Shown one piece after another: positions 1-64,000 of a stretch of 64,000 bases of DNA. The DNA is taken from assembly GCF_015670745.1 (NCBI RefSeq), contig NZ_JADPCH010000004.1:1-64000 (forward strand), written 5' to 3'. How positions within the stretch are numbered: the first letter of the stretch is position 1; each line of letters begins with the position of its first letter. The DNA comes from Collinsella aerofaciens (GTDB lineage Bacteria; Actinomycetota; Coriobacteriia; Coriobacteriales; Coriobacteriaceae). The notes below the pieces were generated by a model, which saw only the letters and a program-made list of their open reading frames with translations, was not told the DNA's origin and made no database searches. The translations under genes and the position numbers were made by a program.

Positions 1-258
1 CAAATGGTTCGATGTCTGCCCGGATGCGACACTCGTAAGTGCCCATCCTCGCAGTATCCGGTTCTCAAGGTGCACGCTTTGCGGCTCATCCGGTCCGACC
101 GGGCCGCGCGGCAAGGAGATATATTGCCAGACCGGAGGGGCCCCGTGGGCGGGAATCTGGGCGTACACATTTCCTACACATTTTGTGATCCGACTAACGT
201 TTGCCAGCCGTTACCTACCGCTCGCCGAGCATCTCTTCTATATAAGGCAGTCTCATGG
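1..258. other. Left-edge region without a supportable gene
   Basis: No reading frame here shows a recognisable family or convincing start. It lies downstream of the phosphohexomutase gene. A short frame after that gene's stop, MRLPYIEEMLGER on the minus strand starting near 255, is too short to support. No tRNA-like cloverleaf could be completed around the GGTTCGAT at position 7. Part of a feature beyond the left edge may be present. Confidence 0.4.
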
Positions 259-1659
259 TTAAAGCGGATACGTCCCCCTAGCTAAAGCACAGCCAGCATC
301 GAGCAACTCATCACGCTCTTCCACCGAGAACCCCTCGGCGTAGACGCGCACCACTGGTTCGGTCCCGCTAGGACGGACCAGCAGCCACGTGTCATCCTCG
401 AATGCCAAACGCAAGCCATCCATATGACTAACGTTTTGCGGCACCTTGCCACAAATCGACTTGGGGTTTACGCCCGGCAGCAGGGTTCGTAACGTTTCGG
501 CATCTTCGGCCTCAAGGCGCAAATCCCGTCGACCGTAACTCGTCTTACCAAAACTGTCCTCGAGTTGGTCGACCAGAACGCCCAAAGGCGCGTCCGTCTT
601 TGCCATAAGCTCACACAGAATCAGACAGGCGAGGATTCCATCGCGCTCGGGCATATGCGCGGCGATGCCGATACCACCGGCTTCTTCGCCGCCTATGAGG
701 ACGCCGCCCTTTTTCATCTCCGCCGCTATATATTTGAAACCGACTGGTTTGACGGTCACGCGGCAGCCAAGCGCCTCGGCAATGCGACGCACGAGCGTCG
801 AGCATGAAAGATTGACGACGACGCGCCCCTCCAAATTACGAAATTGAACCAAGTCGCCCAAAACGAGCGCCATGATCTGATGCGGATGTATATATCTGCC
901 GCGCTCGTCAACCGCACCGATACGGTCGGCGTCGCCGTCGGTCACCAGACCAGCGCAAGCTCCGTCATCGATAACCGTGCGCTCGCAAGCGTCCACCCAA
1001 GGCTCAACGGGGTCGGGGCAGATATCTTCTTGGTCAGACGCCTGCCCGGCGTGAATCTCGTGCACCTCAACGCCAAGCTCGCGCAGCAAGTCGGCTAGAT
1101 AACCCTGGGCTGCGCCGCCCATGGGATCGACAACCACGCGCAGGTGCGCGTCGCGGATGGCTTCGGCATCGACAAACGATGCCACCGCCTGCATATAGTC
1201 AGGAATGATATCCGCGGTGCGATATTGCCCCTCGATCCCCATTGGCTCGGGAGCCATGGTCTCTTCGAGCTCTTCGATGACATCCTGGTTGGCGGTCGAG
1301 CCGTCACCCATGCGAATCTTGAGGCACAGATAACCCTGCGGATGATGGGACCCCGTCACCATGAGCGCGCCGCACGCCTCACCGTCATAAGCCGCCGCCC
1401 ACGTAAGGGCAGGGGTCGGAACAGGTCGCGAAGCGAGCACGGCGTCCAGCCCGTGCGCTGCTAGCACGCCCGCCGCGAGCTCAGCGAACTCGCTCGCCAG
1501 GGGCCGGGTGTCGAACCCTATATATACCGTTTTGCCCGGATTGGTCTTTTGCCACAACTCGCCGACGGCATCGGCGATACGGGCAACGTTATCGGCAGTG
1601 AAGTCCTCATCGACGCGAGCGCGCCAACCGTCAGTTCCAAAATGAATTATCGCGCACAC
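259..1659 (-). CDS. Phosphoglucomutase/phosphomannomutase family protein
   Basis: An alpha-D-phosphohexomutase of about 466 residues that moves phosphate between C1 and C6 of a hexose phosphate via a phosphoserine. The protein begins close to FGTDGWR, the usual N-terminal motif of the family. The phosphoserine loop TGSHHP is near residue 103, the metal-binding loop DGDADRIG is central, GGEEAGG is the sugar-binding loop, and RPSGTEP near the C-terminus binds phosphate. The frame is open to 1743, but the conserved motif begins just after a GTG at 1659 that has a GAGG nine bases upstream, so that start is preferred. TGSHHP in place of the usual TASHNP is a known type of variation. The substrate (glucose, mannose or glucosamine phosphate) cannot be told from sequence alone. 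It appears to be a single-gene unit. Confidence 0.85.
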   Translation of the reverse strand: MCAIIHFGTDGWRARVDEDFTADNVARIADAVGELWQKTNPGKTVYIGFDTRPLASEFAELAAGVLAAHGLDAVLASRPVPTPALTWAAAYDGEACGALMVTGSHHPQGYLCLKIRMGDGSTANQDVIEELEETMAPEPMGIEGQYRTADIIPDYMQAVASFVDAEAIRDAHLRVVVDPMGGAAQGYLADLLRELGVEVHEIHAGQASDQEDICPDPVEPWVDACERTVIDDGACAGLVTDGDADRIGAVDERGRYIHPHQIMALVLGDLVQFRNLEGRVVVNLSCSTLVRRIAEALGCRVTVKPVGFKYIAAEMKKGGVLIGGEEAGGIGIAAHMPERDGILACLILCELMAKTDAPLGVLVDQLEDSFGKTSYGRRDLRLEAEDAETLRTLLPGVNPKSICGKVPQNVSHMDGLRLAFEDDTWLLVRPSGTEPVVRVYAEGFSVEERDELLDAGCALARGTYPL

Positions 1660-1786
1660 GCGCAGACACCTCACAGTGTTTGGATCATGGTACGCATGGG
1701 GTATACCCGCAACACGCACTCGGCAACCTGCCGGCACCAGCATTCACCATTTGGGCAAATGCTGCCGAGGACATGCAGGCAATAAA

Positions 1787-1815
1787 AAAAAACCGCCCCG
1801 TATGGAGCGGTTTTG
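1787..1815 (-). terminator. Rho-independent terminator after mmuM
   Basis: Read on the minus strand, AAAACCGC and GCGGTTTT form a stem around a short loop, followed by a run of T. It begins just after the stop codon of the homocysteine methyltransferase gene and separates it from the phosphohexomutase gene. Confidence 0.75.
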
Positions 1816-1819
1816 CCCT

Positions 1820-2713
1820 TTATATATCGAGCGCCTCGGCCATCGCTGCCGTAGTGATTGCCGTGGTTCCGCAGCAACTGCCCACCATTGCGGCACCGGC
1901 ATGTCTCCATTCGATGCATGCGCGCGCGAAAGCTTCGGGGTTCTCGTGCCATACGGGGCCATCCTGAGTCTGGACCGGATCGCCTACGTTGGGACGCACC
2001 GTGACGGGAGTAGTCGCCGATGCAACCATCCTGGGCACCGCCGCGTTCGCGGCCGCAAGCGAACAGCAATTAACACCAATCGAGTTTGCGCCGTGTTTTT
2101 CGGCGTACAAAACGGCTGCCTCGATGTTGAGGCCATCGCCCAGCAGGTCGCCTTTATCGTCAACGACAAAACTCACCAGAACAGGCATGCCGTCGGCGGC
2201 ATCTCGGGCGCCGGCAAGCATGGGCTGCAGATTACGGATAGACGTCACCGTCTCGATCAGCAGACCGTCAACACCAGCATTGAGCAAGGCGTGCGCCTGT
2301 TCGCGCGCAATGCCGCGGATTTCACGATACTCGACAGAGTCCTCGGCAAACCACTCAATACCGATCGGGCCCATCGAGCCCAGCAGTAGCTGAGGGTGCG
2401 CCTGGCGGGCATCGTCGACGGCCCCGCGATTGACCTCCGCCACGGACGGCGCAATCTGGTCGTGCTTGAGGGCATAGCTCGATGCCTGAAAGGTATTGGT
2501 AATGAGCACCTGCGCGCCGGCGGCGACATACAAGCGATGGATACGAGAAACGGTCTGCGGCTCTGCCAGATTCCAAAACGCCGGTGGAATGTCGGCGGCA
2601 TCGTACTCACTCAACAAAACACTGCCCATGGGGCCCTGCGCCAACAAGGTCTCGCTCGACAAGCGGCGCGTAAGTTCCTCGGCACCAAAGCGGTTGTAAT
2701 AACTCGTATCCAT
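1820..2713 (-). CDS. mmuM: Homocysteine S-methyltransferase
   Basis: A 297-residue, single-domain, cobalamin-independent enzyme that makes methionine by transferring a methyl group from S-methylmethionine (or SAM) to homocysteine. Its length matches the MmuM family. The zinc-binding cysteines are visible in GVNCCS (about residue 211) and the C-terminal GSCCGTT. The N-terminal GPMGSVL and the TNTF segment are typical of the homocysteine-binding barrel. It lies 10 bp behind the DtxR-family gene on the same strand, so the two are probably cotranscribed. There is no methylmethionine permease next to it. Confidence 0.9.
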   Translation of the reverse strand: MDTSYYNRFGAEELTRRLSSETLLAQGPMGSVLLSEYDAADIPPAFWNLAEPQTVSRIHRLYVAAGAQVLITNTFQASSYALKHDQIAPSVAEVNRGAVDDARQAHPQLLLGSMGPIGIEWFAEDSVEYREIRGIAREQAHALLNAGVDGLLIETVTSIRNLQPMLAGARDAADGMPVLVSFVVDDKGDLLGDGLNIEAAVLYAEKHGANSIGVNCCSLAAANAAVPRMVASATTPVTVRPNVGDPVQTQDGPVWHENPEAFARACIEWRHAGAAMVGSCCGTTAITTAAMAEALDI

Positions 2714-2723
2714 ATATATCCCG

Positions 2724-3146
2724 CTATTCCTCGACGCTGATTCCCTGCTTTTCGAGATAGGCGAGCCAGCGGCTCATCGTGTCCTCGGATAGCGCATGCT
2801 CCATCATGCAGGCCTCGGAATCGGCTCGCTCAAATTCGACACCGAGCTCCTGAACCAAAAACGTGCGGATGAGGCGATGACGGTACCAGATAGCCGTGCC
2901 AACCTCGCGGCCGCGATCGGTCAGGATCACCTTGCCGTAGTGCGATTGCTCGACAAGCTCGGATGCCTTGAGAGCCGAAACCGCTTTATTGACCGATGCC
3001 TTGGAGACGCCAAGGCGCTGCGCGATGTCGACCGATCGAACGCCGTTGGTTTCCCCCTCTTCGCTTTCAATGCGAACCATGCACTCCAAGTAGTCTTCGT
3101 TCGCCACCGTCAGATGTAGTTCGCGCGAGCTATTTGTCGTATCCAT
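2724..3146 (-). CDS. DtxR/MntR-family metal-dependent repressor
   Basis: A 140-residue regulator. A winged helix-turn-helix at residues 15-75 contains DIAQRLGVSKASVNKAVSAL. The dimerisation/metal-binding region follows, with GTAIWYRHRLIRTFL and the metal-ligand-like segment CMMEHALSE. It lacks the C-terminal SH3 domain of DtxR itself, which is the MntR-like short form. The ATG at 3146 is preferred over one 21 bases upstream because AAGGGA and GGAAG precede it. It is transcribed divergently from pepT and precedes mmuM. Manganese or iron is the likely co-repressor, but the sequence does not decide which. Confidence 0.8.
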   Translation of the reverse strand: MDTTNSSRELHLTVANEDYLECMVRIESEEGETNGVRSVDIAQRLGVSKASVNKAVSALKASELVEQSHYGKVILTDRGREVGTAIWYRHRLIRTFLVQELGVEFERADSEACMMEHALSEDTMSRWLAYLEKQGISVEE

Positions 3147-3200
3147 GATCTTCCGTCCCTTCTGCATTCAATGGCTGATTCTACCCCATCCAAGCGTCGC

Positions 3201-3218
3201 GGTATGCCGTGGCATACC
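3201..3218. promoter_or_regulatory. Perfect 18-bp palindrome, candidate operator
   Basis: GGTATGCC-GT-GGCATACC is a perfect inverted repeat in the gap between the divergent DtxR-family gene and pepT. Its position suits an operator for the neighbouring regulator. It does not match the textbook MntR box, so the assignment is by position only. Confidence 0.45.
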
Positions 3219-3266
3219 GTGCTAGAGTTCTTGTTGCACACGACGACCAAGATTGGAGCGGTCTTT

Positions 3267-4514
3267 ATGGAAAACACCACCACGAACCCCGATGTCCTCG
3301 AGCGCTTTTTGCGCTACGTCCAGATCAACACGCAGTCCGAGGATGCAAACTGCGACCAGGTACCCTCGAGCGCCGTTCAGTTTGACCTTGCCAACGTGCT
3401 GGCTGAAGAGCTGCGCGAGCTTGGTGCGGAAGATGCCCACGTGACCGAGCACGCCTATGTCTGCGCGCATATCCCCGCAAGTGCGGGCGCTGAGGACAAG
3501 CCCGCCCTGGGCCTGATCGCCCATCTCGACACCACCGAAGTTGCACCGGGTGCCGGCGTGAAACCGCACATCGTACACTACGAAGGCGGCGACCTGGTCT
3601 GCGGCACGGTTGACGGTAAGCCCGTTGCCATGAGTACCGCCAAGCTTCCCGCCCTGAACGACCTCGCAGGTGAGGACCTGGTCTGCAGCGATGGCACCAC
3701 GCTGCTGGGCGCGGACGACAAGGCAGGCGTCGCCGAGATCATGTCGCTTGTCGCGCGTATCGCTCAGGACCCTTCTCTGCCCCATCCCGCACTCGGCATT
3801 TGCTTCTGCCCTGACGAGGAGATCGGCCACGGAGCCGAGCTGTTGGATATCGATACCTTTGGCTGCAAGTACGCCTACACGGTCGACGGCGGCCCCATCG
3901 GCGAGCTGGAGTGGGAGTGCTTTAACGCCGCCGAGGCGACCGTCCGCTTTGAGGGCCAGTCCATCCACCCAGGCGACGCCAAGGGCCGCATGGTCAACGC
4001 GGGCAATCTGTTCTGCGATTTCAATGCCCTGCTCCCCTACGAGCAGCGTCCGGAATACACCGAGGGCTACGAGGGCTTCTATCACCTTGAGGGCGTCTCG
4101 GCAACGGTCGACCATGCCACGGCGCGCTATATCGTTCGCGACCACGACGCGGCAAAGTTCCAGCAGAAGCTCGAGCTGATGGATGCCGCCGCAGCACTGC
4201 TCAACCAGCGCCTGGGTGAGGAACTCGTAACAGTCGAGATTAAGCACCAGTACCGCAACATGGCCGAGATCGTGCGTGACTACCCGGAGCTTATCGATAT
4301 CGCCAAGGAAGCCTACCTTACCTGCGGCATTGAGCCCCAGGTGCTGCCGATTCGCGGTGGTACTGACGGTGCGCAGCTGTCGTTCCGCGGTCTGCCCTGC
4401 CCCAACCTTTCCACCGGCGGCTATTGCTACCACGGCGTCAACGAGTTCGTCCCGGTCAGTTCGCTCGTCAAGATGACCGACGTCCTGCAGGAGCTCGTCG
4501 CCCGCTTTGCATAA
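3267..4514 (+). CDS. pepT: Peptidase T (tripeptide aminopeptidase)
   Basis: A 415-residue M20B dizinc exopeptidase that removes N-terminal residues from tripeptides in the cytoplasm. Zinc ligands and catalytic residues are visible: AHLDTT (His86, Asp88), GADDKAG (Asp near 150), the Glu pair in CPDEEIGHG (about 184-185), and a C-terminal H in YCYHGVNEF. Length and order match PepT throughout. The frame is open upstream to 3171, but the family alignment starts at the ATG at 3267, which has GGAG ten bases upstream. It ends just before a strong terminator and forms a monocistronic unit. Confidence 0.93.
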   Translation: MENTTTNPDVLERFLRYVQINTQSEDANCDQVPSSAVQFDLANVLAEELRELGAEDAHVTEHAYVCAHIPASAGAEDKPALGLIAHLDTTEVAPGAGVKPHIVHYEGGDLVCGTVDGKPVAMSTAKLPALNDLAGEDLVCSDGTTLLGADDKAGVAEIMSLVARIAQDPSLPHPALGICFCPDEEIGHGAELLDIDTFGCKYAYTVDGGPIGELEWECFNAAEATVRFEGQSIHPGDAKGRMVNAGNLFCDFNALLPYEQRPEYTEGYEGFYHLEGVSATVDHATARYIVRDHDAAKFQQKLELMDAAAALLNQRLGEELVTVEIKHQYRNMAEIVRDYPELIDIAKEAYLTCGIEPQVLPIRGGTDGAQLSFRGLPCPNLSTGGYCYHGVNEFVPVSSLVKMTDVLQELVARFA

Positions 4515-4540
4515 GCCTGGCTGCATAAGCCCAAAAGACG

Positions 4541-4580
4541 AATCGCCCCGTCCTCAACCGAAAACGGGGCGATTTTTTTT
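4541..4580 (+). terminator. Rho-independent terminator after pepT
   Basis: AATCGCCCCGT and ACGGGGCGATT form a long GC-rich stem followed by eight T on the plus strand, 26 bases after the pepT stop. Confidence 0.9.
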
Positions 4581-4642
4581 GCTGCAACGAGAACAGGTTG
4601 ACGCACGCCAGCCTCTTAACGCAAGGAGTGTCCCAAACTGCC

Positions 4643-4866
4643 GGCACATAAGGAACGTCCCCAAGTGCCAAGTGGACTACCCAACTGCAAGTGACGACAT
4701 CGCTGGTTGAATCAACGTCAGCGAGCGACGTCCAGAGCGAACAAGTTGGCATGAAAAAGGCAGGGCATTGACCTTCTGGTCATGCCCTGCCTTTTGAATG
4801 ACAAATTGTCGCTCTGGGCGGCGCGCAGCGTCGAGCCGTTACGCGGGCTAGTAAGCCCGCGTAACT
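4643..4866 (+). repeat. Composite structured intergenic element, copy A
   Basis: This copy begins with a small hairpin (GGCAC ... GTGCC around a loop containing GAACGTCCCCA). A long imperfect hairpin follows from about 4704. Its inner stem is AAAAGGCAGGGCAT/ATGCCCTGCCTTTT and its tip is GACC-TTCT-GGTC with one bulged T. Then come GCAGCGTCG and a terminal hairpin GTTACGCGGGCT/AGCCCGCGTAAC ending at 4865. The stop codon of the minus-strand LCP gene starts two bases later. A degenerate second GTCCC-type box lies at about 4621-4636. The same architecture recurs at 20294, 36816 and 43865. Confidence 0.8.
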
Positions 4867-6102
4867 CTAATAGTTGGCCTCGTAGCCGTTACCGTCGCCG
4901 GTGGGCTCTTCGTAGTAGTCCGAATCGCTCGAATCGCCTGAGTCATCGGAATCGTCAGAGCTGACCGATGAAGTTGCGGTACCGTTTGCGTAGTCGTCAG
5001 ACGTGTTGTTGTTCAGGTCGCCGATCGTAGAGCTGGAACCGTCGGAAAGACCCATGGTGTTGGGACCCTTGGGGTCCTTGCCGGCATCGACGCGCTCCAT
5101 CATTTCCTTGAGCTCGTCCTCGTAGACAAAGACGTAGCTCACACCGTCGATCATGGTGCTGTCGTCGGCGTACGAGGGCAGGTTGGCCGAGTAGATACCG
5201 TCGACATCCATACCGCGCATGGCGTTGACCGTAGCCACGATATCCTGAACGCTCATATCGGTTACGAGCATATCGGACAGCGAATTAACCAGGCCAAAGA
5301 TCTTCGTGGCATCGAAGTTATTGAGAATCTGGTTGGCAAGGGCGCCAAGCACCTGACGCTGGTGGCGCATGCGCGTGTAATCGCCGTCGGCATAGGTGTA
5401 GCGGCAGCGGGCATAGGTAAGGGCGGTGGCACCGTCCATATGCTGCTGGCCAGCGGTAATCTTAATATCCAGGTGCTCGGGGTCGTCAACATCATCGGTT
5501 GCGTTAATGTCGATACCGCCAACCGAATCAATCAGCGCCTGCATACCGTCGAAGCTGACCTCGGCATAGTGGGAAATCTGAACACCGCACAGCTCGTTGA
5601 CCGCCTCGACCATGGCCTCGGCGCCGCCAACGGTATGGCAGGCGTTGATCTTCATGGTCTCGCCCTTGTACTCGACCTTGGTGTCGCGCGGAACGGAAAT
5701 GAGCGTCGCCTGCTTTTGCGTGGGGTCGATGCGTGCCAGGATAATCGAGTCGGCACGATACGTATCCTCGCCCGAACGGCCGTCGGTGCCAAGAAGCAGC
5801 ACGTAGAACGGATCCTTTGCCTCATCGGTGTCAACCAGAACCCGACGCAGATTGTCGGTAATGACATTAGAATCGCCGAGCTTGCCCATAATGGTGGCAA
5901 ACCACAGGCCGGCAGCGGTAGTGGCACTCAGCAGCACGCCAAGCACGACAATGAGCGCGACGTGACGAATCGTGTGGCTACGACGACGTTGGCGAGCGCG
6001 CTCGGAATAGCGAGCCACGTTATCGCGACTGTAGATCTTGGCCTGCGCACCAGTTGAGGGTCTTCGGGCGGTGGTATCCGCGAGGGGCTTTTTATTAAAC
6101 AT
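4867..6102 (-). CDS. LytR-CpsA-Psr (LCP) family cell-wall ligase
   Basis: A 411-residue membrane protein that probably attaches a glycopolymer to peptidoglycan on the outer face of the membrane. It has a basic cytoplasmic N-terminus and one transmembrane segment at about residues 47-72. The LCP domain follows, with LLLGTDGRSGEDTYRADSI, the Arg-rich ISVPRDTKV segment, YARCRYTYADGDYTRMRHQ and the NACHTVGG segment typical of the family. The last 60 or so residues are low-complexity Ser/Asp/Gly. The ATG at 6102 is preferred over a TTG two codons upstream. It lies 12 bp behind murA on the same strand, so cotranscription is likely. Its stop codon abuts repeat copy A. Confidence 0.88.
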   Translation of the reverse strand: MFNKKPLADTTARRPSTGAQAKIYSRDNVARYSERARQRRRSHTIRHVALIVVLGVLLSATTAAGLWFATIMGKLGDSNVITDNLRRVLVDTDEAKDPFYVLLLGTDGRSGEDTYRADSIILARIDPTQKQATLISVPRDTKVEYKGETMKINACHTVGGAEAMVEAVNELCGVQISHYAEVSFDGMQALIDSVGGIDINATDDVDDPEHLDIKITAGQQHMDGATALTYARCRYTYADGDYTRMRHQRQVLGALANQILNNFDATKIFGLVNSLSDMLVTDMSVQDIVATVNAMRGMDVDGIYSANLPSYADDSTMIDGVSYVFVYEDELKEMMERVDAGKDPKGPNTMGLSDGSSSTIGDLNNNTSDDYANGTATSSVSSDDSDDSGDSSDSDYYEEPTGDGNGYEANY

Positions 6103-6114
6103 AGGCAACCTGTA

Positions 6115-7398
6115 TTAGTAGATGACGGGATCGGGAACGGTAGCACGCTCGACATGCGCGCCGAGCGCCTGCAGCTTTTCGACAAACTGCTCGTAGCCGC
6201 GCTTGATGTGATGAATAGCCGAAACCTCGGTCGTCCCGTCGGCGATCAAGCCCGCTACGACGAGGGCCGCTCCGCCACGCAGATCGGGCGAGGTAACCTG
6301 TGCACCCGAGAAGCCCTTGACGCCATGAATCATGGCATGATGGCTCTCGATACGAATGTCGGCACCCATGCGCACCAGCTCAGAGGCAAACATAAAGCGA
6401 TTCTCGAAGATGTTCTCGGTGATAACGGAGCTACCATCGGCAAGGGCGGAGAGTACCATAATCTGCGCCTGCATGTCCGTCGGGAAGCCGGGGAACGGAA
6501 GCGTCTGGATGTCGACCGGCTTGATACGCTCGGCACGGTTTACATGGACGCCGTCGTCGGTACGCTCGCAATCGATGCCCATAAGCTCCATCTTCTTGAG
6601 CACCATGCCCAAGTGAATGGGGCAAAAGCCCGTGACATCGACACCGCGATCGTCGGCCATCAGCGCACCGGCAACGATAAAGGTACCGGCCTCGATGCGG
6701 TCGCCCACCACGCGATGGGTAACGGGATGGAGCTCTTCCACACCTTCGATAGTCACGACGGGCGTACCGGCGCCAACAATCTTGGCGCCCATCTCGTTGA
6801 GCATGTTGGCGAGATCGACGATCTCGGGCTCGCGGGCGGCATTGTCGATAACCGTGGTGCCCTTCGCGCGCACGGATGCCATAATGAGGTTCTCGGTCGC
6901 ACCGACACTGGCGAACTCGAGCGTGACGGTGGTACCGCGCAGACCTTGGGGCGCATTAGCGTTGATGTAGCCGTGGGCGGTATCGAACTCAACGCCCAGG
7001 GCCTCAAGACCAAGAATGTGCATATCGATCTTGCGAGCACCCAGGTTGCAGCCGCCCGGCATGGCGATCTTGGCGCGATGGAAGCGACCCAGCAGGGGTC
7101 CCATCACGGCGGTGGAAGCACGCATCTTGGCAACGAGCTCGTAGGGGGCCTCCCAAGAATCGACCTGAGAGGTATCAATCTCGAGCGTGTGCTCGTCGAG
7201 AACATCGATCGTAGCGCCCATGCCCTTGAGCACCTTGCCCATCACGTGGACATCGGAAATATCGGGCACGTTCTGCAGCGTCGTCTTGCCCGGCGCCAGA
7301 AGCGTTGCCGCCATGAGTTTGAGTGCGGAGTTCTTGGCGCCCGAAACGGGCACGGAGCCTCCGATGGCGTGGCCACCCTCAACGCGGATAATATCCAA
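6115..7398 (-). CDS. murA: UDP-N-acetylglucosamine 1-carboxyvinyltransferase
   Basis: A 427-residue enzyme that transfers enolpyruvate from PEP to UDP-GlcNAc, the first committed step of peptidoglycan synthesis. The Lys-Asn pair of the active site is in SGAKNSALK (about residues 20-28). The fosfomycin-sensitive loop keeps its cysteine in MPGGCNLGARKID (about residues 110-122), and the catalytic Asp is in FPTDMQAQ. Length is standard. AAGGG precedes the ATG. An atp terminator lies immediately upstream, so murA likely has its own promoter or depends on readthrough. It heads a unit with the LCP gene. Confidence 0.95.
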   Translation of the reverse strand: MDIIRVEGGHAIGGSVPVSGAKNSALKLMAATLLAPGKTTLQNVPDISDVHVMGKVLKGMGATIDVLDEHTLEIDTSQVDSWEAPYELVAKMRASTAVMGPLLGRFHRAKIAMPGGCNLGARKIDMHILGLEALGVEFDTAHGYINANAPQGLRGTTVTLEFASVGATENLIMASVRAKGTTVIDNAAREPEIVDLANMLNEMGAKIVGAGTPVVTIEGVEELHPVTHRVVGDRIEAGTFIVAGALMADDRGVDVTGFCPIHLGMVLKKMELMGIDCERTDDGVHVNRAERIKPVDIQTLPFPGFPTDMQAQIMVLSALADGSSVITENIFENRFMFASELVRMGADIRIESHHAMIHGVKGFSGAQVTSPDLRGGAALVVAGLIADGTTEVSAIHHIKRGYEQFVEKLQALGAHVERATVPDPVIY

Positions 7399-7411
7399 GG
7401 TCTACCCTTTC

Positions 7412-7450
7412 AAAAAGCATGCCCGGGATGGCTGAGCCATCCCGGGCATG
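7412..7450 (-). terminator. Rho-independent terminator of the atp operon
   Basis: On the minus strand, ATGCCCGGGATGG and CCATCCCGGGCAT form a long perfect stem around a four-base loop, followed by C and five T. It sits between atpC and murA. Confidence 0.9.
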
Positions 7451-7486
7451 ATGTGTTCGCAAATGGTCGAACGCTAAATCGTTTGA

Positions 7487-7879
7487 CTATTGGGCAAGCT
7501 TGAGCTTACACCATGCGATTTCATTATAGAGGTAGGCGCGGCGTGCATCATCCTCCGACAAATTACCCAGCTTCTCTTCAAAACCTTGAATATCAGCTTT
7601 AAGCTTGTCGGCATCGACGGTCGCCAAATCGCAAGCGCGCTCGGCGAGAACGGTCACGACATCGTCCGCAACCTGGGCATAGCCGCCGGCCACGGCAAAC
7701 GTGTGGTCAACAGTGCCCATGGCCTTATCGGAAACGCGAACGTAACCGCGGTCGATCGTGCAGATCTCGCTGGAGTGAGCAGGCAGGACGCCAAACTCGC
7801 CATCCGTGGACGGAATCGACACAAACGCAGCGTCGCCCTCATAGGCGCAGCTCACGGGGCACACGATGCGGATACGCAT
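7487..7879 (-). CDS. atpC: F1F0 ATP synthase epsilon subunit
   Basis: A 130-residue subunit, last in the operon. The N-terminal beta-barrel domain carries the GEFGVLPAHS motif shared by F1 epsilon subunits, followed by the short C-terminal helical hairpin (residues about 85-130) that can inhibit hydrolysis. It begins three bases after the atpD stop and is followed by a terminator, which supports its place as the 3'-most gene of the operon. Confidence 0.92.
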   Translation of the reverse strand: MRIRIVCPVSCAYEGDAAFVSIPSTDGEFGVLPAHSSEICTIDRGYVRVSDKAMGTVDHTFAVAGGYAQVADDVVTVLAERACDLATVDADKLKADIQGFEEKLGNLSEDDARRAYLYNEIAWCKLKLAQ

Positions 7880-7882
7880 AAC

Positions 7883-10245
<2,363 letters not shown>

Positions 10246-10250
10246 GGGGC

Positions 10251-11849
10251 TTAGTTCTCCTCTGATCCAGAAACATCCGAATGGTGCTTGGCCATGAACT
10301 GCTGCTTGAAGTCGCCGATGACGCGCAAGAGCTCAGCCTTGGTGTCATCATCGATCTTCTTGGCGCGAACCTTGTCGAGCAGCGAGCCAAAGCCATTGTC
10401 CATGTACTCGATGAGCTCGGCACGGAAAGGCAGCACGTCGGCAATCTCCAGGTCATCCAGGAAGCCCTCGTTGCCAGCGAACAGCGTAACGATCTGCTCG
10501 CCAACCTCAAACGGCTTGTAGCGCGGCTGCTTAAGGAGCTCGGTCATGCGGGCACCATGGGTCAGCTGCTTCTGAGTAGCCTCGTCAAGGTCGGAGCCAA
10601 ACTGCGTAAAGCCAGCGAGCTCCTGATAGGAAGCGAGGTCCAGACGGAGGTTGCCGGCGACCTGCTTCATGGCCTTGGTCTGCGCATCGCCACCGACGCG
10701 GGACACGGAAATGCCCACGTCGACTGCCGGGCGCTGGCCCTGGAAGAAGAGCTCGGACTGCAGGTAGATCTGACCATCGGTAATGGAAATGACGTTGGTC
10801 GGAATGTAGGCCGAGACGTCGCCGTCCTGGGTCTCGATGATCGGCAGAGCTGTCATGGAGCCGTAACCGTTCTTCTTGGACATCTTGACAGCACGCTCGA
10901 GCAGACGAGAGTGCAGGTAGAAGATGTCGCCAGGATAGGCCTCGCGTCCGGGCGGACGATGCAGCGTCAGCGACATCTGACGGTAGGCCACAGCCTGCTT
11001 GGACAGGTCATCGTAGATGACGAGCACGTGGCCGCCGGGGTTGGTCTCGCTGGCGGGCTTGCCGTCCTCGCCGTTGTACATGAAGAACTCGCCGATAGCG
11101 GCACCGGCCATAGGCGCGATGTACTGCATAGGGGCGGAATCGGCAGCGGTGGCCGAAACGATGATGGTGTAGTCGAGCGCACCGTGCTGAGCGAGGGTCT
11201 CGCGGATGTTGGCAACCGTGGAGGCCTTCTGGCCGATGGCGACATAGATGCAGACCATGCCCTTGCCGCGCTGGTTGAGGATAGCGTCGATGGCAATGGC
11301 GGTCTTACCGGTCTTACGGTCGCCGATGATGAGCTCTCGCTGACCGCGACCAATAGGCACCATGGAGTCGATGGCCAACAGGCCGGTCTGAACCGGCTCG
11401 CACACCGGGGTACGGTCGATGACGCCGGGGGCCTTGAACTCAATGGGACGACGGTGCGTGGCGACGATGTCGCCCAGGCCGTCGATGGGCTGGCCGAGCG
11501 GATTGACGACGCGGCCGAGCATGGCGCGGCTCACGGGGATATCCATAATGCGACCAGTGGTGCGGCACTCGTCGCCTTCCTTGATGGAGTCGACGGCACC
11601 AAACAGAACGGCGCCGACCTCGTCACGGTCAAGGTTCTGGGCAAGGCCGAAGACGGTCTCACCGGTATCGGAGCTCTTGAACTCCAGAAGCTCGCCTGCC
11701 ATGGCGCTCTTGAGGCCGGAGACGCGCGCGATGCCGTCGCCTACCTCATCGACCGTTGAAACCTCATGCGTATCGACCGTCGCGGAGAGGCTCGTGAGCT
11801 GCTCCTGCAGTTTCTTGGCGATATCCTGGGCATTGAGGGTTTCGGACAT
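10251..11849 (-). CDS. atpA: F1F0 ATP synthase alpha subunit
   Basis: A 532-residue non-catalytic nucleotide-binding subunit of the F1 hexamer. The Walker A loop [15 protein letters not shown], the segment [13 protein letters not shown] and the alpha signature [20 protein letters not shown] are present. It runs somewhat past the usual 500-515 residues through an extended C-terminus ending in SGSEEN. Its start overlaps the atpH stop by one base. Confidence 0.97.
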
Positions 11850-12325
11850 TAGGCTTCACCTCCGTACGAATTAGCAGAGTTTGCGAGGGTCTCCTGCGCG
11901 ATGCGCAGCTGCGTCTTGACGGAAATGTCACGACGCTCGCCGCGGGCCTCGAGCACCAAGCCGCCCACAATAGACGGGTCGACCTGCTCGATAAGGAATA
12001 CTTTGCGGCCGAAGTCCTGCTCGCATTTCTTAGTGATGGTTTGACGCAGCTCGTCGTCGAGCGGGATCGCCGTGGTGACGGTCACGCCCACTACATCCTC
12101 GTCTTCCTCGGCAACATACTTAAAGGCAGCTGCCACCTTGGGAAGAAGGTCGAGCTGGTCGCGCTTGGACATGGTGTCGAGCACGGCGATGATCTCGGGG
12201 CTGGCAGAAGCCAGGCGCTCGATCATCTCGAGGTCCTCGAACACATGGTTCTCGGCCTTAGCGGCTTCCAGAAGGGAGCGCGCGTAGGTCTCGAGCACCT
12301 TGTCCTGATAGCGGCTAGTCGGCAT
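11849..12325 (-). CDS. atpH: F1F0 ATP synthase delta subunit
   Basis: A 158-residue peripheral-stalk subunit that links F1 to subunit b. The N-terminal helical bundle starts with YARSLLEAA. The C-terminal part contains [15 protein letters not shown]-type sequence (seen here as [12 protein letters not shown]), the usual OSCP/delta signature. It is slightly shorter than the 175-180 residue norm. Its first 11 bases overlap the end of atpF. Confidence 0.92.
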
Positions 12326-12917
12326 TCAGGCTACCTGCTTCCTGGATGTAACGCTCGATGAGCTTCTTCTGCTCGGTCTCGTCCTCGAGTGCCTCGCCCA
12401 CGATCTTGGTGGCGACGGCAACGGACAGGTCGGCGATGGAGCTCGCGGCACCGGCGTAGATGGACTTGCGCTCGTCCTCGACGGTCGTATGGGCCTTGGC
12501 GATGATCTCCTCGGCCTCCTTGTGAGCAGCCTCGATGATACGGGCGCGCTCGGACTCGGCGTCCTTACGGGCCTCGAGAACGATGTCGGCAGCCTGACGA
12601 CGGGCGTCGGTGACGATCGAGTCGGACTCAGCGCGCTTGGCGATGGCCTCCTGCTTGGTCTTCTCGGCCTCGTCGAGGCTCTCCTCGATCTTCTTGCCGC
12701 GCTCCTCCATGGTTTTCATGATGCCCGGCAGGGCGACCTTGGCCAGCACGATCCAGATAATCAGGAAGGCGATAAGCGCCGGGATGAACTCCGCCATCTT
12801 AGGGATGAGGATGTCCGCACCGGCAGCGCCGTCCTCGGCGAACGCGGAAACCGGCATGAGCAGCGCGGCCGCGGACGCGGAGAGTGCGATCGCGCTCTTC
12901 TGGGATGAAAGATTCAT
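12315..12917 (-). CDS. atpF: F1F0 ATP synthase subunit b with a signal-like N-terminus
   Basis: A 200-residue stator subunit. Residues 1-28 look like a cleavable signal peptide (basic start, Ala/Leu-rich core, PVSAFAED). The usual single membrane anchor follows at about residues 43-67 (AEFIPALIAFLIIWIVLAKV). A long charged coiled coil runs from about 70 to 165 and dimerises and binds delta. A signal-like leader is absent from the E. coli b subunit. No convincing ATG-plus-ribosome-site lies between the two hydrophobic segments, so I keep the longer form. Confidence 0.92.
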   Translation of the reverse strand: MNLSSQKSAIALSASAAALLMPVSAFAEDGAAGADILIPKMAEFIPALIAFLIIWIVLAKVALPGIMKTMEERGKKIEESLDEAEKTKQEAIAKRAESDSIVTDARRQAADIVLEARKDAESERARIIEAAHKEAEEIIAKAHTTVEDERKSIYAGAASSIADLSVAVATKIVGEALEDETEQKKLIERYIQEAGSLNAD

Positions 12918-12932
12918 ACTTGACGCTCCGTG

Positions 12933-13127
12933 CTATTTAACGATCAGCGCGACAACGAAGCCGATCAGAGCCAGAGCCTCGCCGAAGGCGGAGCCCATGA
13001 TGAAGACGGTGAACACGCGGCCCTGGACCTCAGGCTGACGGGCCATAGCACCCGTAGCACCCAGAGCAGACAGGCCGATAGCAAGACCAGCGCCGATAAC
13101 ACCGAGACCGTAACCGATAACTCCCAC
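12933..13127 (-). CDS. atpE: F1F0 ATP synthase subunit c (ring proteolipid)
   Basis: A 64-residue two-helix proteolipid, short for the family. It starts at GTG behind an excellent AAGGAGG. Helix 1 has the small-residue pattern GAGLAIGLSALG. The polar loop is ARQPEVQG, and helix 2 carries the ion-binding glutamate in SAFGEALALIG. The glutamine and proline that help bind Na+ in helix 1 of sodium-type rings align with Ile and Ala here, and the residue after the glutamate is Ala rather than Ser or Thr. This suggests proton coupling. Confidence 0.92.
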   Translation of the reverse strand: MGVIGYGLGVIGAGLAIGLSALGATGAMARQPEVQGRVFTVFIMGSAFGEALALIGFVVALIVK

Positions 13128-13251
13128 GATTCCTCCTTTGTCGTGCGTGTCTTATTTCACGCAGGATAACCTTTTTATAACTGCCGGGCTCCATGGGTAC
13201 GGGCACCGGCGGTTTAACGAATTGCCTTACCTTTAAGGCGCGAACGGAAGA

Positions 13252-14055
13252 CTACTCCTCCTCCGCGACCTCCTCTGCCTCGGAGACATACACGGCGGTA
13301 AGGACCGTGAAGACGTAAGCCTGGATGGCGCCGACCACAAGCTCGATCGCATAGATCAGGATGAGGATGGCAAGCCAGGCCAGCGAAGGCAGGGCGCCGA
13401 CGGCATGCGCCGCGGAAACCTGCTGAAGCAACGGCTGCATGAACATGCTCGCCATGATGGCGAACGAGCCCATGACCACGTGTCCTGCGAACATGTTGCA
13501 GAACAGACGGACGGCGAGCGTGATGAGGCGCAGGAAGGTCGAGAAAAGCTCGACGACCCACACGAGCACGTTCATCGGGAAGCTCACGCCCTGCGGGGCG
13601 AGGCTCTTGATGTAGCCGATCACGCCGTGAGCCTTGCATCCGTAGTAGATGAAGTACACGAAGGCGAAGATGGCGAGCGCGGCAGTGGAGCCGATTGCGC
13701 CGGTGCCGGGCTTCATTCCCGGGATCAGGCCGATCATGTTATTGATCAGGATGAACAGGAAAAGCGAGCACAGGAACGGGAAGTGCTTCTTCCAGTTCTC
13801 ACCCACGACGCCCTTGCCGATATCGTTCTCGACGTACTCGATGATGTACTCGAAACCGTTGACGAAGAAGCCCTTGGGAACCAGGGTCTGCTTCTTCTTG
13901 AACACGGCCAGGACGATCAGGAGCACGATCGTGGAGACGATCAGCCAAAACGAGTACTGCGTGATGCCGCAGCTTAGATCGCCCACGACAGGGGTGGAGC
14001 TGAACTCGCTGACCAGATGATTAATCTCATCAGGCAGCTTTTCAAAAATTTCCAC
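13252..14055 (-). CDS. atpB: F1F0 ATP synthase subunit a
   Basis: A 267-residue integral membrane subunit forming the proton half-channels. The essential arginine is in TLAVRLFCNMFAGH (about residue 185), within the conserved helix next to the c ring. The C-terminal helix contains IYAIELVVGAIQAYVFTVL. Several hydrophobic segments follow an N-terminal periplasmic portion. It lies three bases after the small atpI-like gene and 124 bp before atpE. Confidence 0.95.
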   Translation of the reverse strand: MEIFEKLPDEINHLVSEFSSTPVVGDLSCGITQYSFWLIVSTIVLLIVLAVFKKKQTLVPKGFFVNGFEYIIEYVENDIGKGVVGENWKKHFPFLCSLFLFILINNMIGLIPGMKPGTGAIGSTAALAIFAFVYFIYYGCKAHGVIGYIKSLAPQGVSFPMNVLVWVVELFSTFLRLITLAVRLFCNMFAGHVVMGSFAIMASMFMQPLLQQVSAAHAVGALPSLAWLAILILIYAIELVVGAIQAYVFTVLTAVYVSEAEEVAEEE

Positions 14056-14058
14056 GAC

Positions 14059-14370
14059 TTACCTTTCGACCTCATGAGGATCTCGCAGCGCCTTGGCGAC
14101 ACGAACCGTGCAGGCGGCCATAAAGGCCACGAAGCCGATCGCCTCGCCCAGGAGGAACATGCGAAATGCCTCTCCGAACAACACAAACACAACCAAGGTA
14201 AAGACGAGCAGGGCGATCGCCGAGACCGCCAGACTCACCATACCCTTGAGCATGTCCGCATTCTGCTTATCGTCAAGAACCGGCTTGAGCGTAAAGACAA
14301 AGGGAAGGAAGGCAATTGCGCCCGCGATGGCGCCTGCAACGATAGCGAGCAGATCGGCTATCTGAAACAC
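14059..14370 (-). CDS. AtpI-like small membrane protein heading the atp operon
   Basis: A protein of about 103 residues with four hydrophobic segments, placed first in the atp operon where atpI is usual. In other bacteria AtpI helps c-ring assembly. Residue-level similarity to AtpI cannot be judged by eye, so the call rests on position, size and topology. The frame is open back to a TTG at 14445. That codon lies upstream of the probable transcription start, while the GTG at 14370 has GAGG six bases before it, so 14370 is used. Confidence 0.65.
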   Translation of the reverse strand: MFQIADLLAIVAGAIAGAIAFLPFVFTLKPVLDDKQNADMLKGMVSLAVSAIALLVFTLVVFVLFGEAFRMFLLGEAIGFVAFMAACTVRVAKALRDPHEVER

Positions 14371-14431
14371 TGGCGTCCTCACTTTCCTTTTTAACGCTTC
14401 ACAGAACAGTTCCCGCCAAACATTGGTGACT

Positions 14432-14459
14432 ATTGTACGAGCCAATCGCTAAAGTACAA
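14432..14459 (-). promoter_or_regulatory. Promoter of the atp operon
   Basis: On the minus strand, a -35 box TTGTAC (14459-14454) is separated by 16 bases from a -10 box TACAAT (14437-14432). It lies 62 bases upstream of the preferred start of the atpI-like gene. Confidence 0.6.
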
Positions 14460-14574
14460 CCGAAAAAGCATCGGTTAATACGCACCTGTTCGTTTTCTTA
14501 AGACCTTCTTTATGCCGCAGGTACGGTAATACGTTTTTCTCGAACCCTGCAGGGCAAAACGTCCGTTAACAGGA

Positions 14575-14609
14575 GTGCGCGCGGTCGCCTTTTGTTCGTC
14601 CGCGCGCAC
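14575..14609 (-). terminator. Hairpin downstream of upp, probable terminator
   Basis: GTGCGCGCGG and CCGCGCGCAC form a perfect ten-base stem with a 15-base loop, 43 bases after the upp stop. There is no strong T run after it, so it may act with Rho or as a 3'-end stabiliser. Confidence 0.45.
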
Positions 14610-14651
14610 CGTTTCTTCGTATTTGCAGCCGCGGCCGTCTTAGCCCAGCGA

Positions 14652-15299
14652 CTAGAGCGTGCCGTAGATGCGGTCACCGGCGTCGCCCAGGCCGGGAACG
14701 ATGTAGGCCGCCTCGTTGAGATGGTCGTCGATGGCGCAGGTATAGATATGCACATCAGGGTCCTTCTCAGTCAGCGACTTGAGGCCCTCGGGGGCCGCGA
14801 CGATGCACAGCATGCGGATGTCCTTGACACCGCGCTCGCGCAGGTAGCTAATGGCCATCTCGGCCGAACCGCCCGTGGCGAGCATGGGGTCGACGACCAG
14901 GCAGATGCGCTGGTCGATATCCTTGGGCATCTTGCAGTAATACTCGTGCGGCTCGTGGGTAACCTCGTCGCGCTCCATGCCGATGTGGCCCACGCGAGCG
15001 GAGGGCACCAGGTCGAGGATGCCGTCGACCATGCCAAGGCCCGCACGCAGGATGGGCACGATGGCGAGTTTCTTGCCAGCAAGCTGTTTGAACGTGGCAG
15101 TAGTGATGGGGGTCTCGACCTCGATGTCTTCCATAGGCAGGTCGCGCATGGCCTCGTAGCCGTCAAAAAGCGCGAGTTCGCGCACGAGCTGACGGAACTG
15201 GTTGGTGCCGGTGTTTTTGTCGCGCAGGATCGACAGCTTGTGCTGGACGAGCGGGTGATCGACAAGCGTCACACGGGACGCATCGTAGGTGACGGTCAT
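14652..15299 (-). CDS. upp: Uracil phosphoribosyltransferase
   Basis: A 215-residue salvage enzyme making UMP from uracil and PRPP. The family signature is intact: [13 protein letters not shown], the PRPP loop [12 protein letters not shown], and the uracil-binding C-terminus [16 protein letters not shown]. The frame is open to 15359, but the ATG at 15299, preceded by GAAAGGGG, starts where family members start. It lies 123 bp behind glpK. Confidence 0.95.
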
Positions 15300-15422
15300 G
15301 GATTGATTGCCCCTTTCGTTGCGGCCGCAAAACGGCCTTGCTGACAAGGCGTGCAGCAATGTTGCCGCCGCACGCCATGCATTAGTTTAGCGGTTTGTTG
15401 TATCGAGCAGCCCATCGCAGCC

Positions 15423-16964
15423 CTACTGTGAGGTGCTGAGCGAGCGCCTGACTGCATCACGCCAGCCCGCAAGGTTTTGCTCGCGGCGCCCGGCGGACAT
15501 GTGGGGAAGGAAGGTCCTAACGATCTGGGCATTTTGCTCCAGCTCCTCCAGGTCTTCCCAATAGCCGACGGCAAGACCCGCCAAGTACGCGGCACCGATT
15601 GCCGTGGTCTCCACCGTCTCGCATTGCAGCACGGGGATATCCAGCAGGTCGGCCTGGAATTGCATGATGAACTCGTTGCGCGAGGCACCGCCATCGACAG
15701 ACAGGCGCTCGATCGAAAGCCCCACGTCCTGCTCCATGGCGCGCAGCACGTCGTAGCTCTGATATGCCATGGATTCGCAGGCGGCACGTACGATGGTCGC
15801 ACGGCTCGAGGCGCCGGTCAGACCGCACACGATACCGCGGGCATGCGGGTCCCACCAGGGAGCGCCCAAACCCGCAAAGGCGGGAACGAAGTAGCAGCCC
15901 TCGTTGTCGCTAATCGAAGCGGCGAGTTGTGCCGACTCGCTCACGCTCGAGATGATGCCCATGTTGTTGCGAAGCCAGTTCATCGTTGAGCCGGCGGCAA
16001 AAATAGAGCCCTCGAGCGCATAGCTGACTTTGCCGTCCGCAGCGATACCGATGGTGGAGACCAGGCCATTCTTGGATTCGACGATCTCGTCGCCGGTGTT
16101 CATGAGCATAAAGCAGCCCGTGCCATAGGTGTTTTTGGTCTGGCCGGGATAGAAGCAGCAGTGGCCGAACAGCGATGCCTGCTGGTCGCCCGCCACGCCC
16201 ATGATGGGCGGCATGTTGGTCATGATGTCGCTCGCGACGCGGCCGTAGTCGCCCGAGCTCCAGCGAACCTCGGGCATCATGGAACGTGGAACGTCAAAGA
16301 GCGCCAGCAGGTCGTCGTCCCAATCGAGCGTATGGATATTAAAGAGTGCCGTGCGGCTGGCATTGGTGTAGTCGGTGGCAAAGACCTGGCCGCCGGTGAG
16401 GTTGTAGATGAGCCAGGTGTCGATGGTGCCAAACATGAGGTCGCCCGCCGCCGCGCTCTCGCGTGCGCCGTCGACGTTGTCGAGAATCCACTGCACCTTG
16501 GAGGCCGAGAAATACGGGTCAAGCGTAAGTCCCGTGCGGGAGCGCACCAGCTCCTCGCAACCCTGTTCAACCAACGCGTCGATCGCCGGCGCGGTACGAC
16601 GGCACTGCCATACGATGGCGTTATAGATGGGCTGGCCGCTCACGCGGTCCCAGACCACCGTGGTCTCGCGCTGGTTGGAGATGCCGATGGCGGCGATGCG
16701 ATCGGAATGGATGCCGCTCTTAAACTGAACCTCCATCATGACGGCAATCTGGCTGGCAAGGACCGTCATGGGGTCTTGCTCTACCCAACCGGGACGCGGA
16801 AAACTCGTTTTGACGCTGCGACGTGCCTGCGCGACGATGCATCCGTACTCGTCGACGATGGTCGCAAGTACCGAGGTGGTGCCGCAGTCGAGCGCCATGA
16901 TGTAGGAACCGACAAAGTTAAACGAGGCATCTTCCATGCCCAGGCTGCCCAGATTCAACGACAT
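15423..16964 (-). CDS. glpK: Glycerol kinase
   Basis: A FGGY-family sugar kinase of 513 residues that phosphorylates glycerol at O3. The N-terminal phosphate-binding motif is MALDCGTTSV (about residues 23-32). Glycerol-binding residues lie in SNQRETTVVWDR, and the catalytic Asp region is ATDYTNASRTALFNI. The C-terminal ATP site includes GLTGASSRATIVRA and VDGGASRNEF. About 22 residues precede the canonical start, and an internal ATG at the MALDCG position is an alternative. It lies 13 bp behind tsaC on the same strand. No glpF or glpD is adjacent. Confidence 0.94.
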   Translation of the reverse strand: MSLNLGSLGMEDASFNFVGSYIMALDCGTTSVLATIVDEYGCIVAQARRSVKTSFPRPGWVEQDPMTVLASQIAVMMEVQFKSGIHSDRIAAIGISNQRETTVVWDRVSGQPIYNAIVWQCRRTAPAIDALVEQGCEELVRSRTGLTLDPYFSASKVQWILDNVDGARESAAAGDLMFGTIDTWLIYNLTGGQVFATDYTNASRTALFNIHTLDWDDDLLALFDVPRSMMPEVRWSSGDYGRVASDIMTNMPPIMGVAGDQQASLFGHCCFYPGQTKNTYGTGCFMLMNTGDEIVESKNGLVSTIGIAADGKVSYALEGSIFAAGSTMNWLRNNMGIISSVSESAQLAASISDNEGCYFVPAFAGLGAPWWDPHARGIVCGLTGASSRATIVRAACESMAYQSYDVLRAMEQDVGLSIERLSVDGGASRNEFIMQFQADLLDIPVLQCETVETTAIGAAYLAGLAVGYWEDLEELEQNAQIVRTFLPHMSAGRREQNLAGWRDAVRRSLSTSQ

Positions 16965-16977
16965 CGCTTACAACTTT

Positions 16978-17721
16978 CTATTGCATCGGGTCGGACAGGA
17001 CCCGCTCGATCTCTGATGCGGGAAGTGCGCCTTGGCGCAGGATCTTGAGCCCGCCGTGCTGGAACGACACGATGGTCGAGGCGTCGCGACACGGGGTCTC
17101 ACCGGCGTCGACGGCAACATCGACCCCCTCCAGAATGCGACCCTCGACGGCGGCAAAGCTTGCCGGCGAGGGCGCGCCGTGCGTGTTGGCGCTCGTGCAG
17201 GCAAGGGGACTGCCGCAGGCGCGGATGAGCGCTTGGACCACGGGAGAGGCCGAAGCGCGCAGGGCCACCGTATCGTCGGCGGCACGCATAAAGGTCGGCA
17301 CGCAGGGGGCTGCCTTGACCACGATAGTCAGGGCTCCCGGCCAGCATCGTCGCGCGAGCACGCGGGCATCTTCCGGGATGTCCACGCCATAGCGGTCGAG
17401 TGCTTCAACGCCATCGACCAGCCAAGCAACGGTTTGCGTGAGTTCACGTTGCTTGAGAGTGAAGATACGTCGATAGCCGGTGCCAAGCGCAGGGACTGCG
17501 GCACCGTTGACGGCAGCCTGCGGATCGCGCGGCCACGATGGGAATTCGCTTGTATCTTGGGGCACGGCGTCCGAGAAGGCGTTGACTGCCACGGCGACAC
17601 CGTAGACGGTCTCGGTCGGGATCAAAGCCAGGCCGCCGCGGCCGAGCACCTCGGCCGTGCGCTCGACGGCAAGCCGATGCGGATCGCGCGTTCCCTCGTA
17701 TACCCGATAGACCGTCTGCAT
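16978..17721 (-). CDS. tsaC: L-threonylcarbamoyladenylate synthase (Sua5/YciO/YrdC family)
   Basis: A 247-residue protein of the YrdC fold that makes threonylcarbamoyl-AMP for the t6A37 tRNA modification. Seen are the N-terminal LIPTETVYGVAV, CWPGALTIVVKA, VALRASASPVVQALI and the C-terminal CTSANTHGAPSP, which together form the nucleotide and threonine site. Between TVYGVAV and FTLKQRE there is a longer stretch (residues about 45-90, Pro/Ala-rich) than the few residues usual in the family. The start agrees with the family N-terminus. It is probably cotranscribed with glpK. Confidence 0.85.
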   Translation of the reverse strand: MQTVYRVYEGTRDPHRLAVERTAEVLGRGGLALIPTETVYGVAVAVNAFSDAVPQDTSEFPSWPRDPQAAVNGAAVPALGTGYRRIFTLKQRELTQTVAWLVDGVEALDRYGVDIPEDARVLARRCWPGALTIVVKAAPCVPTFMRAADDTVALRASASPVVQALIRACGSPLACTSANTHGAPSPASFAAVEGRILEGVDVAVDAGETPCRDASTIVSFQHGGLKILRQGALPASEIERVLSDPMQ

Positions 17722-17867
17722 GTGTATGCCAGCCCCTTACGCTCCGGTGCAAGTTTGTTTACTGTGGGGCATTCTCGCACGAAACATTCAACCTATTTGC
17801 CCAGAGCGCATGTTGGTTTGGTGAGCGGCTATAGTAGTCGGTGAAAGTGAGGGGTTATTGAAGGCAT

Positions 17868-18170
17868 TTAGCGAGCAAGCGTAACGGTACGATCGGGAAA
17901 CTCAATGCTCGCAACCAGTTTTCCGCCGAGACTCTCTGCGTACCTGCTCAGCGTGTCGAGCCTCATCGAGCCCAACTCCCCGCGCTCGAGCTCAGATACG
18001 CGTTTTTGAGAAACGCCCATCGACTGGGCAATCGACGCCTGCGTTAGATCCTTTAGCTTGCGAATCTGAGCAAGCTTATAGGCTTCGACGCGCTCGCGAG
18101 TCTTCTCCTGCTCGGCGGCAATAGAGTCGCGTGTTATCCCGCGGGATTCCATATACTCATGCAGTTCCAC
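17868..18170 (-). CDS. Xre/HigA-like antitoxin
   Basis: A 100-residue helix-turn-helix protein. An N-terminal helical region (1-35) is followed by an Xre-type HTH, KDLTQASIAQSMGVSQKRVS, at about 40-60, and then a short C-terminal strand region. It starts inside the last 14 bases of the toxin-like gene, which gives the toxin-first order of HigBA-type modules. It probably neutralises the toxin and represses the shared promoter. Confidence 0.82.
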   Translation of the reverse strand: MELHEYMESRGITRDSIAAEQEKTRERVEAYKLAQIRKLKDLTQASIAQSMGVSQKRVSELERGELGSMRLDTLSRYAESLGGKLVASIEFPDRTVTLAR

Positions 18171-18552
18171 CTCGATCGAGCCCCCTTACGTGGCGACGGT
18201 ATATTTGCTCGGCCCTTGGAATGTTGATCGCATACCAACCGTTCCATTTTGCCCTTGACGATCCCGCTCGCGACTTATCACCCGCCAATAGCAATACCGC
18301 CTGGCGCTTGGGGTCAAAGGCGAAGAGGATGCGAATCACCCGCCCACCACACGACGTCACTCTCAGCTCCTTTAAATGATGAAGCTTCGAGCCCTTTACG
18401 CGGTCAACCAGCGGACGACCAAGGCCGGGACCTTCCTTCTCGAGCACCAAAAGGTCTGCATAAATCTGCTTCAGCGTAGCTTCATCCTGCTCATCAAGCC
18501 AAGGTTCAATGTAATCAAGCACGATACGGTACCGATGCAGCTGATTTGACAT
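18157..18552 (-). CDS. RelE/HigB (Gp49-like) toxin
   Basis: A 131-residue protein of the RelE/ParE superfamily. The core LKELRVTSCGGRVIRILFAFDPKRQAVLL-type region (residues about 65-95) has the strand order and basic residues of phage Gp49-like/HigB toxins, which usually cleave mRNA on the ribosome. LLAGDKS follows. It is first in a two-gene module, overlaps its antitoxin by 14 bases, and is preceded by AGGAG. The target is inferred from the family. Confidence 0.8.
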   Translation of the reverse strand: MSNQLHRYRIVLDYIEPWLDEQDEATLKQIYADLLVLEKEGPGLGRPLVDRVKGSKLHHLKELRVTSCGGRVIRILFAFDPKRQAVLLLAGDKSRAGSSRAKWNGWYAINIPRAEQIYRRHVRGLDRGGTA

Positions 18553-18561
18553 ACCTTTCTC

Positions 18562-18576
18562 CTTCTATAGTAGAAG
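18562..18576. promoter_or_regulatory. Palindromic operator of the toxin-antitoxin module
   Basis: CTTCTA-TAG-TAGAAG is a perfect inverted repeat 10 bases upstream of the toxin start. On the minus strand it overlaps a possible -10 box TACTAT, which has TTGCAA 16 bases upstream. Its place fits autoregulation by the antitoxin. Confidence 0.55.
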
Positions 18577-18627
18577 TTTTACGGTATATTGCAAGGACAA
18601 ACTTGCGCAAATGTCTATTTATTCAGC

Positions 18628-19902
18628 TTAAATACGCTGTTTGGGCTCGGTGACGATGGCTCGAACGATGCGGGGACGATCGGTGAGGTCGTGGACGATA
18701 CGCACGTCCGAAAGGCCTGCTTGACGACAGAGCTCGGCCGCGGCGTCGAGCGCGCCCTCGTAGAGCTCGCAGGCAAACAGGCCGCCGGCACGCAGCATGT
18801 AGGGCGCCGCGTTGAGCAGGCGGCGGAAGATATCGAGACCGTCGGCACCGCCCTCGAGCGCCAGATCGGGCTCAAAGTCCTTGACCTCATGCGGCAGCGA
18901 GCGCATGACATCGGTGGGGATGTAGGGCGGGTTGGAGACGAGTACGTCAAAGGTGCCCCACTCTTCGCGGGGAATGGAACTCACCAGGTTGGTGAGGCTG
19001 AAGGCGACCTCGTCGGACGTGAGGCCAAGCGCATCGCGGTTTTTGGTAGCAAGGTCGATGGCGCGCGGCTCGATATCGGTAGCAGTGCAGGTAACGTGCC
19101 CGCGGCGCTCCCAGGCAAGGGAGAGCGAAATGCAGCCCGTGCCGCAGCCGACCTCGAGAACGCGGGCAGTGCGGGGCTCGGCTGGGGCAGATACGTTAGC
19201 CTCGGCGGCATCTTGCGCGGGAGTCGCCTGTTGGTCGTTGTCCTCAATGGCGATGCCGTATTCGTCGAGCTCGGGCTCGGGGGTTTCCATGGCCTCTGCT
19301 TCTGCCGCTTCGGCTTCTGCTGCCTGCGCGGCGGCTTCCTCGGCCTCGCGGTCGGCCAGTTCCTCGGCATAGGCGCGGCTACCCAGTACGTCGCCGCCTA
19401 GCACCGCCTCATCGGCAGCCGTCAGGTTAGCGGCGCGGCGCTCGGCGGTCGCCCGTTCGTCTGCCAGCGCGGCCTCGGCCTTGCGTGCCTCCTCGACCTC
19501 ATCGTTCCAAGGCAGCTCAACACGCTGACGGGCGACAGCCTCGGGGCTCAGCACCTCGGCATCCAGATAATTGAGGACATCCTCGACGAGCATCTCGGTC
19601 TCGGGACGCGGAATGAGCACGCCGGGGGCGCACGCGACGTCAATCATGCGAAACTGCGTGCTGCCGGTGATGTACTGCAGCGGTTCACCTTTAGCGCGAC
19701 GAACAACGGCCGCGTGCATGGTCTCGAGCTGAGCCGCGTTAAGCGTCTCGTCCATGCGCATATATAAGTCGATGCGTGCCAAACCCGTGGCAGCGCAGAG
19801 CAGCCACTCGGCAGAAAGACGGGGGTGTTCCTCGCCGCGCTCGGCCAGGTACTCCTTGGTCCACTCGAGACAACGCTTGATGGTCCAAATCTCGTTTGCC
19901 AT
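18628..19902 (-). CDS. prmC: Release-factor glutamine methyltransferase with large acidic insert
   Basis: A 424-residue protein, against about 280 for normal PrmC. It N5-methylates the GGQ glutamine of release factors. Residues 1-113 are the PrmC N-terminal helical domain, ending with GVLIPRPETEMLVEDVL. Residues about 115-245 are an Ala/Glu/Asp-rich low-complexity insert with no counterpart in the family. The SAM-binding site VLEVGCGTGCISL starts at 248, and the catalytic motif is NPPYIP. Both catalytic parts are intact, so it is probably functional. The ATG at 19902 follows AGGGGAGG. Its usual partner prfA lies upstream on the same strand, separated by 632 bp. Confidence 0.9.
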   Translation of the reverse strand: MANEIWTIKRCLEWTKEYLAERGEEHPRLSAEWLLCAATGLARIDLYMRMDETLNAAQLETMHAAVVRRAKGEPLQYITGSTQFRMIDVACAPGVLIPRPETEMLVEDVLNYLDAEVLSPEAVARQRVELPWNDEVEEARKAEAALADERATAERRAANLTAADEAVLGGDVLGSRAYAEELADREAEEAAAQAAEAEAAEAEAMETPEPELDEYGIAIEDNDQQATPAQDAAEANVSAPAEPRTARVLEVGCGTGCISLSLAWERRGHVTCTATDIEPRAIDLATKNRDALGLTSDEVAFSLTNLVSSIPREEWGTFDVLVSNPPYIPTDVMRSLPHEVKDFEPDLALEGGADGLDIFRRLLNAAPYMLRAGGLFACELYEGALDAAAELCRQAGLSDVRIVHDLTDRPRIVRAIVTEPKQRI

Positions 19903-19950
19903 GGGGCCCTCCCCTCTTAAGCGCCGGACGGCGCGCGAATGTCGGAGCAG

Positions 19951-19977
19951 ATTGTACGCGAGGCCAGCGCTTGGCAA
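19951..19977 (-). promoter_or_regulatory. Candidate promoter of prmC
   Basis: On the minus strand, TTGCCA (19977-19972) and TACAAT (19956-19951) are separated by 15 bases, 49 bases upstream of the prmC start. The spacing is short, so confidence is modest. Confidence 0.35.
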
Positions 19978-20293
19978 GGGACGATTGAAGGCGATTATCG
20001 AGAATCAGCCCAGATTTTTGCTTGGAACCTGCCTGAAGTGCTCATTCGTCGACGTCAAAATCTGCATTCGTCAAGCTTTTGGCAAGGTTGACCCAAAACT
20101 GACCAATATCTAACCAAGAACTTGCCAAATCACTTGACGTGCGACGCATCAAAAAATGCACTGCGACTTCTTGAACGATTTTTTGAGCATTATTTTCAAT
20201 AGCAGATAAATGCCGCTAATTTCTTTGAGCAGGTAGCCGGCTTCATGGCCATCAAAGCCGATTGAATAACATCTCAAAGCAATGTGCCCAACC
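19978..20293. other. AT-richer noncoding stretch between prfA and prmC
   Basis: No supported gene on either strand. The base composition is visibly AT-richer than the surroundings, with short repeated motifs such as CTTGGAACCTGCC and CAAGAACTTGCC. It lies next to composite repeat copy C and separates two genes that are usually adjacent. Confidence 0.45.
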
Positions 20294-20534
20294 TAGTCAT
20301 TTAAGAACGTCCCCAATGACTACCTCTAAGGCGCCGCAGGTTGAGCATACCGCATCCGGAGCAAGGCAGCGCCGCAGGTAGAGGACGGACAGCGAGCGGG
20401 TCGCATTTGAGACAAGGTGACGTGAAACGAAAGGGCGCTGACCTTCTGGTCGCGCCCTTGAAGTTGAACGTCAGATTGTCCAAATGCGGCCCGCGCAGCG
20501 TCGGCTGGTCCGCCGTTCGGTAGAACGGCGGAAC
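20294..20534 (+). repeat. Composite structured intergenic element, copy C
   Basis: TAGTCATT/AATGACTA form a hairpin with a loop containing AAGAACGTCCCC. A spacer follows that has GCGCCGCAGGT twice and CCTCTA/TAGAGG at its ends, then GAGGACGGACAGCGAGCG. The long hairpin has AGCGGGTCGCATTTGA paired with TCCAAATGCGGCCCGC, an inner stem GGGCGC/GCGCCC and the tip GACC-TTCT-GGTC with one bulged T. GCAGCGTCG and a terminal hairpin CCGCCGTTC/GAACGGCGG end at 20534. The next base begins the stop codon of prfA on the minus strand. Confidence 0.82.
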
Positions 20535-21602
20535 CTACACAGCCTGTGCCAGCTTCTCGGCACGCTCGGCGGCGGCGAGTGCCTCGATGACGGTGCCGAG
20601 CTGATCGCCCAGGAGGACGCCGTTGTAGGTGGAGTTGAAGCCGATACGGTGATCGGTCACGCGGTCCTGGGGCTGGTTGTAAGTACGGATCTTCTCGGAA
20701 CGGTTGCCGTGGCCGATCTGGCTCTGGCGCTCGGCACCGAGCTCGGCCTGCTGCTTCTCGAGCTCCATCTCGTACAGACGGGCGCGCAGCATCTGCATGC
20801 AGACCTCGCGGTTCTGGATCTGGGAACGCTGCTCCTGCGACTGCACCACGGTGTTGGTGGGCAGGTGGGTAATGCGCACGGCGGAGTAGGTGGTGTTAAC
20901 GCACTGACCGCCAGGGCCGGAGGCGCAGTAGGTGTCGATGCGCAGGTCGGACTGGTTGATCTGAACGTCGATCTCCTCGGCCTCGGGAAGCACGGCGACG
21001 GTCGCCGTGGAGGTCTGAATGCGGCCCTGGGACTCGGTCTTGGGAACGCGCTGGACGCGGTGCACGCCGGACTCGAACTTCATGACGGAGTAGACGCGGT
21101 CGCCCTCGACCTTGAACTCGATGGACTTAAAGCCGCCTGCCTCGCTGGGGCTGGAATCGAGCACGGTGGTCTTCCAGCCGCGCGATTCGCAGAAGCGCTG
21201 GTACATCTTGTACAAGTCGCCGGCGAAGATGGCTGCCTCGTCGCCACCGGCGGCGGAGCGAATCTCGACGATGGTGTTCTTGTCGTCGTTGGGGTCACTC
21301 GGGATGAGCATGTACTTGATGTCTTCCTCGAGCTGGGGAAGCTTTTCCTCGTTCTCGGAGATGTCCATCTGGAGCATCTCCTTCTCGTCCGCATCGCTGG
21401 TGTCGCGGAGCATCTCCTTGGCGGCCTCGATGTCATCGAGCGCGCCGATGTACTCGCGCGAGGCGGCGATGAGGTCGGACTGGTGCGCGTACTCCTTGTT
21501 GAGACGCGTGAACTCCTTGATATCGGAGGCGACGGCCGGGTCAGAAAGCTTCTTCTCGAGCTCCTCGTAGGCCTTGATGATCTTTTCGAGCTTGTCGCGC
21601 AT
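20535..21602 (-). CDS. prfA: Peptide chain release factor 1
   Basis: A 355-residue class-I release factor for UAA and UAG. The GGQ loop is in CASGPGGQCVNTT (about residue 225). The stop-codon-reading PxT-type tripeptide is PKT in RVPKTESQGRIQT, which marks RF1 rather than RF2. The protein is continuous, without the programmed frameshift of prfB. The ATG follows AAAGGAG. It is the substrate of PrmC, encoded next on the same strand. Its stop codon directly abuts repeat copy C. Confidence 0.96.
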   Translation of the reverse strand: MRDKLEKIIKAYEELEKKLSDPAVASDIKEFTRLNKEYAHQSDLIAASREYIGALDDIEAAKEMLRDTSDADEKEMLQMDISENEEKLPQLEEDIKYMLIPSDPNDDKNTIVEIRSAAGGDEAAIFAGDLYKMYQRFCESRGWKTTVLDSSPSEAGGFKSIEFKVEGDRVYSVMKFESGVHRVQRVPKTESQGRIQTSTATVAVLPEAEEIDVQINQSDLRIDTYCASGPGGQCVNTTYSAVRITHLPTNTVVQSQEQRSQIQNREVCMQMLRARLYEMELEKQQAELGAERQSQIGHGNRSEKIRTYNQPQDRVTDHRIGFNSTYNGVLLGDQLGTVIEALAAAERAEKLAQAV

Positions 21603-21940
21603 GGCGGGACTCCTTTATGTGCGTGAAGGCGAAAATCGGCAGAGTTGATGGGGCGCGCGGCGCCACTGCGGGGGTAAGCCCAGCTAGAACATGTCGATCT
21701 TCAGATACATGCGCATCCCTTCACGTATGGGGTACATAGTTGCGGTCTAACCCATATATGATAGCGTGCGCAGGCAAACCTGCATATAACCCGCACGGAA
21801 TGCGACAAAGGGTCAGTCTCTTTCCTTGAATACAACTTCATCCGAACGCCTCCCGCATTCATCCGCACATATACGGATAAATTTGGGAATCCGATACCCT
21901 GAGGGCCGGATCGGCCGGCCCCGGGAGATCGGAGGACGCC
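21603..21940. other. Upstream region of prfA and a degenerate repeat
   Basis: No supported gene. A minus-strand octapeptide frame, MYLKIDMF, with GAAGGG before it lies near 21710 and could be a leader, but it is too short to support. At 21799-21823 there is a degenerate half of the GACAAAGGG palindrome family (AATGCGACAAAGGGTCAGTC). The AT-rich stretch 21740-21780 may hold the prfA promoter. Confidence 0.35.
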
Positions 21941-22269
21941 ATGTCCGGAAAGGGCGGGAAGGGCGCCGCGAGGGCGGTCCCGAGGACCCACGGCAGGCTC
22001 ACCGGGTACGAGCGGAACACGGTCCAGAGGATGCTGAAGCGCAGGGTTCGCTCGGCCACTTCCTCGAGAGGTTCAAGGGCGTATCGACCCGCAGGCTCCA
22101 CAGCTGCCTGATGTGGTTCAGATGGCTGCGCGAGGCCGCACGCGTCGGGAACAGGACGTCGCTCATGCGCGAGCAGCTCGACGACGGGCGCTACGAAAAG
22201 ATCCGGAAGAAGATGATGGAGCCGGAGTACGAGTTCCATCTGGAGCCGGACGTGCAAACGGCGGGTTAA
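21941..22269 (+). pseudogene. Transposase C-terminal remnant (IS1595/ISXO2-like)
   Basis: Only the last hundred or so codons of a transposase-like protein survive. One frame reads THGRLTGYERNTVQRM near 21990-22030. After an apparent one-base frameshift, the next frame reads LGHFLERFKGVSTRRL and then MWFRWLREAA, ending with KMMEPEYEFHLEPD and a stop at 22269. The FKGVSTRRL ... WFRW segment matches my memory of the C-terminus of ISXO2-type transposases. No catalytic core and no clear terminal inverted repeats are present. It lies just beyond the 3' end of the giant adhesin gene. Confidence 0.55.
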
Positions 22270-22283
22270 CATAGCCTTTCACC

Positions 22284-22323
22284 AAAAAGGGCGAGCGGCC
22301 GCGCCCTGCGACCACCCGCCCTC
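22284..22323 (-). terminator. Terminator after the giant adhesin gene
   Basis: On the minus strand, GAGGGCGGGTGG pairs imperfectly with GCCGCTCGCCCTT, followed by a run of T. It starts 28 bases after the adhesin stop codon. Confidence 0.6.
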
Positions 22324-22350
22324 AATCAAAGCCCTTCTCGGCCGCCGTAG

Positions 22351-25300
22351 CTACCGGTTCCGGCGCCGCAGGATAACGCCTGCGGCGATCAGCACCACCG
22401 CGCCGCCCGCGATGCCACCCAGGGCCATCGGCGACAAGCTGGTATCGCCCGTATACGGCAGACCCGGCTTCTCCTCCTTCGGCACCGGTGACTTGCTCGG
22501 CGGATTGGTGGGCGGCTCCGTCGGCGGGGTGGTCGGCGGCGTGTACGTGTTCTTGAACACCGGCGCCACGTCGCCATCATAGGTTACCGTCGCCACCAGA
22601 TGGCCCGCACCGTCGTCCGTCACCGTCACCGTTACCCGGTGCTCGGCCGCGTCGTACGTCACGTTCTTCTGACCGTCGTCCACCTCGGAGATGCTGTAGG
22701 CGTACGTTCCGGGCTTGTCGTACGAGATCGCCTCGAAGCCCACCGTGCCGTCCGCCGCGTTCTTTGCAGTCTGCAGCACCTTGCCGTCGGCATCCTTCAG
22801 CTGGAAGGAGAACTGCCCTTCCTTAAGGTCTTCGCCGCTCAGCACCTTGGAGGCCCCCAGCTTCACCTCAGTCGCGGCCGGCGCGTAGCTGTTGCTGAAT
22901 GCCACCGCATCCGCAGCCTTGCCGCCCTTGCTGTAGGCAACCTGCGTCTCCAGCGCGTGCGTCTCCGCATTCTCCGTCACCGTCACCGTCGCGGTAAAGA
23001 CCGTCGTGTCGTAGGTGACGCCGTTCGCCGTCGCCCCTGCCCGCTCGGACACGGTGTAGACGTACGTCCCCACCTTGTCCAGCTGCAGCGGCGCGAAGCC
23101 GAACGTGCCGTCGGCACCGTTCTGCACCGTCTGCACCACGTTACCGTCGGCGTCCTTCAGGTCGAAGGAGAACTCACCCTCGGCCAGGTCGCGGCCAGTC
23201 AGGGCCTTCGTTCCGGTAATCGTCGCCGTCGTTGCCGTCGGCGTGTAGGTGTTGGTGAAGGTCAGATCCGCAGCCGTCTTGTTCGCCGTCGCGATCAGCT
23301 GGCCGCTGCCGTCGTCGGTCACGCTCACCGTCACATCCAACACCGCATCGCTGTAAGTGATGGTGGCATCTTGGCCCGCAACCTCCTTCACCTGGTACTC
23401 ATGTGAACCAGTCGCAGTGTACGAGATGGCCTTGAAGGTAAACGCCTTACCCACGTTCGTGGTCCGGTCGATCACCTGCCCCGTGGCCACGTCAATCAGC
23501 GCGAACGTGAACTCGCCATCGGCGGGCGTCCGCGTGGTGGCCGGGTCGGCATTCTTAAGCACCTTGGTGCCAGAGATCTGGTAGGAGGTCTGGCCCGGCT
23601 GGTAGCTGTTCGCAAACGTCATGGTTCCGGGCGAGACGCCGTTCTCGGTACCCTCGCTCGGCTTCACCGTGGAGCTCTCTACCACCAGCTTGCCGTCGTT
23701 GTTGTCCTTCACCACGTAAGTCAGGGTGTACGTCTTGCCGGTGTAAGTCACGCCCGGCACGCCCGGCGCGTCGACCGTCGGCTGCACCTCGCGGACCGTG
23801 TAGGTAAAGGTGCCCGCATGGTCGAAGGTCAGCTTGTCGAAGGCAACCTTGCCGTCGGCATCGTTCTTCTGGGTCTGGATCACCGAGCCGTCAGACCCCA
23901 TCAGCTCGAAGGCGAAGTCTCCCTCCTTTAGCTGATAGCTGCCGTCGTGCACGTTAACGCTCTTGGTGAGGGCGATCGCACCGGAGTCCGTCGCCTTTGC
24001 CTCGTAGGTGTTGGTGAAGGTAGGCTTCGTGACATTCGCGCCGTCGTAGGCGACGCTCGCCTGCAGCGTGCCGGCATTGTCCGCAACCGTCACCACGGCA
24101 TGGTGCACCGCGGCGTCGTAGGTCACGCAGGCCAGATCGCCCTTCCGCTCAACTATGGTGTACTCGTGCGTACCCGGCTTCGCGTAGGAGAAGGCATCGA
24201 AGTTAACGCTTCCGTCCGCGCCGTTGGTCGCGGTCCGGACGGGCTCGGCCCCGGCAAGCTGCTCAGCCGTCAGGTTGCCCTCGTACACATCGAAGGTGAA
24301 CTCGCCGCCCTTGAGTACGATCGGCGTGTTGTCGTCCTTCTTCACGTAGCTCTTCTGCGCACCGAGGGCCAGGCCGGTCGCGGCCGGCTGGTAGATGTTG
24401 GTGAAGGTCTCCGGGCCTGATGTGCTCGTCACGATCGCCTTCGCATTCAGTGCTCCGTTCCCGCCGTCTGTGACCGTCACCGTATAGGTGAGGGCATGAT
24501 TGTCGTAAACCATGCCGGCCTCCGCGCCCGGCTGCTCCGCGATGGTGTAGGTAAAGTCCTTGCTCGCGGCGCCGTCCAGGTCGGAGAGCTCGAAGTCGCG
24601 CGTGAACTTCACCGTGCCATCGGCCTTGTTCGTCGCAGTGTCGAGCACGTTGCCGGCGGCATCCTTCAGGTCGAAGGTGTACTCGCCGCCCTTCAGCTTG
24701 GTGTCGTGCGTGAAGCCCGGCGCGACCGCAACGACCTTGGTCGCCGTCAGCTCCGCGGAGCCCTTTGCGGTATAGGTGTTCTTGAAGGTGGGGGCATCCG
24801 TCTTGCCGTCGTCGTAGGTGACGCTCGCCTCCAGCTTGCCGGCGTTGTCCACGACCGTCACCACGGCATGGTGCACCGTAGCGTCGTAGGTCACGTGGGA
24901 CAGGTCGCCCTTCTGCTCCGCGACGGTGTATTTGTGCTCGCCGGCCTTGGTGTAGTCGATGGCCGGGAAGGTAACGGTGCCGTCCTCGCCGTTCTCAGCG
25001 GTCCGGATGGGTTGCTTGCCCTTCAGCTGCTCAGCCGTCAAATCGCCCTTGTACAGGTTGAAGGTGAACTCGCCGCCCTTGAGCGCAGCCGGCGTGCTGT
25101 CGGACTTCACATAGGTCTTCTTCGCCGCGAGCGCCACCGAGGTCTCGGCGGGCTGATACGTGTTCTCGAAGGTCGGGGCATCGTTCTTGCCGTCGTAAGT
25201 GACGGTCGCCTTCGCCTTGCCACCCTCCGCCTTCACCGAGACGTGAACCTTCACCGCCTTGGTGTCGTAGGTGATAGTCGGATCGGCACCGACGTTCTCC

Positions 25301-28300
25301 TCCTTGAGTATGTAGTCGTACTCGCCGATGGTCAGACCGGTGAGAGCAAAATTGATCTTGCCATCCTTGTCGTTCTGGGCGAGCTGGACGGGATTACCCG
25401 TGGACGCGTCGCCTTGGTACAGGCCGAAGTTGAACGCGCCTTCCGTCAGGTCCTTGCCCGTGAGGGTCTTCTTTGCCTCGATGGTTGCATCGGCCGTCGG
25501 CTTCGCGTTGGTGAAGGTCGGCACAGCCTCATCGCCGTCGTAGGTAGCGGTTGCGTCCAGCGTGCCGTTCTTGTTATCGGTGACGCTGACCTTGACCTTC
25601 ACTTTCTGACCGTCGTAGACGATGGTCTGGTCGTTACCGGTAACTTCCTTGATGGTGTACTCGTAGTCACCGGACTCGGTGTAGTTGATGGGCTGGAAGG
25701 TAATGTTGCCGTTTTTGTCGTTTGTGCCGGTCTCAATGGGCGTGCCTTCCGTCTTGTCACCCTTGTACAGAGCGAACGAGAAGTCGTTCCCCGCGAGCGC
25801 ACCGCCCGTAAAGCGTTTCTTCGCCGCCAGGGTCACGGAACCCTTCGCGGCATAGCTGTTGGTAAAGGTGACGAGGTTCACCTTGCCGTTCTTGACCTCA
25901 AGCGTCTCGCTCTTGTCATCGCCGTCCTTTTCCACCGCCACGCCTGTGACAGTCAGCTTGGCATTCTTGTCCTCAACCTTCACCGTGACGGTGTAGGTGG
26001 AATCGTCCATCGTCCAACCGGCGTTCTGCACACCAGTCGTATTAGGATCGTCATCTTCCCCGTGGGCCTCGGTGAGCGTAAACGTGTAGTCGCCTGCCTT
26101 GTTGAATTGCATGCCGGAGAAGCTGAGGGGCTGACCGTCCTTGCTGGTGATCTTCCCCTCCGTGGTCTTGGACTCCGAGGATGTGTCGCCCTTCAGGCCG
26201 TCAGCCTTCAGATCGCCGGCGGCAATCTTATCCTTCGTCTCCGACGTGGCAGTCAGCGTGAACGAGAACTTCTTGTCCGTGCTCTCGGTGCCGGAAATCT
26301 TCTTCGTTACCTGCGGGGTCAGCTCGTCGCTGGCGACCGTCTTGTAGCTGTTCTCGAACGGAATAGTCGCCGTGTTGTCCTCGAGCGAGGCGCCGGGGGC
26401 AAACTTACGGTAATCGACCCTCTTGCCATCACTGTTCAGAACCGTCGTCTCGACTTTCAGTGTGCCGTCGCCGTTGTCGGACACTGCGATCTTGACGGTA
26501 TAGACCGTCTTGTCGTAGGTGTAGCCGGCGGGGACGGGCTTCGGCACGTTCTCTTCCACCCTGTATTGGTAGACGTTGGCGCGGCATTCATTGCTCACGT
26601 CGTCGTGTGTGAACTGCAAGCCCTTCGGCAGCAAGCTCACGGTCTTGGTGTCCCCGAGCTTCATCTCGGGAATCTTGAAGGTCTCCGCCCCGCCCGTGAT
26701 GTCGAGCTTCTTCGCCGCGGCGTCGGCGGAGGTCAGGATGAACTTCGTGCCATCCTGACCCTCGGCCTGATAGTCCTCGGGCGTCACCGTAAAGCTGAAT
26801 GTTCTGCTCGCATCACCGGTGCCGGTGAATTTCTTCTCAATCTGTAGACCGGCCTTCGCACCGTACTCAACCGTCTCGACCTTGTACTCGTTCTTGAACG
26901 GGACGATAGGCGTAGCGGGCTTCGCACCGCGACTCGAGACCGTCTGCACGTAGTTGGTCGTGGTATTAAGGCCCTTAATCGCCTCGGCCGTCAGCGCATC
27001 AACGTTGTCGCCCACGCCAACGAGCGCCGTCACGTCCGGGCCCTTCACGATGGTCGTCTTGGTGTAGAGCTGGCCTTTGTTGTCCGGATTCGGCTTCACC
27101 GCGATGAGCACGAAGGCATCACCGGGGTACTCGGTGTCATACGTGTATCCAGCAGCGTTGGCGTCATGTACCTCAGACACCTTGTACACGTACATCTTGT
27201 TGTAGCTCAGCTGCGTGAAGTTCATCTTCAGCTTACCGGACATCGTGGCGGTCTGCGTATCGTCACCGTCATCCTTGCCCACGGTGTTCGTGAACGACTT
27301 ATCGGAATCAACCGGCTCCGGGGCCTTCGTGCCGTTATACGTCATCGCCTCGATGGTGAACGGGAACCTGCCATTCTCCAGCGGGGTACCAACCAGAGTC
27401 TTGGTCACATCGATGCCCGCGTAGGTACCGGAGGCCGCATAGGTGTTGGTAAACGCGGCAGCACCCGTCACCTGCCGGTCGGCATCCGTCGTCGCCTGCT
27501 TGTTGTCGTACGCAACCGACGCGGTCAGCTTACCGGTATGCGTGCCGTTCTCGATATCGGTCACTGTGTACGTCACTGTGGACGTATGGTCGTCATAGCT
27601 GATGCCGGTCTTGTCCGCGTCGGTCGGCCTCGTCTCGTTCACTTTGAACGTATACACGCCCGGCCTGGTAAACACAAGGTCGCCCGTGCCGAACGGGGTG
27701 GTGCGCATCGCGTCGCCGGGACCTGCGATCTCGACCTTAGTCGTCAAATCGCCAGTCTCATCGGAGTCGGCAGCCTTCTTCTGAGTAACGACCTTGTTTT
27801 TAACCGCTTTCATCGTGGCGTCATCCGCTGGCGTCAGCGTGAAATCGAACTTGTCATCCTGCTCCCACGCACGCCCAGCCAGCGTCTTCTGCACAGTAAC
27901 CGGTGCCAACATCGTCTGGGCCACCGTGTAGGTGTTCTTGAACGGGATATATCCACCCGTGTCCGTCAGCTGCGTGCCGTCGGCCTTCCAATACGTGGCC
28001 GTGGAGGACAATTGGCCCTTGTCGTCGAGCGTGTTTTGCACCATCGCGTAGTACACGGTGGTGTCGTACGTCATGCCGCCCGTTGTCGAAGCATCGGAAC
28101 CAGCTTGCTCCGTCACCTGGTACACGTAGGTGGTGTTCTGGTCGGCAGCGGTGAACGTGATCTGCGGGAAAGCCGCAATGCCGCCGCCATCGTTCTCCGC
28201 GGTCGTCACGCCGTCGGCGGGCATCGGCGCGTCGTTCGCACTGACCGTGTAGCTCAGGTCATTGAACTTGATGGGGGCAGCCCCCACCGCGCTGTTGGCC

Positions 28301-31300
28301 AGGCCGCCCAGCGCCTTCAGCTCGAAGGTGAACTTGCCCGCGGCAAGCGGGTTGTCGCCCGACTCGTCGGTATACGACTTCTGCGCGTTAAATGAGATTG
28401 TCTTGGTGTCGGTGCTGAACTTGTTGGTGAACACCGCGACCTTGTTATCGACTGGCACGGCCGGGTCGTGGTGGGCGCCATCATCGTCGCCGTTGCGAGC
28501 CATAGTGACAACCGGCTCGGACAGCGTACCCCTGCCCGTGTCGTCCACCTGCACCGTCACCGTGTACCCGGCGCTCGAGTAGCCGAAGCCGGGCAGCCAG
28601 GACGAGTCATGCTCGTCGGGCGTCCGCTCGGCCACCGTATAGGTGTACGTGCCGGGCTTCTTGTACGTAATCTGGCCGAAGTCGAACTCATCACCATTGT
28701 TGACGGTCTTGACCACCTGGACGTATCCGGGCACGCCGGATACGCCCTTGTAGCCCCCGGGCATGGGCGTGCCCTTGGCAGCGCGCAGATAGATGTCGAA
28801 GCTGTCGGCCTTAGTCCACTTGCGGCCTTGAAGCACCTTCTGCGCCCGAATGCCGGTGAGCGTCACCGAAGACTTCACGCTGTAGCTGTTGGTGAACACC
28901 AGCTTGTTGTCTTCGGCCAGCGTGCCGTCGGTATTTTGCTTCGCGATCTTACCGGTGATGATACCATCGCCTACGCCGGTCAGATTCTTGTCACCCTGCT
29001 TGCGGCCGGTCAGCTTATAGCCCGCGGGCATCTCGTCTGCGCCGGTCAGCTCCTGCACCGTGTACTCGTCGCCCTCGCCAAGTCCGTACACGCGAATCGT
29101 CTCGTCGGCCTTGATGGTTTGCGAATAGCCATTTGTCAGGTCGAACACGTTGCCGACCTGCTTCTCATCGACGGTACCCGCCTTCTCGAACACCGCAGCC
29201 TTGTACGTCTTCCCCTTTGGCACGGTGAACTTAAAGGTAAATCCCGCGTCCTTATTGCCCGTCAGGCCATCGGGCACCACGACCTTCTTCGTCACCTCGA
29301 GGCTCGCCTCGCGTTCGTTCGCCACGCGCACGCAGGTGGCGCCCGTGAACAGGGCGTTCAGGTTCATGGCGCCCAAGTCGGCGCGGGCGCCCTTCGCCGT
29401 GATTCCCTTGGGCTGCTCGTCCTGGGTGATACCCATACGTATCCAGCCCGTCTCGGTCTCCAGGCGGTAGGGTTTGCCCTCCTCGGTGGGCCCATACTGG
29501 TACATGCGTCCGTTAGCGCCGTACTTGAGGTGCACTGTGTCGTCTGCACCCACGGGTTCGACATCGGTCCACGTCAGGTTGCCTTTAACATTGGTCTCGC
29601 CATTCGAGGTCTGCCGCGTACCCTTGATCCACGTGAGCGTGTTGTCGATGTCGCCCTCTGCGCCAAACTGGTCCAGACTCTTCATGAGCGCGCCCGGGCC
29701 CACGAACGTCGAAACGCCGTCATCGTCCGTACCAGCATCGGCATGGACGCCGTCATCGTCCACAATCACCTTGGTGAGCGTGTCGTTAAGCAGGAAGCCC
29801 TTGGGCGCCGAGACCTCCTTTAGGAAGTAGGTGCCATTCTTGAGCGGCTTGTTGCCGTCGCTCGTACACGGGAATATGCCCGCCCCTTCGAGCCGGACCG
29901 GGTTGTCGACCGACCCCGTCGTCAGGGTGTCATAGGGGCCCTGATCGTCCTTGGGCACAACCTTGCCGTTCGCGTCCGTTGTCGCCTTGTACAAGCCGAA
30001 CGTTGCGCCGTCTACGGGGTTGCCCTCGGTATCGGTTTTCTGCACGAACAGGCGATTCTGGATGTTCGTGACGAGCAGGCGCGTGGCGAACTGCCGCTTG
30101 AAGTTCGTGCCGTCTGCGATGTCGTCGCTGTACACGTGGACGGTGTTCTTAGGCGTCGCGTCGCCGATCGATCTCGCCGTTGTGTGGTAGATGGCCACCG
30201 TGTACTCGGCATCCTTGCGGGCCTCACCGCTCAGCAAGTAGTAGTACTTGGAGATGTCACCGGGCAGATTTTGAATCTCTACCTGGTACTGGCCGCTCGT
30301 GTTGAGCGTGAAGGCGTGCAGGTCCTTCTTCGCCGCCTCGATAGCGCCGGCCGTGCCCGGCTCCTTGGCGAGGGTGTATCCCGCTCCCGTCGATGGGTCG
30401 CCCGACACGGCGTACCAACTGCTCGGATCTTTGATGCTTGCGCTTTTATCGCGCTTGAGCACCACAGCGAACAGTATGCCGGAGTCCAGGCTGACAGCGT
30501 CGTTGGACTTCGTCAGGTCATCATTCGCCTTGTACACGATCGACGGCGCGGTGATGGTCTCCTTCGCGCCGGCGAACGCACCCGTCCGCCACACGGCGCT
30601 GCCCGCGTCCATACCGCCGCGGTTGATGATGACGCCGCCCGCGCCGTTCTTGTCGCTCGTGGGCTCGTACTCGAGGCGCATGCTGCCATCCGTCGTCGTG
30701 AGATTCGAGCGGTATCCCTTGGGCACGCTCGTCTCCTTCAGGAGGTAGTACTTATTGCTGTGATCCTTGTTGTAGAGATCGTCGAAGTTGATGACGCCGC
30801 TGCCATCGTCGTTCGTGAGCGTTAGGCAGCCGGCCTCGTCCGTGGTGCCGGAGCCGAGAAGCGCGCCCTCGGTTTTGAAGTCCTTATCGGTCTTATAGAG
30901 CTGGAACTCGGCACCCTGTACGAACTTGCCGTCCTGGTCGAACTTTATGATGTCGGACTCGGGCACCGTCACGAGGTTGAACTTGAGCTCCATGTTGGAG
31001 TAGAGGGCGCCGCGCTCCAGGTAGAAGAACTTGAGGGTGTGGTTGGTGCCGTCGGCGAAGGTGCTGCCGTACCACCTCGTGTCGCCGTCCTTGCCCGCAT
31101 TCTGGTACTTGCTCAGCAGCGTGCCGTCGCTCTTGCCGTTCACCTTAATGTCGCCCGTTTTAAAGTTTATGTTCAGACTCGCGCGGTCGTGAATACCGCC
31201 GATATCACCCACGAGGACATCGTCGATGAACACCCAGACATCATCATCGCCGGCGAACTCGAAGGTCATGTCCTCATCTTTGTTCGTCTTGCCGCCGTCG

Positions 31301-32133
31301 GACTGCACGAATCGCGTGGACATTGAGAGACCGAAGTGATGGTTGACGGGCTTGCCACCGTTGTAGCTCGCGGTGTTGTCTGCCGTGATGCCATTTTGGA
31401 CGAGCCGGTCGTTTTCCTCATTGAACACCTTGTCTGCCGCGTCGAACGGGAAGAACTGACCCTGGTGGGACGAATTGCCAACGCCCCCGGTGTCATAGAT
31501 GTCGAAGGCATTCTTGTTAGCGTTGTAGGCTGCGTAGTTGTGGGTGCTGTCATAGACGTAGTAGCCGCCCTGAGCCTGGAGGAGGCCCGTCACGCCAAAA
31601 TGGGACGTCTTGCCGGTCTGGGCAGAGGAATCGAACAGATAGCGGAGGGACTTGCCGCCCCAGGTATCGGAAAGCCGCGGGTAGCCGTCGAAAAGCGTGT
31701 TGCTGACGATGCCGGACTGCGGGTTCTCGCCGCCCGTCCAACGGTTGAGCGACTCACCACCCTGGCCGTCGTTAAACTGGAACCGGTGGTTTGCGTTGAT
31801 GCCGCCGTTGCCGGAAACCGACAGGTGATCATCGGGATTCACCCAGTAATCAAACAGGTTGATTGTTGTCCCCGAAGGCGAAATCGTCGTAACCGTGTGG
31901 TCCGAAAACGCCGCTTCCGCACGGGTCGGCAGGAAGAAACTCGCCGTCAGCGCGACGGCGAGGGCCAAAACAATCACATATGGCGAGACCGGGCGCAGCC
32001 CACGACGACGGCCATAAGACATGACGGACCACCGCTCGCGCGGCCGGTGTTCACCAGGAAGTTCCCTGCTTAGACACCCCCCCCCGGTAGCATTATTCAC
32101 GAGTCGAGACGTCGTCTCTCTGAGCTCCTGCAT
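22351..32133 (-). CDS. Giant LPXTG-anchored adhesin with 15 pilin-type isopeptide repeats
   Basis: About 3260 residues. A signal peptide lies around LALAVALTASFFLPTRAEA. A fibro-slime-like domain follows (DDDVWVFIDDVLVGDIGGIH), then two SpaA/Cna_B-like domains (VQGAEFQLYKT; VDGATFGLYKA) and a DUF5979-like domain. Fifteen tandem domains of the Spy0128/FctA pilin type run from about 28880 to 22540. Each has a Lys near its start, a Glu in a YxVxE strand and an Asn in a FxN(T/S)Y end, the set that forms intramolecular isopeptide bonds. A Pro-rich spacer, LPYTG, a hydrophobic helix and RRRNR form the sortase signal. The ATG at 32133 has the best ribosome site (GGGGAGGA); an in-frame ATG at 32022, after a G9 tract, is the alternative. 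It is probably surface-exposed and adhesive. No sortase gene is nearby. Confidence 0.9.
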   Translation of the reverse strand: MQELRETTSRLVNNATGGGCLSRELPGEHRPRERWSVMSYGRRRGLRPVSPYVIVLALAVALTASFFLPTRAEAAFSDHTVTTISPSGTTINLFDYWVNPDDHLSVSGNGGINANHRFQFNDGQGGESLNRWTGGENPQSGIVSNTLFDGYPRLSDTWGGKSLRYLFDSSAQTGKTSHFGVTGLLQAQGGYYVYDSTHNYAAYNANKNAFDIYDTGGVGNSSHQGQFFPFDAADKVFNEENDRLVQNGITADNTASYNGGKPVNHHFGLSMSTRFVQSDGGKTNKDEDMTFEFAGDDDVWVFIDDVLVGDIGGIHDRASLNINFKTGDIKVNGKSDGTLLSKYQNAGKDGDTRWYGSTFADGTNHTLKFFYLERGALYSNMELKFNLVTVPESDIIKFDQDGKFVQGAEFQLYKTDKDFKTEGALLGSGTTDEAGCLTLTNDDGSGVINFDDLYNKDHSNKYYLLKETSVPKGYRSNLTTTDGSMRLEYEPTSDKNGAGGVIINRGGMDAGSAVWRTGAFAGAKETITAPSIVYKANDDLTKSNDAVSLDSGILFAVVLKRDKSASIKDPSSWYAVSGDPSTGAGYTLAKEPGTAGAIEAAKKDLHAFTLNTSGQYQVEIQNLPGDISKYYYLLSGEARKDAEYTVAIYHTTARSIGDATPKNTVHVYSDDIADGTNFKRQFATRLLVTNIQNRLFVQKTDTEGNPVDGATFGLYKATTDANGKVVPKDDQGPYDTLTTGSVDNPVRLEGAGIFPCTSDGNKPLKNGTYFLKEVSAPKGFLLNDTLTKVIVDDDGVHADAGTDDDGVSTFVGPGALMKSLDQFGAEGDIDNTLTWIKGTRQTSNGETNVKGNLTWTDVEPVGADDTVHLKYGANGRMYQYGPTEEGKPYRLETETGWIRMGITQDEQPKGITAKGARADLGAMNLNALFTGATCVRVANEREASLEVTKKVVVPDGLTGNKDAGFTFKFTVPKGKTYKAAVFEKAGTVDEKQVGNVFDLTNGYSQTIKADETIRVYGLGEGDEYTVQELTGADEMPAGYKLTGRKQGDKNLTGVGDGIITGKIAKQNTDGTLAEDNKLVFTNSYSVKSSVTLTGIRAQKVLQGRKWTKADSFDIYLRAAKGTPMPGGYKGVSGVPGYVQVVKTVNNGDEFDFGQITYKKPGTYTYTVAERTPDEHDSSWLPGFGYSSAGYTVTVQVDDTGRGTLSEPVVTMARNGDDDGAHHDPAVPVDNKVAVFTNKFSTDTKTISFNAQKSYTDESGDNPLAAGKFTFELKALGGLANSAVGAAPIKFNDLSYTVSANDAPMPADGVTTAENDGGGIAAFPQITFTAADQNTTYVYQVTEQAGSDASTTGGMTYDTTVYYAMVQNTLDDKGQLSSTATYWKADGTQLTDTGGYIPFKNTYTVAQTMLAPVTVQKTLAGRAWEQDDKFDFTLTPADDATMKAVKNKVVTQKKAADSDETGDLTTKVEIAGPGDAMRTTPFGTGDLVFTRPGVYTFKVNETRPTDADKTGISYDDHTSTVTYTVTDIENGTHTGKLTASVAYDNKQATTDADRQVTGAAAFTNTYAASGTYAGIDVTKTLVGTPLENGRFPFTIEAMTYNGTKAPEPVDSDKSFTNTVGKDDGDDTQTATMSGKLKMNFTQLSYNKMYVYKVSEVHDANAAGYTYDTEYPGDAFVLIAVKPNPDNKGQLYTKTTIVKGPDVTALVGVGDNVDALTAEAIKGLNTTTNYVQTVSSRGAKPATPIVPFKNEYKVETVEYGAKAGLQIEKKFTGTGDASRTFSFTVTPEDYQAEGQDGTKFILTSADAAAKKLDITGGAETFKIPEMKLGDTKTVSLLPKGLQFTHDDVSNECRANVYQYRVEENVPKPVPAGYTYDKTVYTVKIAVSDNGDGTLKVETTVLNSDGKRVDYRKFAPGASLEDNTATIPFENSYKTVASDELTPQVTKKISGTESTDKKFSFTLTATSETKDKIAAGDLKADGLKGDTSSESKTTEGKITSKDGQPLSFSGMQFNKAGDYTFTLTEAHGEDDDPNTTGVQNAGWTMDDSTYTVTVKVEDKNAKLTVTGVAVEKDGDDKSETLEVKNGKVNLVTFTNSYAAKGSVTLAAKKRFTGGALAGNDFSFALYKGDKTEGTPIETGTNDKNGNITFQPINYTESGDYEYTIKEVTGNDQTIVYDGQKVKVKVSVTDNKNGTLDATATYDGDEAVPTFTNAKPTADATIEAKKTLTGKDLTEGAFNFGLYQGDASTGNPVQLAQNDKDGKINFALTGLTIGEYDYILKEENVGADPTITYDTKAVKVHVSVKAEGGKAKATVTYDGKNDAPTFENTYQPAETSVALAAKKTYVKSDSTPAALKGGEFTFNLYKGDLTAEQLKGKQPIRTAENGEDGTVTFPAIDYTKAGEHKYTVAEQKGDLSHVTYDATVHHAVVTVVDNAGKLEASVTYDDGKTDAPTFKNTYTAKGSAELTATKVVAVAPGFTHDTKLKGGEYTFDLKDAAGNVLDTATNKADGTVKFTRDFELSDLDGAASKDFTYTIAEQPGAEAGMVYDNHALTYTVTVTDGGNGALNAKAIVTSTSGPETFTNIYQPAATGLALGAQKSYVKKDDNTPIVLKGGEFTFDVYEGNLTAEQLAGAEPVRTATNGADGSVNFDAFSYAKPGTHEYTIVERKGDLACVTYDAAVHHAVVTVADNAGTLQASVAYDGANVTKPTFTNTYEAKATDSGAIALTKSVNVHDGSYQLKEGDFAFELMGSDGSVIQTQKNDADGKVAFDKLTFDHAGTFTYTVREVQPTVDAPGVPGVTYTGKTYTLTYVVKDNNDGKLVVESSTVKPSEGTENGVSPGTMTFANSYQPGQTSYQISGTKVLKNADPATTRTPADGEFTFALIDVATGQVIDRTTNVGKAFTFKAISYTATGSHEYQVKEVAGQDATITYSDAVLDVTVSVTDDGSGQLIATANKTAADLTFTNTYTPTATTATITGTKALTGRDLAEGEFSFDLKDADGNVVQTVQNGADGTFGFAPLQLDKVGTYVYTVSERAGATANGVTYDTTVFTATVTVTENAETHALETQVAYSKGGKAADAVAFSNSYAPAATEVKLGASKVLSGEDLKEGQFSFQLKDADGKVLQTAKNAADGTVGFEAISYDKPGTYAYSISEVDDGQKNVTYDAAEHRVTVTVTDDGAGHLVATVTYDGDVAPVFKNTYTPPTTPPTEPPTNPPSKSPVPKEEKPGLPYTGDTSLSPMALGGIAGGAVVLIAAGVILRRRNR
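22535..28880 (-). repeat. Fifteen tandem pilin-domain repeats inside the adhesin gene
   Basis: Repeat units of about 110-190 codons, diverged from each other but aligned by their Lys, Glu and Asn positions. The units at about 24000-24395 and 24770-25157 are clearly the closest pair, sharing runs such as HHAVVTV and KGDL in protein and long near-identical DNA stretches, which points to a recent duplication of that unit. Confidence 0.85.
32077..32085 (-). repeat. Homopolymer tract of nine G in the 5' part of the adhesin gene
   Basis: Nine C on the plus strand (nine G in the gene) lie between the ATG with the strong ribosome site (32133) and the ATG just before the signal peptide (32022). Nine keeps the two in frame; loss or gain of one base would not. 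Tracts of this length are classical sites of slipped-strand phase variation. Confidence 0.75.
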
Positions 32134-32319
32134 AATTTCCTCCCCAGTCACACGGCGACCTGCCCGGGTGCTCCCCGGGGGCCGAGGCAGTCTGGCACAT
32201 GCCCGCAGTCGTTCAAGGAATACCAACCCCAGCATATGTCTCTTAAGATATCTTAGTCTTATTCTATGACAGTTTTTGTCTCATTACCGATGAAATCGGC
32301 TCAGTCCCTTTGTCGCATG

Positions 32320-33747
32320 CTAGAGTGTGTGGAGCAGGGCGATGAGGAAGCGGATGCCTTGGAGGTAGGCGCGACGGGTGATGCGCTCGTTGGTGCCGTG
32401 GACGCCGCGGTCGCATTCGTCATCGTCGACCACAAAGGCGGAGAAGCGGATGCACTCGTGGCAAATGCGCTGGTAGTTGGCGGCATCGGTTGCACCAATC
32501 ACGGTCGAGGGCACGATGCTCATCGGCTCTTGGCCCACCGCAGACGATCCGTTTTCCTCCGTCGGCTTGGGATCACGGAAATAGCGGGCGGCGATGGCGC
32601 GGACGGCCTCGAGCCCCGGACCGCCCACGCGCGGGGACGGCGAGGGCTCGGAGCTGCCGGGGCCCAGCTCGACCTCGACTCGGCCGGCGAGCCCAGCGGT
32701 GGCAACGGCCTCGCGGCAGCAGGCCACGACATCGGCCACGCTCGTACCCTCGAGCATGCGGAAGTTGATATTGACCCACATATCTTGCGGCATTACGTTG
32801 GCACCGGTACTGCCGCCCTCGATTTGCGTGGGCGCACAGGTGGTGGTCACAAGCGGGTACAGCTTTTTGCTGGCAAGGCAGTCGCGCACGATGGCATCCT
32901 TGCTGGCAGCAATCTCGTCTGCGGTATAAAGCCCCAGCTCGACGAGCTGCGCGGCAAGCAGATCGGTCACACGCGCCGGCCACTCGATATCGCAAATCGC
33001 GGCAATAGCGCGGCTGAGCACTTCGAGCGACGTGCCACCGTAAGGGTTGGAAGAATGCCCGCCCTCGCTCTTCGTCCTGAGCACGATATCGGCATAGCCC
33101 TTCTCGGCAAGATCGGCATGCATAAGCCAACCCTCGCCTGCGCCGTACTCGGCAGCCTCAACGATACGATAGTCGCCCTCGTCAATCAGGTACTCAAGCT
33201 CAACGCCGCGCTCCTCGAGCGCTCGGCCGATGGCGCCTGCGCCGTACTGCGTAGTCTCCTCGTCCTGGCCAAAGGCCAGGAGCAGCGTGCGCTCGTGCTG
33301 CCAACCGTGTGCCAGCGCATACTCGACGGCCTCGAGAATGCCTGCGACCTGGTCCTTCATGTCGATCGCGCCGCGGCCCCAGATGTAGGTGTCGTCCACG
33401 TACCCGCTAAAGGGGGCGTGCGTCCAGTCGGCCTCGGTACCCGGCACCACGGGGACCACATCCATGTGGCCCATGAGCATAACGGGCTTAAGAGCTGGAT
33501 CGCTGCCGGCAAGCGCCACCAGCAGCGAATGGTCAATAAGCTCGACCTCGCCCGCCGCAAATACGTGCGGCCAGGCCTGCTGCATATAGGCGCGCAGGTC
33601 GTCGAAGGGCCGCCAGTCCACCGTCTGGGCATCCATGCTCGAAATCGTCGGAAACGACAGCACGCGGCCCAGGCGCTCGCACGCGCCGACCTCGTCGATA
33701 TCGGCAAAATCATCCTCGTGCGCAAAGAAGCGCCAAACCTCGGCCAT
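32320..33747 (-). CDS. M20-family metallopeptidase/carboxypeptidase
   Basis: A 475-residue protein of the M20/ArgE/PM20D1 group. Metal ligands are visible in LMGHMDVVP (His and Asp, about residues 107-111), WGRGAIDMKD (bridging Asp), GQDEETTQYGAG (catalytic Glu pair) and SEGGHSSNPYGGTS (dimerisation lid). The C-terminal zinc His is in RICHECIRF. It is a cytosolic peptidase or deacylase of unknown substrate. The ATG at 33747 follows GGAGGAAGGC and is preferred over one 18 bases upstream. It lies 57 bp behind the importer ATPase gene, separated by a small palindrome. Confidence 0.87.
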   Translation of the reverse strand: MAEVWRFFAHEDDFADIDEVGACERLGRVLSFPTISSMDAQTVDWRPFDDLRAYMQQAWPHVFAAGEVELIDHSLLVALAGSDPALKPVMLMGHMDVVPVVPGTEADWTHAPFSGYVDDTYIWGRGAIDMKDQVAGILEAVEYALAHGWQHERTLLLAFGQDEETTQYGAGAIGRALEERGVELEYLIDEGDYRIVEAAEYGAGEGWLMHADLAEKGYADIVLRTKSEGGHSSNPYGGTSLEVLSRAIAAICDIEWPARVTDLLAAQLVELGLYTADEIAASKDAIVRDCLASKKLYPLVTTTCAPTQIEGGSTGANVMPQDMWVNINFRMLEGTSVADVVACCREAVATAGLAGRVEVELGPGSSEPSPSPRVGGPGLEAVRAIAARYFRDPKPTEENGSSAVGQEPMSIVPSTVIGATDAANYQRICHECIRFSAFVVDDDECDRGVHGTNERITRRAYLQGIRFLIALLHTL

Positions 33748-33763
33748 GCCTTCCTCCAAAAAC

Positions 33764-33796
33764 AACGTGGCAAAGAGGCGGTCCCTTTGCCACGTT
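33764..33796. repeat. GACAAAGGGAC-type palindrome, variant copy
   Basis: AACGTGGCAAAGAGGC and GTCCCTTTGCCACGTT form a near-perfect stem. This is a variant of the 33-bp palindrome found also at 39036, 41002, 42550 and 53401. It sits between two minus-strand genes. Confidence 0.7.
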
Positions 33797-33804
33797 CGCT
33801 TGCA

Positions 33805-34590
33805 TTATTTGTCGTTGAGATAACGCGAGAGGAACTCGCGGGTGCGCTGGTGCTTAGGATTGCCAAAGAGCTCGGCCGGCGCGGCGTCCTCGAGCACCAC
33901 GCCCTTGTCCATAAAGACCACGCGGTCGGACACGGTTCGGGCAAAGGCCATCTCGTGCGTGACGACGACCATGGTCATGCCGTCGGCCGCAAGCTTGCGC
34001 ATGACCTCGAGCACCTCGCCCACGATCTCGGGGTCGAGTGCGGAAGTCGGCTCGTCGAACAGCATGATCTGCGGATTCATGCACAGGGCGCGGGCGATGG
34101 CCACGCGCTGCTTTTGGCCACCGGACAGGCGACCCACGGCGGCGTGCGCGAACTTTTCGAGCCCCACGCTCGTCAGATGCTCCATCGCGACCTTCTCGGC
34201 CTCGGCCTTGCTCATCTTTTTGAGCGTGACGGGCGCGAGCGTGCAGTTGTCGAGCACATCCATGTTGTTGAACAGGTTAAAGCCCTGGAACACCATGCCG
34301 ATGTCCTCGCGCAGCTTGTTGATGTTGCAGCGCTCGGCCGTAAGGTCCTGGCCGTGGAACCAGATGTGGCCCGCGTCCGGGGTCTCGAGCAGGTTGAGGC
34401 AGCGCAGGAAGGTCGACTTGCCCGAGCCCGAGGCGCCGATAATGGTGACGACCTCGCCGGTGTTAACGGACAGGTCGATGCCCTTGAGCACCTCGAGCGA
34501 GCCGAAGCTCTTGCGCAGGCCCTCGACGCGGATGAGCGGCCCATTGGTCTGTGCGGCGGCCGCGGTGCCGGTAGTGGCGGTATCTGCCAT
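33805..34590 (-). CDS. Polar amino-acid ABC transporter ATP-binding protein
   Basis: A 261-residue GlnQ/HisP-type ATPase driving amino-acid import. Walker A is GASGSGKST, the Q-loop is VFQGFNLF, the signature is [15 protein letters not shown], Walker B is [12 protein letters not shown], and the switch His is in [10 protein letters not shown]. Residues 1-18 are an Ala/Thr-rich extension. The ATG at 34590 follows GAGGAGAA. It is third in a substrate-binding protein, permease, ATPase operon. Confidence 0.94.
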
Positions 34591-34612
34591 GATGATTCTC
34601 CTCGTCTTGAGC

Positions 34613-35761
34613 CTAGTTGGAGCTGGGCAGCGTTGCCGGGGCATCGGCGCCAAGCTTTTTGCCAAAGGCTTCGAGCAGGCGGCTCGCCACGAGCGTCAGG
34701 ATCAGGTAGACCACGAGCGCCACGCAGTAGACCTCCATCTGGCGGTAGTACACGCCGGCGACGGTGGTGGTGGCGTACATAAGGTCGAACACGCCGATGA
34801 CCGAAAGCACCGACGAGTCCTTGATGTTGATGATATGCTCGTTGGTGAGCGCCGGAATCGCGTTTTTAATGCCCTGGGGGAACACGACCTTGCGCATAGC
34901 CTGCCACTGCGAAAGGCCCAGCGAGCGCGCCGCCTCGGCCTGGCCGGGATCGATGGACTCGATGCCGCCGCGCAGGACCTCCATCATGTAGGCGGTGGAG
35001 TTGAGCGAGATGGTAACGAGGCCGGCGGTGAAGGTGCTCCAAATCTGGTTGGCCTGAGCGGTCTCGAAGCCCATGCCGCGCAAAACGGTGAAGCCCGCGT
35101 AATAGATGAGCAGGCCCTGGACCATCATGGGCGTGCCGCGCACGATGGTGGAGTAGATGGTCGCAAAGCCGCGGCCGATACTCTTAAAGAAGCGCACCAG
35201 GTCGTTGTCCACGCGATCGAAGGTCTGAATGCGTAGGAACACGAAGAGCAGCGCCAGGAAGAATGCGATGACGGTGCCAAAGGTGGCAAGCGCGATGGTG
35301 ATCTCGATACCGCGAATGAAGAAGTCCCCGCTCTTGTAGGTCATGTAGACCAGGCTCGACAAAAAGTCGCTGGGGTTGGAATCCGAGACAATGCTCACCT
35401 GCACCAGGTCGATAAACGACATGACGCAGCGGTCCACGAAAAAGATCGCCGCGATGGCGACCACGACATAGCTGCCCAGGCGCGCGCCGCGACGGAAGCG
35501 CTCGGAAGCAAACGGCGACGTTTCGCGATAGTCGTTCCAGTGCATGAGCTTGGTGACCAGCGCCGCCGCCGACACGACGAGCCAGGCCCAAAGAATCGCC
35601 CAAAGGCAATCTTGGAACACGCCCGTGGGGGCCAAGAAGCTCAGCGGCGTGGGGTTGCGCTGGCTAAACGCCAAGCCGAGCGCCGCAATAACGCTCGTGC
35701 CCAGGTAGACATAACGATGGTCGGCCTTGATAAAGGAGGCCAGACGATTGACGGTTTTCAT
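34613..35761 (-). CDS. Polar amino-acid ABC transporter permease
   Basis: A 382-residue permease, longer than the usual 220 because of an extra N-terminal part (residues 1-130) with three or four hydrophobic segments. The C-terminal HisM/GlnP domain starts at about 145. It shows [14 protein letters not shown] and the EAA motif [21 protein letters not shown] that docks the ATPase. The substrate cannot be deduced. Only one permease gene is present, so a homodimer is likely. It lies nine bases after the substrate-binding protein gene. Confidence 0.92.
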
Positions 35762-35770
35762 ACTGCCTCC

Positions 35771-36697
35771 CTATGCCGGCTGACGGTCGAGGCACGCGTC
35801 CCACATCTGGTCGCGCTCCTCCTGGCTGATGCCCTTGAGCGTCTTATCGATAAGCTTGAGCAGTTTGTCCGAGCCCTTGCGGCAGCCGACGTTTGCCGTG
35901 ACCTCCTGTTTAAAGCCCTCGCCCTCGGCAAAATGGATGGGAACGATGCCCGGGTTCTGGGCCATATAGCCCTTCTCGTTCTCGGTGTTGTAGGTCACGG
36001 CGTCGCAGGTGCCCTGCAGCAGATTCGAGAATACCGTGGGCACCGAATCGACCGGGTTTTTGTGGACAACGCCCGGAATCTCGTCGATAACGGTGTCGAG
36101 CATGGTGTCCTTTTGGCCGAGCACCGTGGCACCGCTAAAGTCGCTGAGCTTGGTGGCGTTTTGGTAGGGCGAGCCCTCTTTTACGAACAGGCCAAAGTAG
36201 CCAATAAAGTACGGGTCGGAAAAGCCGACGGACTCCTCGCGCTCGGGCGTGGCGCTCATGCCGGCAATGATGAGGTCGATTTGGCCGTTGTTGAGCGAAT
36301 CGATAAGGCCCGAAAAACCCTGCTTGACGGCGACGGGCTCGCCGCCGAGGGCCTTGCAGACGATCTTGGCGATTTGCACGTCGTAGCCATCGGCATAGGC
36401 GCCCTGCACGTTGTCGATGGGAATGGTGTACTCGCTGGCCTCGGAGACCTGCCAGTTGTACGGAGCGTAGGCCGCCTCCATGCCAATGCGGATCTTGTCC
36501 TTGCCGATCACGGAATCGGACAGGTCGTCGCGACCGCCGCCCGTCGTGGGCTGAACCACCTTGAGCGCGGACGGGCGCTGACAGCCGGCGAGCGCGCCGG
36601 CGACGACGGAAGCACTCGCAGCGAGAGCGCTACCCAAAAAGATGCGACGGCTGCACACCGGCTGGGTCTGCATGCCGCGCTGTTGGGGAGAATGCAT
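35771..36697 (-). CDS. Amino-acid ABC transporter substrate-binding lipoprotein
   Basis: A 308-residue SBP_bac_3-type protein. The leader has a twin-arginine-like motif SRRIFLGS followed by a hydrophobic stretch and the lipobox ALAGC (Cys about residue 39), so it is probably a Tat- or Sec-exported lipoprotein. Seen in the mature part are MEAAYAPYNW, GYDVQIAKIV, DLIIAGMSATPEREESVGFSDPY and NPVDSVPTVFSNLL, the usual ligand-cleft segments of polar amino-acid binders. The ATG at 36697 follows GGGAAGG. It is the first gene of the importer operon. Confidence 0.93.
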   Translation of the reverse strand: MHSPQQRGMQTQPVCSRRIFLGSALAASASVVAGALAGCQRPSALKVVQPTTGGGRDDLSDSVIGKDKIRIGMEAAYAPYNWQVSEASEYTIPIDNVQGAYADGYDVQIAKIVCKALGGEPVAVKQGFSGLIDSLNNGQIDLIIAGMSATPEREESVGFSDPYFIGYFGLFVKEGSPYQNATKLSDFSGATVLGQKDTMLDTVIDEIPGVVHKNPVDSVPTVFSNLLQGTCDAVTYNTENEKGYMAQNPGIVPIHFAEGEGFKQEVTANVGCRKGSDKLLKLIDKTLKGISQEERDQMWDACLDRQPA

Positions 36698-36767
36698 AAT
36701 CTGCCTTCCCTGTTGAATCGTATGCTGACGACTTAACAGGATACCGCTCAGCGCTACCTCCAGCAAA

Positions 36768-36791
36768 TGCATATATAAATGCATATATGCA
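36768..36791. promoter_or_regulatory. AT-rich overlapping palindromes upstream of the importer operon
   Basis: The 24 bases consist of TGCATATATAAATGCA overlapping TGCATATATGCA, that is three TGCAT/ATGCA half-sites. They stand out in GC-rich DNA about 70-95 bases upstream of the binding-protein start, next to a weak promoter candidate (TTGCTG, 17 bases, TATCCT). The layout resembles paired ArgR-type half-sites, but that is only a suggestion. Confidence 0.35.
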
Positions 36792-36815
36792 AGTTTACGA
36801 ACTGAAAACGATTGG

Positions 36816-36990
36816 TAGTCGTAATGGACGTTCTTAAACGACTAGTCAAACAAGAACGTCCCCAACGACTAGGCATGAAAAAGGCAAGGCATAGACCTTC
36901 TGGTCATGCCTTGCCTTTTGAATGACAAATTGTCGCTCTGGGCGGCGCGCAGCGTCGACCGGCCCGCCGTTCGTCAGAACGGCGGAACCT
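36816..36990 (+). repeat. Composite structured intergenic element, copy B
   Basis: TAGTCGT...GGACGTTCTT and AAGAACGTCC...ACGACTA form a large palindrome at 36816-36871, with the GTCCCCA box on its right arm. The inner long-hairpin stem is AAAAAGGCAAGGCAT/ATGCCTTGCCTTTT, with the tip GACC-TTCT-GGTC and one bulged A. GCAGCGTCG follows, then a terminal hairpin CCGCCGTTC/GAACGGCGG ends two bases before the stop codon of the minus-strand aldose-epimerase-like gene. The outer left arm present in the other copies is missing, while the outer right arm is almost identical to copy A. Confidence 0.8.
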
Positions 36991-37884
36991 CTAGAGCAAA
37001 GTGACGCTAAAGCTGCGGACGTCCGTCTCGCCCGGCGCCAGCGTAATGGTGTTGACCTTGTGCTCAAAGACGTCGTCCTCGGTGTCCATGGTGGTGTGGC
37101 CGGTCCAGGGCTCGAGCGCCACAAACGGGGCGTCGTTGGCGGCAGACCACACGCCGATGTACTTAAAGCCCTCAAAGTCGATCTTGACGCCGTGACCCGA
37201 CTTGCGTCCGCGCAGGGTGAGCGTGGAGCCGGGGACGTCGGTGAACATGATGGCGTCGTTATCGAAGCTGCGGTGCGTGATGGGCAGCACGTCCGAGTTG
37301 TCGGGAGCCTTGTAGCTGCCCTCGAACGTCATGAGGCCATCGGGCGTGATGATGGGCGCCTCGTTGGTCCATGCCTCGGTAAATGCCAACTCGTAATCCT
37401 CGAACGCCTCGTCAACGGCGGCGGGGGCCGGCACGTTAAAGGCAGGGTGACCGCCCATCGAGAACGGCAGATCCACGTCGCCGGTGTTGGTGACGGCAAA
37501 GGTCTGGGTGAGCGTAGCGTCGCCGGTGAGTGCATAGGTCATGTTGAGCTTAAAGTGGAAGGGAAAGGCCTTGAGCGACTCGGGCGTATCGGTAATCTCG
37601 TACGTTACCGAGGAGCCGTCCTCCGAAACCTCGACCAGCTTGTGCTCGACAATGCGCGCGAGTCCGTGGCGCGGCATCTCGCAGGTACCGGCCGCAGACG
37701 TTGCCGTGTTGTTGCGCAGCGAGCCCACAATGGGGAACAGGATGGGCGCGTGCTTGCCCCAAAAGGCGGGGTCGCCCTGCCACAGATACTCGTTGCCGTT
37801 GAGAGCAAGGCTCGTGAGCTGGGCGCCCATGGAATCGATGGCCGCGGTGAGGCCGCCGCGCTTGATGGTAGTGACGGTAGACAT
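36991..37884 (-). CDS. Aldose 1-epimerase-like (LacX-type) protein
   Basis: A 297-residue beta-sandwich protein of the galactose mutarotase superfamily. WGKHAPILFPIVGSL and CEMPRHGLAR (catalytic-type His) are near residues 50-85. SMGGHPAFNVP holds the second conserved His, and VALEPWTGH the active-site Glu. The short form without extra domains resembles LacX or YeaD rather than GalM. The substrate is probably a sugar or sugar phosphate. The ATG at 37884 follows GGAGGAAG. It is monocistronic, and its stop abuts repeat copy B. Confidence 0.85.
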   Translation of the reverse strand: MSTVTTIKRGGLTAAIDSMGAQLTSLALNGNEYLWQGDPAFWGKHAPILFPIVGSLRNNTATSAAGTCEMPRHGLARIVEHKLVEVSEDGSSVTYEITDTPESLKAFPFHFKLNMTYALTGDATLTQTFAVTNTGDVDLPFSMGGHPAFNVPAPAAVDEAFEDYELAFTEAWTNEAPIITPDGLMTFEGSYKAPDNSDVLPITHRSFDNDAIMFTDVPGSTLTLRGRKSGHGVKIDFEGFKYIGVWSAANDAPFVALEPWTGHTTMDTEDDVFEHKVNTITLAPGETDVRSFSVTLL

Positions 37885-37997
37885 GCTACTTCCTCCAAAA
37901 GTAAACAATAGTGTCGAGGGCTATTGTCCCACTCTTGGCGGCGGGACGGGACGGCAGGCGATTATTGAGTAGCCATAGCGGAATGAGCGGCGAGCGC

Positions 37998-38864
37998 CTA
38001 CTGGGTATCCACGTAAAGGTCGAACCCGCCCTGCGGTGTAGTGTCGACCGTGTCGGGCGCCTGTGAGTTAAAGTTCACGGGGACCATGCGCTTTGAGGCG
38101 CGGAAGCGCGTGCCGTCGGTGGCGACGGGCGGTTCATCGACGGTGAGCTCGTAGTCTCCGGGCTTGAGCTCGATGCCGTCACCAGCGGAATTGACGTATT
38201 GATACTCGTCAATTGTCTGCCCTTTGAGCGTGCGCCCCACGATGTGGATGAGCATTTGGCTGTCGCCGCGCGCGGTGTCCCACGTCGCGCCGTCCTTGAC
38301 CTCGACCGACACATGTACCGAGCGCGTGCGGCCGAGCGATTGCTCGACAGACATCTCGACCTTGGCGGCGTCTTTTCGCTGTTGTTCGACATGGCTCCAG
38401 ACGTTTCCAATTACCGAGCAGGCGATAACACCGGCCATAAAGGCGATAAGGATGGGGCCGAGCGGCGAGCGGCGTCCTGCATCTTCCTCGCGAGACAGAT
38501 TGGGGCGACGTGTGGGTGCGGGCGCCTGAGCGCCCTGCGAGGGCACGTCGAGAATGCTGAAGGATGCCGTGCTGTCGGGATCGATAGTGTGGCGCGGCTG
38601 CGGGGTCTTTGCCGGCGAGATCGACATGTCGGCTGGCTCGCCGAGCGTGGCCGTAGCGTCGGCCTTGGCCTCGTCTGCCTCGGCCTGGGCCCAAGCTTGT
38701 TCGAAGGTCAGGGGCTCGACGGGGTCGAGGGCGGCGTCCGAGTCGGCGGCGGCGTTGCCGGTCTCGTCCTCGTCGCTCGACACGTCACGCGGCGCGGGCT
38801 CGTCCCACCCCTCGTCCGGAGCCTCACCCTCGCTATACCACCATTCAAAGTTATCGATATCCAT
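37998..38864 (-). CDS. Single-pass membrane protein of unknown function
   Basis: 288 residues. Residues 1-130 are acidic and low in complexity, with scattered Pro and Ala. One transmembrane segment lies at about 132-152 (LGPILIAFMAGVIACSVIGN). The C-terminal 135 residues are probably extracellular, with beta-type sequence such as SVHVSVEVKDGATWDTARG and a final GGFDLYVDTQ. No family is recognised. AAGGGG precedes the ATG. It is likely a surface or regulatory anchor protein in an isolated position. Confidence 0.7.
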   Translation of the reverse strand: MDIDNFEWWYSEGEAPDEGWDEPAPRDVSSDEDETGNAAADSDAALDPVEPLTFEQAWAQAEADEAKADATATLGEPADMSISPAKTPQPRHTIDPDSTASFSILDVPSQGAQAPAPTRRPNLSREEDAGRRSPLGPILIAFMAGVIACSVIGNVWSHVEQQRKDAAKVEMSVEQSLGRTRSVHVSVEVKDGATWDTARGDSQMLIHIVGRTLKGQTIDEYQYVNSAGDGIELKPGDYELTVDEPPVATDGTRFRASKRMVPVNFNSQAPDTVDTTPQGGFDLYVDTQ

Positions 38865-38951
38865 ACGGGGCGCCCCTTAGGCCTCGCAAATAAACACTTG
38901 TTAGTTTTATACCCCCAGACGACACCGAAGCTCACCCGCGCCGGACACAAA

Positions 38952-39014
38952 AACCGTCACAACATTCGACGCTTTTCCTCGATTTCGAGATTTTCGCCGA
39001 ATGTTGTGACGGTT
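38952..39014. repeat. Long perfect inverted repeat
   Basis: A 17-base arm AACCGTCACAACATTCG and its exact complement CGAATGTTGTGACGGTT flank a 29-base loop that itself holds CTCGA/TCGAG. It lies between the unknown membrane protein gene and the MFS exporter gene. Confidence 0.85.
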
Positions 39015-39035
39015 TGGGTGACTGGCCGGCAGCGC

Positions 39036-39068
39036 AATGCGACAAAGGGACTGTCTCTTTGTCACATT
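39036..39068. repeat. GACAAAGGGAC-type palindrome
   Basis: AATGCGACAAAGGGAC and GTCTCTTTGTCACATT form a near-perfect stem. A member of the family also at 33764, 41002, 42550 and 53401. Confidence 0.85.
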
Positions 39069-39125
39069 CTGTTAGAGTTGCAGGGATTGAATCCCGCTTA
39101 TTAATGCGACATTGGAGTGACAGCC

Positions 39126-40367
39126 TTGACCGCCGCAACCACGCCTAAAAGCAAGTCAACCGCCGCCGCGCTTTCACCTGCGCGCACCAATCTTTGCCTG
39201 GCGCTGCTCGTGTTGTTAGGTTTTTCGCTCGGCTGCTCGGAGTTCGTGGTCATCGGCATCGAGAGCGACCTGGCGACGGAGCTCGGCATATCGCTTGCCA
39301 CCGCAGGCCAGCTCATCAGCGTGTTTGCGCTTGTCTACGCCATCGCCACGCCGGTGCTTGCGCTCAGCACGGGACGTTTTCGCCGCTACCAGCTGCTCGT
39401 GTGCTACAGCATCGTCTTTGTGCTCGGCAACCTGGTCATGGCGTTGGCGCCCAACTTCCAGGTGCTGTTTATCTCGCGCATCATCCTGGGCTCCGTCTCT
39501 GGCGCACTGCTCGCTGTGGGTGTGACGTACATCCCCGAGCTGCTGTCCCCGCAGCAAACTTCGTTTGCCATCTCGGTGGTATATGGTGCGTTTTCCGTGG
39601 CAATGGTCTTTGTCACTTCGATCGGCAAGTTTGTGGCCGACACACTCGATTGGCACGTGGCCATGTACGGCACGCTGGCCTTTGCCGTTCTGATCTGCGG
39701 AGCGCTCGTGATGTTTATGCCGCGCGCTGGGCAAACCGACGAACCTGCCACCTTTCGCGAGCAGGCGGGGCTGCTGCGCGAACCGAGCATCATCACCGGC
39801 ATGCTCATCTTTTTGTTTGGCGTGGGCTCGGTCTATGTGTTCTACGGCTACGTGACGCCTTATCTTGAGCAGGTGCTGGGCATGGGCACGGTCGAAGCCA
39901 GTACCACGCTCATGGCCTACGGCGTGTTCTGCCTGATCTCGAACATCCTGGGCGGATGGATCGATGCTCGCTTTGGCATGAAGGCGCTACTCGTGACGTT
40001 TGTGCTGCAGGCTGCAGCGTTACTCGGACTGTTTGCTGTGGGCGGCACCATGCCGCTCGCGCTGGTCTTTGTCTTTAGCCTGGCGCTGCTCATGTACCTG
40101 TTCTCGGTGTCGTGCATCACGCACTTTATGGACGTGGCACGCAGCCGCCATCCCAAGTCGATGGTACTCGCAAGTTCGGTTGAGCCCATGGCGTTTAACG
40201 TCGGCATCTCGTTTGGCACCGCAGTGGGCGGCGCCGTGGTAAGCAGCGTTGGCATTGCATATGTAGGCGCAGTGGGTGCCGCGTTCTCGCTTGTGGCCTG
40301 GGTGCTTACGCTGGTGACGATTAAGTTGGCTCGCTGGGAACGCAAGAGGGCGATGGCGCAGGCGTAG
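39126..40367 (+). CDS. MFS exporter (AraJ/sugar-efflux-type)
   Basis: About 413 residues with 12 hydrophobic segments. The DHA1-type features are LGFSLGCSEFVVIGIESDLA at the first helix, motif-A-like STGRFRRYQ after helix 2, and FISRIILGSVSGALLAVG in helix 4. It probably exports a drug or sugar by proton antiport; the substrate is unknown. The frame allows GTG at 39117. TTG at 39126 has GGAG at a proper distance (eight bases), so it is used. Forty-five bases later comes the phosphatase gene, possibly cotranscribed. Confidence 0.85.
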   Translation: MTAATTPKSKSTAAALSPARTNLCLALLVLLGFSLGCSEFVVIGIESDLATELGISLATAGQLISVFALVYAIATPVLALSTGRFRRYQLLVCYSIVFVLGNLVMALAPNFQVLFISRIILGSVSGALLAVGVTYIPELLSPQQTSFAISVVYGAFSVAMVFVTSIGKFVADTLDWHVAMYGTLAFAVLICGALVMFMPRAGQTDEPATFREQAGLLREPSIITGMLIFLFGVGSVYVFYGYVTPYLEQVLGMGTVEASTTLMAYGVFCLISNILGGWIDARFGMKALLVTFVLQAAALLGLFAVGGTMPLALVFVFSLALLMYLFSVSCITHFMDVARSRHPKSMVLASSVEPMAFNVGISFGTAVGGAVVSSVGIAYVGAVGAAFSLVAWVLTLVTIKLARWERKRAMAQA

Positions 40368-40412
40368 ATGCGATACTCGAGCTCGATGATGGCGATCGAA
40401 AGGAAACCGCAT

Positions 40413-40859
40413 ATGCAACGTGTACTGTTTATCTGCTATGGAAACATCTGCCGCTCGACGATGGCCGAGTCGGTGTTTACCGAGCTCGTGCGCCGCGCTG
40501 GGCGCGAGGCGGAGTTTGCCATCGATTCCGCGGCGACCTCGACCGAGGAGATCGGCAACCCGCCACACCACGGTACCGTTGCCAAGCTACGCGAGGTCGG
40601 GATTCCCGTCGTCGCACATCGCGCACGTCAGGTACGTCGCGCGGAGTATGGCGACTGGGACCACATTGTCTATATGGACGACGAGAACGCCCGCGCCCTG
40701 TACCGAATTTTTGGGAAGGACCCCGATGGCAAGATCTCGCGCCTGCTCGATTGGACCGATCGCCCCGGCGACGTGGCCGACCCCTGGTACACCGGCAATT
40801 TCGACGCCACCTACCGCGATGTACTCGCCGGTTGCACCGCCATGCTCGAGCAGCTGTAG
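40413..40859 (+). CDS. Low-molecular-weight protein tyrosine phosphatase
   Basis: A 148-residue enzyme. The P-loop CYGNICRS (C-x5-R-S) is at residues 8-15, directly after the first strand VLFI, and the general-acid Asp is in DPWYTGNFD near residue 125. Both are the catalytic hallmarks. The ATG at 40413 follows AAGGA. It may act on tyrosine kinases or regulators of surface polysaccharides, though none is adjacent. Confidence 0.92.
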   Translation: MQRVLFICYGNICRSTMAESVFTELVRRAGREAEFAIDSAATSTEEIGNPPHHGTVAKLREVGIPVVAHRARQVRRAEYGDWDHIVYMDDENARALYRIFGKDPDGKISRLLDWTDRPGDVADPWYTGNFDATYRDVLAGCTAMLEQL

Positions 40860-40902
40860 GCGCTCGGGCGGCGCGGGCACACGGGCCACGCCATCGGCAT
40901 AA

Positions 40903-40972
40903 AACGAGCGTGGATTTTCTCCCACTTTGAGCGTTCGAGTGCGCTCTAAACGGGAGAAAATCCACGCTCGTT
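40903..40972. repeat. Perfect 21-bp inverted repeat with a third arm copy
   Basis: The arms begin AACGAGCGTGGATTTTCTC and pair over 21 bases across a 28-base loop that holds GAGCG/CGCTC. A third, slightly changed copy of the right arm (GGGAGAAAATCCACACTCAT) follows at 40981-41000. It lies between the convergent phosphatase and ATPase genes and could terminate both. Confidence 0.88.
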
Positions 40973-41001
40973 ATCTCGGTGGGAGAAAATCCACACTCAT
41001 G

Positions 41002-41033
41002 AATGTGACAAAGGGACTGTCCCTTTGTCACAT
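41002..41033. repeat. GACAAAGGGAC-type palindrome
   Basis: ATGTGACAAAGGGAC and GTCCCTTTGTCACAT form a perfect stem, the cleanest copy of this family in the window. It directly follows the 40903-41000 inverted-repeat cluster. Confidence 0.9.
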
Positions 41034-41045
41034 CCGGGACTGGCC

Positions 41046-42407
41046 CTAGACCGGCTTGACCTCCAGCTTTATCCCCTCGGCGCAGGAGTCGCCCAAAACA
41101 TCCGAAAGGGCCCAGGTCGCATATAGCGGCAAATAGAGAACCGCTCCGTTGCGCTCAACGTTGCCTCTCGAGAAAACAATCCCGAGCCTTACGCCATATT
41201 CAGCCGTATCAAGCACATGACCGAGCGCAGCGTGCGCGTGGTAATAGGAGCCCGATTTAACCTCGATCGGAACAGCCGTCCCATCCGGTCCGTCGACCAC
41301 AAAGTCCACTTCACCGCGCTTTTTTGTCTGATAGTAGTAAAGCTGGCGATTTTGGGCAGCCAGCTGCTGGGCCACCACGTTTTCGTAAATGCCGCCCAGA
41401 TTGGGCTCCTTGCTATCAAGATACGCCGCTTGGGCGACTCCAACGGGGTAGCGCGCCATCAACATGCCCGTATCCGATTGGTATAGCTTGAACTGCGATG
41501 GCCGTGCCGTCTTGAGCAGGGGCGACTTTGGCTCGGTTACGATATCGGCTTTGAGAGCAACGCCGGCATCGACAAGCCAGACAAAATCTCGCTGGTACTT
41601 CTCATAATGCGCCTTGGGGTCAATGGAATTGAGCACGAAACGCTTGTGTTCGCCCTCGAGCATAATAGGGAGCTGATCGTAGATGCTCTGCACCTGCAGG
41701 GCTCGCCCGCTTGCATACTTGGAGATATCCCGCCGGTACTGTTCGTTGAGCTCTGACTGTAGCTGACGAACAGAGGCAAGGTCGCCCTGCGTGTCAAGGA
41801 AACGCTGCACGACCTCCGGCATTCCGCCGACAACGGTATAGGTCCTGAAGTTTGCCATCATCGCGTCATGAATGTAATCAGGAATGGGCCTCTCGCTGAT
41901 ACACGCGTCACGTATCGTTTGGCGAGCCCCCTCGCTCACCCCGGTTGCCCAGCAAAACTCCTCAAAATCGAGCGGGAACATCCTAAGCTCGTGGACATAC
42001 CCCACGGGATAGGACCTGACGCCCTTGAACTGGGTCCCGAGCATTGACCCCGAAAACGCCCAGCGGCACCTCCCGTCCTCAACAAGGAACTTTGCCATCG
42101 TCATGATGTCGGGGGCCTCTTGGACCTCATCGATAAACACGAGCGTTTTGCCTGGTGCAATCGACTTTCCCGAAAGAAGCGTCACCCTGCTGATGAAATC
42201 ATCGGCATCCCGCGCCTCGAGAAGAGCATCTTTTGCCTGGCGATTTTCCATGAGGTTAAGCTCGATGTAGGTTGCATGGCTGGCTTTGCCAAATGCGCGA
42301 ATCGAATAGCTTTTGCCGATCTGGCGAGAACCCGTGATGAATAAGGCCTTTTGCTCGGCAGACTTCAGCCAACGCTCCAGCTCTGCCGCTATTTTCCTGC
42401 GCAGCAT
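41046..42407 (-). CDS. AAA_14/DUF4143 ATPase
   Basis: A 453-residue protein. Walker A is a variant, FITGSRQIGKSYS (about residues 24-36), and Walker B is TLVFIDEVQEAPD. The C-terminal DUF4143-type domain ends with a nuclease-like part VDFVVDGPDGTAVPIEVKSG, with the D-x(n)-E-x-K pattern of PD-(D/E)XK enzymes. Such proteins are common in gut bacteria and their role is unsettled. The ATG at 42407 follows GGGGAGAG. Three 33-bp direct repeats lie just upstream. It is single-gene and convergent with the phosphatase. Confidence 0.88.
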   Translation of the reverse strand: MLRRKIAAELERWLKSAEQKALFITGSRQIGKSYSIRAFGKASHATYIELNLMENRQAKDALLEARDADDFISRVTLLSGKSIAPGKTLVFIDEVQEAPDIMTMAKFLVEDGRCRWAFSGSMLGTQFKGVRSYPVGYVHELRMFPLDFEEFCWATGVSEGARQTIRDACISERPIPDYIHDAMMANFRTYTVVGGMPEVVQRFLDTQGDLASVRQLQSELNEQYRRDISKYASGRALQVQSIYDQLPIMLEGEHKRFVLNSIDPKAHYEKYQRDFVWLVDAGVALKADIVTEPKSPLLKTARPSQFKLYQSDTGMLMARYPVGVAQAAYLDSKEPNLGGIYENVVAQQLAAQNRQLYYYQTKKRGEVDFVVDGPDGTAVPIEVKSGSYYHAHAALGHVLDTAEYGVRLGIVFSRGNVERNGAVLYLPLYATWALSDVLGDSCAEGIKLEVKPV

Positions 42408-42431
42408 AGGCTCTCCCCTCAGTGTCATCAA

Positions 42432-42530
42432 ATGAAATGCAAAGTTTTATGCGCTTAATTATCGATGAAATGTAGGATTTTTAGAACCTAAAATCGGATG
42501 AAATGCAGAGATTTAGGATTATAAGCAAAA
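42432..42530. repeat. Three 33-bp direct repeats upstream of the DUF4143 ATPase gene
   Basis: ATGAAATG recurs exactly at 42432, 42465 and 42498. Each is followed by a similar A/T-rich continuation (CAAAGTTTTA, TAGGATTTTT, CAGAGATTTA). The 33-base period equals about three helical turns. A TATAAT lies on the minus strand at 42524-42519, inside the third unit. The array occupies the ATPase gene's 5' region. Confidence 0.75.
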
Positions 42531-42549
42531 AGAAGGGGCAGCCCCGGCG

Positions 42550-42582
42550 AATGTGACAAAGGGGCTGTCCCTTTGCCACATT
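42550..42582. repeat. GACAAAGGGAC-type palindrome
   Basis: AATGTGACAAAGGGGC and GTCCCTTTGCCACATT form a near-perfect stem just after the stop codon of the minus-strand TIGR04076-like gene. Confidence 0.85.
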
Positions 42583-42590
42583 GCGCTCGA

Positions 42591-42920
42591 CTACTCGTCA
42601 ACGATCTCGGCAAGCCAGACGTTCAGCGTATCGACCTCGGGGCAGCAGAACTTTGCCGTACCAGGCTCGTTGCCAGGCACGGTTCCGCCATAGCGCAGGA
42701 TATCGATATAGGGAAAGCCCACATGGCAGGCCATGGCACACATCTTGCCGCGGTCGCGGTCAAAGTCGAAGACGTCGCCCGGTTTGTGACCATGGTGGCA
42801 GCGGCACGCACCCAGCTGGTCCACGCAGCTCACGCGGATACGCGGACGCTTGCCACGCGGCGCGCCGAGCGGCTTGCCCCCGCCCGCAGGCTTGGCGCCG
42901 CCCTCGCCAGCATTACTCAT
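42591..42920 (-). CDS. TIGR04076-like small cysteine protein
   Basis: 109 residues. After a Gly/Lys-rich N-terminus come SCVDQLGACRCHHGHKPGDVFDF, KMCAMACHVGFPYIDILRYGG and KFCCPEVDTLNVWL-type segments, described here in pieces. The spaced Cys and His and the GHKxGDxF signature match the TIGR04076 family. The function is unknown, and the cysteines suggest metal binding. Its ATG overlaps the stop of the kinase gene upstream, so translation is coupled. Confidence 0.72.
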   Translation of the reverse strand: MSNAGEGGAKPAGGGKPLGAPRGKRPRIRVSCVDQLGACRCHHGHKPGDVFDFDRDRGKMCAMACHVGFPYIDILRYGGTVPGNEPGTAKFCCPEVDTLNVWLAEIVDE

Positions 42921-43737
42921 GGTCAATCACGTCCAGGCAGGCCTCGATGGGAAGGCCAGCCGACTTATCCTCTTGGTCGGCATTGCGCTCGATAAGCTCA
43001 GCCACCACGCGCATGGCATCGGACGTCGCGCGCTGCAGACTCCAACCTGCCATAACGCGGCCGACGAGCACCGCCGAGAACGTGTCGCCCGTGCCCGGGA
43101 AATAGACCGGGATCAGGTCGAAGGGAATCGTGAAGTACTCCCCCGCCACATGGTCGTAACCGATGACGACATTCGCACCGTCGACCACAGCGCTCGTAAT
43201 GACCACCGACTTGGCGCCCAGGGCACGCACGGCATCCACAAGAGTGCGGCCCTCATCGGGCGTGATTTGCTCGGCAATGGGCGTATCGGTGAGCAGGCAC
43301 GCCTCGGTGTAGTTTGGCACCGCATAGTCGGCGCACTCGAGCAGGCTGCGCATGAGACCGATCGTGGACTCGGGCACGCCGGCGTAGAGCTTGCCGTTGT
43401 CGCCCATGATGGGGTCGACGAACACCTTGGTACCCTTTTGCGCGCGACGGTGGCAGAAGTCCGAAATGATGCGCGTCTCTTCCTCGGTCACGATAAAGCC
43501 GGTAGAGATGGCGTCGAACTCAAAGCCGAGCTCCTCCCAGATGGCGAGGCTCTGGCGCACGTACTCGGTGGTGTCGTGGATGTAGAACTTGGGATAGTTG
43601 AGCGTATCGGACACAAGTGCCGTCGGCAGGTTGTGGATGCGGTAGCCCATGTGCGACAGCACCGGCAGCATGGCGGAAAGCGCGACCTTGCCGTAGCCGC
43701 ACATATCGTTGATCAGCAGCAGCTGAGTGTTCTTCAT
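42913..43737 (-). CDS. pdxY: Pyridoxal/pyridoxamine kinase
   Basis: A 274-residue ribokinase-fold enzyme making B6 phosphates. NDMCGYGKVALSAMLPVL is the N-terminal substrate segment, and FVDPIMGDNGKLY and VPNYTEACLLT are conserved. The anion hole and catalytic Asp lie in YFPGTGDTFSAVL. The GTGD motif replaces the thiamin-type pattern, which favours the PdxY/PdxK group. Hydroxymethylpyrimidine kinase is a less likely alternative. The ATG at 43737 follows GGGAGA. It is cotranscribed with the small cysteine protein. Confidence 0.85.
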   Translation of the reverse strand: MKNTQLLLINDMCGYGKVALSAMLPVLSHMGYRIHNLPTALVSDTLNYPKFYIHDTTEYVRQSLAIWEELGFEFDAISTGFIVTEEETRIISDFCHRRAQKGTKVFVDPIMGDNGKLYAGVPESTIGLMRSLLECADYAVPNYTEACLLTDTPIAEQITPDEGRTLVDAVRALGAKSVVITSAVVDGANVVIGYDHVAGEYFTIPFDLIPVYFPGTGDTFSAVLVGRVMAGWSLQRATSDAMRVVAELIERNADQEDKSAGLPIEACLDVIDHE

Positions 43738-43864
43738 GAGGGTCTCCCTTGGTTCGGGCACGGCGCAGCAGCGCCACAGTGCGACTAAGTGTAGCGCAGG
43801 GGACGTTGTGAGCGGAGTCGAGCAGCGCGAAGGGTAAATTGTTGCGGAAAGGTTACGGAAAATG

Positions 43865-44083
43865 ATCCCTTTTCCTCCGTCCCCAAGGGATTGCATGCAC
43901 CGAAACGGACCGTGGCGGAATCACAGGTTGAGGACGGACAGCGAAAACGTTCCTAAGCGAGCAAGGTGGCGTGAAAGAGGAGGGCATAGGCCTTGTGGCC
44001 ATGCCCGACGATTGAACGCCAGATTGCCGCTTAGGAGCGTTTGCAGCGTCGAGCGGTTACGGCGTTTGGCAAAACGCCGTAAC
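43865..44083 (+). repeat. Composite structured intergenic element, copy D
   Basis: ATCCCTT/AAGGGAT form a hairpin with a loop containing CCGTCCCC. GGTTGAGGACGGACAGCGA follows. The outer stem is AACGTTCCTAAGCG paired with CGCTTAGGAGCGTT. The inner stem is GGGCAT/ATGCCC, with tip GGCC-TTGT-GGCC (covaried from GACC/GGTC) and one bulged A. GCAGCGTCG is conserved, and the terminal hairpin is GTTACGGCGTTT/AAACGCCGTAAC. This is the only copy without an abutting stop codon. It ends 17 bases before the -35 box of the marR promoter. Confidence 0.82.
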
Positions 44084-44100
44084 TTAATAAGTTTGGTACC

Positions 44101-44160
44101 TTGACATTCATTTCTCATGCTCCTAGATTGGTTAGGCACAAAACAATTCCACTACCTAAC
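44101..44160 (+). promoter_or_regulatory. Promoter and candidate operator of the marR-ABC operon
   Basis: A -35 TTGACA at 44101-44106, a 17-base spacer and a -10 TAGATT at 44124-44129 form a near-consensus promoter. GTTAGG (44131-44136) and CCTAAC (44155-44160) form an inverted repeat across the expected transcription start, well placed for repression by the MarR protein encoded next. Confidence 0.7.
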
Positions 44161-44184
44161 TAAAGAAAGGAGCAACACTAATTC

Positions 44185-44691
44185 ATGTGCGATGAACCTC
44201 TTAACCTTTGTTCGCACGAGCCCGGCGGCGAACCGTCACAGCCGGCGGATGCACCCGAAGCGGTTAGCTCAGAAGACAAGCTTGCCAAGCGCATCCTCAA
44301 TGGCCTGGGCTTTTGCGGCCATTACATGCATTTTCATGGCGGAGGCGTGTCCGGCAAGGCGCCCATCATCTGCCTGCTGGCCAAGCAACCCGGCGGCGAG
44401 ATGTCGCAGCAGGAACTCGGCATGCACTTTGACCTCAAGCCGGGGTCGCTTTCCGAGATCCTGTCCAAACTCGAGCTCAACGGCCTCATCGAGCGCAGCC
44501 GTAACCCCAAGGATCGACGGCAGCTCACCATTCGCCTGACCGAAACCGGCCGGGAAAACGCCCGCATCGACCAGGCAGCCCGCATTCGCTTTAGAGAGCA
44601 GGCCTTTGGTGCCCTCACCCACGACGAGCGCGAACAACTCGCCGAGATGCTCGAAAAAATCCGCGTAACCTGGGAGGAACTGGATGATTAA
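44185..44691 (+). CDS. MarR-family transcriptional regulator
   Basis: 168 residues. After an N-terminal Pro/Glu-rich tail (1-30), the winged helix includes MSQQELGMHFDLKPGSLSEI (recognition helix) and the wing RNPKDRRQLTIRLTETG. A C-terminal dimerisation helix follows. The ribosome site AAAGGAG lies 12 bases upstream of the ATG. The gene overlaps the first ABC gene by eight bases, so regulator and exporter are made together. It is likely an autorepressor released by a small molecule. Confidence 0.88.
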   Translation: MCDEPLNLCSHEPGGEPSQPADAPEAVSSEDKLAKRILNGLGFCGHYMHFHGGGVSGKAPIICLLAKQPGGEMSQQELGMHFDLKPGSLSEILSKLELNGLIERSRNPKDRRQLTIRLTETGRENARIDQAARIRFREQAFGALTHDEREQLAEMLEKIRVTWEELDD

Positions 44692-46498
44692 AACCCTCAT
44701 GGGAAGCATCCGCGATTACAAGAAGGTCACGATCGCCACGCCGCTGCTGGTGCTTGGCGAGGTGCTCTGCGAAATGATGATCCCGTTTATCACCGCCGAC
44801 ATGATCGACGCCATCAAAGACGGTGCCACCGTCGCCCAGATGCTTCCCACCGCAGGCTTTTTGGTGCTCATCGCACTGACGTCGCTCGCTTTTGGTGCCG
44901 CTGCCGGCGTCACCTGCAGTCATGCGAGCTGCGGCTTCGCCAAGAACCTGCGTCACGACCTGTTCTACAAGATCCAGACGTTCAGCTTTGCCAACATCGA
45001 TGAGTTCTCGAGCTCCTCGCTCGTCACCCGCCTCACCACCGACATCAACAACGTGCAGCAGGCCTTTATGATGCTCATCCGCATCGCCGTGCGCGCGCCG
45101 CTGGTGTTGGTCTTTGCCTTTGCCATGGCCTACGCCATGGGCGGCAGCGTCGCCATGGTCTACCTGGTCATCATTCCGCTGCTGGGCTTTGGCCTGTTCT
45201 TTATCATCTATAAGGTGCGCCCGATCTTTGCCCGCGTGTTCCGCAAGTACGACGCGCTCAACGAGTCCGTCGAGGAAAACGTCACCGGCATGCGCGTGGT
45301 CAAGAGTTACGTGCGCCAGGACTACGAGAAAGAGAAGTTCGCCACCGCCGCGCGCGACGTCCAGATGGACTTCACCCGCGCCGAAAAGCTGCTCGCCTTC
45401 AATAACCCCATGATGAACATCTGCGTCAACGGCGCGTTCGTCGTCATCATCTACCTGGGCTCCGAGCTCATCATCACGAGCCAGGGCACCTTGTTCGACG
45501 TGGGCCAGCTCTCCTCCATCTTTACCTATGGCTTCCAGATCCTTATGAGCCTGATGCAGCTGTCGATGATCTTTGTCATGGTGACCATGGCCGACGAATC
45601 GGCGCACCGCATTACCGAGGTGCTGGCCGCCGAGCCCACGATCGCCGATCCCGCCGAGCCCGTGCTCGAGGTTGCCGACGGTTCCATCGACTTTGACCAC
45701 GTGAGCTTTAAGTATTCCGCGCATGCGAAGCGCCAGGCGCTCGACGATATCGACCTGCACATTAAGAGCGGCGAGACCATCGGTATCATCGGCGGTACCG
45801 GCTCGGCCAAGTCCACGCTTGTAAACCTCATCGCCCGTCTGTACGACGCCACCGAAGGCACCGTGCGCGTGGGCGGCATGGACGTACGCGACTACGACCT
45901 GGACGCGCTGCGCCACCAAGTGGCCATGGTGCTACAGAAAAACGTGCTGTTTAGCGGCACCATTGCCGAGAACCTGCGCTGGGGCGACCCGAACGCCACC
46001 GACGAGGAAGTCCGCGAGGCGGCACATCTGGCCTGCGCCGATGAGTTTGTCGACGGCTTCCCCAAGGGCTATGACACCTGGATCGAACAGGGCGGCTCCA
46101 ATGTCTCGGGCGGTCAGAAGCAGCGCCTGTGCATTGCGCGCGCCCTGCTGCGTCGCCCCAAGATCTTGATCCTGGACGACTCCACCAGCGCCGTCGACAC
46201 CAAGACCGACGCCAAGATTCGCGCAGGGCTGGCAAGCTATCTGCCCAACACGACCAAGCTCATCATCGCCCAGCGCATTAGCTCCGTGCAGGACGCAGAC
46301 CGCATCATCGTCATGGAGGGCGGCCGTATCGCGCAGATCGGTAACCACGACGAGCTGCTCAAGACGAGCGAGATCTACCGCGAGACCTTCACCTCGCAGA
46401 ACAAGATGTCTGCCGAGGGCGAAGAGGCCGTCGAAGCCGACACCGAGGCATCCGCAACACAAGCTCAGACCCAGGAAGGAGGCGAGGCACATGAGTAA
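44684..46498 (+). CDS. Heterodimeric ABC exporter, degenerate-site subunit
   Basis: 604 residues: a six-helix exporter transmembrane domain (about 1-310) and an ATPase domain (about 335-570). Walker A is GGTGSAKST, with Ala for the usual Gly before Lys. The signature is NVSGGQKQR. Walker B ends ILDDSTSAVD, so Asp replaces the catalytic Glu, and the switch His is Gln in IIAQRISS. This combination marks the non-catalytic partner of BmrCD or TM287/288-type exporters. The C-terminal 35 residues are acidic. It overlaps both marR and the second exporter gene by eight bases. Confidence 0.92.
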   Translation: MIKTLMGSIRDYKKVTIATPLLVLGEVLCEMMIPFITADMIDAIKDGATVAQMLPTAGFLVLIALTSLAFGAAAGVTCSHASCGFAKNLRHDLFYKIQTFSFANIDEFSSSSLVTRLTTDINNVQQAFMMLIRIAVRAPLVLVFAFAMAYAMGGSVAMVYLVIIPLLGFGLFFIIYKVRPIFARVFRKYDALNESVEENVTGMRVVKSYVRQDYEKEKFATAARDVQMDFTRAEKLLAFNNPMMNICVNGAFVVIIYLGSELIITSQGTLFDVGQLSSIFTYGFQILMSLMQLSMIFVMVTMADESAHRITEVLAAEPTIADPAEPVLEVADGSIDFDHVSFKYSAHAKRQALDDIDLHIKSGETIGIIGGTGSAKSTLVNLIARLYDATEGTVRVGGMDVRDYDLDALRHQVAMVLQKNVLFSGTIAENLRWGDPNATDEEVREAAHLACADEFVDGFPKGYDTWIEQGGSNVSGGQKQRLCIARALLRRPKILILDDSTSAVDTKTDAKIRAGLASYLPNTTKLIIAQRISSVQDADRIIVMEGGRIAQIGNHDELLKTSEIYRETFTSQNKMSAEGEEAVEADTEASATQAQTQEGGEAHE

Positions 46499-48410
46499 GG
46501 CAACGACCGCCGAGCGCGCGCTCAACCGCAAGGGTGGCACCATGTCGCGCCTCATCAAGACGCTCTTTGGCTTCTACCCCGTGCTTTTGCCCCTCGTCGT
46601 CGTCGGCGTGGTGCTCTGCGCCATCATCAACTCCATCGGCGCGACCTTCCTTCAGAGCGCCCTGCAGATTATTAGCGAATCGTGGCAGTCGGGCGATTGG
46701 GAAGCTGCACAGCCCAAGATCGCACAGCTCGTGACCACCCTCGCCTGCATCTACGGCGTCGGCATCCTGTCCTCGCTGTTCTGGAACCGCGCCATGGCCA
46801 TCGTCACGCAGGGCTCGCTCGAGAAGCTGCGCGAGAAGATGTTCAACCGCATGCAGGACCTGCCGATCCGCTACTTCGACACGCACCAGCGCGGCGACAT
46901 CATGAGCCACTACACCAACGACATCGACACGCTGCGCCAGATGATCAGCCAGTCGCTGCCCAACCTGCTCATGACGACCATCGTCATCGTCACGGTGTTC
47001 TTTATCATGCTGTACTACAGCGTTTGGATGTGCCTGGTCATTGTGGCAGGCGTCGCCTTTATGACCTTTATGACCAAGCTGCTCGGCTCCAACTCCGCGC
47101 GCTTCTTTATTGCGCAGCAGACCGAGCTCGGCGTTGTCGAGGGCCATATCGAGGAAGTCATGAACGGCCAGAAGGTCGTCAAGGCATTCTGCCACGAGTC
47201 TGCCGCCGAGGCCGATTTTGACGAGCGCAACGAAAAGCTCTTCGAGGTCTCGCAGAAGGCCAACATGTACGCCAACATCCTCATGCCTATCCTTATGAAC
47301 CTGGGAAACCTGCTCTACGTGCTGGTTGCACTGGCAGGCGGCATTTTCCTGGCGCTGGGCGTGCCCAACCTGAGCATCTCGGGCATGGCACTGTCCATCG
47401 CCGTCGTGGTGCCGTTCCTCAACATGACCAAGCAGTTCTGCGGACAGATCGGCCAGATCTCGCAGCAGATCAACGCCGTGGTCATGGGCCTCGCCGGCGC
47501 CGACCGTATCTTTGAGCTCATCGACGAGGAGCCCGAGGCCGACGAGGGCTACGTGACGCTTGTCAACGCGCAGGTCAACCCCGACACTTGGCAGCTCGAG
47601 GAGGCCGACCACCACACCGGCATGTGGGCGTGGAAGCATCCGCACCGCGCGACCGGCGAAATTGAGTACGTGCCGCTGCGTGGCGATCTGGTCATGGACA
47701 ACGTCGACTTTGGCTACACGCCCGACCACGAGGTGTTGCACGGCGTGTCCGTGTTTGCCAAGCCGGGCCAGAAGGTCGCGTTTGTCGGCGCCACCGGTGC
47801 CGGCAAGACGACCATCACCAACCTCATCAACCGCTTCTACGACATCGCCGACGGCAAGATCCGCTACGACGGCATCAACGTCAACAAGATCCGCAAGGCC
47901 GACCTGCGCCGCTCGCTGGGCGTCGTGCTACAGGACGTGAACCTGTTCACCGGCACTGTGATGGATAACATCCGCTACGGCAACCTGGACGCTACCGACG
48001 AGGAGTGCATCGCGGCGGCCAAGCTCGCGGGCGCGGATGACTTTATCACCCGCCTGCCCGACGGCTACGACACCATGCTCACCGGCAACGGCGCGCAGCT
48101 GTCGCAGGGCCAGCGTCAGCTGATTTCGATCGCACGCGCCGCCGTCGCCGATCCGCCGGCAATGATTCTGGACGAGGCCACGTCGAGCATCGATACCCGC
48201 ACCGAGGCTATCGTGCAGGCCGGCATGGACAAGCTCATGGAAGGCCGCACGACGTTTGTCATCGCGCACCGCCTCTCCACCGTACGCAACTCCGACGCAA
48301 TCATCTGTCTGGACCACGGCCGCATCATCGAGCGCGGCAACCACGACGAGCTGATCGCCAAGCGCGGGTATTACTACCAGCTCTATACCGGAGCGTTTGA
48401 GCTGGAGTAG
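46491..48410 (+). CDS. Heterodimeric ABC exporter, catalytic-site subunit
   Basis: 639 residues, with a transmembrane domain at about 20-330 and an ATPase domain at about 390-630. Walker A GATGAGKTT, Walker B MILDEATSSID with the catalytic Glu, and switch His in VIAHRLSTV are all canonical. The signature is QLSQGQRQL. A charged stretch between the two domains (about residues 355-395) is longer than usual. It pairs with the preceding subunit as a multidrug or lipid exporter; the substrate is unknown. AAGGAGG precedes the ATG. Confidence 0.93.
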   Translation: MSKATTAERALNRKGGTMSRLIKTLFGFYPVLLPLVVVGVVLCAIINSIGATFLQSALQIISESWQSGDWEAAQPKIAQLVTTLACIYGVGILSSLFWNRAMAIVTQGSLEKLREKMFNRMQDLPIRYFDTHQRGDIMSHYTNDIDTLRQMISQSLPNLLMTTIVIVTVFFIMLYYSVWMCLVIVAGVAFMTFMTKLLGSNSARFFIAQQTELGVVEGHIEEVMNGQKVVKAFCHESAAEADFDERNEKLFEVSQKANMYANILMPILMNLGNLLYVLVALAGGIFLALGVPNLSISGMALSIAVVVPFLNMTKQFCGQIGQISQQINAVVMGLAGADRIFELIDEEPEADEGYVTLVNAQVNPDTWQLEEADHHTGMWAWKHPHRATGEIEYVPLRGDLVMDNVDFGYTPDHEVLHGVSVFAKPGQKVAFVGATGAGKTTITNLINRFYDIADGKIRYDGINVNKIRKADLRRSLGVVLQDVNLFTGTVMDNIRYGNLDATDEECIAAAKLAGADDFITRLPDGYDTMLTGNGAQLSQGQRQLISIARAAVADPPAMILDEATSSIDTRTEAIVQAGMDKLMEGRTTFVIAHRLSTVRNSDAIICLDHGRIIERGNHDELIAKRGYYYQLYTGAFELE

Positions 48411-48534
48411 TTCGGCTCGCCGAGATGGCCGATTTGTCGCTCATTCGTCGGGCATGACCCTAAGGTCAATGCCCTCCTCTTTCGGGGCAAATCGACTCAT
48501 CTCAACGACCCAAATACAATGCACCGCAACGAAT

Positions 48535-48572
48535 AAAGCCTCCGCAGCCACACGAGCTGCGGAGGCTTTTTC
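48535..48572 (+). terminator. Rho-independent terminator of the exporter operon
   Basis: AAAGCCTCCGCAG and CTGCGGAGGCTTT form a 13-base stem with an eight-base loop followed by T residues, 125 bases after the second exporter gene. Confidence 0.9.
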
Positions 48573-48581
48573 ATGCCGGCC

Positions 48582-48752
48582 GGAAACCGTATCCCACTTT
48601 TCGGGCCCAAAATGGGATGCCGTTTCCCGCTGGACCCCCTCCGGGAAACGGCATCCCATTTCAAGGGGGTAAACCGGGATGTGATTTCCCCTAACGGCAC
48701 CTTTGGGAAGCCGCATCCCACTCTAGACGCACAAAACGGGATGAGCTTTCCC
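48582..48752. repeat. Tandem array of three related hairpins
   Basis: Three units at 48582-48628, 48643-48690 and 48705-48752 have a period of about 62 bases. Each has the form GGGAAnCnGCATCCCA, a spacer of about 16 bases, then a complement ending TTTCCC. Facing arms of neighbouring units also pair, most strikingly GGGATGCCGTTTCCC with GGGAAACGGCATCCC. The rest of the 48411-48942 gap shows no gene. Confidence 0.82.
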
Positions 48753-48942
48753 ATGGTGATCCAAGACCAGAAGCATGTCCGATAGCGCGGCCAGGTCAAG
48801 AACAACAAGGCAAGCGTCACGCCAATTTGGACGAGCGTCTGCTGCAGTTTGAGGCTGCTGGCCCATATGGTAGAGTTAACCACCCATGAATTTCAGCACA
48901 CTGCGTGCTACCTGTTCTTTTGTCATTTAGGGGAGTGAACTT

Positions 48943-50034
48943 GTGAACACTTCTGTCGCCAAGAAGGCCGGCCAGGCGGTGCGCCTGCTCATGATGGTGC
49001 TCACGGCAGTTCTCATCTTCTTCTTCATCAATGTTATGCTGCTCGTCTCCGATATCCAGGGCACGGCGCGTGTGGTCAACTACGCCGGTCTGGTGCGCGG
49101 TACCACGCAGCGAATCGTTAAGCTCGAGGATGCGGGCCAGCCTCAAGATGACCTGCTCAAAGCCGTGGATTCATACATCAACGGTTTGCGTTACGGAAGT
49201 GACGACCTCAACCTCGTCCGTCTCGACGACGATGAGTATCAGGCAAAAATGACCGAGCTTGCAAATTATTTTGATGAGCTTTGCACCGAGATCATCCGCG
49301 TGCGCGAAGTCGGCTATGAGAACACCGACATCATCTCCATGAGCGAGGAGTTCTTTGGCATTTGCGACGATGCTACGCGACTCGCAGAGGACTACTCTCA
49401 GGAGAAGGCGTCGGCGCTCAACTATCTCGAGGGCCTGGTGATCATCGACATCATGGGCTTGGTGGCGACCTTTGCGGTCGAACTTGTTCGCGCGGTGCGA
49501 ACTGCCGCGCTCAATCGCGAACTGCAGAACAAAGTCTATCTCGACGAAGCCACGGGGCTGCCCAACAAGAACAAGTGCGAGGAGATCTTGGGGCAGGAGC
49601 AGCCTGTCTCCGCGGAGGAGCCCGTTGCGGTGTGCGTCTTCGACCTTAACAATCTGCATATGGTCAATAACAACTTCGGCCATGAGAAGGGCGATGAATA
49701 CATTCGCTCTTTTGCCCAACAACTGGGAAGTGTGGCGTCGGAGACGTGCTTTGTGGGTCGCGACGGCGGCGATGAGTTTATCGCGGTGCTGCGGGATGCC
49801 GACCGAGCCGCTGTGGAATCTTGTCTCGCTCGGATTCGCGCGAACGTGAACGAGTATTCCGAAGTCCACCCCGATATGCCCATCAGCTACGCGGTGGGCT
49901 ATGCGCTTTCCAGCGATTTTGACGAGCCGCCTACCATGCGCGAACTCTTTTCCCAGGCCGACAAGAACATGTACGTCGATAAGAACCGCGTAAAGACAGC
50001 CGAGGCAGCCGGGCCGCAACGCGAGGACCGCTAA
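48943..50034 (+). CDS. Membrane-anchored diguanylate cyclase (GGDEF)
   Basis: 363 residues. There are two transmembrane segments (about 15-37 and 160-182) around a helical extracellular sensor region of about 120 residues. A short linker leads to a GGDEF domain with DEATGLPNKN, FDLNNLHMVNNNFGHEKGDE and the intact active-site loop GRDGGDEF. No clear RxxD inhibitory site precedes the loop. It probably makes c-di-GMP in response to an outside signal; no EAL or receptor gene is in the window. It starts at GTG behind AGGGGAG. Confidence 0.88.
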   Translation: MNTSVAKKAGQAVRLLMMVLTAVLIFFFINVMLLVSDIQGTARVVNYAGLVRGTTQRIVKLEDAGQPQDDLLKAVDSYINGLRYGSDDLNLVRLDDDEYQAKMTELANYFDELCTEIIRVREVGYENTDIISMSEEFFGICDDATRLAEDYSQEKASALNYLEGLVIIDIMGLVATFAVELVRAVRTAALNRELQNKVYLDEATGLPNKNKCEEILGQEQPVSAEEPVAVCVFDLNNLHMVNNNFGHEKGDEYIRSFAQQLGSVASETCFVGRDGGDEFIAVLRDADRAAVESCLARIRANVNEYSEVHPDMPISYAVGYALSSDFDEPPTMRELFSQADKNMYVDKNRVKTAEAAGPQREDR

Positions 50035-50077
50035 ACCCGTAGCAAAGGGTAGCTAATTTGGGACGGGACTCTTTTGG

Positions 50078-50956
50078 CTACTTGAGGAGTTGGGCCATGA
50101 CGTTGACGAATTTTTGTACTTGGAGGGTGGGCTCGAGCGGATAGTGCAAAAAGACCGGCACCTCTCGCCCGCACAGGAACGGCACGCCCACAAAGGCCGG
50201 GTGCACCCCCGACCATGCGCCGCAGGTGAGCACCGCGTCGCCCTTTTCCTCTGCCTCGTTAAAGAGCGCAAAGTCAAAGCTGTCCACGTCGATCACGTCT
50301 ACGCCGCCGTCGGCCAACAGATCGATACGCAGGCTGTCCATAGCGTCGTTGCCGTGGCGGAGCACGCGCAGACGCATACCCTCCAAGTCGGCGACCGTAA
50401 TGCGATTCTTGCGCGCCAGCGGGCTCGTGCGCGGCAGGTCGATATAAAACGGCACGTTGACAATGCGGAGCTTTTGGCAGGCGTCACCCCAGCGCGGGGT
50501 CGAAAAACTCGACTGCACCACATCGACCTCACGACCGAGGCTGCGCATGACGGTCTCGCGCTCGTCATAGAGGTCGCTTACCGGCACGATCTCAAATCGC
50601 AGCGACGGTTCCAGCTCGTGTACGCCCGACCACATCGACAGCGTTTGGCGCCCCGGGCACATCATCGACACACCCAGACGCACGGCACCGCCATCGCCCG
50701 CCGCGCGTCGGGCGCGGCGCAGCGCGTCCTCGGACTGCCGCATGATCGAGCGCGCGTCGTCCACCAGCAGAGCGCCCGCCGGCGTCACCTTAACACCCGA
50801 ATGCGAGCGCTCGAACAACGTGATGCCAAACTCGGCCTCGAAACCCGACACCTGTTTGACGAGCGCCGGGGTCGACACGCGCAATTTTGCCGCCGCACGT
50901 GAGAAGCTTCCCAGCTCCGCGGCGGCCGATATGGCCTCGAGTCGTCGATCGTACAC
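50078..50956 (-). CDS. LysR-family transcriptional regulator
   Basis: 292 residues. The N-terminal winged HTH reads AISAAAELGSFSRAAAKLRV with FERSHSGVKVTPAG. A two-lobed periplasmic-binding-like effector domain follows from about residue 85. The GTG at 50956 is preferred over an ATG 33 bases upstream because GGGAG lies six bases before it and the HTH then starts at the usual distance. It is divergent from the SDR/MFS/oxidoreductase cluster, which it probably controls. Confidence 0.87.
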   Translation of the reverse strand: MYDRRLEAISAAAELGSFSRAAAKLRVSTPALVKQVSGFEAEFGITLFERSHSGVKVTPAGALLVDDARSIMRQSEDALRRARRAAGDGGAVRLGVSMMCPGRQTLSMWSGVHELEPSLRFEIVPVSDLYDERETVMRSLGREVDVVQSSFSTPRWGDACQKLRIVNVPFYIDLPRTSPLARKNRITVADLEGMRLRVLRHGNDAMDSLRIDLLADGGVDVIDVDSFDFALFNEAEEKGDAVLTCGAWSGVHPAFVGVPFLCGREVPVFLHYPLEPTLQVQKFVNVMAQLLK

Positions 50957-51028
50957 GTCAATCTCCCGTTTTCGCGCCTGTGAACGCATGGCGCCACAGG
51001 GGGTCGTTTTGGCAGGTCACGCGCTCGA

Positions 51029-51057
51029 TTGAGATAAACTGCATCGCACAGTATAAA
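51029..51057 (+). promoter_or_regulatory. Promoter of the SDR-MFS-oxidoreductase cluster
   Basis: A -35 TTGAGA (51029-51034), a 17-base spacer and a -10 TATAAA (51052-51057) lie in the divergent region with the LysR gene. The long leader to the SDR start (about 125 bases) leaves room for regulator binding downstream as well. Confidence 0.65.
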
Positions 51058-51188
51058 CCTACGGTTAACGCCATTCTAACAAATATGCAATTCACCTGCG
51101 CAAATGCAAAGCATACGATAGCCAGCGAAAACCACGTGGGTCGGTTAATGGGAGCGACCCACCGGGAGGCACAAGAAGGGAAGTTCCT

Positions 51189-52070
51189 ATGAGCAATTGG
51201 CTTAAGCTCGAGGGCGATGTCTGCGCCGTGACCGGCGCGCTCGGCGGTATGGGCGTCGAGATTTGCCGCGAGTTCGCCCGCAACGGCGCCAACGTCGTCC
51301 TGCTCGACCTGGACGAGGAGAAGGTCAAGGCCGCAGCCGCCGACCTCGCCGCCGAGTTTGGCATCCACGCCGAGGGCTACAAGATGAACGCCACCGACGA
51401 GGCCGAGGTTCAGGCCGCCGTCGATGCCACCATCGCCGACTTCGGCCGCGTCGACGTCCTTGTCAACACCGCCGGCATCCTGCGCTTCGCCGCCATGGAG
51501 GACCTGCCGCTGAGCGACTGGGAGCAGGTGCTCAACGTCAACCTCACCGGTTACTTCATCACCTCGCAGCGCTTTGGTCGCGAGATGATCAAGGCCGGCC
51601 AGGGTCGCCTGGTGCACATCTCGACCGTTGCCAGCCACTCCCCCGAGACGTTCTCGGGCGTGTACAGCTCCACCAAGGCGGGCGTCAACATGATGTCCAA
51701 GATGCTGGCTGCCGAATGGGGCCCCTACGGCGTCCGCTCCAACTGCGTCGAGCCTTGCTTCGTTAAGACCCCGATGTCGGCCAACTTCTACGCCGACCCC
51801 GAGGTCGAAAAGAGCCGCAGCCGCCTGATCGCCACGCGCCGCATCGGCGAGGTCAGCGATATCGCCAACGCCGTCATGTTCCTGGCGTCCAAGCGCTCGG
51901 ACTTTACCACCGGCGACGCCATCAAGGTCGACGGCGGCTTCTCCAACATGATGGGCGACCTCACCGCCAAGCCCGGCGGCCGTCGCGCCTATGCCGACAA
52001 CTACCTTAAGAACAAGGGTGTCGAGCTCTGGTCCGATGAGTCCGGCGTCGCCAAGCCGACTGACCAGTAA
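51189..52070 (+). CDS. Short-chain dehydrogenase/reductase
   Basis: 293 residues. The NAD(P) loop is TGALGGMG (residues 15-22), and an Asp at the end of strand 2 (LLDLDEEK) favours NAD(H). NTAG is intact, as are the catalytic Ser in HISTVASHS and the Tyr-Lys pair YSSTK. The C-terminal 35 residues past VDGGF extend beyond the usual SDR end. It is probably an oxidoreductase for a sugar acid or polyol. First gene of the cluster, starting behind GGGAGG-type sequence. Confidence 0.88.
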   Translation: MSNWLKLEGDVCAVTGALGGMGVEICREFARNGANVVLLDLDEEKVKAAAADLAAEFGIHAEGYKMNATDEAEVQAAVDATIADFGRVDVLVNTAGILRFAAMEDLPLSDWEQVLNVNLTGYFITSQRFGREMIKAGQGRLVHISTVASHSPETFSGVYSSTKAGVNMMSKMLAAEWGPYGVRSNCVEPCFVKTPMSANFYADPEVEKSRSRLIATRRIGEVSDIANAVMFLASKRSDFTTGDAIKVDGGFSNMMGDLTAKPGGRRAYADNYLKNKGVELWSDESGVAKPTDQ

Positions 52071-52136
52071 ACCAACCCGACAGGGAGGACCCGCAGACAT
52101 GCCTGTTCCTCCCCCGTATCGATTAGAAAGAGTCCA

Positions 52137-53393
52137 ATGGCTTCCACCAACTCCAACAAGGGTCGCGCCGTCGTGCTTTCCGCCGCGTGCGTCACCATGT
52201 TCTTCATCAGCTCCATCGCGCTGTATTCCGTCGTGAGCAAGAACCTGCTCGCCGTCTACCCCGAGTGGTCCAGCGCTCTTACCTGGGCCTTCCCGGTCTT
52301 TCAGACCATCATGGCCGTGACGGGCATCTTCGCCGGCCGCATCTCCGATAAGATCGGCCCGCGCAACGTCGTGATCGCCGCCGCCGTGTGCTACGGCCTG
52401 GGCTGGTTCATGTCCGGTACCGTCACCGAGCCGTGGCAGTTCTACCTGTGGTTCTCGCTCGTCGCCGCCATCGGCAACGGCCTGGGCTACAACCCGGCGC
52501 TCACCACCGGCCAAAAGTGGTTCATCGACAAGAAGGGTCTCGCCTCCGGCATCACCCTGGCCGCTTCGACCGCCGGCCCCGCCGTGCTGTCCCCGGTGCT
52601 CGCCTCGCTGCTCATCCCGAGCCTGGGCATCTTTGGCGCCCTTAAGGCGCTCGGCGTCATTTTCTTTGTGACAATCGCCGCCTCCGCCCTGTTCCTGAAG
52701 GCCCCCGAGGCCGGCTGGCTGCCCGAGGGCTTCGAGGCCCCCAAGGGTGGCGCACATGCCGGCACCTTCGGCGACCTCACCCCGGGCGAGATGGTCAAGA
52801 CCCCGCGCTTCTGGGTCCTCATCGTCACCTTCGCCTTTGCCGCCACCGCGGGCACCCTGCTCGTGGGCAAGGTTGCCTCCATCGCCGCCGTCCAGCTCTT
52901 CGCCGACCCCACGAGCGCCGCGGCCGTCGCCCTCGGCGGCGTGGTCGTCTCCGTCAACACCTGCGCCAACCTGGTCGGCCGTCTGTCCTTTGGCCAGATC
53001 ATCGACAAGCTCGGCGCCTATAAGTCGCTGCTCATCAGCCTTGTCGTCACCATCGTCGCACTCGTCATCATGTCGATGAGCTTTACGCAGAGCATGTTCT
53101 TTGTGGCGCTCGCCCTGCTCGGCTTTAGCTTTGGCGCTCTGCTCGTCATCTACCCGCCGCTCACCGGTGGCGCCTTTGGCACCAGCAACATCGGCGTCAA
53201 CTACGGCATCATGTTTTTGGGTTATGCCGCTTCCACCTGGATCAGCCAGCCCATCACCGCCGTGTTGTATCACGCCGAGGCCGGCAGCGCCGCCTACCAG
53301 CAGTCCTTCTACGGCGCCATTGTGATCGCCGCCATCGCCGTCGTGCTCACCGTCTACATGATGGTCTCCGACAGCAAGAAGAAGTCCGCCTAG
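52137..53393 (+). CDS. MFS transporter of the oxalate/formate-antiporter type
   Basis: 418 residues, 12 hydrophobic segments. FAGRISDKIGPRNVVIAAAV (motif A) and GNGLGYNPALTTGQKWFIDK are typical of the OFA/monocarboxylate branch. The cytoplasmic loop at about 195-215 is short. It lies 66 bp after the SDR gene and probably imports the substrate of the two dehydrogenases in the cluster. Monocarboxylate-like substrates are common for the branch but unproven here. Confidence 0.86.
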   Translation: MASTNSNKGRAVVLSAACVTMFFISSIALYSVVSKNLLAVYPEWSSALTWAFPVFQTIMAVTGIFAGRISDKIGPRNVVIAAAVCYGLGWFMSGTVTEPWQFYLWFSLVAAIGNGLGYNPALTTGQKWFIDKKGLASGITLAASTAGPAVLSPVLASLLIPSLGIFGALKALGVIFFVTIAASALFLKAPEAGWLPEGFEAPKGGAHAGTFGDLTPGEMVKTPRFWVLIVTFAFAATAGTLLVGKVASIAAVQLFADPTSAAAVALGGVVVSVNTCANLVGRLSFGQIIDKLGAYKSLLISLVVTIVALVIMSMSFTQSMFFVALALLGFSFGALLVIYPPLTGGAFGTSNIGVNYGIMFLGYAASTWISQPITAVLYHAEAGSAAYQQSFYGAIVIAAIAVVLTVYMMVSDSKKKSA

Positions 53394-53400
53394 TTTTACC

Positions 53401-53433
53401 GATGCGACAAAGGGACAGCCCCTTTGTCGCATC
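53401..53433. repeat. GACAAAGGGAC-type palindrome inside an operon
   Basis: GATGCGACAAAGGGAC and CCCCTTTGTCGCATC form a near-perfect stem in the 69-bp gap between the transporter gene and the next oxidoreductase gene. It may lower expression of the distal gene or protect the upstream mRNA. Confidence 0.85.
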
Positions 53434-53462
53434 CCACCGGTCACCAGTATTAAGGAGTCGAA

Positions 53463-54503
53463 ATGTCTGAGCTCAACCCCGTCCGCATTGCCGTTATCGG
53501 CGCCGGCGCCATGGGCCGCAACCACATCCGCTTTGTCACCGAGGAACCCGAGGCCGAACTCGTCGCCATCGCCGACGCCTTTGAGGGCGCTCGCGCCACG
53601 GCCGAGGCCGCCGGCGTGCCGTTTTACACCGATCCCGCCCAGATGATGGACGAGGTCAAACCCGAGGCCGTCATTATCGCCACCCCCAACGACTTGCACC
53701 TGGGCGTTGCCCGCGAGGCTGTGAAGCGCAATATCGTGCCGTTGATCGAAAAGCCGATCTCCAACGATCTCGAGGATGCCCAGGCCTTCGCCGCCGAGGC
53801 CGAGACCGCCGGCGTGCCCGTGCTCGTAGGTCAGCACCGTCGCCACAACCCCTTCGTCAACAAGGCCAAGGAGATCATCGAGTCCGGCGAGCTGGGCAAG
53901 CTCACCGTGTCGAGCTTCCACTACATGATCTATAAGAATGACGAGTATTTCGATGTCGAGTGGCGCCGCAAGAAGGGTGCCGGCCCGATCCTGGTCAACC
54001 TGGTTCACGACGTCGACCTGCTCCGCTATCTGCTGGGCGAGCCTGTTGCCGTCCAGGGTATGCAGTCCAGCGCCGCCCGCGGTTTTGAGACCGAGGACTC
54101 CGCCGTGGTCAACGTCCGTTTTGCCGATGGCGCGCTCGCAAGCATGACCATCTCCGACGCCACCGCCAGCCCCTGGAACTGGGAGGCAACCGCTCGCGAG
54201 GATCCGCAGTACCGCCCCTTCGACGCCGACGCCTACTTTATCGGCGGCACCAAGGGCGCCTTGTCGCTGCCCCGCCTGCACCAGTTCTCCTACGACGGCG
54301 CCTCCAACTGGCACAAGCCGCTGCAGATGGAGATTCCGGCCGTGGACCCGGCGCTGCCGCACAAGATGCAGCTCAAGCACTTTGTGAAGGTCGTCCGCCG
54401 CGAGGTCGAGCCCGTCGTGACCCCCGCCGATAACGTCAAGACGCTCACGCTGCTTAACGCTATCAAGGAGGCCGCCGAGACCGGCCAGCTCGTCGAGCTG
54501 TAA
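53463..54503 (+). CDS. Gfo/Idh/MocA-family oxidoreductase
   Basis: 346 residues. The Rossmann loop VIGAGAMGRNH (about 11-21) is followed by the NAD(P)-domain motif VIIATPNDLH and the EKPIS motif with the catalytic-type Lys (about 98-102). The C-terminal alpha/beta substrate domain contains HDVDLLRYLLG. Family members oxidise sugars, inositols or sugar acids. Gene context suggests it works with the SDR and transporter in a catabolic route; the substrate is unknown. AAGGAG precedes the ATG. Confidence 0.9.
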   Translation: MSELNPVRIAVIGAGAMGRNHIRFVTEEPEAELVAIADAFEGARATAEAAGVPFYTDPAQMMDEVKPEAVIIATPNDLHLGVAREAVKRNIVPLIEKPISNDLEDAQAFAAEAETAGVPVLVGQHRRHNPFVNKAKEIIESGELGKLTVSSFHYMIYKNDEYFDVEWRRKKGAGPILVNLVHDVDLLRYLLGEPVAVQGMQSSAARGFETEDSAVVNVRFADGALASMTISDATASPWNWEATAREDPQYRPFDADAYFIGGTKGALSLPRLHQFSYDGASNWHKPLQMEIPAVDPALPHKMQLKHFVKVVRREVEPVVTPADNVKTLTLLNAIKEAAETGQLVEL

Positions 54504-54576
54504 TGCCTTAAGAGCGACCGCGGCAGAAACCCCATGCCGAACCCTTCGGTCCGTCACCAACAAGCCCCTCTTCTTT

Positions 54577-54612
54577 GCCCCGCGAGCAGCCTCCTGCCCG
54601 CGGGGCATTTTG
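54577..54612 (+). terminator. Terminator after the oxidoreductase cluster
   Basis: GCCCCGCG and CGCGGGGC form an eight-base stem followed by ATTTTG, 73 bases after the last gene of the cluster. Confidence 0.75.
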
Positions 54613-54673
54613 CTACCTTGCCGACGATTTTTCTGGGGCGGGGGCTATTTTGCACCTCGGCTTGATTCGTTCG

Positions 54674-54831
54674 CCACGAAATGGGCCTATCTACTACGTT
54701 TAACCGACCGCCCTCAACCATGCCGAATTTCCTAAAATCAAAAGCGCAGGTAGACGGCTTGCGCATTCTCGGAAAACCGGGGGATGGTCGACCCATACGG
54801 TTCAAACGTAGTAGATAGGTCGTTTTCGTGG
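54674..54831. repeat. Long inverted repeat with arms of about 33 bases
   Basis: The left arm 54674-54706 and right arm 54798-54831 share CCACGAAA and CCTATCTACTACGTTT (as complements), with a few mismatches. The 91-base centre has no frame of note. Together with the terminator before it, this fills the 54504-54914 gap upstream of tex. It could be a MITE-like element or carry the tex promoter. Confidence 0.8.
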
Positions 54832-54914
54832 CGCGGGCCCAAAACAGTCTTTTGAAACGGGTGGTATCCTTGGTAGCCCTGTGCTGCAAACGCACCTTAA
54901 ACGCAAGGAGTCCC

Positions 54915-57062
54915 ATGGATCTTATCGCCCAGCTCGCCCACGAGCTCAACCTTAAGGCCGCCAACATCGAGGCAGCCGTCAAGCTCATCGACGAGGGCAA
55001 CACCATCCCCTTTATCTCGCGCTACCGCAAGGAAGCCACAGGCGGAATGGACGACGTCGCCCTGCGCGCACTCGACGAGCGCCTGTCCTACCTGCGCAAT
55101 CTTGAACAGCGCAAAGAGGACGTCATTCTGCTCATCGACGCCCAGGGCAAACTTACGCCCGAGCTCGAACAGCAAATTCGCGAGGCCACGCAGCTCCAGC
55201 GTGTCGAGGACCTCTACAAGCCCTACCGCAAAAAGCGCATGACCCGCGCACAGAAGGCCCGCGAGGCAGGCCTGGAGCCACTTGCCAACATGGTCATCAT
55301 GCAGGCCTCGGCCAAGGGCAGCGCGCTCGACGCCGCCGCGGCATACGTCAACGAGGAAGCCGGCTTCGACACGCCCGAGAAGGCGCTCGCCGGCGCGGCG
55401 GACATCGTGGCCGAGACGGTGGCCGAGGACCCCGAGAACGTCGCCGACCTGCGTGCCTTTACGCAAAACACCGCAGACATCGTCGTCGAGGCCACCGACC
55501 CCACCGAGAAGACCCCCTACGAGCCGTACTACAGCTATGATGAGCCGCTGCGCCGTATACCCAACCACCGCGTGCTGGCTATCGACCGCGGTGAGCGCGA
55601 GGGCAAGCTCCGCGTGCGCGTGAACGTCGACGGCGCCGCCGCCACGGCACGCCTCGGCAGCCGTTGGCCCCGACGCCAGGGCGTCTTCGCGCCCGTCTTT
55701 GACGCCGCCATCGCCGACGGCTACAAGCGCCTCATGGCCCCCTCGCTGGAGCGCGAGGCCCGCGCCAAACTCACCGTCCGTGCGCAGACCGAGGCCATCA
55801 ATGTCTTTGCCAAGAATCTCGAGGGCCTGCTCTCGGCACGCCCCGTGCGCGGCGCCCGCGTGCTCGCGCTCGATCCGGGCTACCGCACCGGCTGCAAGGT
55901 CGCCGTCATGGACGAGACCGGCAAGCTGCTCGACCACGGCGTGGTCTATCCCACCAAGCCGCGCCACGACGTCGCCGGCACCAAGCGCGAGCTCGCCCGC
56001 CTCGTCAAAAAGGACAGCGTCAACACCATCGTCATCGGCAACGGCACCGCCAGCCGCGAGACCGAGGAAGTCGTCTCGGAGTTCATCGCCGAGCAGGCGC
56101 CTGAGCTGCGATACACCATCGTCAACGAGGCCGGCGCATCGGTGTACTCCGCCTCCGAGCTCGCCAGCCAGGAGTATCCCGATCTGGACGTCACCGTGCG
56201 TGGCGCCATGAGCCTGGGCCGCCGTCTACAGGACCCGCTGGCAGAGCTCGTCAAGATCCCGCCCCAGTCCATCGGCGTTGGCCAGTACCAGCACGACCTT
56301 GACCAGGTCGAGCTTTCGCACACCCTGGGCCATGTGGTGGAGGACGTCGTCAACCGCGTGGGCGTCGACGTGAATACCGCGAGCGCGAGCCTGCTGGGAT
56401 ACGTATCGGGCATCACGCCGAGCGTGGCCAAAAACATCGTGGCCTACCGCGAGGAAAACGGCGCCTTTACCGATCGCCGCCAGCTTAAGAAGGTCCCCAA
56501 GCTGGGACCCAAGGCATATCTCAACGCCGCGGGCTTTTTGCGCATTAGCGGCGGCAAGAACCCACTCGACGCGACAAGCGTCCACCCCGAGAGCTACGAG
56601 GTGGCCACGTCCGTCCTGAAGCGCGCCGGCGTTGGGGCCAGCGAGCTCAGCCGCGGCGGCGTGCCCGACATCGAGCGCCGCCTGGGCAGCATCTCGGCGC
56701 TGGCAAGCGACCTGGACTGCGGCACCCTCACGCTCATCGACATTGTCAACGAGCTCAAGAAGCCCGGTCGCGACCCGCGCGACGATGCGCCCGAGGTGGT
56801 CTTTAGCCGCTCAGCGCTTTCCATCGACGACCTGGAACCCGGCATGGAACTCAAGGGCACGGTGCGCAACGTTGTGGACTTTGGCGCCTTCGTCGACGTG
56901 GGAGTGCACCAGGACGGCCTCGTACATATCTCTAAGCTGGCCAACCGCTTTGTCAAGCACCCCAGCGACGTCGTGCGCGTCGGTGACACGGTCAAGGTGT
57001 GGGTCGAAAAGGTCGATCGCGACCGCAAGAAGATCTCGCTCGCCATGGTGCAGGGCAAGTAA
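54915..57062 (+). CDS. tex: Tex-family RNA-binding transcription accessory protein
   Basis: 715 residues, near the family norm. The N-terminal helical domain includes PFISRYRKEATGGMDD. A YqgF/RuvC-like fold follows (ARVLALDPGYRTGCKVAV, VIGNGTASRETE), then a helix-hairpin-helix region (VDVNTASASLLGYVSGI, LKKVPKLGPKAYLNAAGFLR). A C-terminal S1 domain begins at about 645 (GMELKGTVRNVVDFGAFVDV). It binds RNA and affects transcription or stress survival in other bacteria. The ATG follows AAGGAG. Confidence 0.95.
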   Translation: MDLIAQLAHELNLKAANIEAAVKLIDEGNTIPFISRYRKEATGGMDDVALRALDERLSYLRNLEQRKEDVILLIDAQGKLTPELEQQIREATQLQRVEDLYKPYRKKRMTRAQKAREAGLEPLANMVIMQASAKGSALDAAAAYVNEEAGFDTPEKALAGAADIVAETVAEDPENVADLRAFTQNTADIVVEATDPTEKTPYEPYYSYDEPLRRIPNHRVLAIDRGEREGKLRVRVNVDGAAATARLGSRWPRRQGVFAPVFDAAIADGYKRLMAPSLEREARAKLTVRAQTEAINVFAKNLEGLLSARPVRGARVLALDPGYRTGCKVAVMDETGKLLDHGVVYPTKPRHDVAGTKRELARLVKKDSVNTIVIGNGTASRETEEVVSEFIAEQAPELRYTIVNEAGASVYSASELASQEYPDLDVTVRGAMSLGRRLQDPLAELVKIPPQSIGVGQYQHDLDQVELSHTLGHVVEDVVNRVGVDVNTASASLLGYVSGITPSVAKNIVAYREENGAFTDRRQLKKVPKLGPKAYLNAAGFLRISGGKNPLDATSVHPESYEVATSVLKRAGVGASELSRGGVPDIERRLGSISALASDLDCGTLTLIDIVNELKKPGRDPRDDAPEVVFSRSALSIDDLEPGMELKGTVRNVVDFGAFVDVGVHQDGLVHISKLANRFVKHPSDVVRVGDTVKVWVEKVDRDRKKISLAMVQGK

Positions 57063-57072
57063 ACCGCCAAAG

Positions 57073-57287
57073 CAAAGGTACCCCCTGTAGCGATGTGCAA
57101 AATCGCGAGTATTCTGCAAATTCCACCGTTCCGGATGCCCCTCAGAGACGAAAAAGCAAAAAACAGCCCCCGTTTTAGCGTCGTCAGAGCCAAAACGGGG
57201 GCCGTTCCATGCTTCGGTTAACTGATAAAGACCTTTACCTTGCTGAATACTCTCAATTTTGCACGGCGCAGGCGGGGGTACCTTTGC
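57073..57287. repeat. Large inverted-repeat element downstream of tex
   Basis: Arms of 48 bases at 57073-57120 and 57240-57287 match with scattered mismatches. Identical blocks are GCAAAGGTACCCCC, GTGCAAAAT and GAGTATTC, each facing its complement. The centre holds a terminator-like hairpin. It fills the convergent gap between tex and the transaldolase gene and looks like a non-autonomous mobile element or a double terminator. Confidence 0.82.
57150..57202 (-). terminator. Terminator facing the transaldolase gene
   Basis: GCCCCCGTTTT and AAAACGGGGGC form an 11-base stem. On the minus strand it is followed by TGTTTTTTGCTTTTT, so it terminates transcription coming from the transaldolase side. 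It lies inside the large inverted repeat. Confidence 0.75.
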
Positions 57288-57341
57288 CCACGGCAGGATA
57301 TGGAAGCCAATCGCCAACTTGCTGGCAAGCTCGTGCCGGCA

Positions 57342-57413
57342 GCCCCGGCCTTTCCTTTGCCTAGCGCGACCCTCGCGGAGCGCGTGAGCGATAGGGAAAG
57401 GAAAGGCCGGGGC
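57342..57413. repeat. Inverted repeat between direct copies of the transaldolase gene end
   Basis: Arms of 22 bases with one mismatch (GCCCCGGCCTTTCCTTT and its complement) surround a loop with inner GCGC pairing. It sits between two copies of ACGGCAGGATATGGAA, at 57290 and at 57446. The second copy is the end of the transaldolase gene. Confidence 0.8.
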
Positions 57414-57443
57414 GAACAGCCCACGGTACAGTCGGTGTTCGCG

Positions 57444-58148
57444 CTACGGCAGGATATGGAAACCGAGCGCCGCGATATCCTTGGCAAAACCGCGCACGGT
57501 ATCGAGCGAGACCTCGTACGGGTCGCGACCAATGTTCTTGCGCTTGGCCAGGATGCTGTTGGGCACCGTAATGATCTGGCAACCGCAGGCCTCGGCCTGG
57601 TAAATGTTGATGAGCTCGCGCGTGGACGCCCACAGGACCTCGCAGTTGGGCTTTGCGGCGGCCTTCTTGACCGACTCCGTCATAAACGGAATGGGGTCGA
57701 CGCCGGTATCGGCGATGCGGCCGGCAAAGAGCGAGATGATGGACGGCGTCTCGGCGTCGACGGCCTCGACCATCTCATCAACCTGCGTAGGCGTAAAGAT
57801 GGTGGTGACGTTGACCTTGATGCCGTCGGCCGAAAGCTTGCGCACCAGCTCGGCGGTGGACTCGCCCTTGGTGGTCACGCACGGAATCTTGACGTAGACG
57901 TTCTCGGCCCAGGTAGCGATCTCGCGCGCCTCGACCTCCATGGTCTCGACGTCGTCGGCAAAGACCTCAAACGAGACGGACACATCGGTGATGTGGGCCA
58001 GGACCTCCTTGGCAAACGCGCGGTAATCCGTCACGCCGCCCTTCTTCATAAGGGACGGGTTGGTCGTGAAACCCTGAACGTTGCCGTTCTCGTACATGTC
58101 GAGCATGCCCTCGAGGTTTGCACCGTCAGCGAACACCTTGATTGCCAT
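57444..58148 (-). CDS. Transaldolase (short TalC/Fsa-like form)
   Basis: 234 residues. A TIM-barrel enzyme of the short transaldolase/fructose-6-phosphate aldolase group. FADGANLEGM and GFTTNPSLMKKGG are the N-terminal phosphate-site segments. The Schiff-base lysine is in VYVKIPC (about residue 88), and SLFAGRIADTG and LWASTRE are further barrel motifs. Whether it is a true transaldolase or an aldolase cannot be told. The ATG at 58148 follows GAAAGGA. It is monocistronic and convergent with tex. Confidence 0.9.
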   Translation of the reverse strand: MAIKVFADGANLEGMLDMYENGNVQGFTTNPSLMKKGGVTDYRAFAKEVLAHITDVSVSFEVFADDVETMEVEAREIATWAENVYVKIPCVTTKGESTAELVRKLSADGIKVNVTTIFTPTQVDEMVEAVDAETPSIISLFAGRIADTGVDPIPFMTESVKKAAAKPNCEVLWASTRELINIYQAEACGCQIITVPNSILAKRKNIGRDPYEVSLDTVRGFAKDIAALGFHILP

Positions 58149-58341
58149 CTGCCTGATTCCTTTCGCTTGCACATGGGCGTTAAACTGCTAAACACTTTAC
58201 CTACGTTTATCAAGGCGTGAGCTGCGGTTTTTTATCTTCTCGGCGAACGGTATAAACACCTCAGTGTTTGGATTGATAAATCGATTGAGCATGCAAAAGC
58301 AAAGAGTCGCAGTTTGAGCAAACGTCAGAACGTGGGATTCA

Positions 58342-59169
58342 TTAGATGAGGCCGAAATGCTGCATCGCTGTGACGGTGCCGTCGCGTGCGACATCATCAG
58401 TCACGTAGTCGGCGAGCGCCTTGACCTCGGGCATAGCGTTGCCCATGGCCACGGCCGTCTCGACAGCGGCGAGCATACCCAGATCGTTGCCGGAATCGCC
58501 AAAGCCAAAGGTGCGCGCGTTGCCGGTGCGACCCAGGTATTCCAGCGCTCGCGCCACGCCCACGCCCTTGTCAATGCCCTTGGGGCTCAGCTCGCGATTC
58601 TGGCCACCGGTGTTGCACAGCTCAAACTCGCGATCGATAAAGCCGTCATCGTTGGCCACGCGAGCCAAACTGGGCACACTGAGGCATACCTTGCCCACGC
58701 GCAGACTGCCGTCGACGCGCATTTCCTCGGTGCTGTGCACCACAGAAGTGCCGATCAGAGACGACTGCTCAACACCCGCGGGTTCCAGGGCAAAAGTAGC
58801 CACGTTGGTCTCGAAAAAGGCCTCAATCCCTGCCGCGGCCATACGGCGCGCAAGCTCCTCAATAACGTCCTCGTCAAAGCAGTCCTCATGCACCACGCGG
58901 CCCTCGACCTCGAGCGTCGCTCCCGCCATGGCAACGACACCCGCCGGGTTCAGCGCGCGCAGGCCATCGGCAATCAGCCACAAGGGACGACCCGTGCAGA
59001 TAAATGCATGGTGTCCCGCGTCGCGCAGACGATGAAACGCCTCGACGACCGCCTGCGAGGGGTGAACCGCCGAAAAGTCCTTGTCGGTCATGTTGTCGGG
59101 ATCGAACGACGTCAGCGTGCCGTCCACGTCAAAAAAGAGCACGGCGGAATCGGGGCACGCATCAATCAT
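58342..59169 (-). CDS. Cof-type HAD-superfamily phosphatase
   Basis: 275 residues. The nucleophile motif FFDVDGTLTS is at about residues 12-21, and the motif-II region FICTGRP comes near 55. The large C2B-type cap spans about 85-190. A conserved Lys in KGIDKGVGVA and the motif IV Asp in GFGDSGNDLGM complete the site. It dephosphorylates small metabolites such as sugar phosphates or flavin nucleotides. It starts behind GAAAGGA and is divergent from the RlmKL-like gene. Confidence 0.9.
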   Translation of the reverse strand: MIDACPDSAVLFFDVDGTLTSFDPDNMTDKDFSAVHPSQAVVEAFHRLRDAGHHAFICTGRPLWLIADGLRALNPAGVVAMAGATLEVEGRVVHEDCFDEDVIEELARRMAAAGIEAFFETNVATFALEPAGVEQSSLIGTSVVHSTEEMRVDGSLRVGKVCLSVPSLARVANDDGFIDREFELCNTGGQNRELSPKGIDKGVGVARALEYLGRTGNARTFGFGDSGNDLGMLAAVETAVAMGNAMPEVKALADYVTDDVARDGTVTAMQHFGLI

Positions 59170-59211
59170 ATGGGTTCCTTTCGGGGGCGAGAGTAAACGA
59201 AGTATCCATCA

Positions 59212-59217
59212 TATAAT
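59212..59217 (+). promoter_or_regulatory. -10 box of the RlmKL-like gene
   Basis: A perfect TATAAT lies 27 bases upstream of the ATG, in the short gap shared with the divergent HAD gene. No good -35 box is seen, so activity may rely on the extended -10 context or another factor. Confidence 0.5.
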
Positions 59218-59244
59218 GGAGCGACGCAACCAGAGAGGTCACCC

Positions 59245-61812
59245 ATGGAATTTTACGCAAGCTGCCCCGAGGGCTTTGAGTCCGCACTCGCCGATGAGCT
59301 TAAACGCCTCGGGCTTTCGCATGTTCGCCGGCTGAAGGGCCGCGCTACATTTGAGGGCGAGCTCGAAGAAGGCTACCGCGCCTGTCTGTGGTCGCGCCTG
59401 GCGAGCCGTGTGTTCGTGGTACTCGGGCGCTTTGAGGCGCAGGATGCCGATGAACTGTACGATAGCGTTTACGACATCGCCTGGGAGACCATCATCCGCC
59501 CCGGCGCCACCATCGCCATCACCGCCCGCGGCGTGACCGAGCAGCTGCGCAACACACGCTTCTCGGCCCTGCGCGCCAAAGACGCGCTGTGCGACCGTCT
59601 GGCCGAGACCACGGGCCGTCGCGCCGACGTCGATGCTGCCGACCCCGATGTTCACCTGTTGCTTTCGCTGCGTCAGCGCCGCGCGAGCATCAGCCTGGAC
59701 CTTTCGGGCGACCCGCTGTTCAAGCGTCTGCCGCCCGCTGCGACTCGTGCCGGCGAGGGCGCACACGTGTTGCGCCCCGACTACGCCGCCCTGGTGCTGG
59801 CGCAGGTCGGCTGGACCGCACTATGCGAGCGCGAGCTGACGGCCGACGATTACGAAAACGAAGCCCTTCCCACGCTGATCGATGCCTCGTGCGCCGGCGG
59901 CGGTCTGCTGCTGGAGGCCGTGAACATTCTGACCGACCGCGCCCCGGGCGCCGCACGCGAGCGCTGGGGCTTTGAGGGCTGGCAGCTGCACGACGCTGTC
60001 CTGTGGGAGCAGCTGCTTGCCGAGGCGCGCGAGCGCGAGGCGGCAGCGCGCGAGCGCCAGGCGCGCATCGTGGCCGTAGACATCGACCCCGCCGCCCGCA
60101 AGACTGCCGAGCGCATGGTCAAGTGCGCCGGCTACAAGCGTTTTGTCGACTTTTGTGCCGCCAAGCCCGCCACCGTGCTGGACCATGCGGGCGCCGTCGC
60201 CGGTGCCGCCCTGGTCGCGGACACGACCGAGACCCCGCTTTCGCTCATGCACGATGCCATGACGCTCATCGGCGAGCTGCGCCGCGCCCCCGAGCTCGCT
60301 TCGGCGCCGGTCGCCGCTCTCACCCGCGACGGCTTGCTGGCCCGCGCGCTCCACGCCGAGCCCGAGCGCTCGATCGCCGTCATGCCCAATAACGAGGAGG
60401 CGGCTCTTGAGGTTTGGCCCTCACTCGACCACGCCGCTGCAGCGTTTGAGGCTGCGACCAGCGCGGATACCGAGGCCGAGATTGCGGATGCCAACGAAGC
60501 CAACGACGAAGGCGCCGCCCCCGCCATGCCCGAACCTGCCGCCACGCTCGACCTGGGCGGCGGCAAGCCGCTGCCCGTGCTCATCCCCGGGTCCGAGCAG
60601 TTCGCCAACCGCCTGCGCAAGAACGCGCGCCTGCGCCGCAAGTGGGCCAAGCGCGAGGGCGTAAGCTGCTACCGCGTCTACGATGCCGACCTGCCCGACT
60701 ACTCCGCCGCCATCGACCTGTACGAGGGTTGCCCGCAGACGCCGGGCCGCTGGCTCGTCATCGCCGAATACGCCGCGCCCAAGACCATCGACCCCGCGCT
60801 AGCCCAGGCCCGCATGCTCGACATTCTGGCCATCGCGCCGCGCATCCTTGATGTTCCGGCCGAGCATGTGCACGCCAAGGCCCGCATGCGTTCGCGCGGC
60901 GGCTCGCAGTACGGTAAGCAGGGCGCCGGCAAGGGCGGCTCGGGCGAGCGCGCCAATATCGCACGCCGTCGTCTGCCACTCATCGAAGAGGGCGGCCTTA
61001 CCTTTGCCGTCAACTTTGACGACTATCTGGATGTGGGCATCTTCCTGGATCACCGCGTCACCCGCAACCTAGTGCGCGAGCACGCCAAGCAGGCGCGCCG
61101 CTTCCTCAACCTGTTTGCCTACACTGCCACTGCCACCTGCTACGCGGCCGATGGCGGCGTCGAGGAGACCGTGACGGTCGACCTTTCCAACACCTACCTG
61201 GACTGGGCCGAGCGCAATATGCGCCAGAACGGCTTTGTTGGTCCGCAGCATCATTTTGTGCGCGACGACGTGCTCGCCTGGATTCGCGACCAGCGCCAGA
61301 CGCGCAACCGCTGGGACCTGATCTTTGTCGACCCGCCCACGTTTTCGAACTCGTCCAAGATGGGCCGCCGCACCTGGGATGTCCAGCGCGACCATGTTGA
61401 GCTTTTGGCCGGCGTATCGCGCCTGCTCGCACAGGGCGGCCACGCCATCTTTAGCTGCAACCTGCGCGGCTTCCGCCCCGAGACGCGCAAGCTCGCGCGC
61501 GCGGGTGTCGTGCTGGAGGACATTACGGCACAGACCATCCCCGAGGACTTCGCGCGCAACCAGAAGGTGCACCACTGCTATATCGTGCGCCGCCTGCCCA
61601 TCGAGGACGCCATGGCCGAGGTCGGCTTTAGCGCCGAGGAGATTGCCGAGCGAACCGAGGAGCTGCGCAACCCCGAGGCGCGCAAGCCTCGTGCAGCAGC
61701 GCCCGCGCCCACGCAGGCCGGCAACGGCAAATCAAACTTTGCCGGCAAACCCTCCCCTGCCGGCAAGTCCAAAAAGAAGAAGTTCTACGCCAGCAAGCCC
61801 AAGGGCAAATAA
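59245..61812 (+). CDS. rlmL: RlmKL-like 23S rRNA methyltransferase fusion with a degenerate first half
   Basis: 855 residues. There is an N-terminal THUMP region (1-165), a first methyltransferase domain (about 180-390) and a second (about 545-770). The second is complete, with FLNLFAYTATATCYAADGG and the catalytic-type FVDPPTFSNS, the RlmK pattern. In the first, DASCAGGGLLLEA stands where the SAM loop is expected, but the NPPY motif of RlmL is absent; VADTTETPLSLM lies in that area. A variable linker (about 410-440) is Ala/Glu-rich, and the C-terminus is Lys/Pro-rich. The m7G2069-type activity is therefore likelier than the m2G2445 one. Confidence 0.85.
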   Translation: MEFYASCPEGFESALADELKRLGLSHVRRLKGRATFEGELEEGYRACLWSRLASRVFVVLGRFEAQDADELYDSVYDIAWETIIRPGATIAITARGVTEQLRNTRFSALRAKDALCDRLAETTGRRADVDAADPDVHLLLSLRQRRASISLDLSGDPLFKRLPPAATRAGEGAHVLRPDYAALVLAQVGWTALCERELTADDYENEALPTLIDASCAGGGLLLEAVNILTDRAPGAARERWGFEGWQLHDAVLWEQLLAEAREREAAARERQARIVAVDIDPAARKTAERMVKCAGYKRFVDFCAAKPATVLDHAGAVAGAALVADTTETPLSLMHDAMTLIGELRRAPELASAPVAALTRDGLLARALHAEPERSIAVMPNNEEAALEVWPSLDHAAAAFEAATSADTEAEIADANEANDEGAAPAMPEPAATLDLGGGKPLPVLIPGSEQFANRLRKNARLRRKWAKREGVSCYRVYDADLPDYSAAIDLYEGCPQTPGRWLVIAEYAAPKTIDPALAQARMLDILAIAPRILDVPAEHVHAKARMRSRGGSQYGKQGAGKGGSGERANIARRRLPLIEEGGLTFAVNFDDYLDVGIFLDHRVTRNLVREHAKQARRFLNLFAYTATATCYAADGGVEETVTVDLSNTYLDWAERNMRQNGFVGPQHHFVRDDVLAWIRDQRQTRNRWDLIFVDPPTFSNSSKMGRRTWDVQRDHVELLAGVSRLLAQGGHAIFSCNLRGFRPETRKLARAGVVLEDITAQTIPEDFARNQKVHHCYIVRRLPIEDAMAEVGFSAEEIAERTEELRNPEARKPRAAAPAPTQAGNGKSNFAGKPSPAGKSKKKKFYASKPKGK

Positions 61813-61816
61813 CAAA

Positions 61817-61881
61817 GTTGCGGTGGAATACGGACTGTTTTACCTGGAATTAGGCAAATATAGACCGTATTTCACCGCAAC
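61817..61881. repeat. Long stem-loop between convergent genes
   Basis: GTTGCGGTGGAATACGG and CCGTATTTCACCGCAAC pair over 17 bases with one mismatch around a 31-base loop. It starts five bases after the RlmKL-like gene and precedes the end of kdpE, so it may act as a two-way terminator. Confidence 0.8.
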
Positions 61882-61906
61882 TCATAGTGGGATGGCGGAC
61901 GCCGTC

Positions 61907-62620
61907 CTACCCTTGGGTGACCAGGCGGTAACCGATGCCCACGTGTGTTTGGATATAGCGCGGGTGCGCGGGGTCGGACTCGATCTTCTTGCGCAGCGTG
62001 CCCATAAAGACGCGCAGGCTCGCCAGGTCGCTCTTAGTTGCCGTACCCCAAATCTCGTGCAGGATAAACTGGTGCGTTAGTACCTTGTCGGCGTTATGTG
62101 CCAGCAGGCACAAGAGCTTGTACTCAATCGGCGTCAGATGCAGCTCCTCGCCATCCATCGTGGCAATGCCGGCATCAAAGTCGATATGCAGCTCACCGGT
62201 ATCGAACGAGCCCTCGGAGGCAACACCACCCGTTTGCGCATACGAAAGGCGCCTGAGCGTCGTGCGAATGCGTGCAAGCAGTTCCTCGACCGAAAACGGC
62301 TTGGTCAGGTAGTCATCGGCGCCGGCATCGAGCGCGCGAATCTTGTCCGCGTCCTCGCTGCGCGCCGAGACCACGATGATCGGCATGCCCGACCATGCGC
62401 GCACCGACTCCACCACCTTGACGCCGTCCATATCGGGCAGGCCCAGATCGAGCAGCACGATGCTCGGTGCCTGCGATGAGGCGGCGGCGATGGCGGCATG
62501 GGCGGTCTCCACGGCCATATGACGCAAGCCGTGCGCCTCGAGCGCGGCAACAATAAGGTTGCGGACGGCGGGATCGTCCTCAACGACCAAGATGAGCGGT
62601 TTTACGGCAGAGTTCGGCAC
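61907..62620 (-). CDS. kdpE: KdpE-type response regulator
   Basis: 237 residues. The receiver domain has the acidic pair VVEDD, the phospho-acceptor Asp in VLLDLGLPDMDG and the conserved Lys in LTKPFSVEELLARI. An OmpR-type winged helix follows from about 140 with LTPIEYKLLCLLA and VGIGYRL. The combination and the KdpD partner upstream point to control of the kdp potassium-uptake operon. The GTG at 62620 has AAGGAG seven bases before it and lies four bases after the kinase stop. Confidence 0.9.
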   Translation of the reverse strand: MPNSAVKPLILVVEDDPAVRNLIVAALEAHGLRHMAVETAHAAIAAASSQAPSIVLLDLGLPDMDGVKVVESVRAWSGMPIIVVSARSEDADKIRALDAGADDYLTKPFSVEELLARIRTTLRRLSYAQTGGVASEGSFDTGELHIDFDAGIATMDGEELHLTPIEYKLLCLLAHNADKVLTHQFILHEIWGTATKSDLASLRVFMGTLRKKIESDPAHPRYIQTHVGIGYRLVTQG

Positions 62621-62624
62621 AGCG

Positions 62625-64000
62625 CTACTCCTTATCAAACGAAACGTCGGCGACGGGAAGCTCAATCGTAAAGACCGAGCCGTGCGGGTCCGCCGCGGCA
62701 ACCTCTATGCTACCGCCATGCGCCAGCGCAATGGAGCGGCAGAGCGAAAGACCCAGGCCCACGCTGCGATGGCTGTCGGCAAGACCGTGGTTGGCGGTGT
62801 AGAACGACTCAAAGATTCGCTCGCGGTCCTCGGGCGCAATGCCCGGGCCGTCATCGGCCACCGAGCACGCCACGCGTCCATCGTCGACGCTAATCGAAAT
62901 CATGATATGCGAGCCTGCGGGCGTATAGGTGATGGCGTTGTTCACCAGATTGACCACCAGCTGCACCATCAGGCGCGCATCGACGTTGACGAGCGCCGGC
63001 TCATCGCACGCCACCACCTTAAGGTCGTGCTCGCGCACGGCAGGGTTCACGTGGCGCAGCGCCTCCTCCACGATATCGTCCATGAGCTCGAGCGTGGTCG
63101 ACAGGCGCATACCGCCGCCCTCGAGCTTGGTGATGGCGAGCAGGTTCTCGACGGTGGCGTTGAGCCATTGCGCATCCGAGCGAATGGACAAGAGCAGGCC
63201 GCGGCGCGTTTGGGCGTCGAGCACGGCGGTGCCGGTCGAGCCCTGGTCGAGCAGCACATCGGCATTACCCGAAATACTGGTGAGCGGCGTGCGCAGGTCG
63301 TGCGAGATGGAGCGCAGCAGGTTGGCGCGCAGCTGCTCATTTTTGGCAAGCACCGCCGCCTCCTCGCGGGCCTCCATGGCGCGGGCGCGATCGAGCGCCA
63401 GCTCGCCTTCGCTCACGATAGCATCGGCAAGTGTCCGCTCCTCGTGCGTCAGCACGTCGGGCTCGGCAACGATAGCCAGCACGCCCACCACCGAGGCGGG
63501 GTCGCCCGAGCGCGCGAAGCCGTCGCCTGTGCGAACCGTCAGGTAGATGCCATAAAACGCCGAGCCGCCAAACGTGGCGTCGAGCGGCGTTCCCACATAG
63601 GCGGATGCCGAGAGCCGCGGCGGCATCTGCGGCGCCAGTTCGTGCACCGGTGCGGCATCGCCCACGGCCGTGTATGTCGCACGCGGCAGCAGGTCATCGC
63701 CCTCGGCGTCGGCGCTGTACCACACGACCGGACAGCCCGAAAGACGCGCCAGCTGCGTTGCCATGGCGTGAACGATCTGCTGCTCGTCGGCGCACCGCTG
63801 TAGCATGCGGTTGGTCTCGAGCACCATATGCGTGCGACGGTCGCTGGCGGCAGCCTGTGCCAAGGCACGGCGCAGGGCCAACGCAATCGAGCTCGATACA
63901 AGCGAGACCACGAACATGATGAAGAACATGCCGGGATAGCCGCGGTCGATAAGCGACAGCGAGTAGCGCGGGTCGACAAACAAGAAGTTGTAGAGCGCCA
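62625..64000 (-). CDS. kdpD: KdpD-type sensor histidine kinase, 5' end beyond the window
   Basis: At least 450 C-terminal residues. The frame is open to the right edge, where YNFLFVDPRYSLSLIDRGYP matches the DUF4118 membrane region of KdpD, so the gene continues past 64000. Two membrane segments are followed by a GAF-like region, the HisKA motif LLRSISHDLRTPLTSISGNA (phospho-His) and an ATPase domain with NLVNNAITYTP, DDGPGIAPED and GLGLSLCRSI. It senses low potassium or osmotic stress. It is paired with kdpE; kdpABC is not in the window. Confidence 0.9.
   Translation of the reverse strand, partial: ALYNFLFVDPRYSLSLIDRGYPGMFFIMFVVSLVSSSIALALRRALAQAAASDRRTHMVLETNRMLQRCADEQQIVHAMATQLARLSGCPVVWYSADAEGDDLLPRATYTAVGDAAPVHELAPQMPPRLSASAYVGTPLDATFGGSAFYGIYLTVRTGDGFARSGDPASVVGVLAIVAEPDVLTHEERTLADAIVSEGELALDRARAMEAREEAAVLAKNEQLRANLLRSISHDLRTPLTSISGNADVLLDQGSTGTAVLDAQTRRGLLLSIRSDAQWLNATVENLLAITKLEGGGMRLSTTLELMDDIVEEALRHVNPAVREHDLKVVACDEPALVNVDARLMVQLVVNLVNNAITYTPAGSHIMISISVDDGRVACSVADDGPGIAPEDRERIFESFYTANHGLADSHRSVGLGLSLCRSIALAHGGSIEVAAADPHGSVFTIELPVADVSFDKE

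Follow-up and report, generated by a model that had tools for sequence, protein, structure and literature searches.

A long covarying hairpin repeat with exchangeable modules past gene ends in Coriobacteriia

The window, i.e. the whole stretch of 64,000 nucleotides of Collinsella aerofaciens DNA that we analyzed, carries four copies of a structured element on its + strand and a fifth, degenerate one on the other strand (Table 1). The stems, loops and terminal hairpins described for the four copies in an earlier note were all found, and each of the four has a much more stable fold than shuffled sequence does (z -8.7 to -10.9). Copy C lacks its 5' outer arm, in place of which stands a paired GTCCCC-type hairpin, and it is 94% identical to copy A over 36864-36958. 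Copy D is an exception in placement, as gene calls made with a home-made codon model put it in a divergent position, with no opposite-strand gene stop after the long hairpin. The fifth copy, absent from that earlier account of four, lies directly past the stop of a + strand gene (46491-48410).

Table 1. Hairpins in the 64-kb window (H, long hairpin; T, short terminal hairpin; scores in bits are those of covariance model R1)
Feature	Position	Strand	Remarks
GTCCCC-loop hairpin by copy A	4643..4669	+	independent RAYT-type repeat
Copy A, H	4717..4833	+	boxes CAGCGAG ... GCAGCGTCG; 119.1 bits; fold
Copy A, T	4838..4865	+	GTTACGCGGGCT-AGTA-AGCCCGCGTAAC; adjoins stop of LytR-CpsA-Psr gene 4867-6108 (-)
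GTCCCC-loop hairpin by copy B	20294..20322	+	independent repeat
Copy B, H	20388..20503	+	128.9 bits; fold
Copy B, T	20509..20532	+	TCCGCCGTTC-GGTA-GAACGGCGGA; adjoins stop of prfA 20535-21602 (-)
GTCCCC-type hairpin at copy C	36816..36871	+	
Copy C, 5'-truncated H	36872..36958	+	R1 match 36846-36957, 55 bits
Copy C, T	36964..36985	+	CCGCCGTTC-GTCA-GAACGGCGG; adjoins stop of aldose-epimerase gene 36991-37908 (-)
GTCCCC-loop hairpin by copy D	43865..43891	+	independent repeat
Copy D, H	43937..44051	+	117.9 bits; fold; gene calls
Copy D, T	44056..44083	+	GTTACGGCGTTT-GGCA-AAACGCCGTAAC
Fifth copy, degenerate H, no T	48411..48511	-	54.3 bits; sequence

The true unit of the observed composite is H, usually with T next to it, and together they form a repeat of ~160 bases (H-T) that lies past the ends of dozens of genes. 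H is an imperfect hairpin of ~116 nt (115-117) whose ends are formed by a CAGCGAG and a CGCAGCGTCG box. Read on the + strand, the CAGCGAG box is followed by an outer stem of 14 pairs, a small internal loop of the GGT/AGA type, a further stem, tandem G.A pairs (TGAA opposite TGAA), an inner stem and a tip of the C(TTNN)G type, from where the second half mirrors the first and closes with the CGCAGCGTCG box. The inner stem often has one bulged base. The single unpaired base that the earlier note placed below the tip is indeed common, but copies with GTAC-type tips pair through this position. In most copies T begins ~3-6 nt past the CGCAGCGTCG box; its stems mostly have 9-16 bp (usually 10-13) and nearly all of its loops are GNNA or GNA (GGCA, GTCA, GGTA, GTTA, GTA and GGA were seen). 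H without T and T without H both occur, the latter for instance at C18:2227, C42:8954 and C2:55844. Across genera, H is often preceded by a CAGGTY motif ~10-12 nt ahead of the GTCAGCGAG box; this motif may also belong to the conserved element.

The GTCCCC-loop hairpin had been joined to H and T in the earlier note as one composite of four parts, a proposal that did not survive the search of the own genome. About 20 places match the GTCCCC hairpin alone, others match the long hairpin alone or the terminal hairpin alone, and a GTCCC motif is found within 250 nt upstream of just 12 of the 20 strong H copies, which rules it out as a part of the H-T unit. GTCCCC-like hairpins flank RAYT genes, one in the host genome (L079) and four in relatives (L203, L205, L210 and L214). 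Another RAYT gene of the host genome (L078, at G000:C33:4301-4621) is flanked by CCTGCCAAAA..GGGACAGG..TTTTGGCAGG hairpins, and similar ones recur elsewhere; these apparently represent a second RAYT-type repeat of this genome.

We built a covariance model (R1) from 17 copies of the own genome (2.1 Mb), where it gives 22 matches of at least 79 bits, together with weaker ones and some echoes of the same palindromes on the opposite strand. These H copies form subfamilies, some of which are more than 90% identical at unrelated genes. Covariance-model search also recovered the further copies in related genomes to which the earlier note had looked, and in large number. Matches are present in 41 of the 45 genomes of the genus, many of which have 35-50. 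Close relatives reach ~50 per genome, and other genomes have few matches or none. Over the class Coriobacteriia, R1 matches occur in 100 of 298 genomes and in 31 of 125 genera belonging to several families; 16 of the matching genomes were searched again. A broad pattern of the boxes run over all genomes returned mostly chance matches, from which R1 retained Coriobacteriia alone: of 80 prokaryotic loci with nothing but the two boxes in common, the matches at E<1e-6 (a rough value, as the calibration was shortened) fall solely in named Coriobacteriia, including Gordonibacter, Adlercreutzia, Slackia, Paraeggerthella and Enteroscipio. None of 80 viral contigs with a box match scores with R1, the exact loop pattern has no match in viral contigs, the repeat has no blastn match in phages, and the sole 'plasmid' match is a 0.9-Mb replicon of Collinsella aerofaciens, and on these grounds we rejected carriage by phages or plasmids.

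The pairing of H was assessed on 72 copies from other genera, none of which had been used to train R1. Pair cells are kept paired in 90% of cases, as opposed to 32-47% when the partners are slid, and double changes are found at all 39 pairs. Covariation beyond phylogeny is strong, with 21 of 38 pairs at E<0.05 under a null in which substitutions were resimulated along a FastTree tree of the copies (our own approximation of R-scape, not R-scape itself); just two other column pairs are significant, and both adjoin helix pairs. The compensatory change that the earlier note had read from the window copies is thus shown pair by pair in the set from other genera. It is not the sole source of variation, since whole modules are also swapped, and much of the difference among the window copies is difference between subfamilies exchanged in this way.

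The note had attributed the pattern to a folded RNA or single-stranded DNA, which was right as far as it went; the folded strand can now be specified as the + strand, antisense to the neighbour gene. With RNA energies, 70/72 and 49/49 copies have the better fold on the + strand, and with DNA energies 71/72 and 48/48 do, while T stems alone have no consistent energy preference for either strand. G-U exceeds A-C overall (146:52 and 41:9). We rejected this wobble bias as proof of RNA, as the excess is modest at isolated mismatches (41:21 in the distant set) and suggestive at most. The order of GNA/GNNA loops fits DNA hairpins better than the GNRA of RNA. Since most T loops break the GNRA rule and fit this DNA pattern, we lean slightly towards single-stranded DNA, and not RNA, as the molecule that folds, but do not count this as a result.

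H copies have a regular position with respect to the following gene, which by calls of the home-made codon model is on the opposite strand in 62 of the 69 classifiable copies from other genera and in 45 of 48 from Collinsella. The opposite-strand stop lies 30-36 nt past H when T is present and ~1-6 nt past it when T is missing. Copies also abut RNase P RNA and a tRNA, and the target is therefore a transcript end and not a stop codon. The gene upstream of H is often on the - strand. There is no U-tract after T in either direction, and a terminator scan of copies B and C gave no terminator-like site in or near them; in some H subtypes a T-run is visible by eye after the inner stem. A promoter scan of three regions revealed no consistent promoter, and the one promoter-like site does not adjoin H.

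We compared the occupancy of two such sites, downstream of prfA and pyrE, among genomes. Downstream of prfA the unit is present in all 21-22 closely related genomes, in some of them truncated or cut by contig ends, and eight other genomes of the genus are without it. Three T types (CCGCC, ACGCGG and ACGGCG) and H types 1, 3 and 5 occur here in six combinations, and the H type requires 9 changes on the prfA tree, where the minimum is 2. The pyrE site is occupied in 20 of 21 genomes with the same kind of T/H exchange, and in one genome (G022) a new T-H stands next to a T that has decayed. A single chromosomal site thus exchanges its T, H and leader types, and half-H leaders are present, including at prfA and pyrE. 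Part of the variation at prfA may reflect allele exchange between strains. As the alternative modules belong to the subfamilies dispersed in these very genomes, modules must also have passed from site to site. Moreover, nested remnants of older copies exist in the form of half copies and tandem 3' halves; this indicates nesting, in which new modules would land in or beside old ones.

Some individual loci have unusual arrangements. In genome G231, one or several 3' halves of H, each beginning at the tip, stand in tandem behind a full H (L278, 599-713, +) and share a CCGAACC linker, and half-hairpin units with this linker are also found in L276, L295 and L296 of the same genome. At L188 (genome G025, 3' of pyrE), the place of T-H is taken by a T-like start and a stem resembling the H tip, then CTCTTTCT, a terminator-like hairpin that also resembles the H tip.

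Two candidate engines were considered and rejected. RAYT (PF01797) is absent from five genomes that nonetheless have 7 to 22 H matches each (G231, G108, G155, G226 and G144), and was rejected as the mobilizer. Near 32 RAYT loci we found no H other than one partial copy. Within the genus the presence of H and RAYT correlates, all six RAYT-free genomes being without strong H. Reverse transcriptase (RVT_1, PF00078) is absent from ten H-bearing genomes, i.e. most of those tested (G000, G002, G025, G008, G231, G155, G195, G260, G226 and G144).

The earlier note knew of no named family with this layout, and the comparison with known families agrees. Rfam gave no match at gathering score and nothing credible at a relaxed threshold, and no description of the repeat was found in open-access text exclusive of supplements; within open-access text and Rfam, we thus found no family to which H-T would belong. 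It has much in common with REPs. The CGTC-tagged REPs, none of which is listed from Actinobacteria, have 8-9 bp stems whose first pairs are A-T, a loop of 4-5 and a CCA tail, and no dedicated transposase is known for them (Di Nocera et al., 2013, PMC3733652). They share with H-T a palindromic form tagged by CGTC on one side, an intergenic location 3' of genes and the lack of a known transposase. However, their tag is next to the palindrome, whereas in H-T the CGTC lies ~5 nt (mostly 3-6) from the T stem, which usually has 10-13 bp, has no CCA tail and is preceded by a 116-nt hairpin.

BIMEs of the REP-RAYT system (Nunvar et al., 2010, PMC2817692) resemble H-T in being mosaics of hairpin modules downstream of genes that turn over fast and preserve their palindromes as the sequence changes, and H-T is, like GTAG-REPs and BIMEs, an interspersed mosaic of this kind at gene 3' ends. 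Unlike BIMEs, it has no GTAG tag (its boxes being CAGCGAG and CGCAGCGTCG) and no alternating short REPs. Nor, apart from the one partial H, is a cognate RAYT flanked by H or T; it is the GTCCCC hairpin that has its kind on the flanks of RAYT genes. We therefore regard H-T as a new variant of the REP/BIME class that is a member of neither named REP super-family. By analogy, H also recalls integron attC sites (e.g. PMC6393395), folded single-strand hairpins of ~100 nt that are recognised by structure, lie by stop codons and are strand-specific, but no core ends (R'/R'') were seen by eye in H-T, which is dispersed singly and not in cassette arrays. Palindromic candidate structured RNAs from gut bacteria of human microbiomes, some of them REP-like, were described by Fremin and Bhatt (2021, PMC8040213), whose main text names a single motif from Collinsella, 51 bp upstream of ribosomal protein L7/L12; the structure set of that study could contain part of H-T.

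With about even confidence, we propose that H-T is a non-autonomous mosaic repeat family of Coriobacteriia, of the REP/BIME class, whose active form is the folded + strand, antisense to the neighbour gene. The fixed length of ~116 nt, the conserved internal loops and end boxes, the freely covarying stems and the restriction to one class all speak for it. A trans-acting enzyme would recognise the folded strand via its shape, loops and boxes, and would copy or exchange modules, preferentially into or beside existing copies, which would explain sites that stay occupied while their content changes. Against this proposal, neither RAYT nor reverse transcriptase was found as a mobilizing enzyme, and the stable occupancy of the prfA and pyrE sites leaves no clean pair of empty and filled sites there. 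Furthermore, common descent could account for part of the strand bias in fold stability, the G-U over A-C bias is modest at isolated mismatches, and a host function could also lie behind the tight spacing to stops. We also consider it possible, though rather doubtful, that H-T is a class-wide folded-strand recombination substrate, whose modules a putative enzyme, neither RAYT nor reverse transcriptase, would swap at short boxes into gene-end copies.

A host function would be served if T and H, as a stem-loop at the stop with a long duplex behind it, protected or terminated the transcripts of the adjacent gene, with recombination swapping them and any version working. The fixed spacing to the stop, the copies directly after RNase P RNA and tRNA, the almost constant occupancy at prfA and pyrE and the lack of any other terminator-like site near copies B and C are consistent with such a 3'-end element. 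It is nevertheless unlikely, as no U-tract follows T in either direction, the gene's transcript does not carry the conserved loops and the best fold, which belong to the other strand, copy D is divergent, and the prfA site is empty in eight genomes of the genus. Alternatively, H-T might be transcribed antisense to the gene as a + strand non-coding RNA acting in trans or on the gene 3' end. Covariation, the G-U excess, the UUCG-type tips and the tandem G.A pairs would suit an RNA, but we hold this to be quite unlikely given the lack of a consistent promoter in the three regions scanned, the dozens of copies in which every stem differs, the T loops that are mostly GNYA and not GNRA, the upstream gene often on the - strand and the absence of an Rfam match.

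If a reverse transcriptase returned copies of that RNA to gene ends, in the manner of a retroposon, complete 3' ends and truncated 5' ends would be expected, as are seen in copy C and in T-only copies; this reading, already weakened by the absence of RVT_1 from ten H-bearing genomes and by the existence of 3' half copies, is barely credible. It is also improbable to a marked degree that a passive DNA process accounts for the element, i.e. that the arms stay complementary through inverted-repeat correction, template switching and conversion among old repeats, with neither function nor mobilizer. Intrastrand templating can homogenise the two arms of a long palindrome, and tandem arrays of half copies do occur. 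However, H conserves its tandem G.A and GGT/AGA internal mismatches, its boxes and its loops while the stems vary, and arm correction would have the opposite effect; a fixed length and placement at gene ends also argue against it.

Few small repeats of bacteria are as common as REP-like ones, and we know of no mobilizer for the families that lack RAYTs. As a non-autonomous repeat, H-T would stand out among them by a much longer and richly covarying fold and by its confinement to one class of gut bacteria. The independent exchange of hairpin modules at single occupied sites makes the exchange mechanism directly testable, and R1 is ready for use in the annotation of Coriobacteriia genomes. H-T is also a caution for covariation-based RNA discovery.

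Two further features of the window concern coding capacity. An ORF of 1216 aa (50958-54608, -) has no Pfam match at 1e-5 and may not be a gene, since the codon model preferred + strand ORFs over this interval. The other (22351-32235, -) encodes a giant repetitive adhesin, a surface protein of 3294 aa with 15 FctA (Spy0128-like isopeptide) domains and a SpaA domain.
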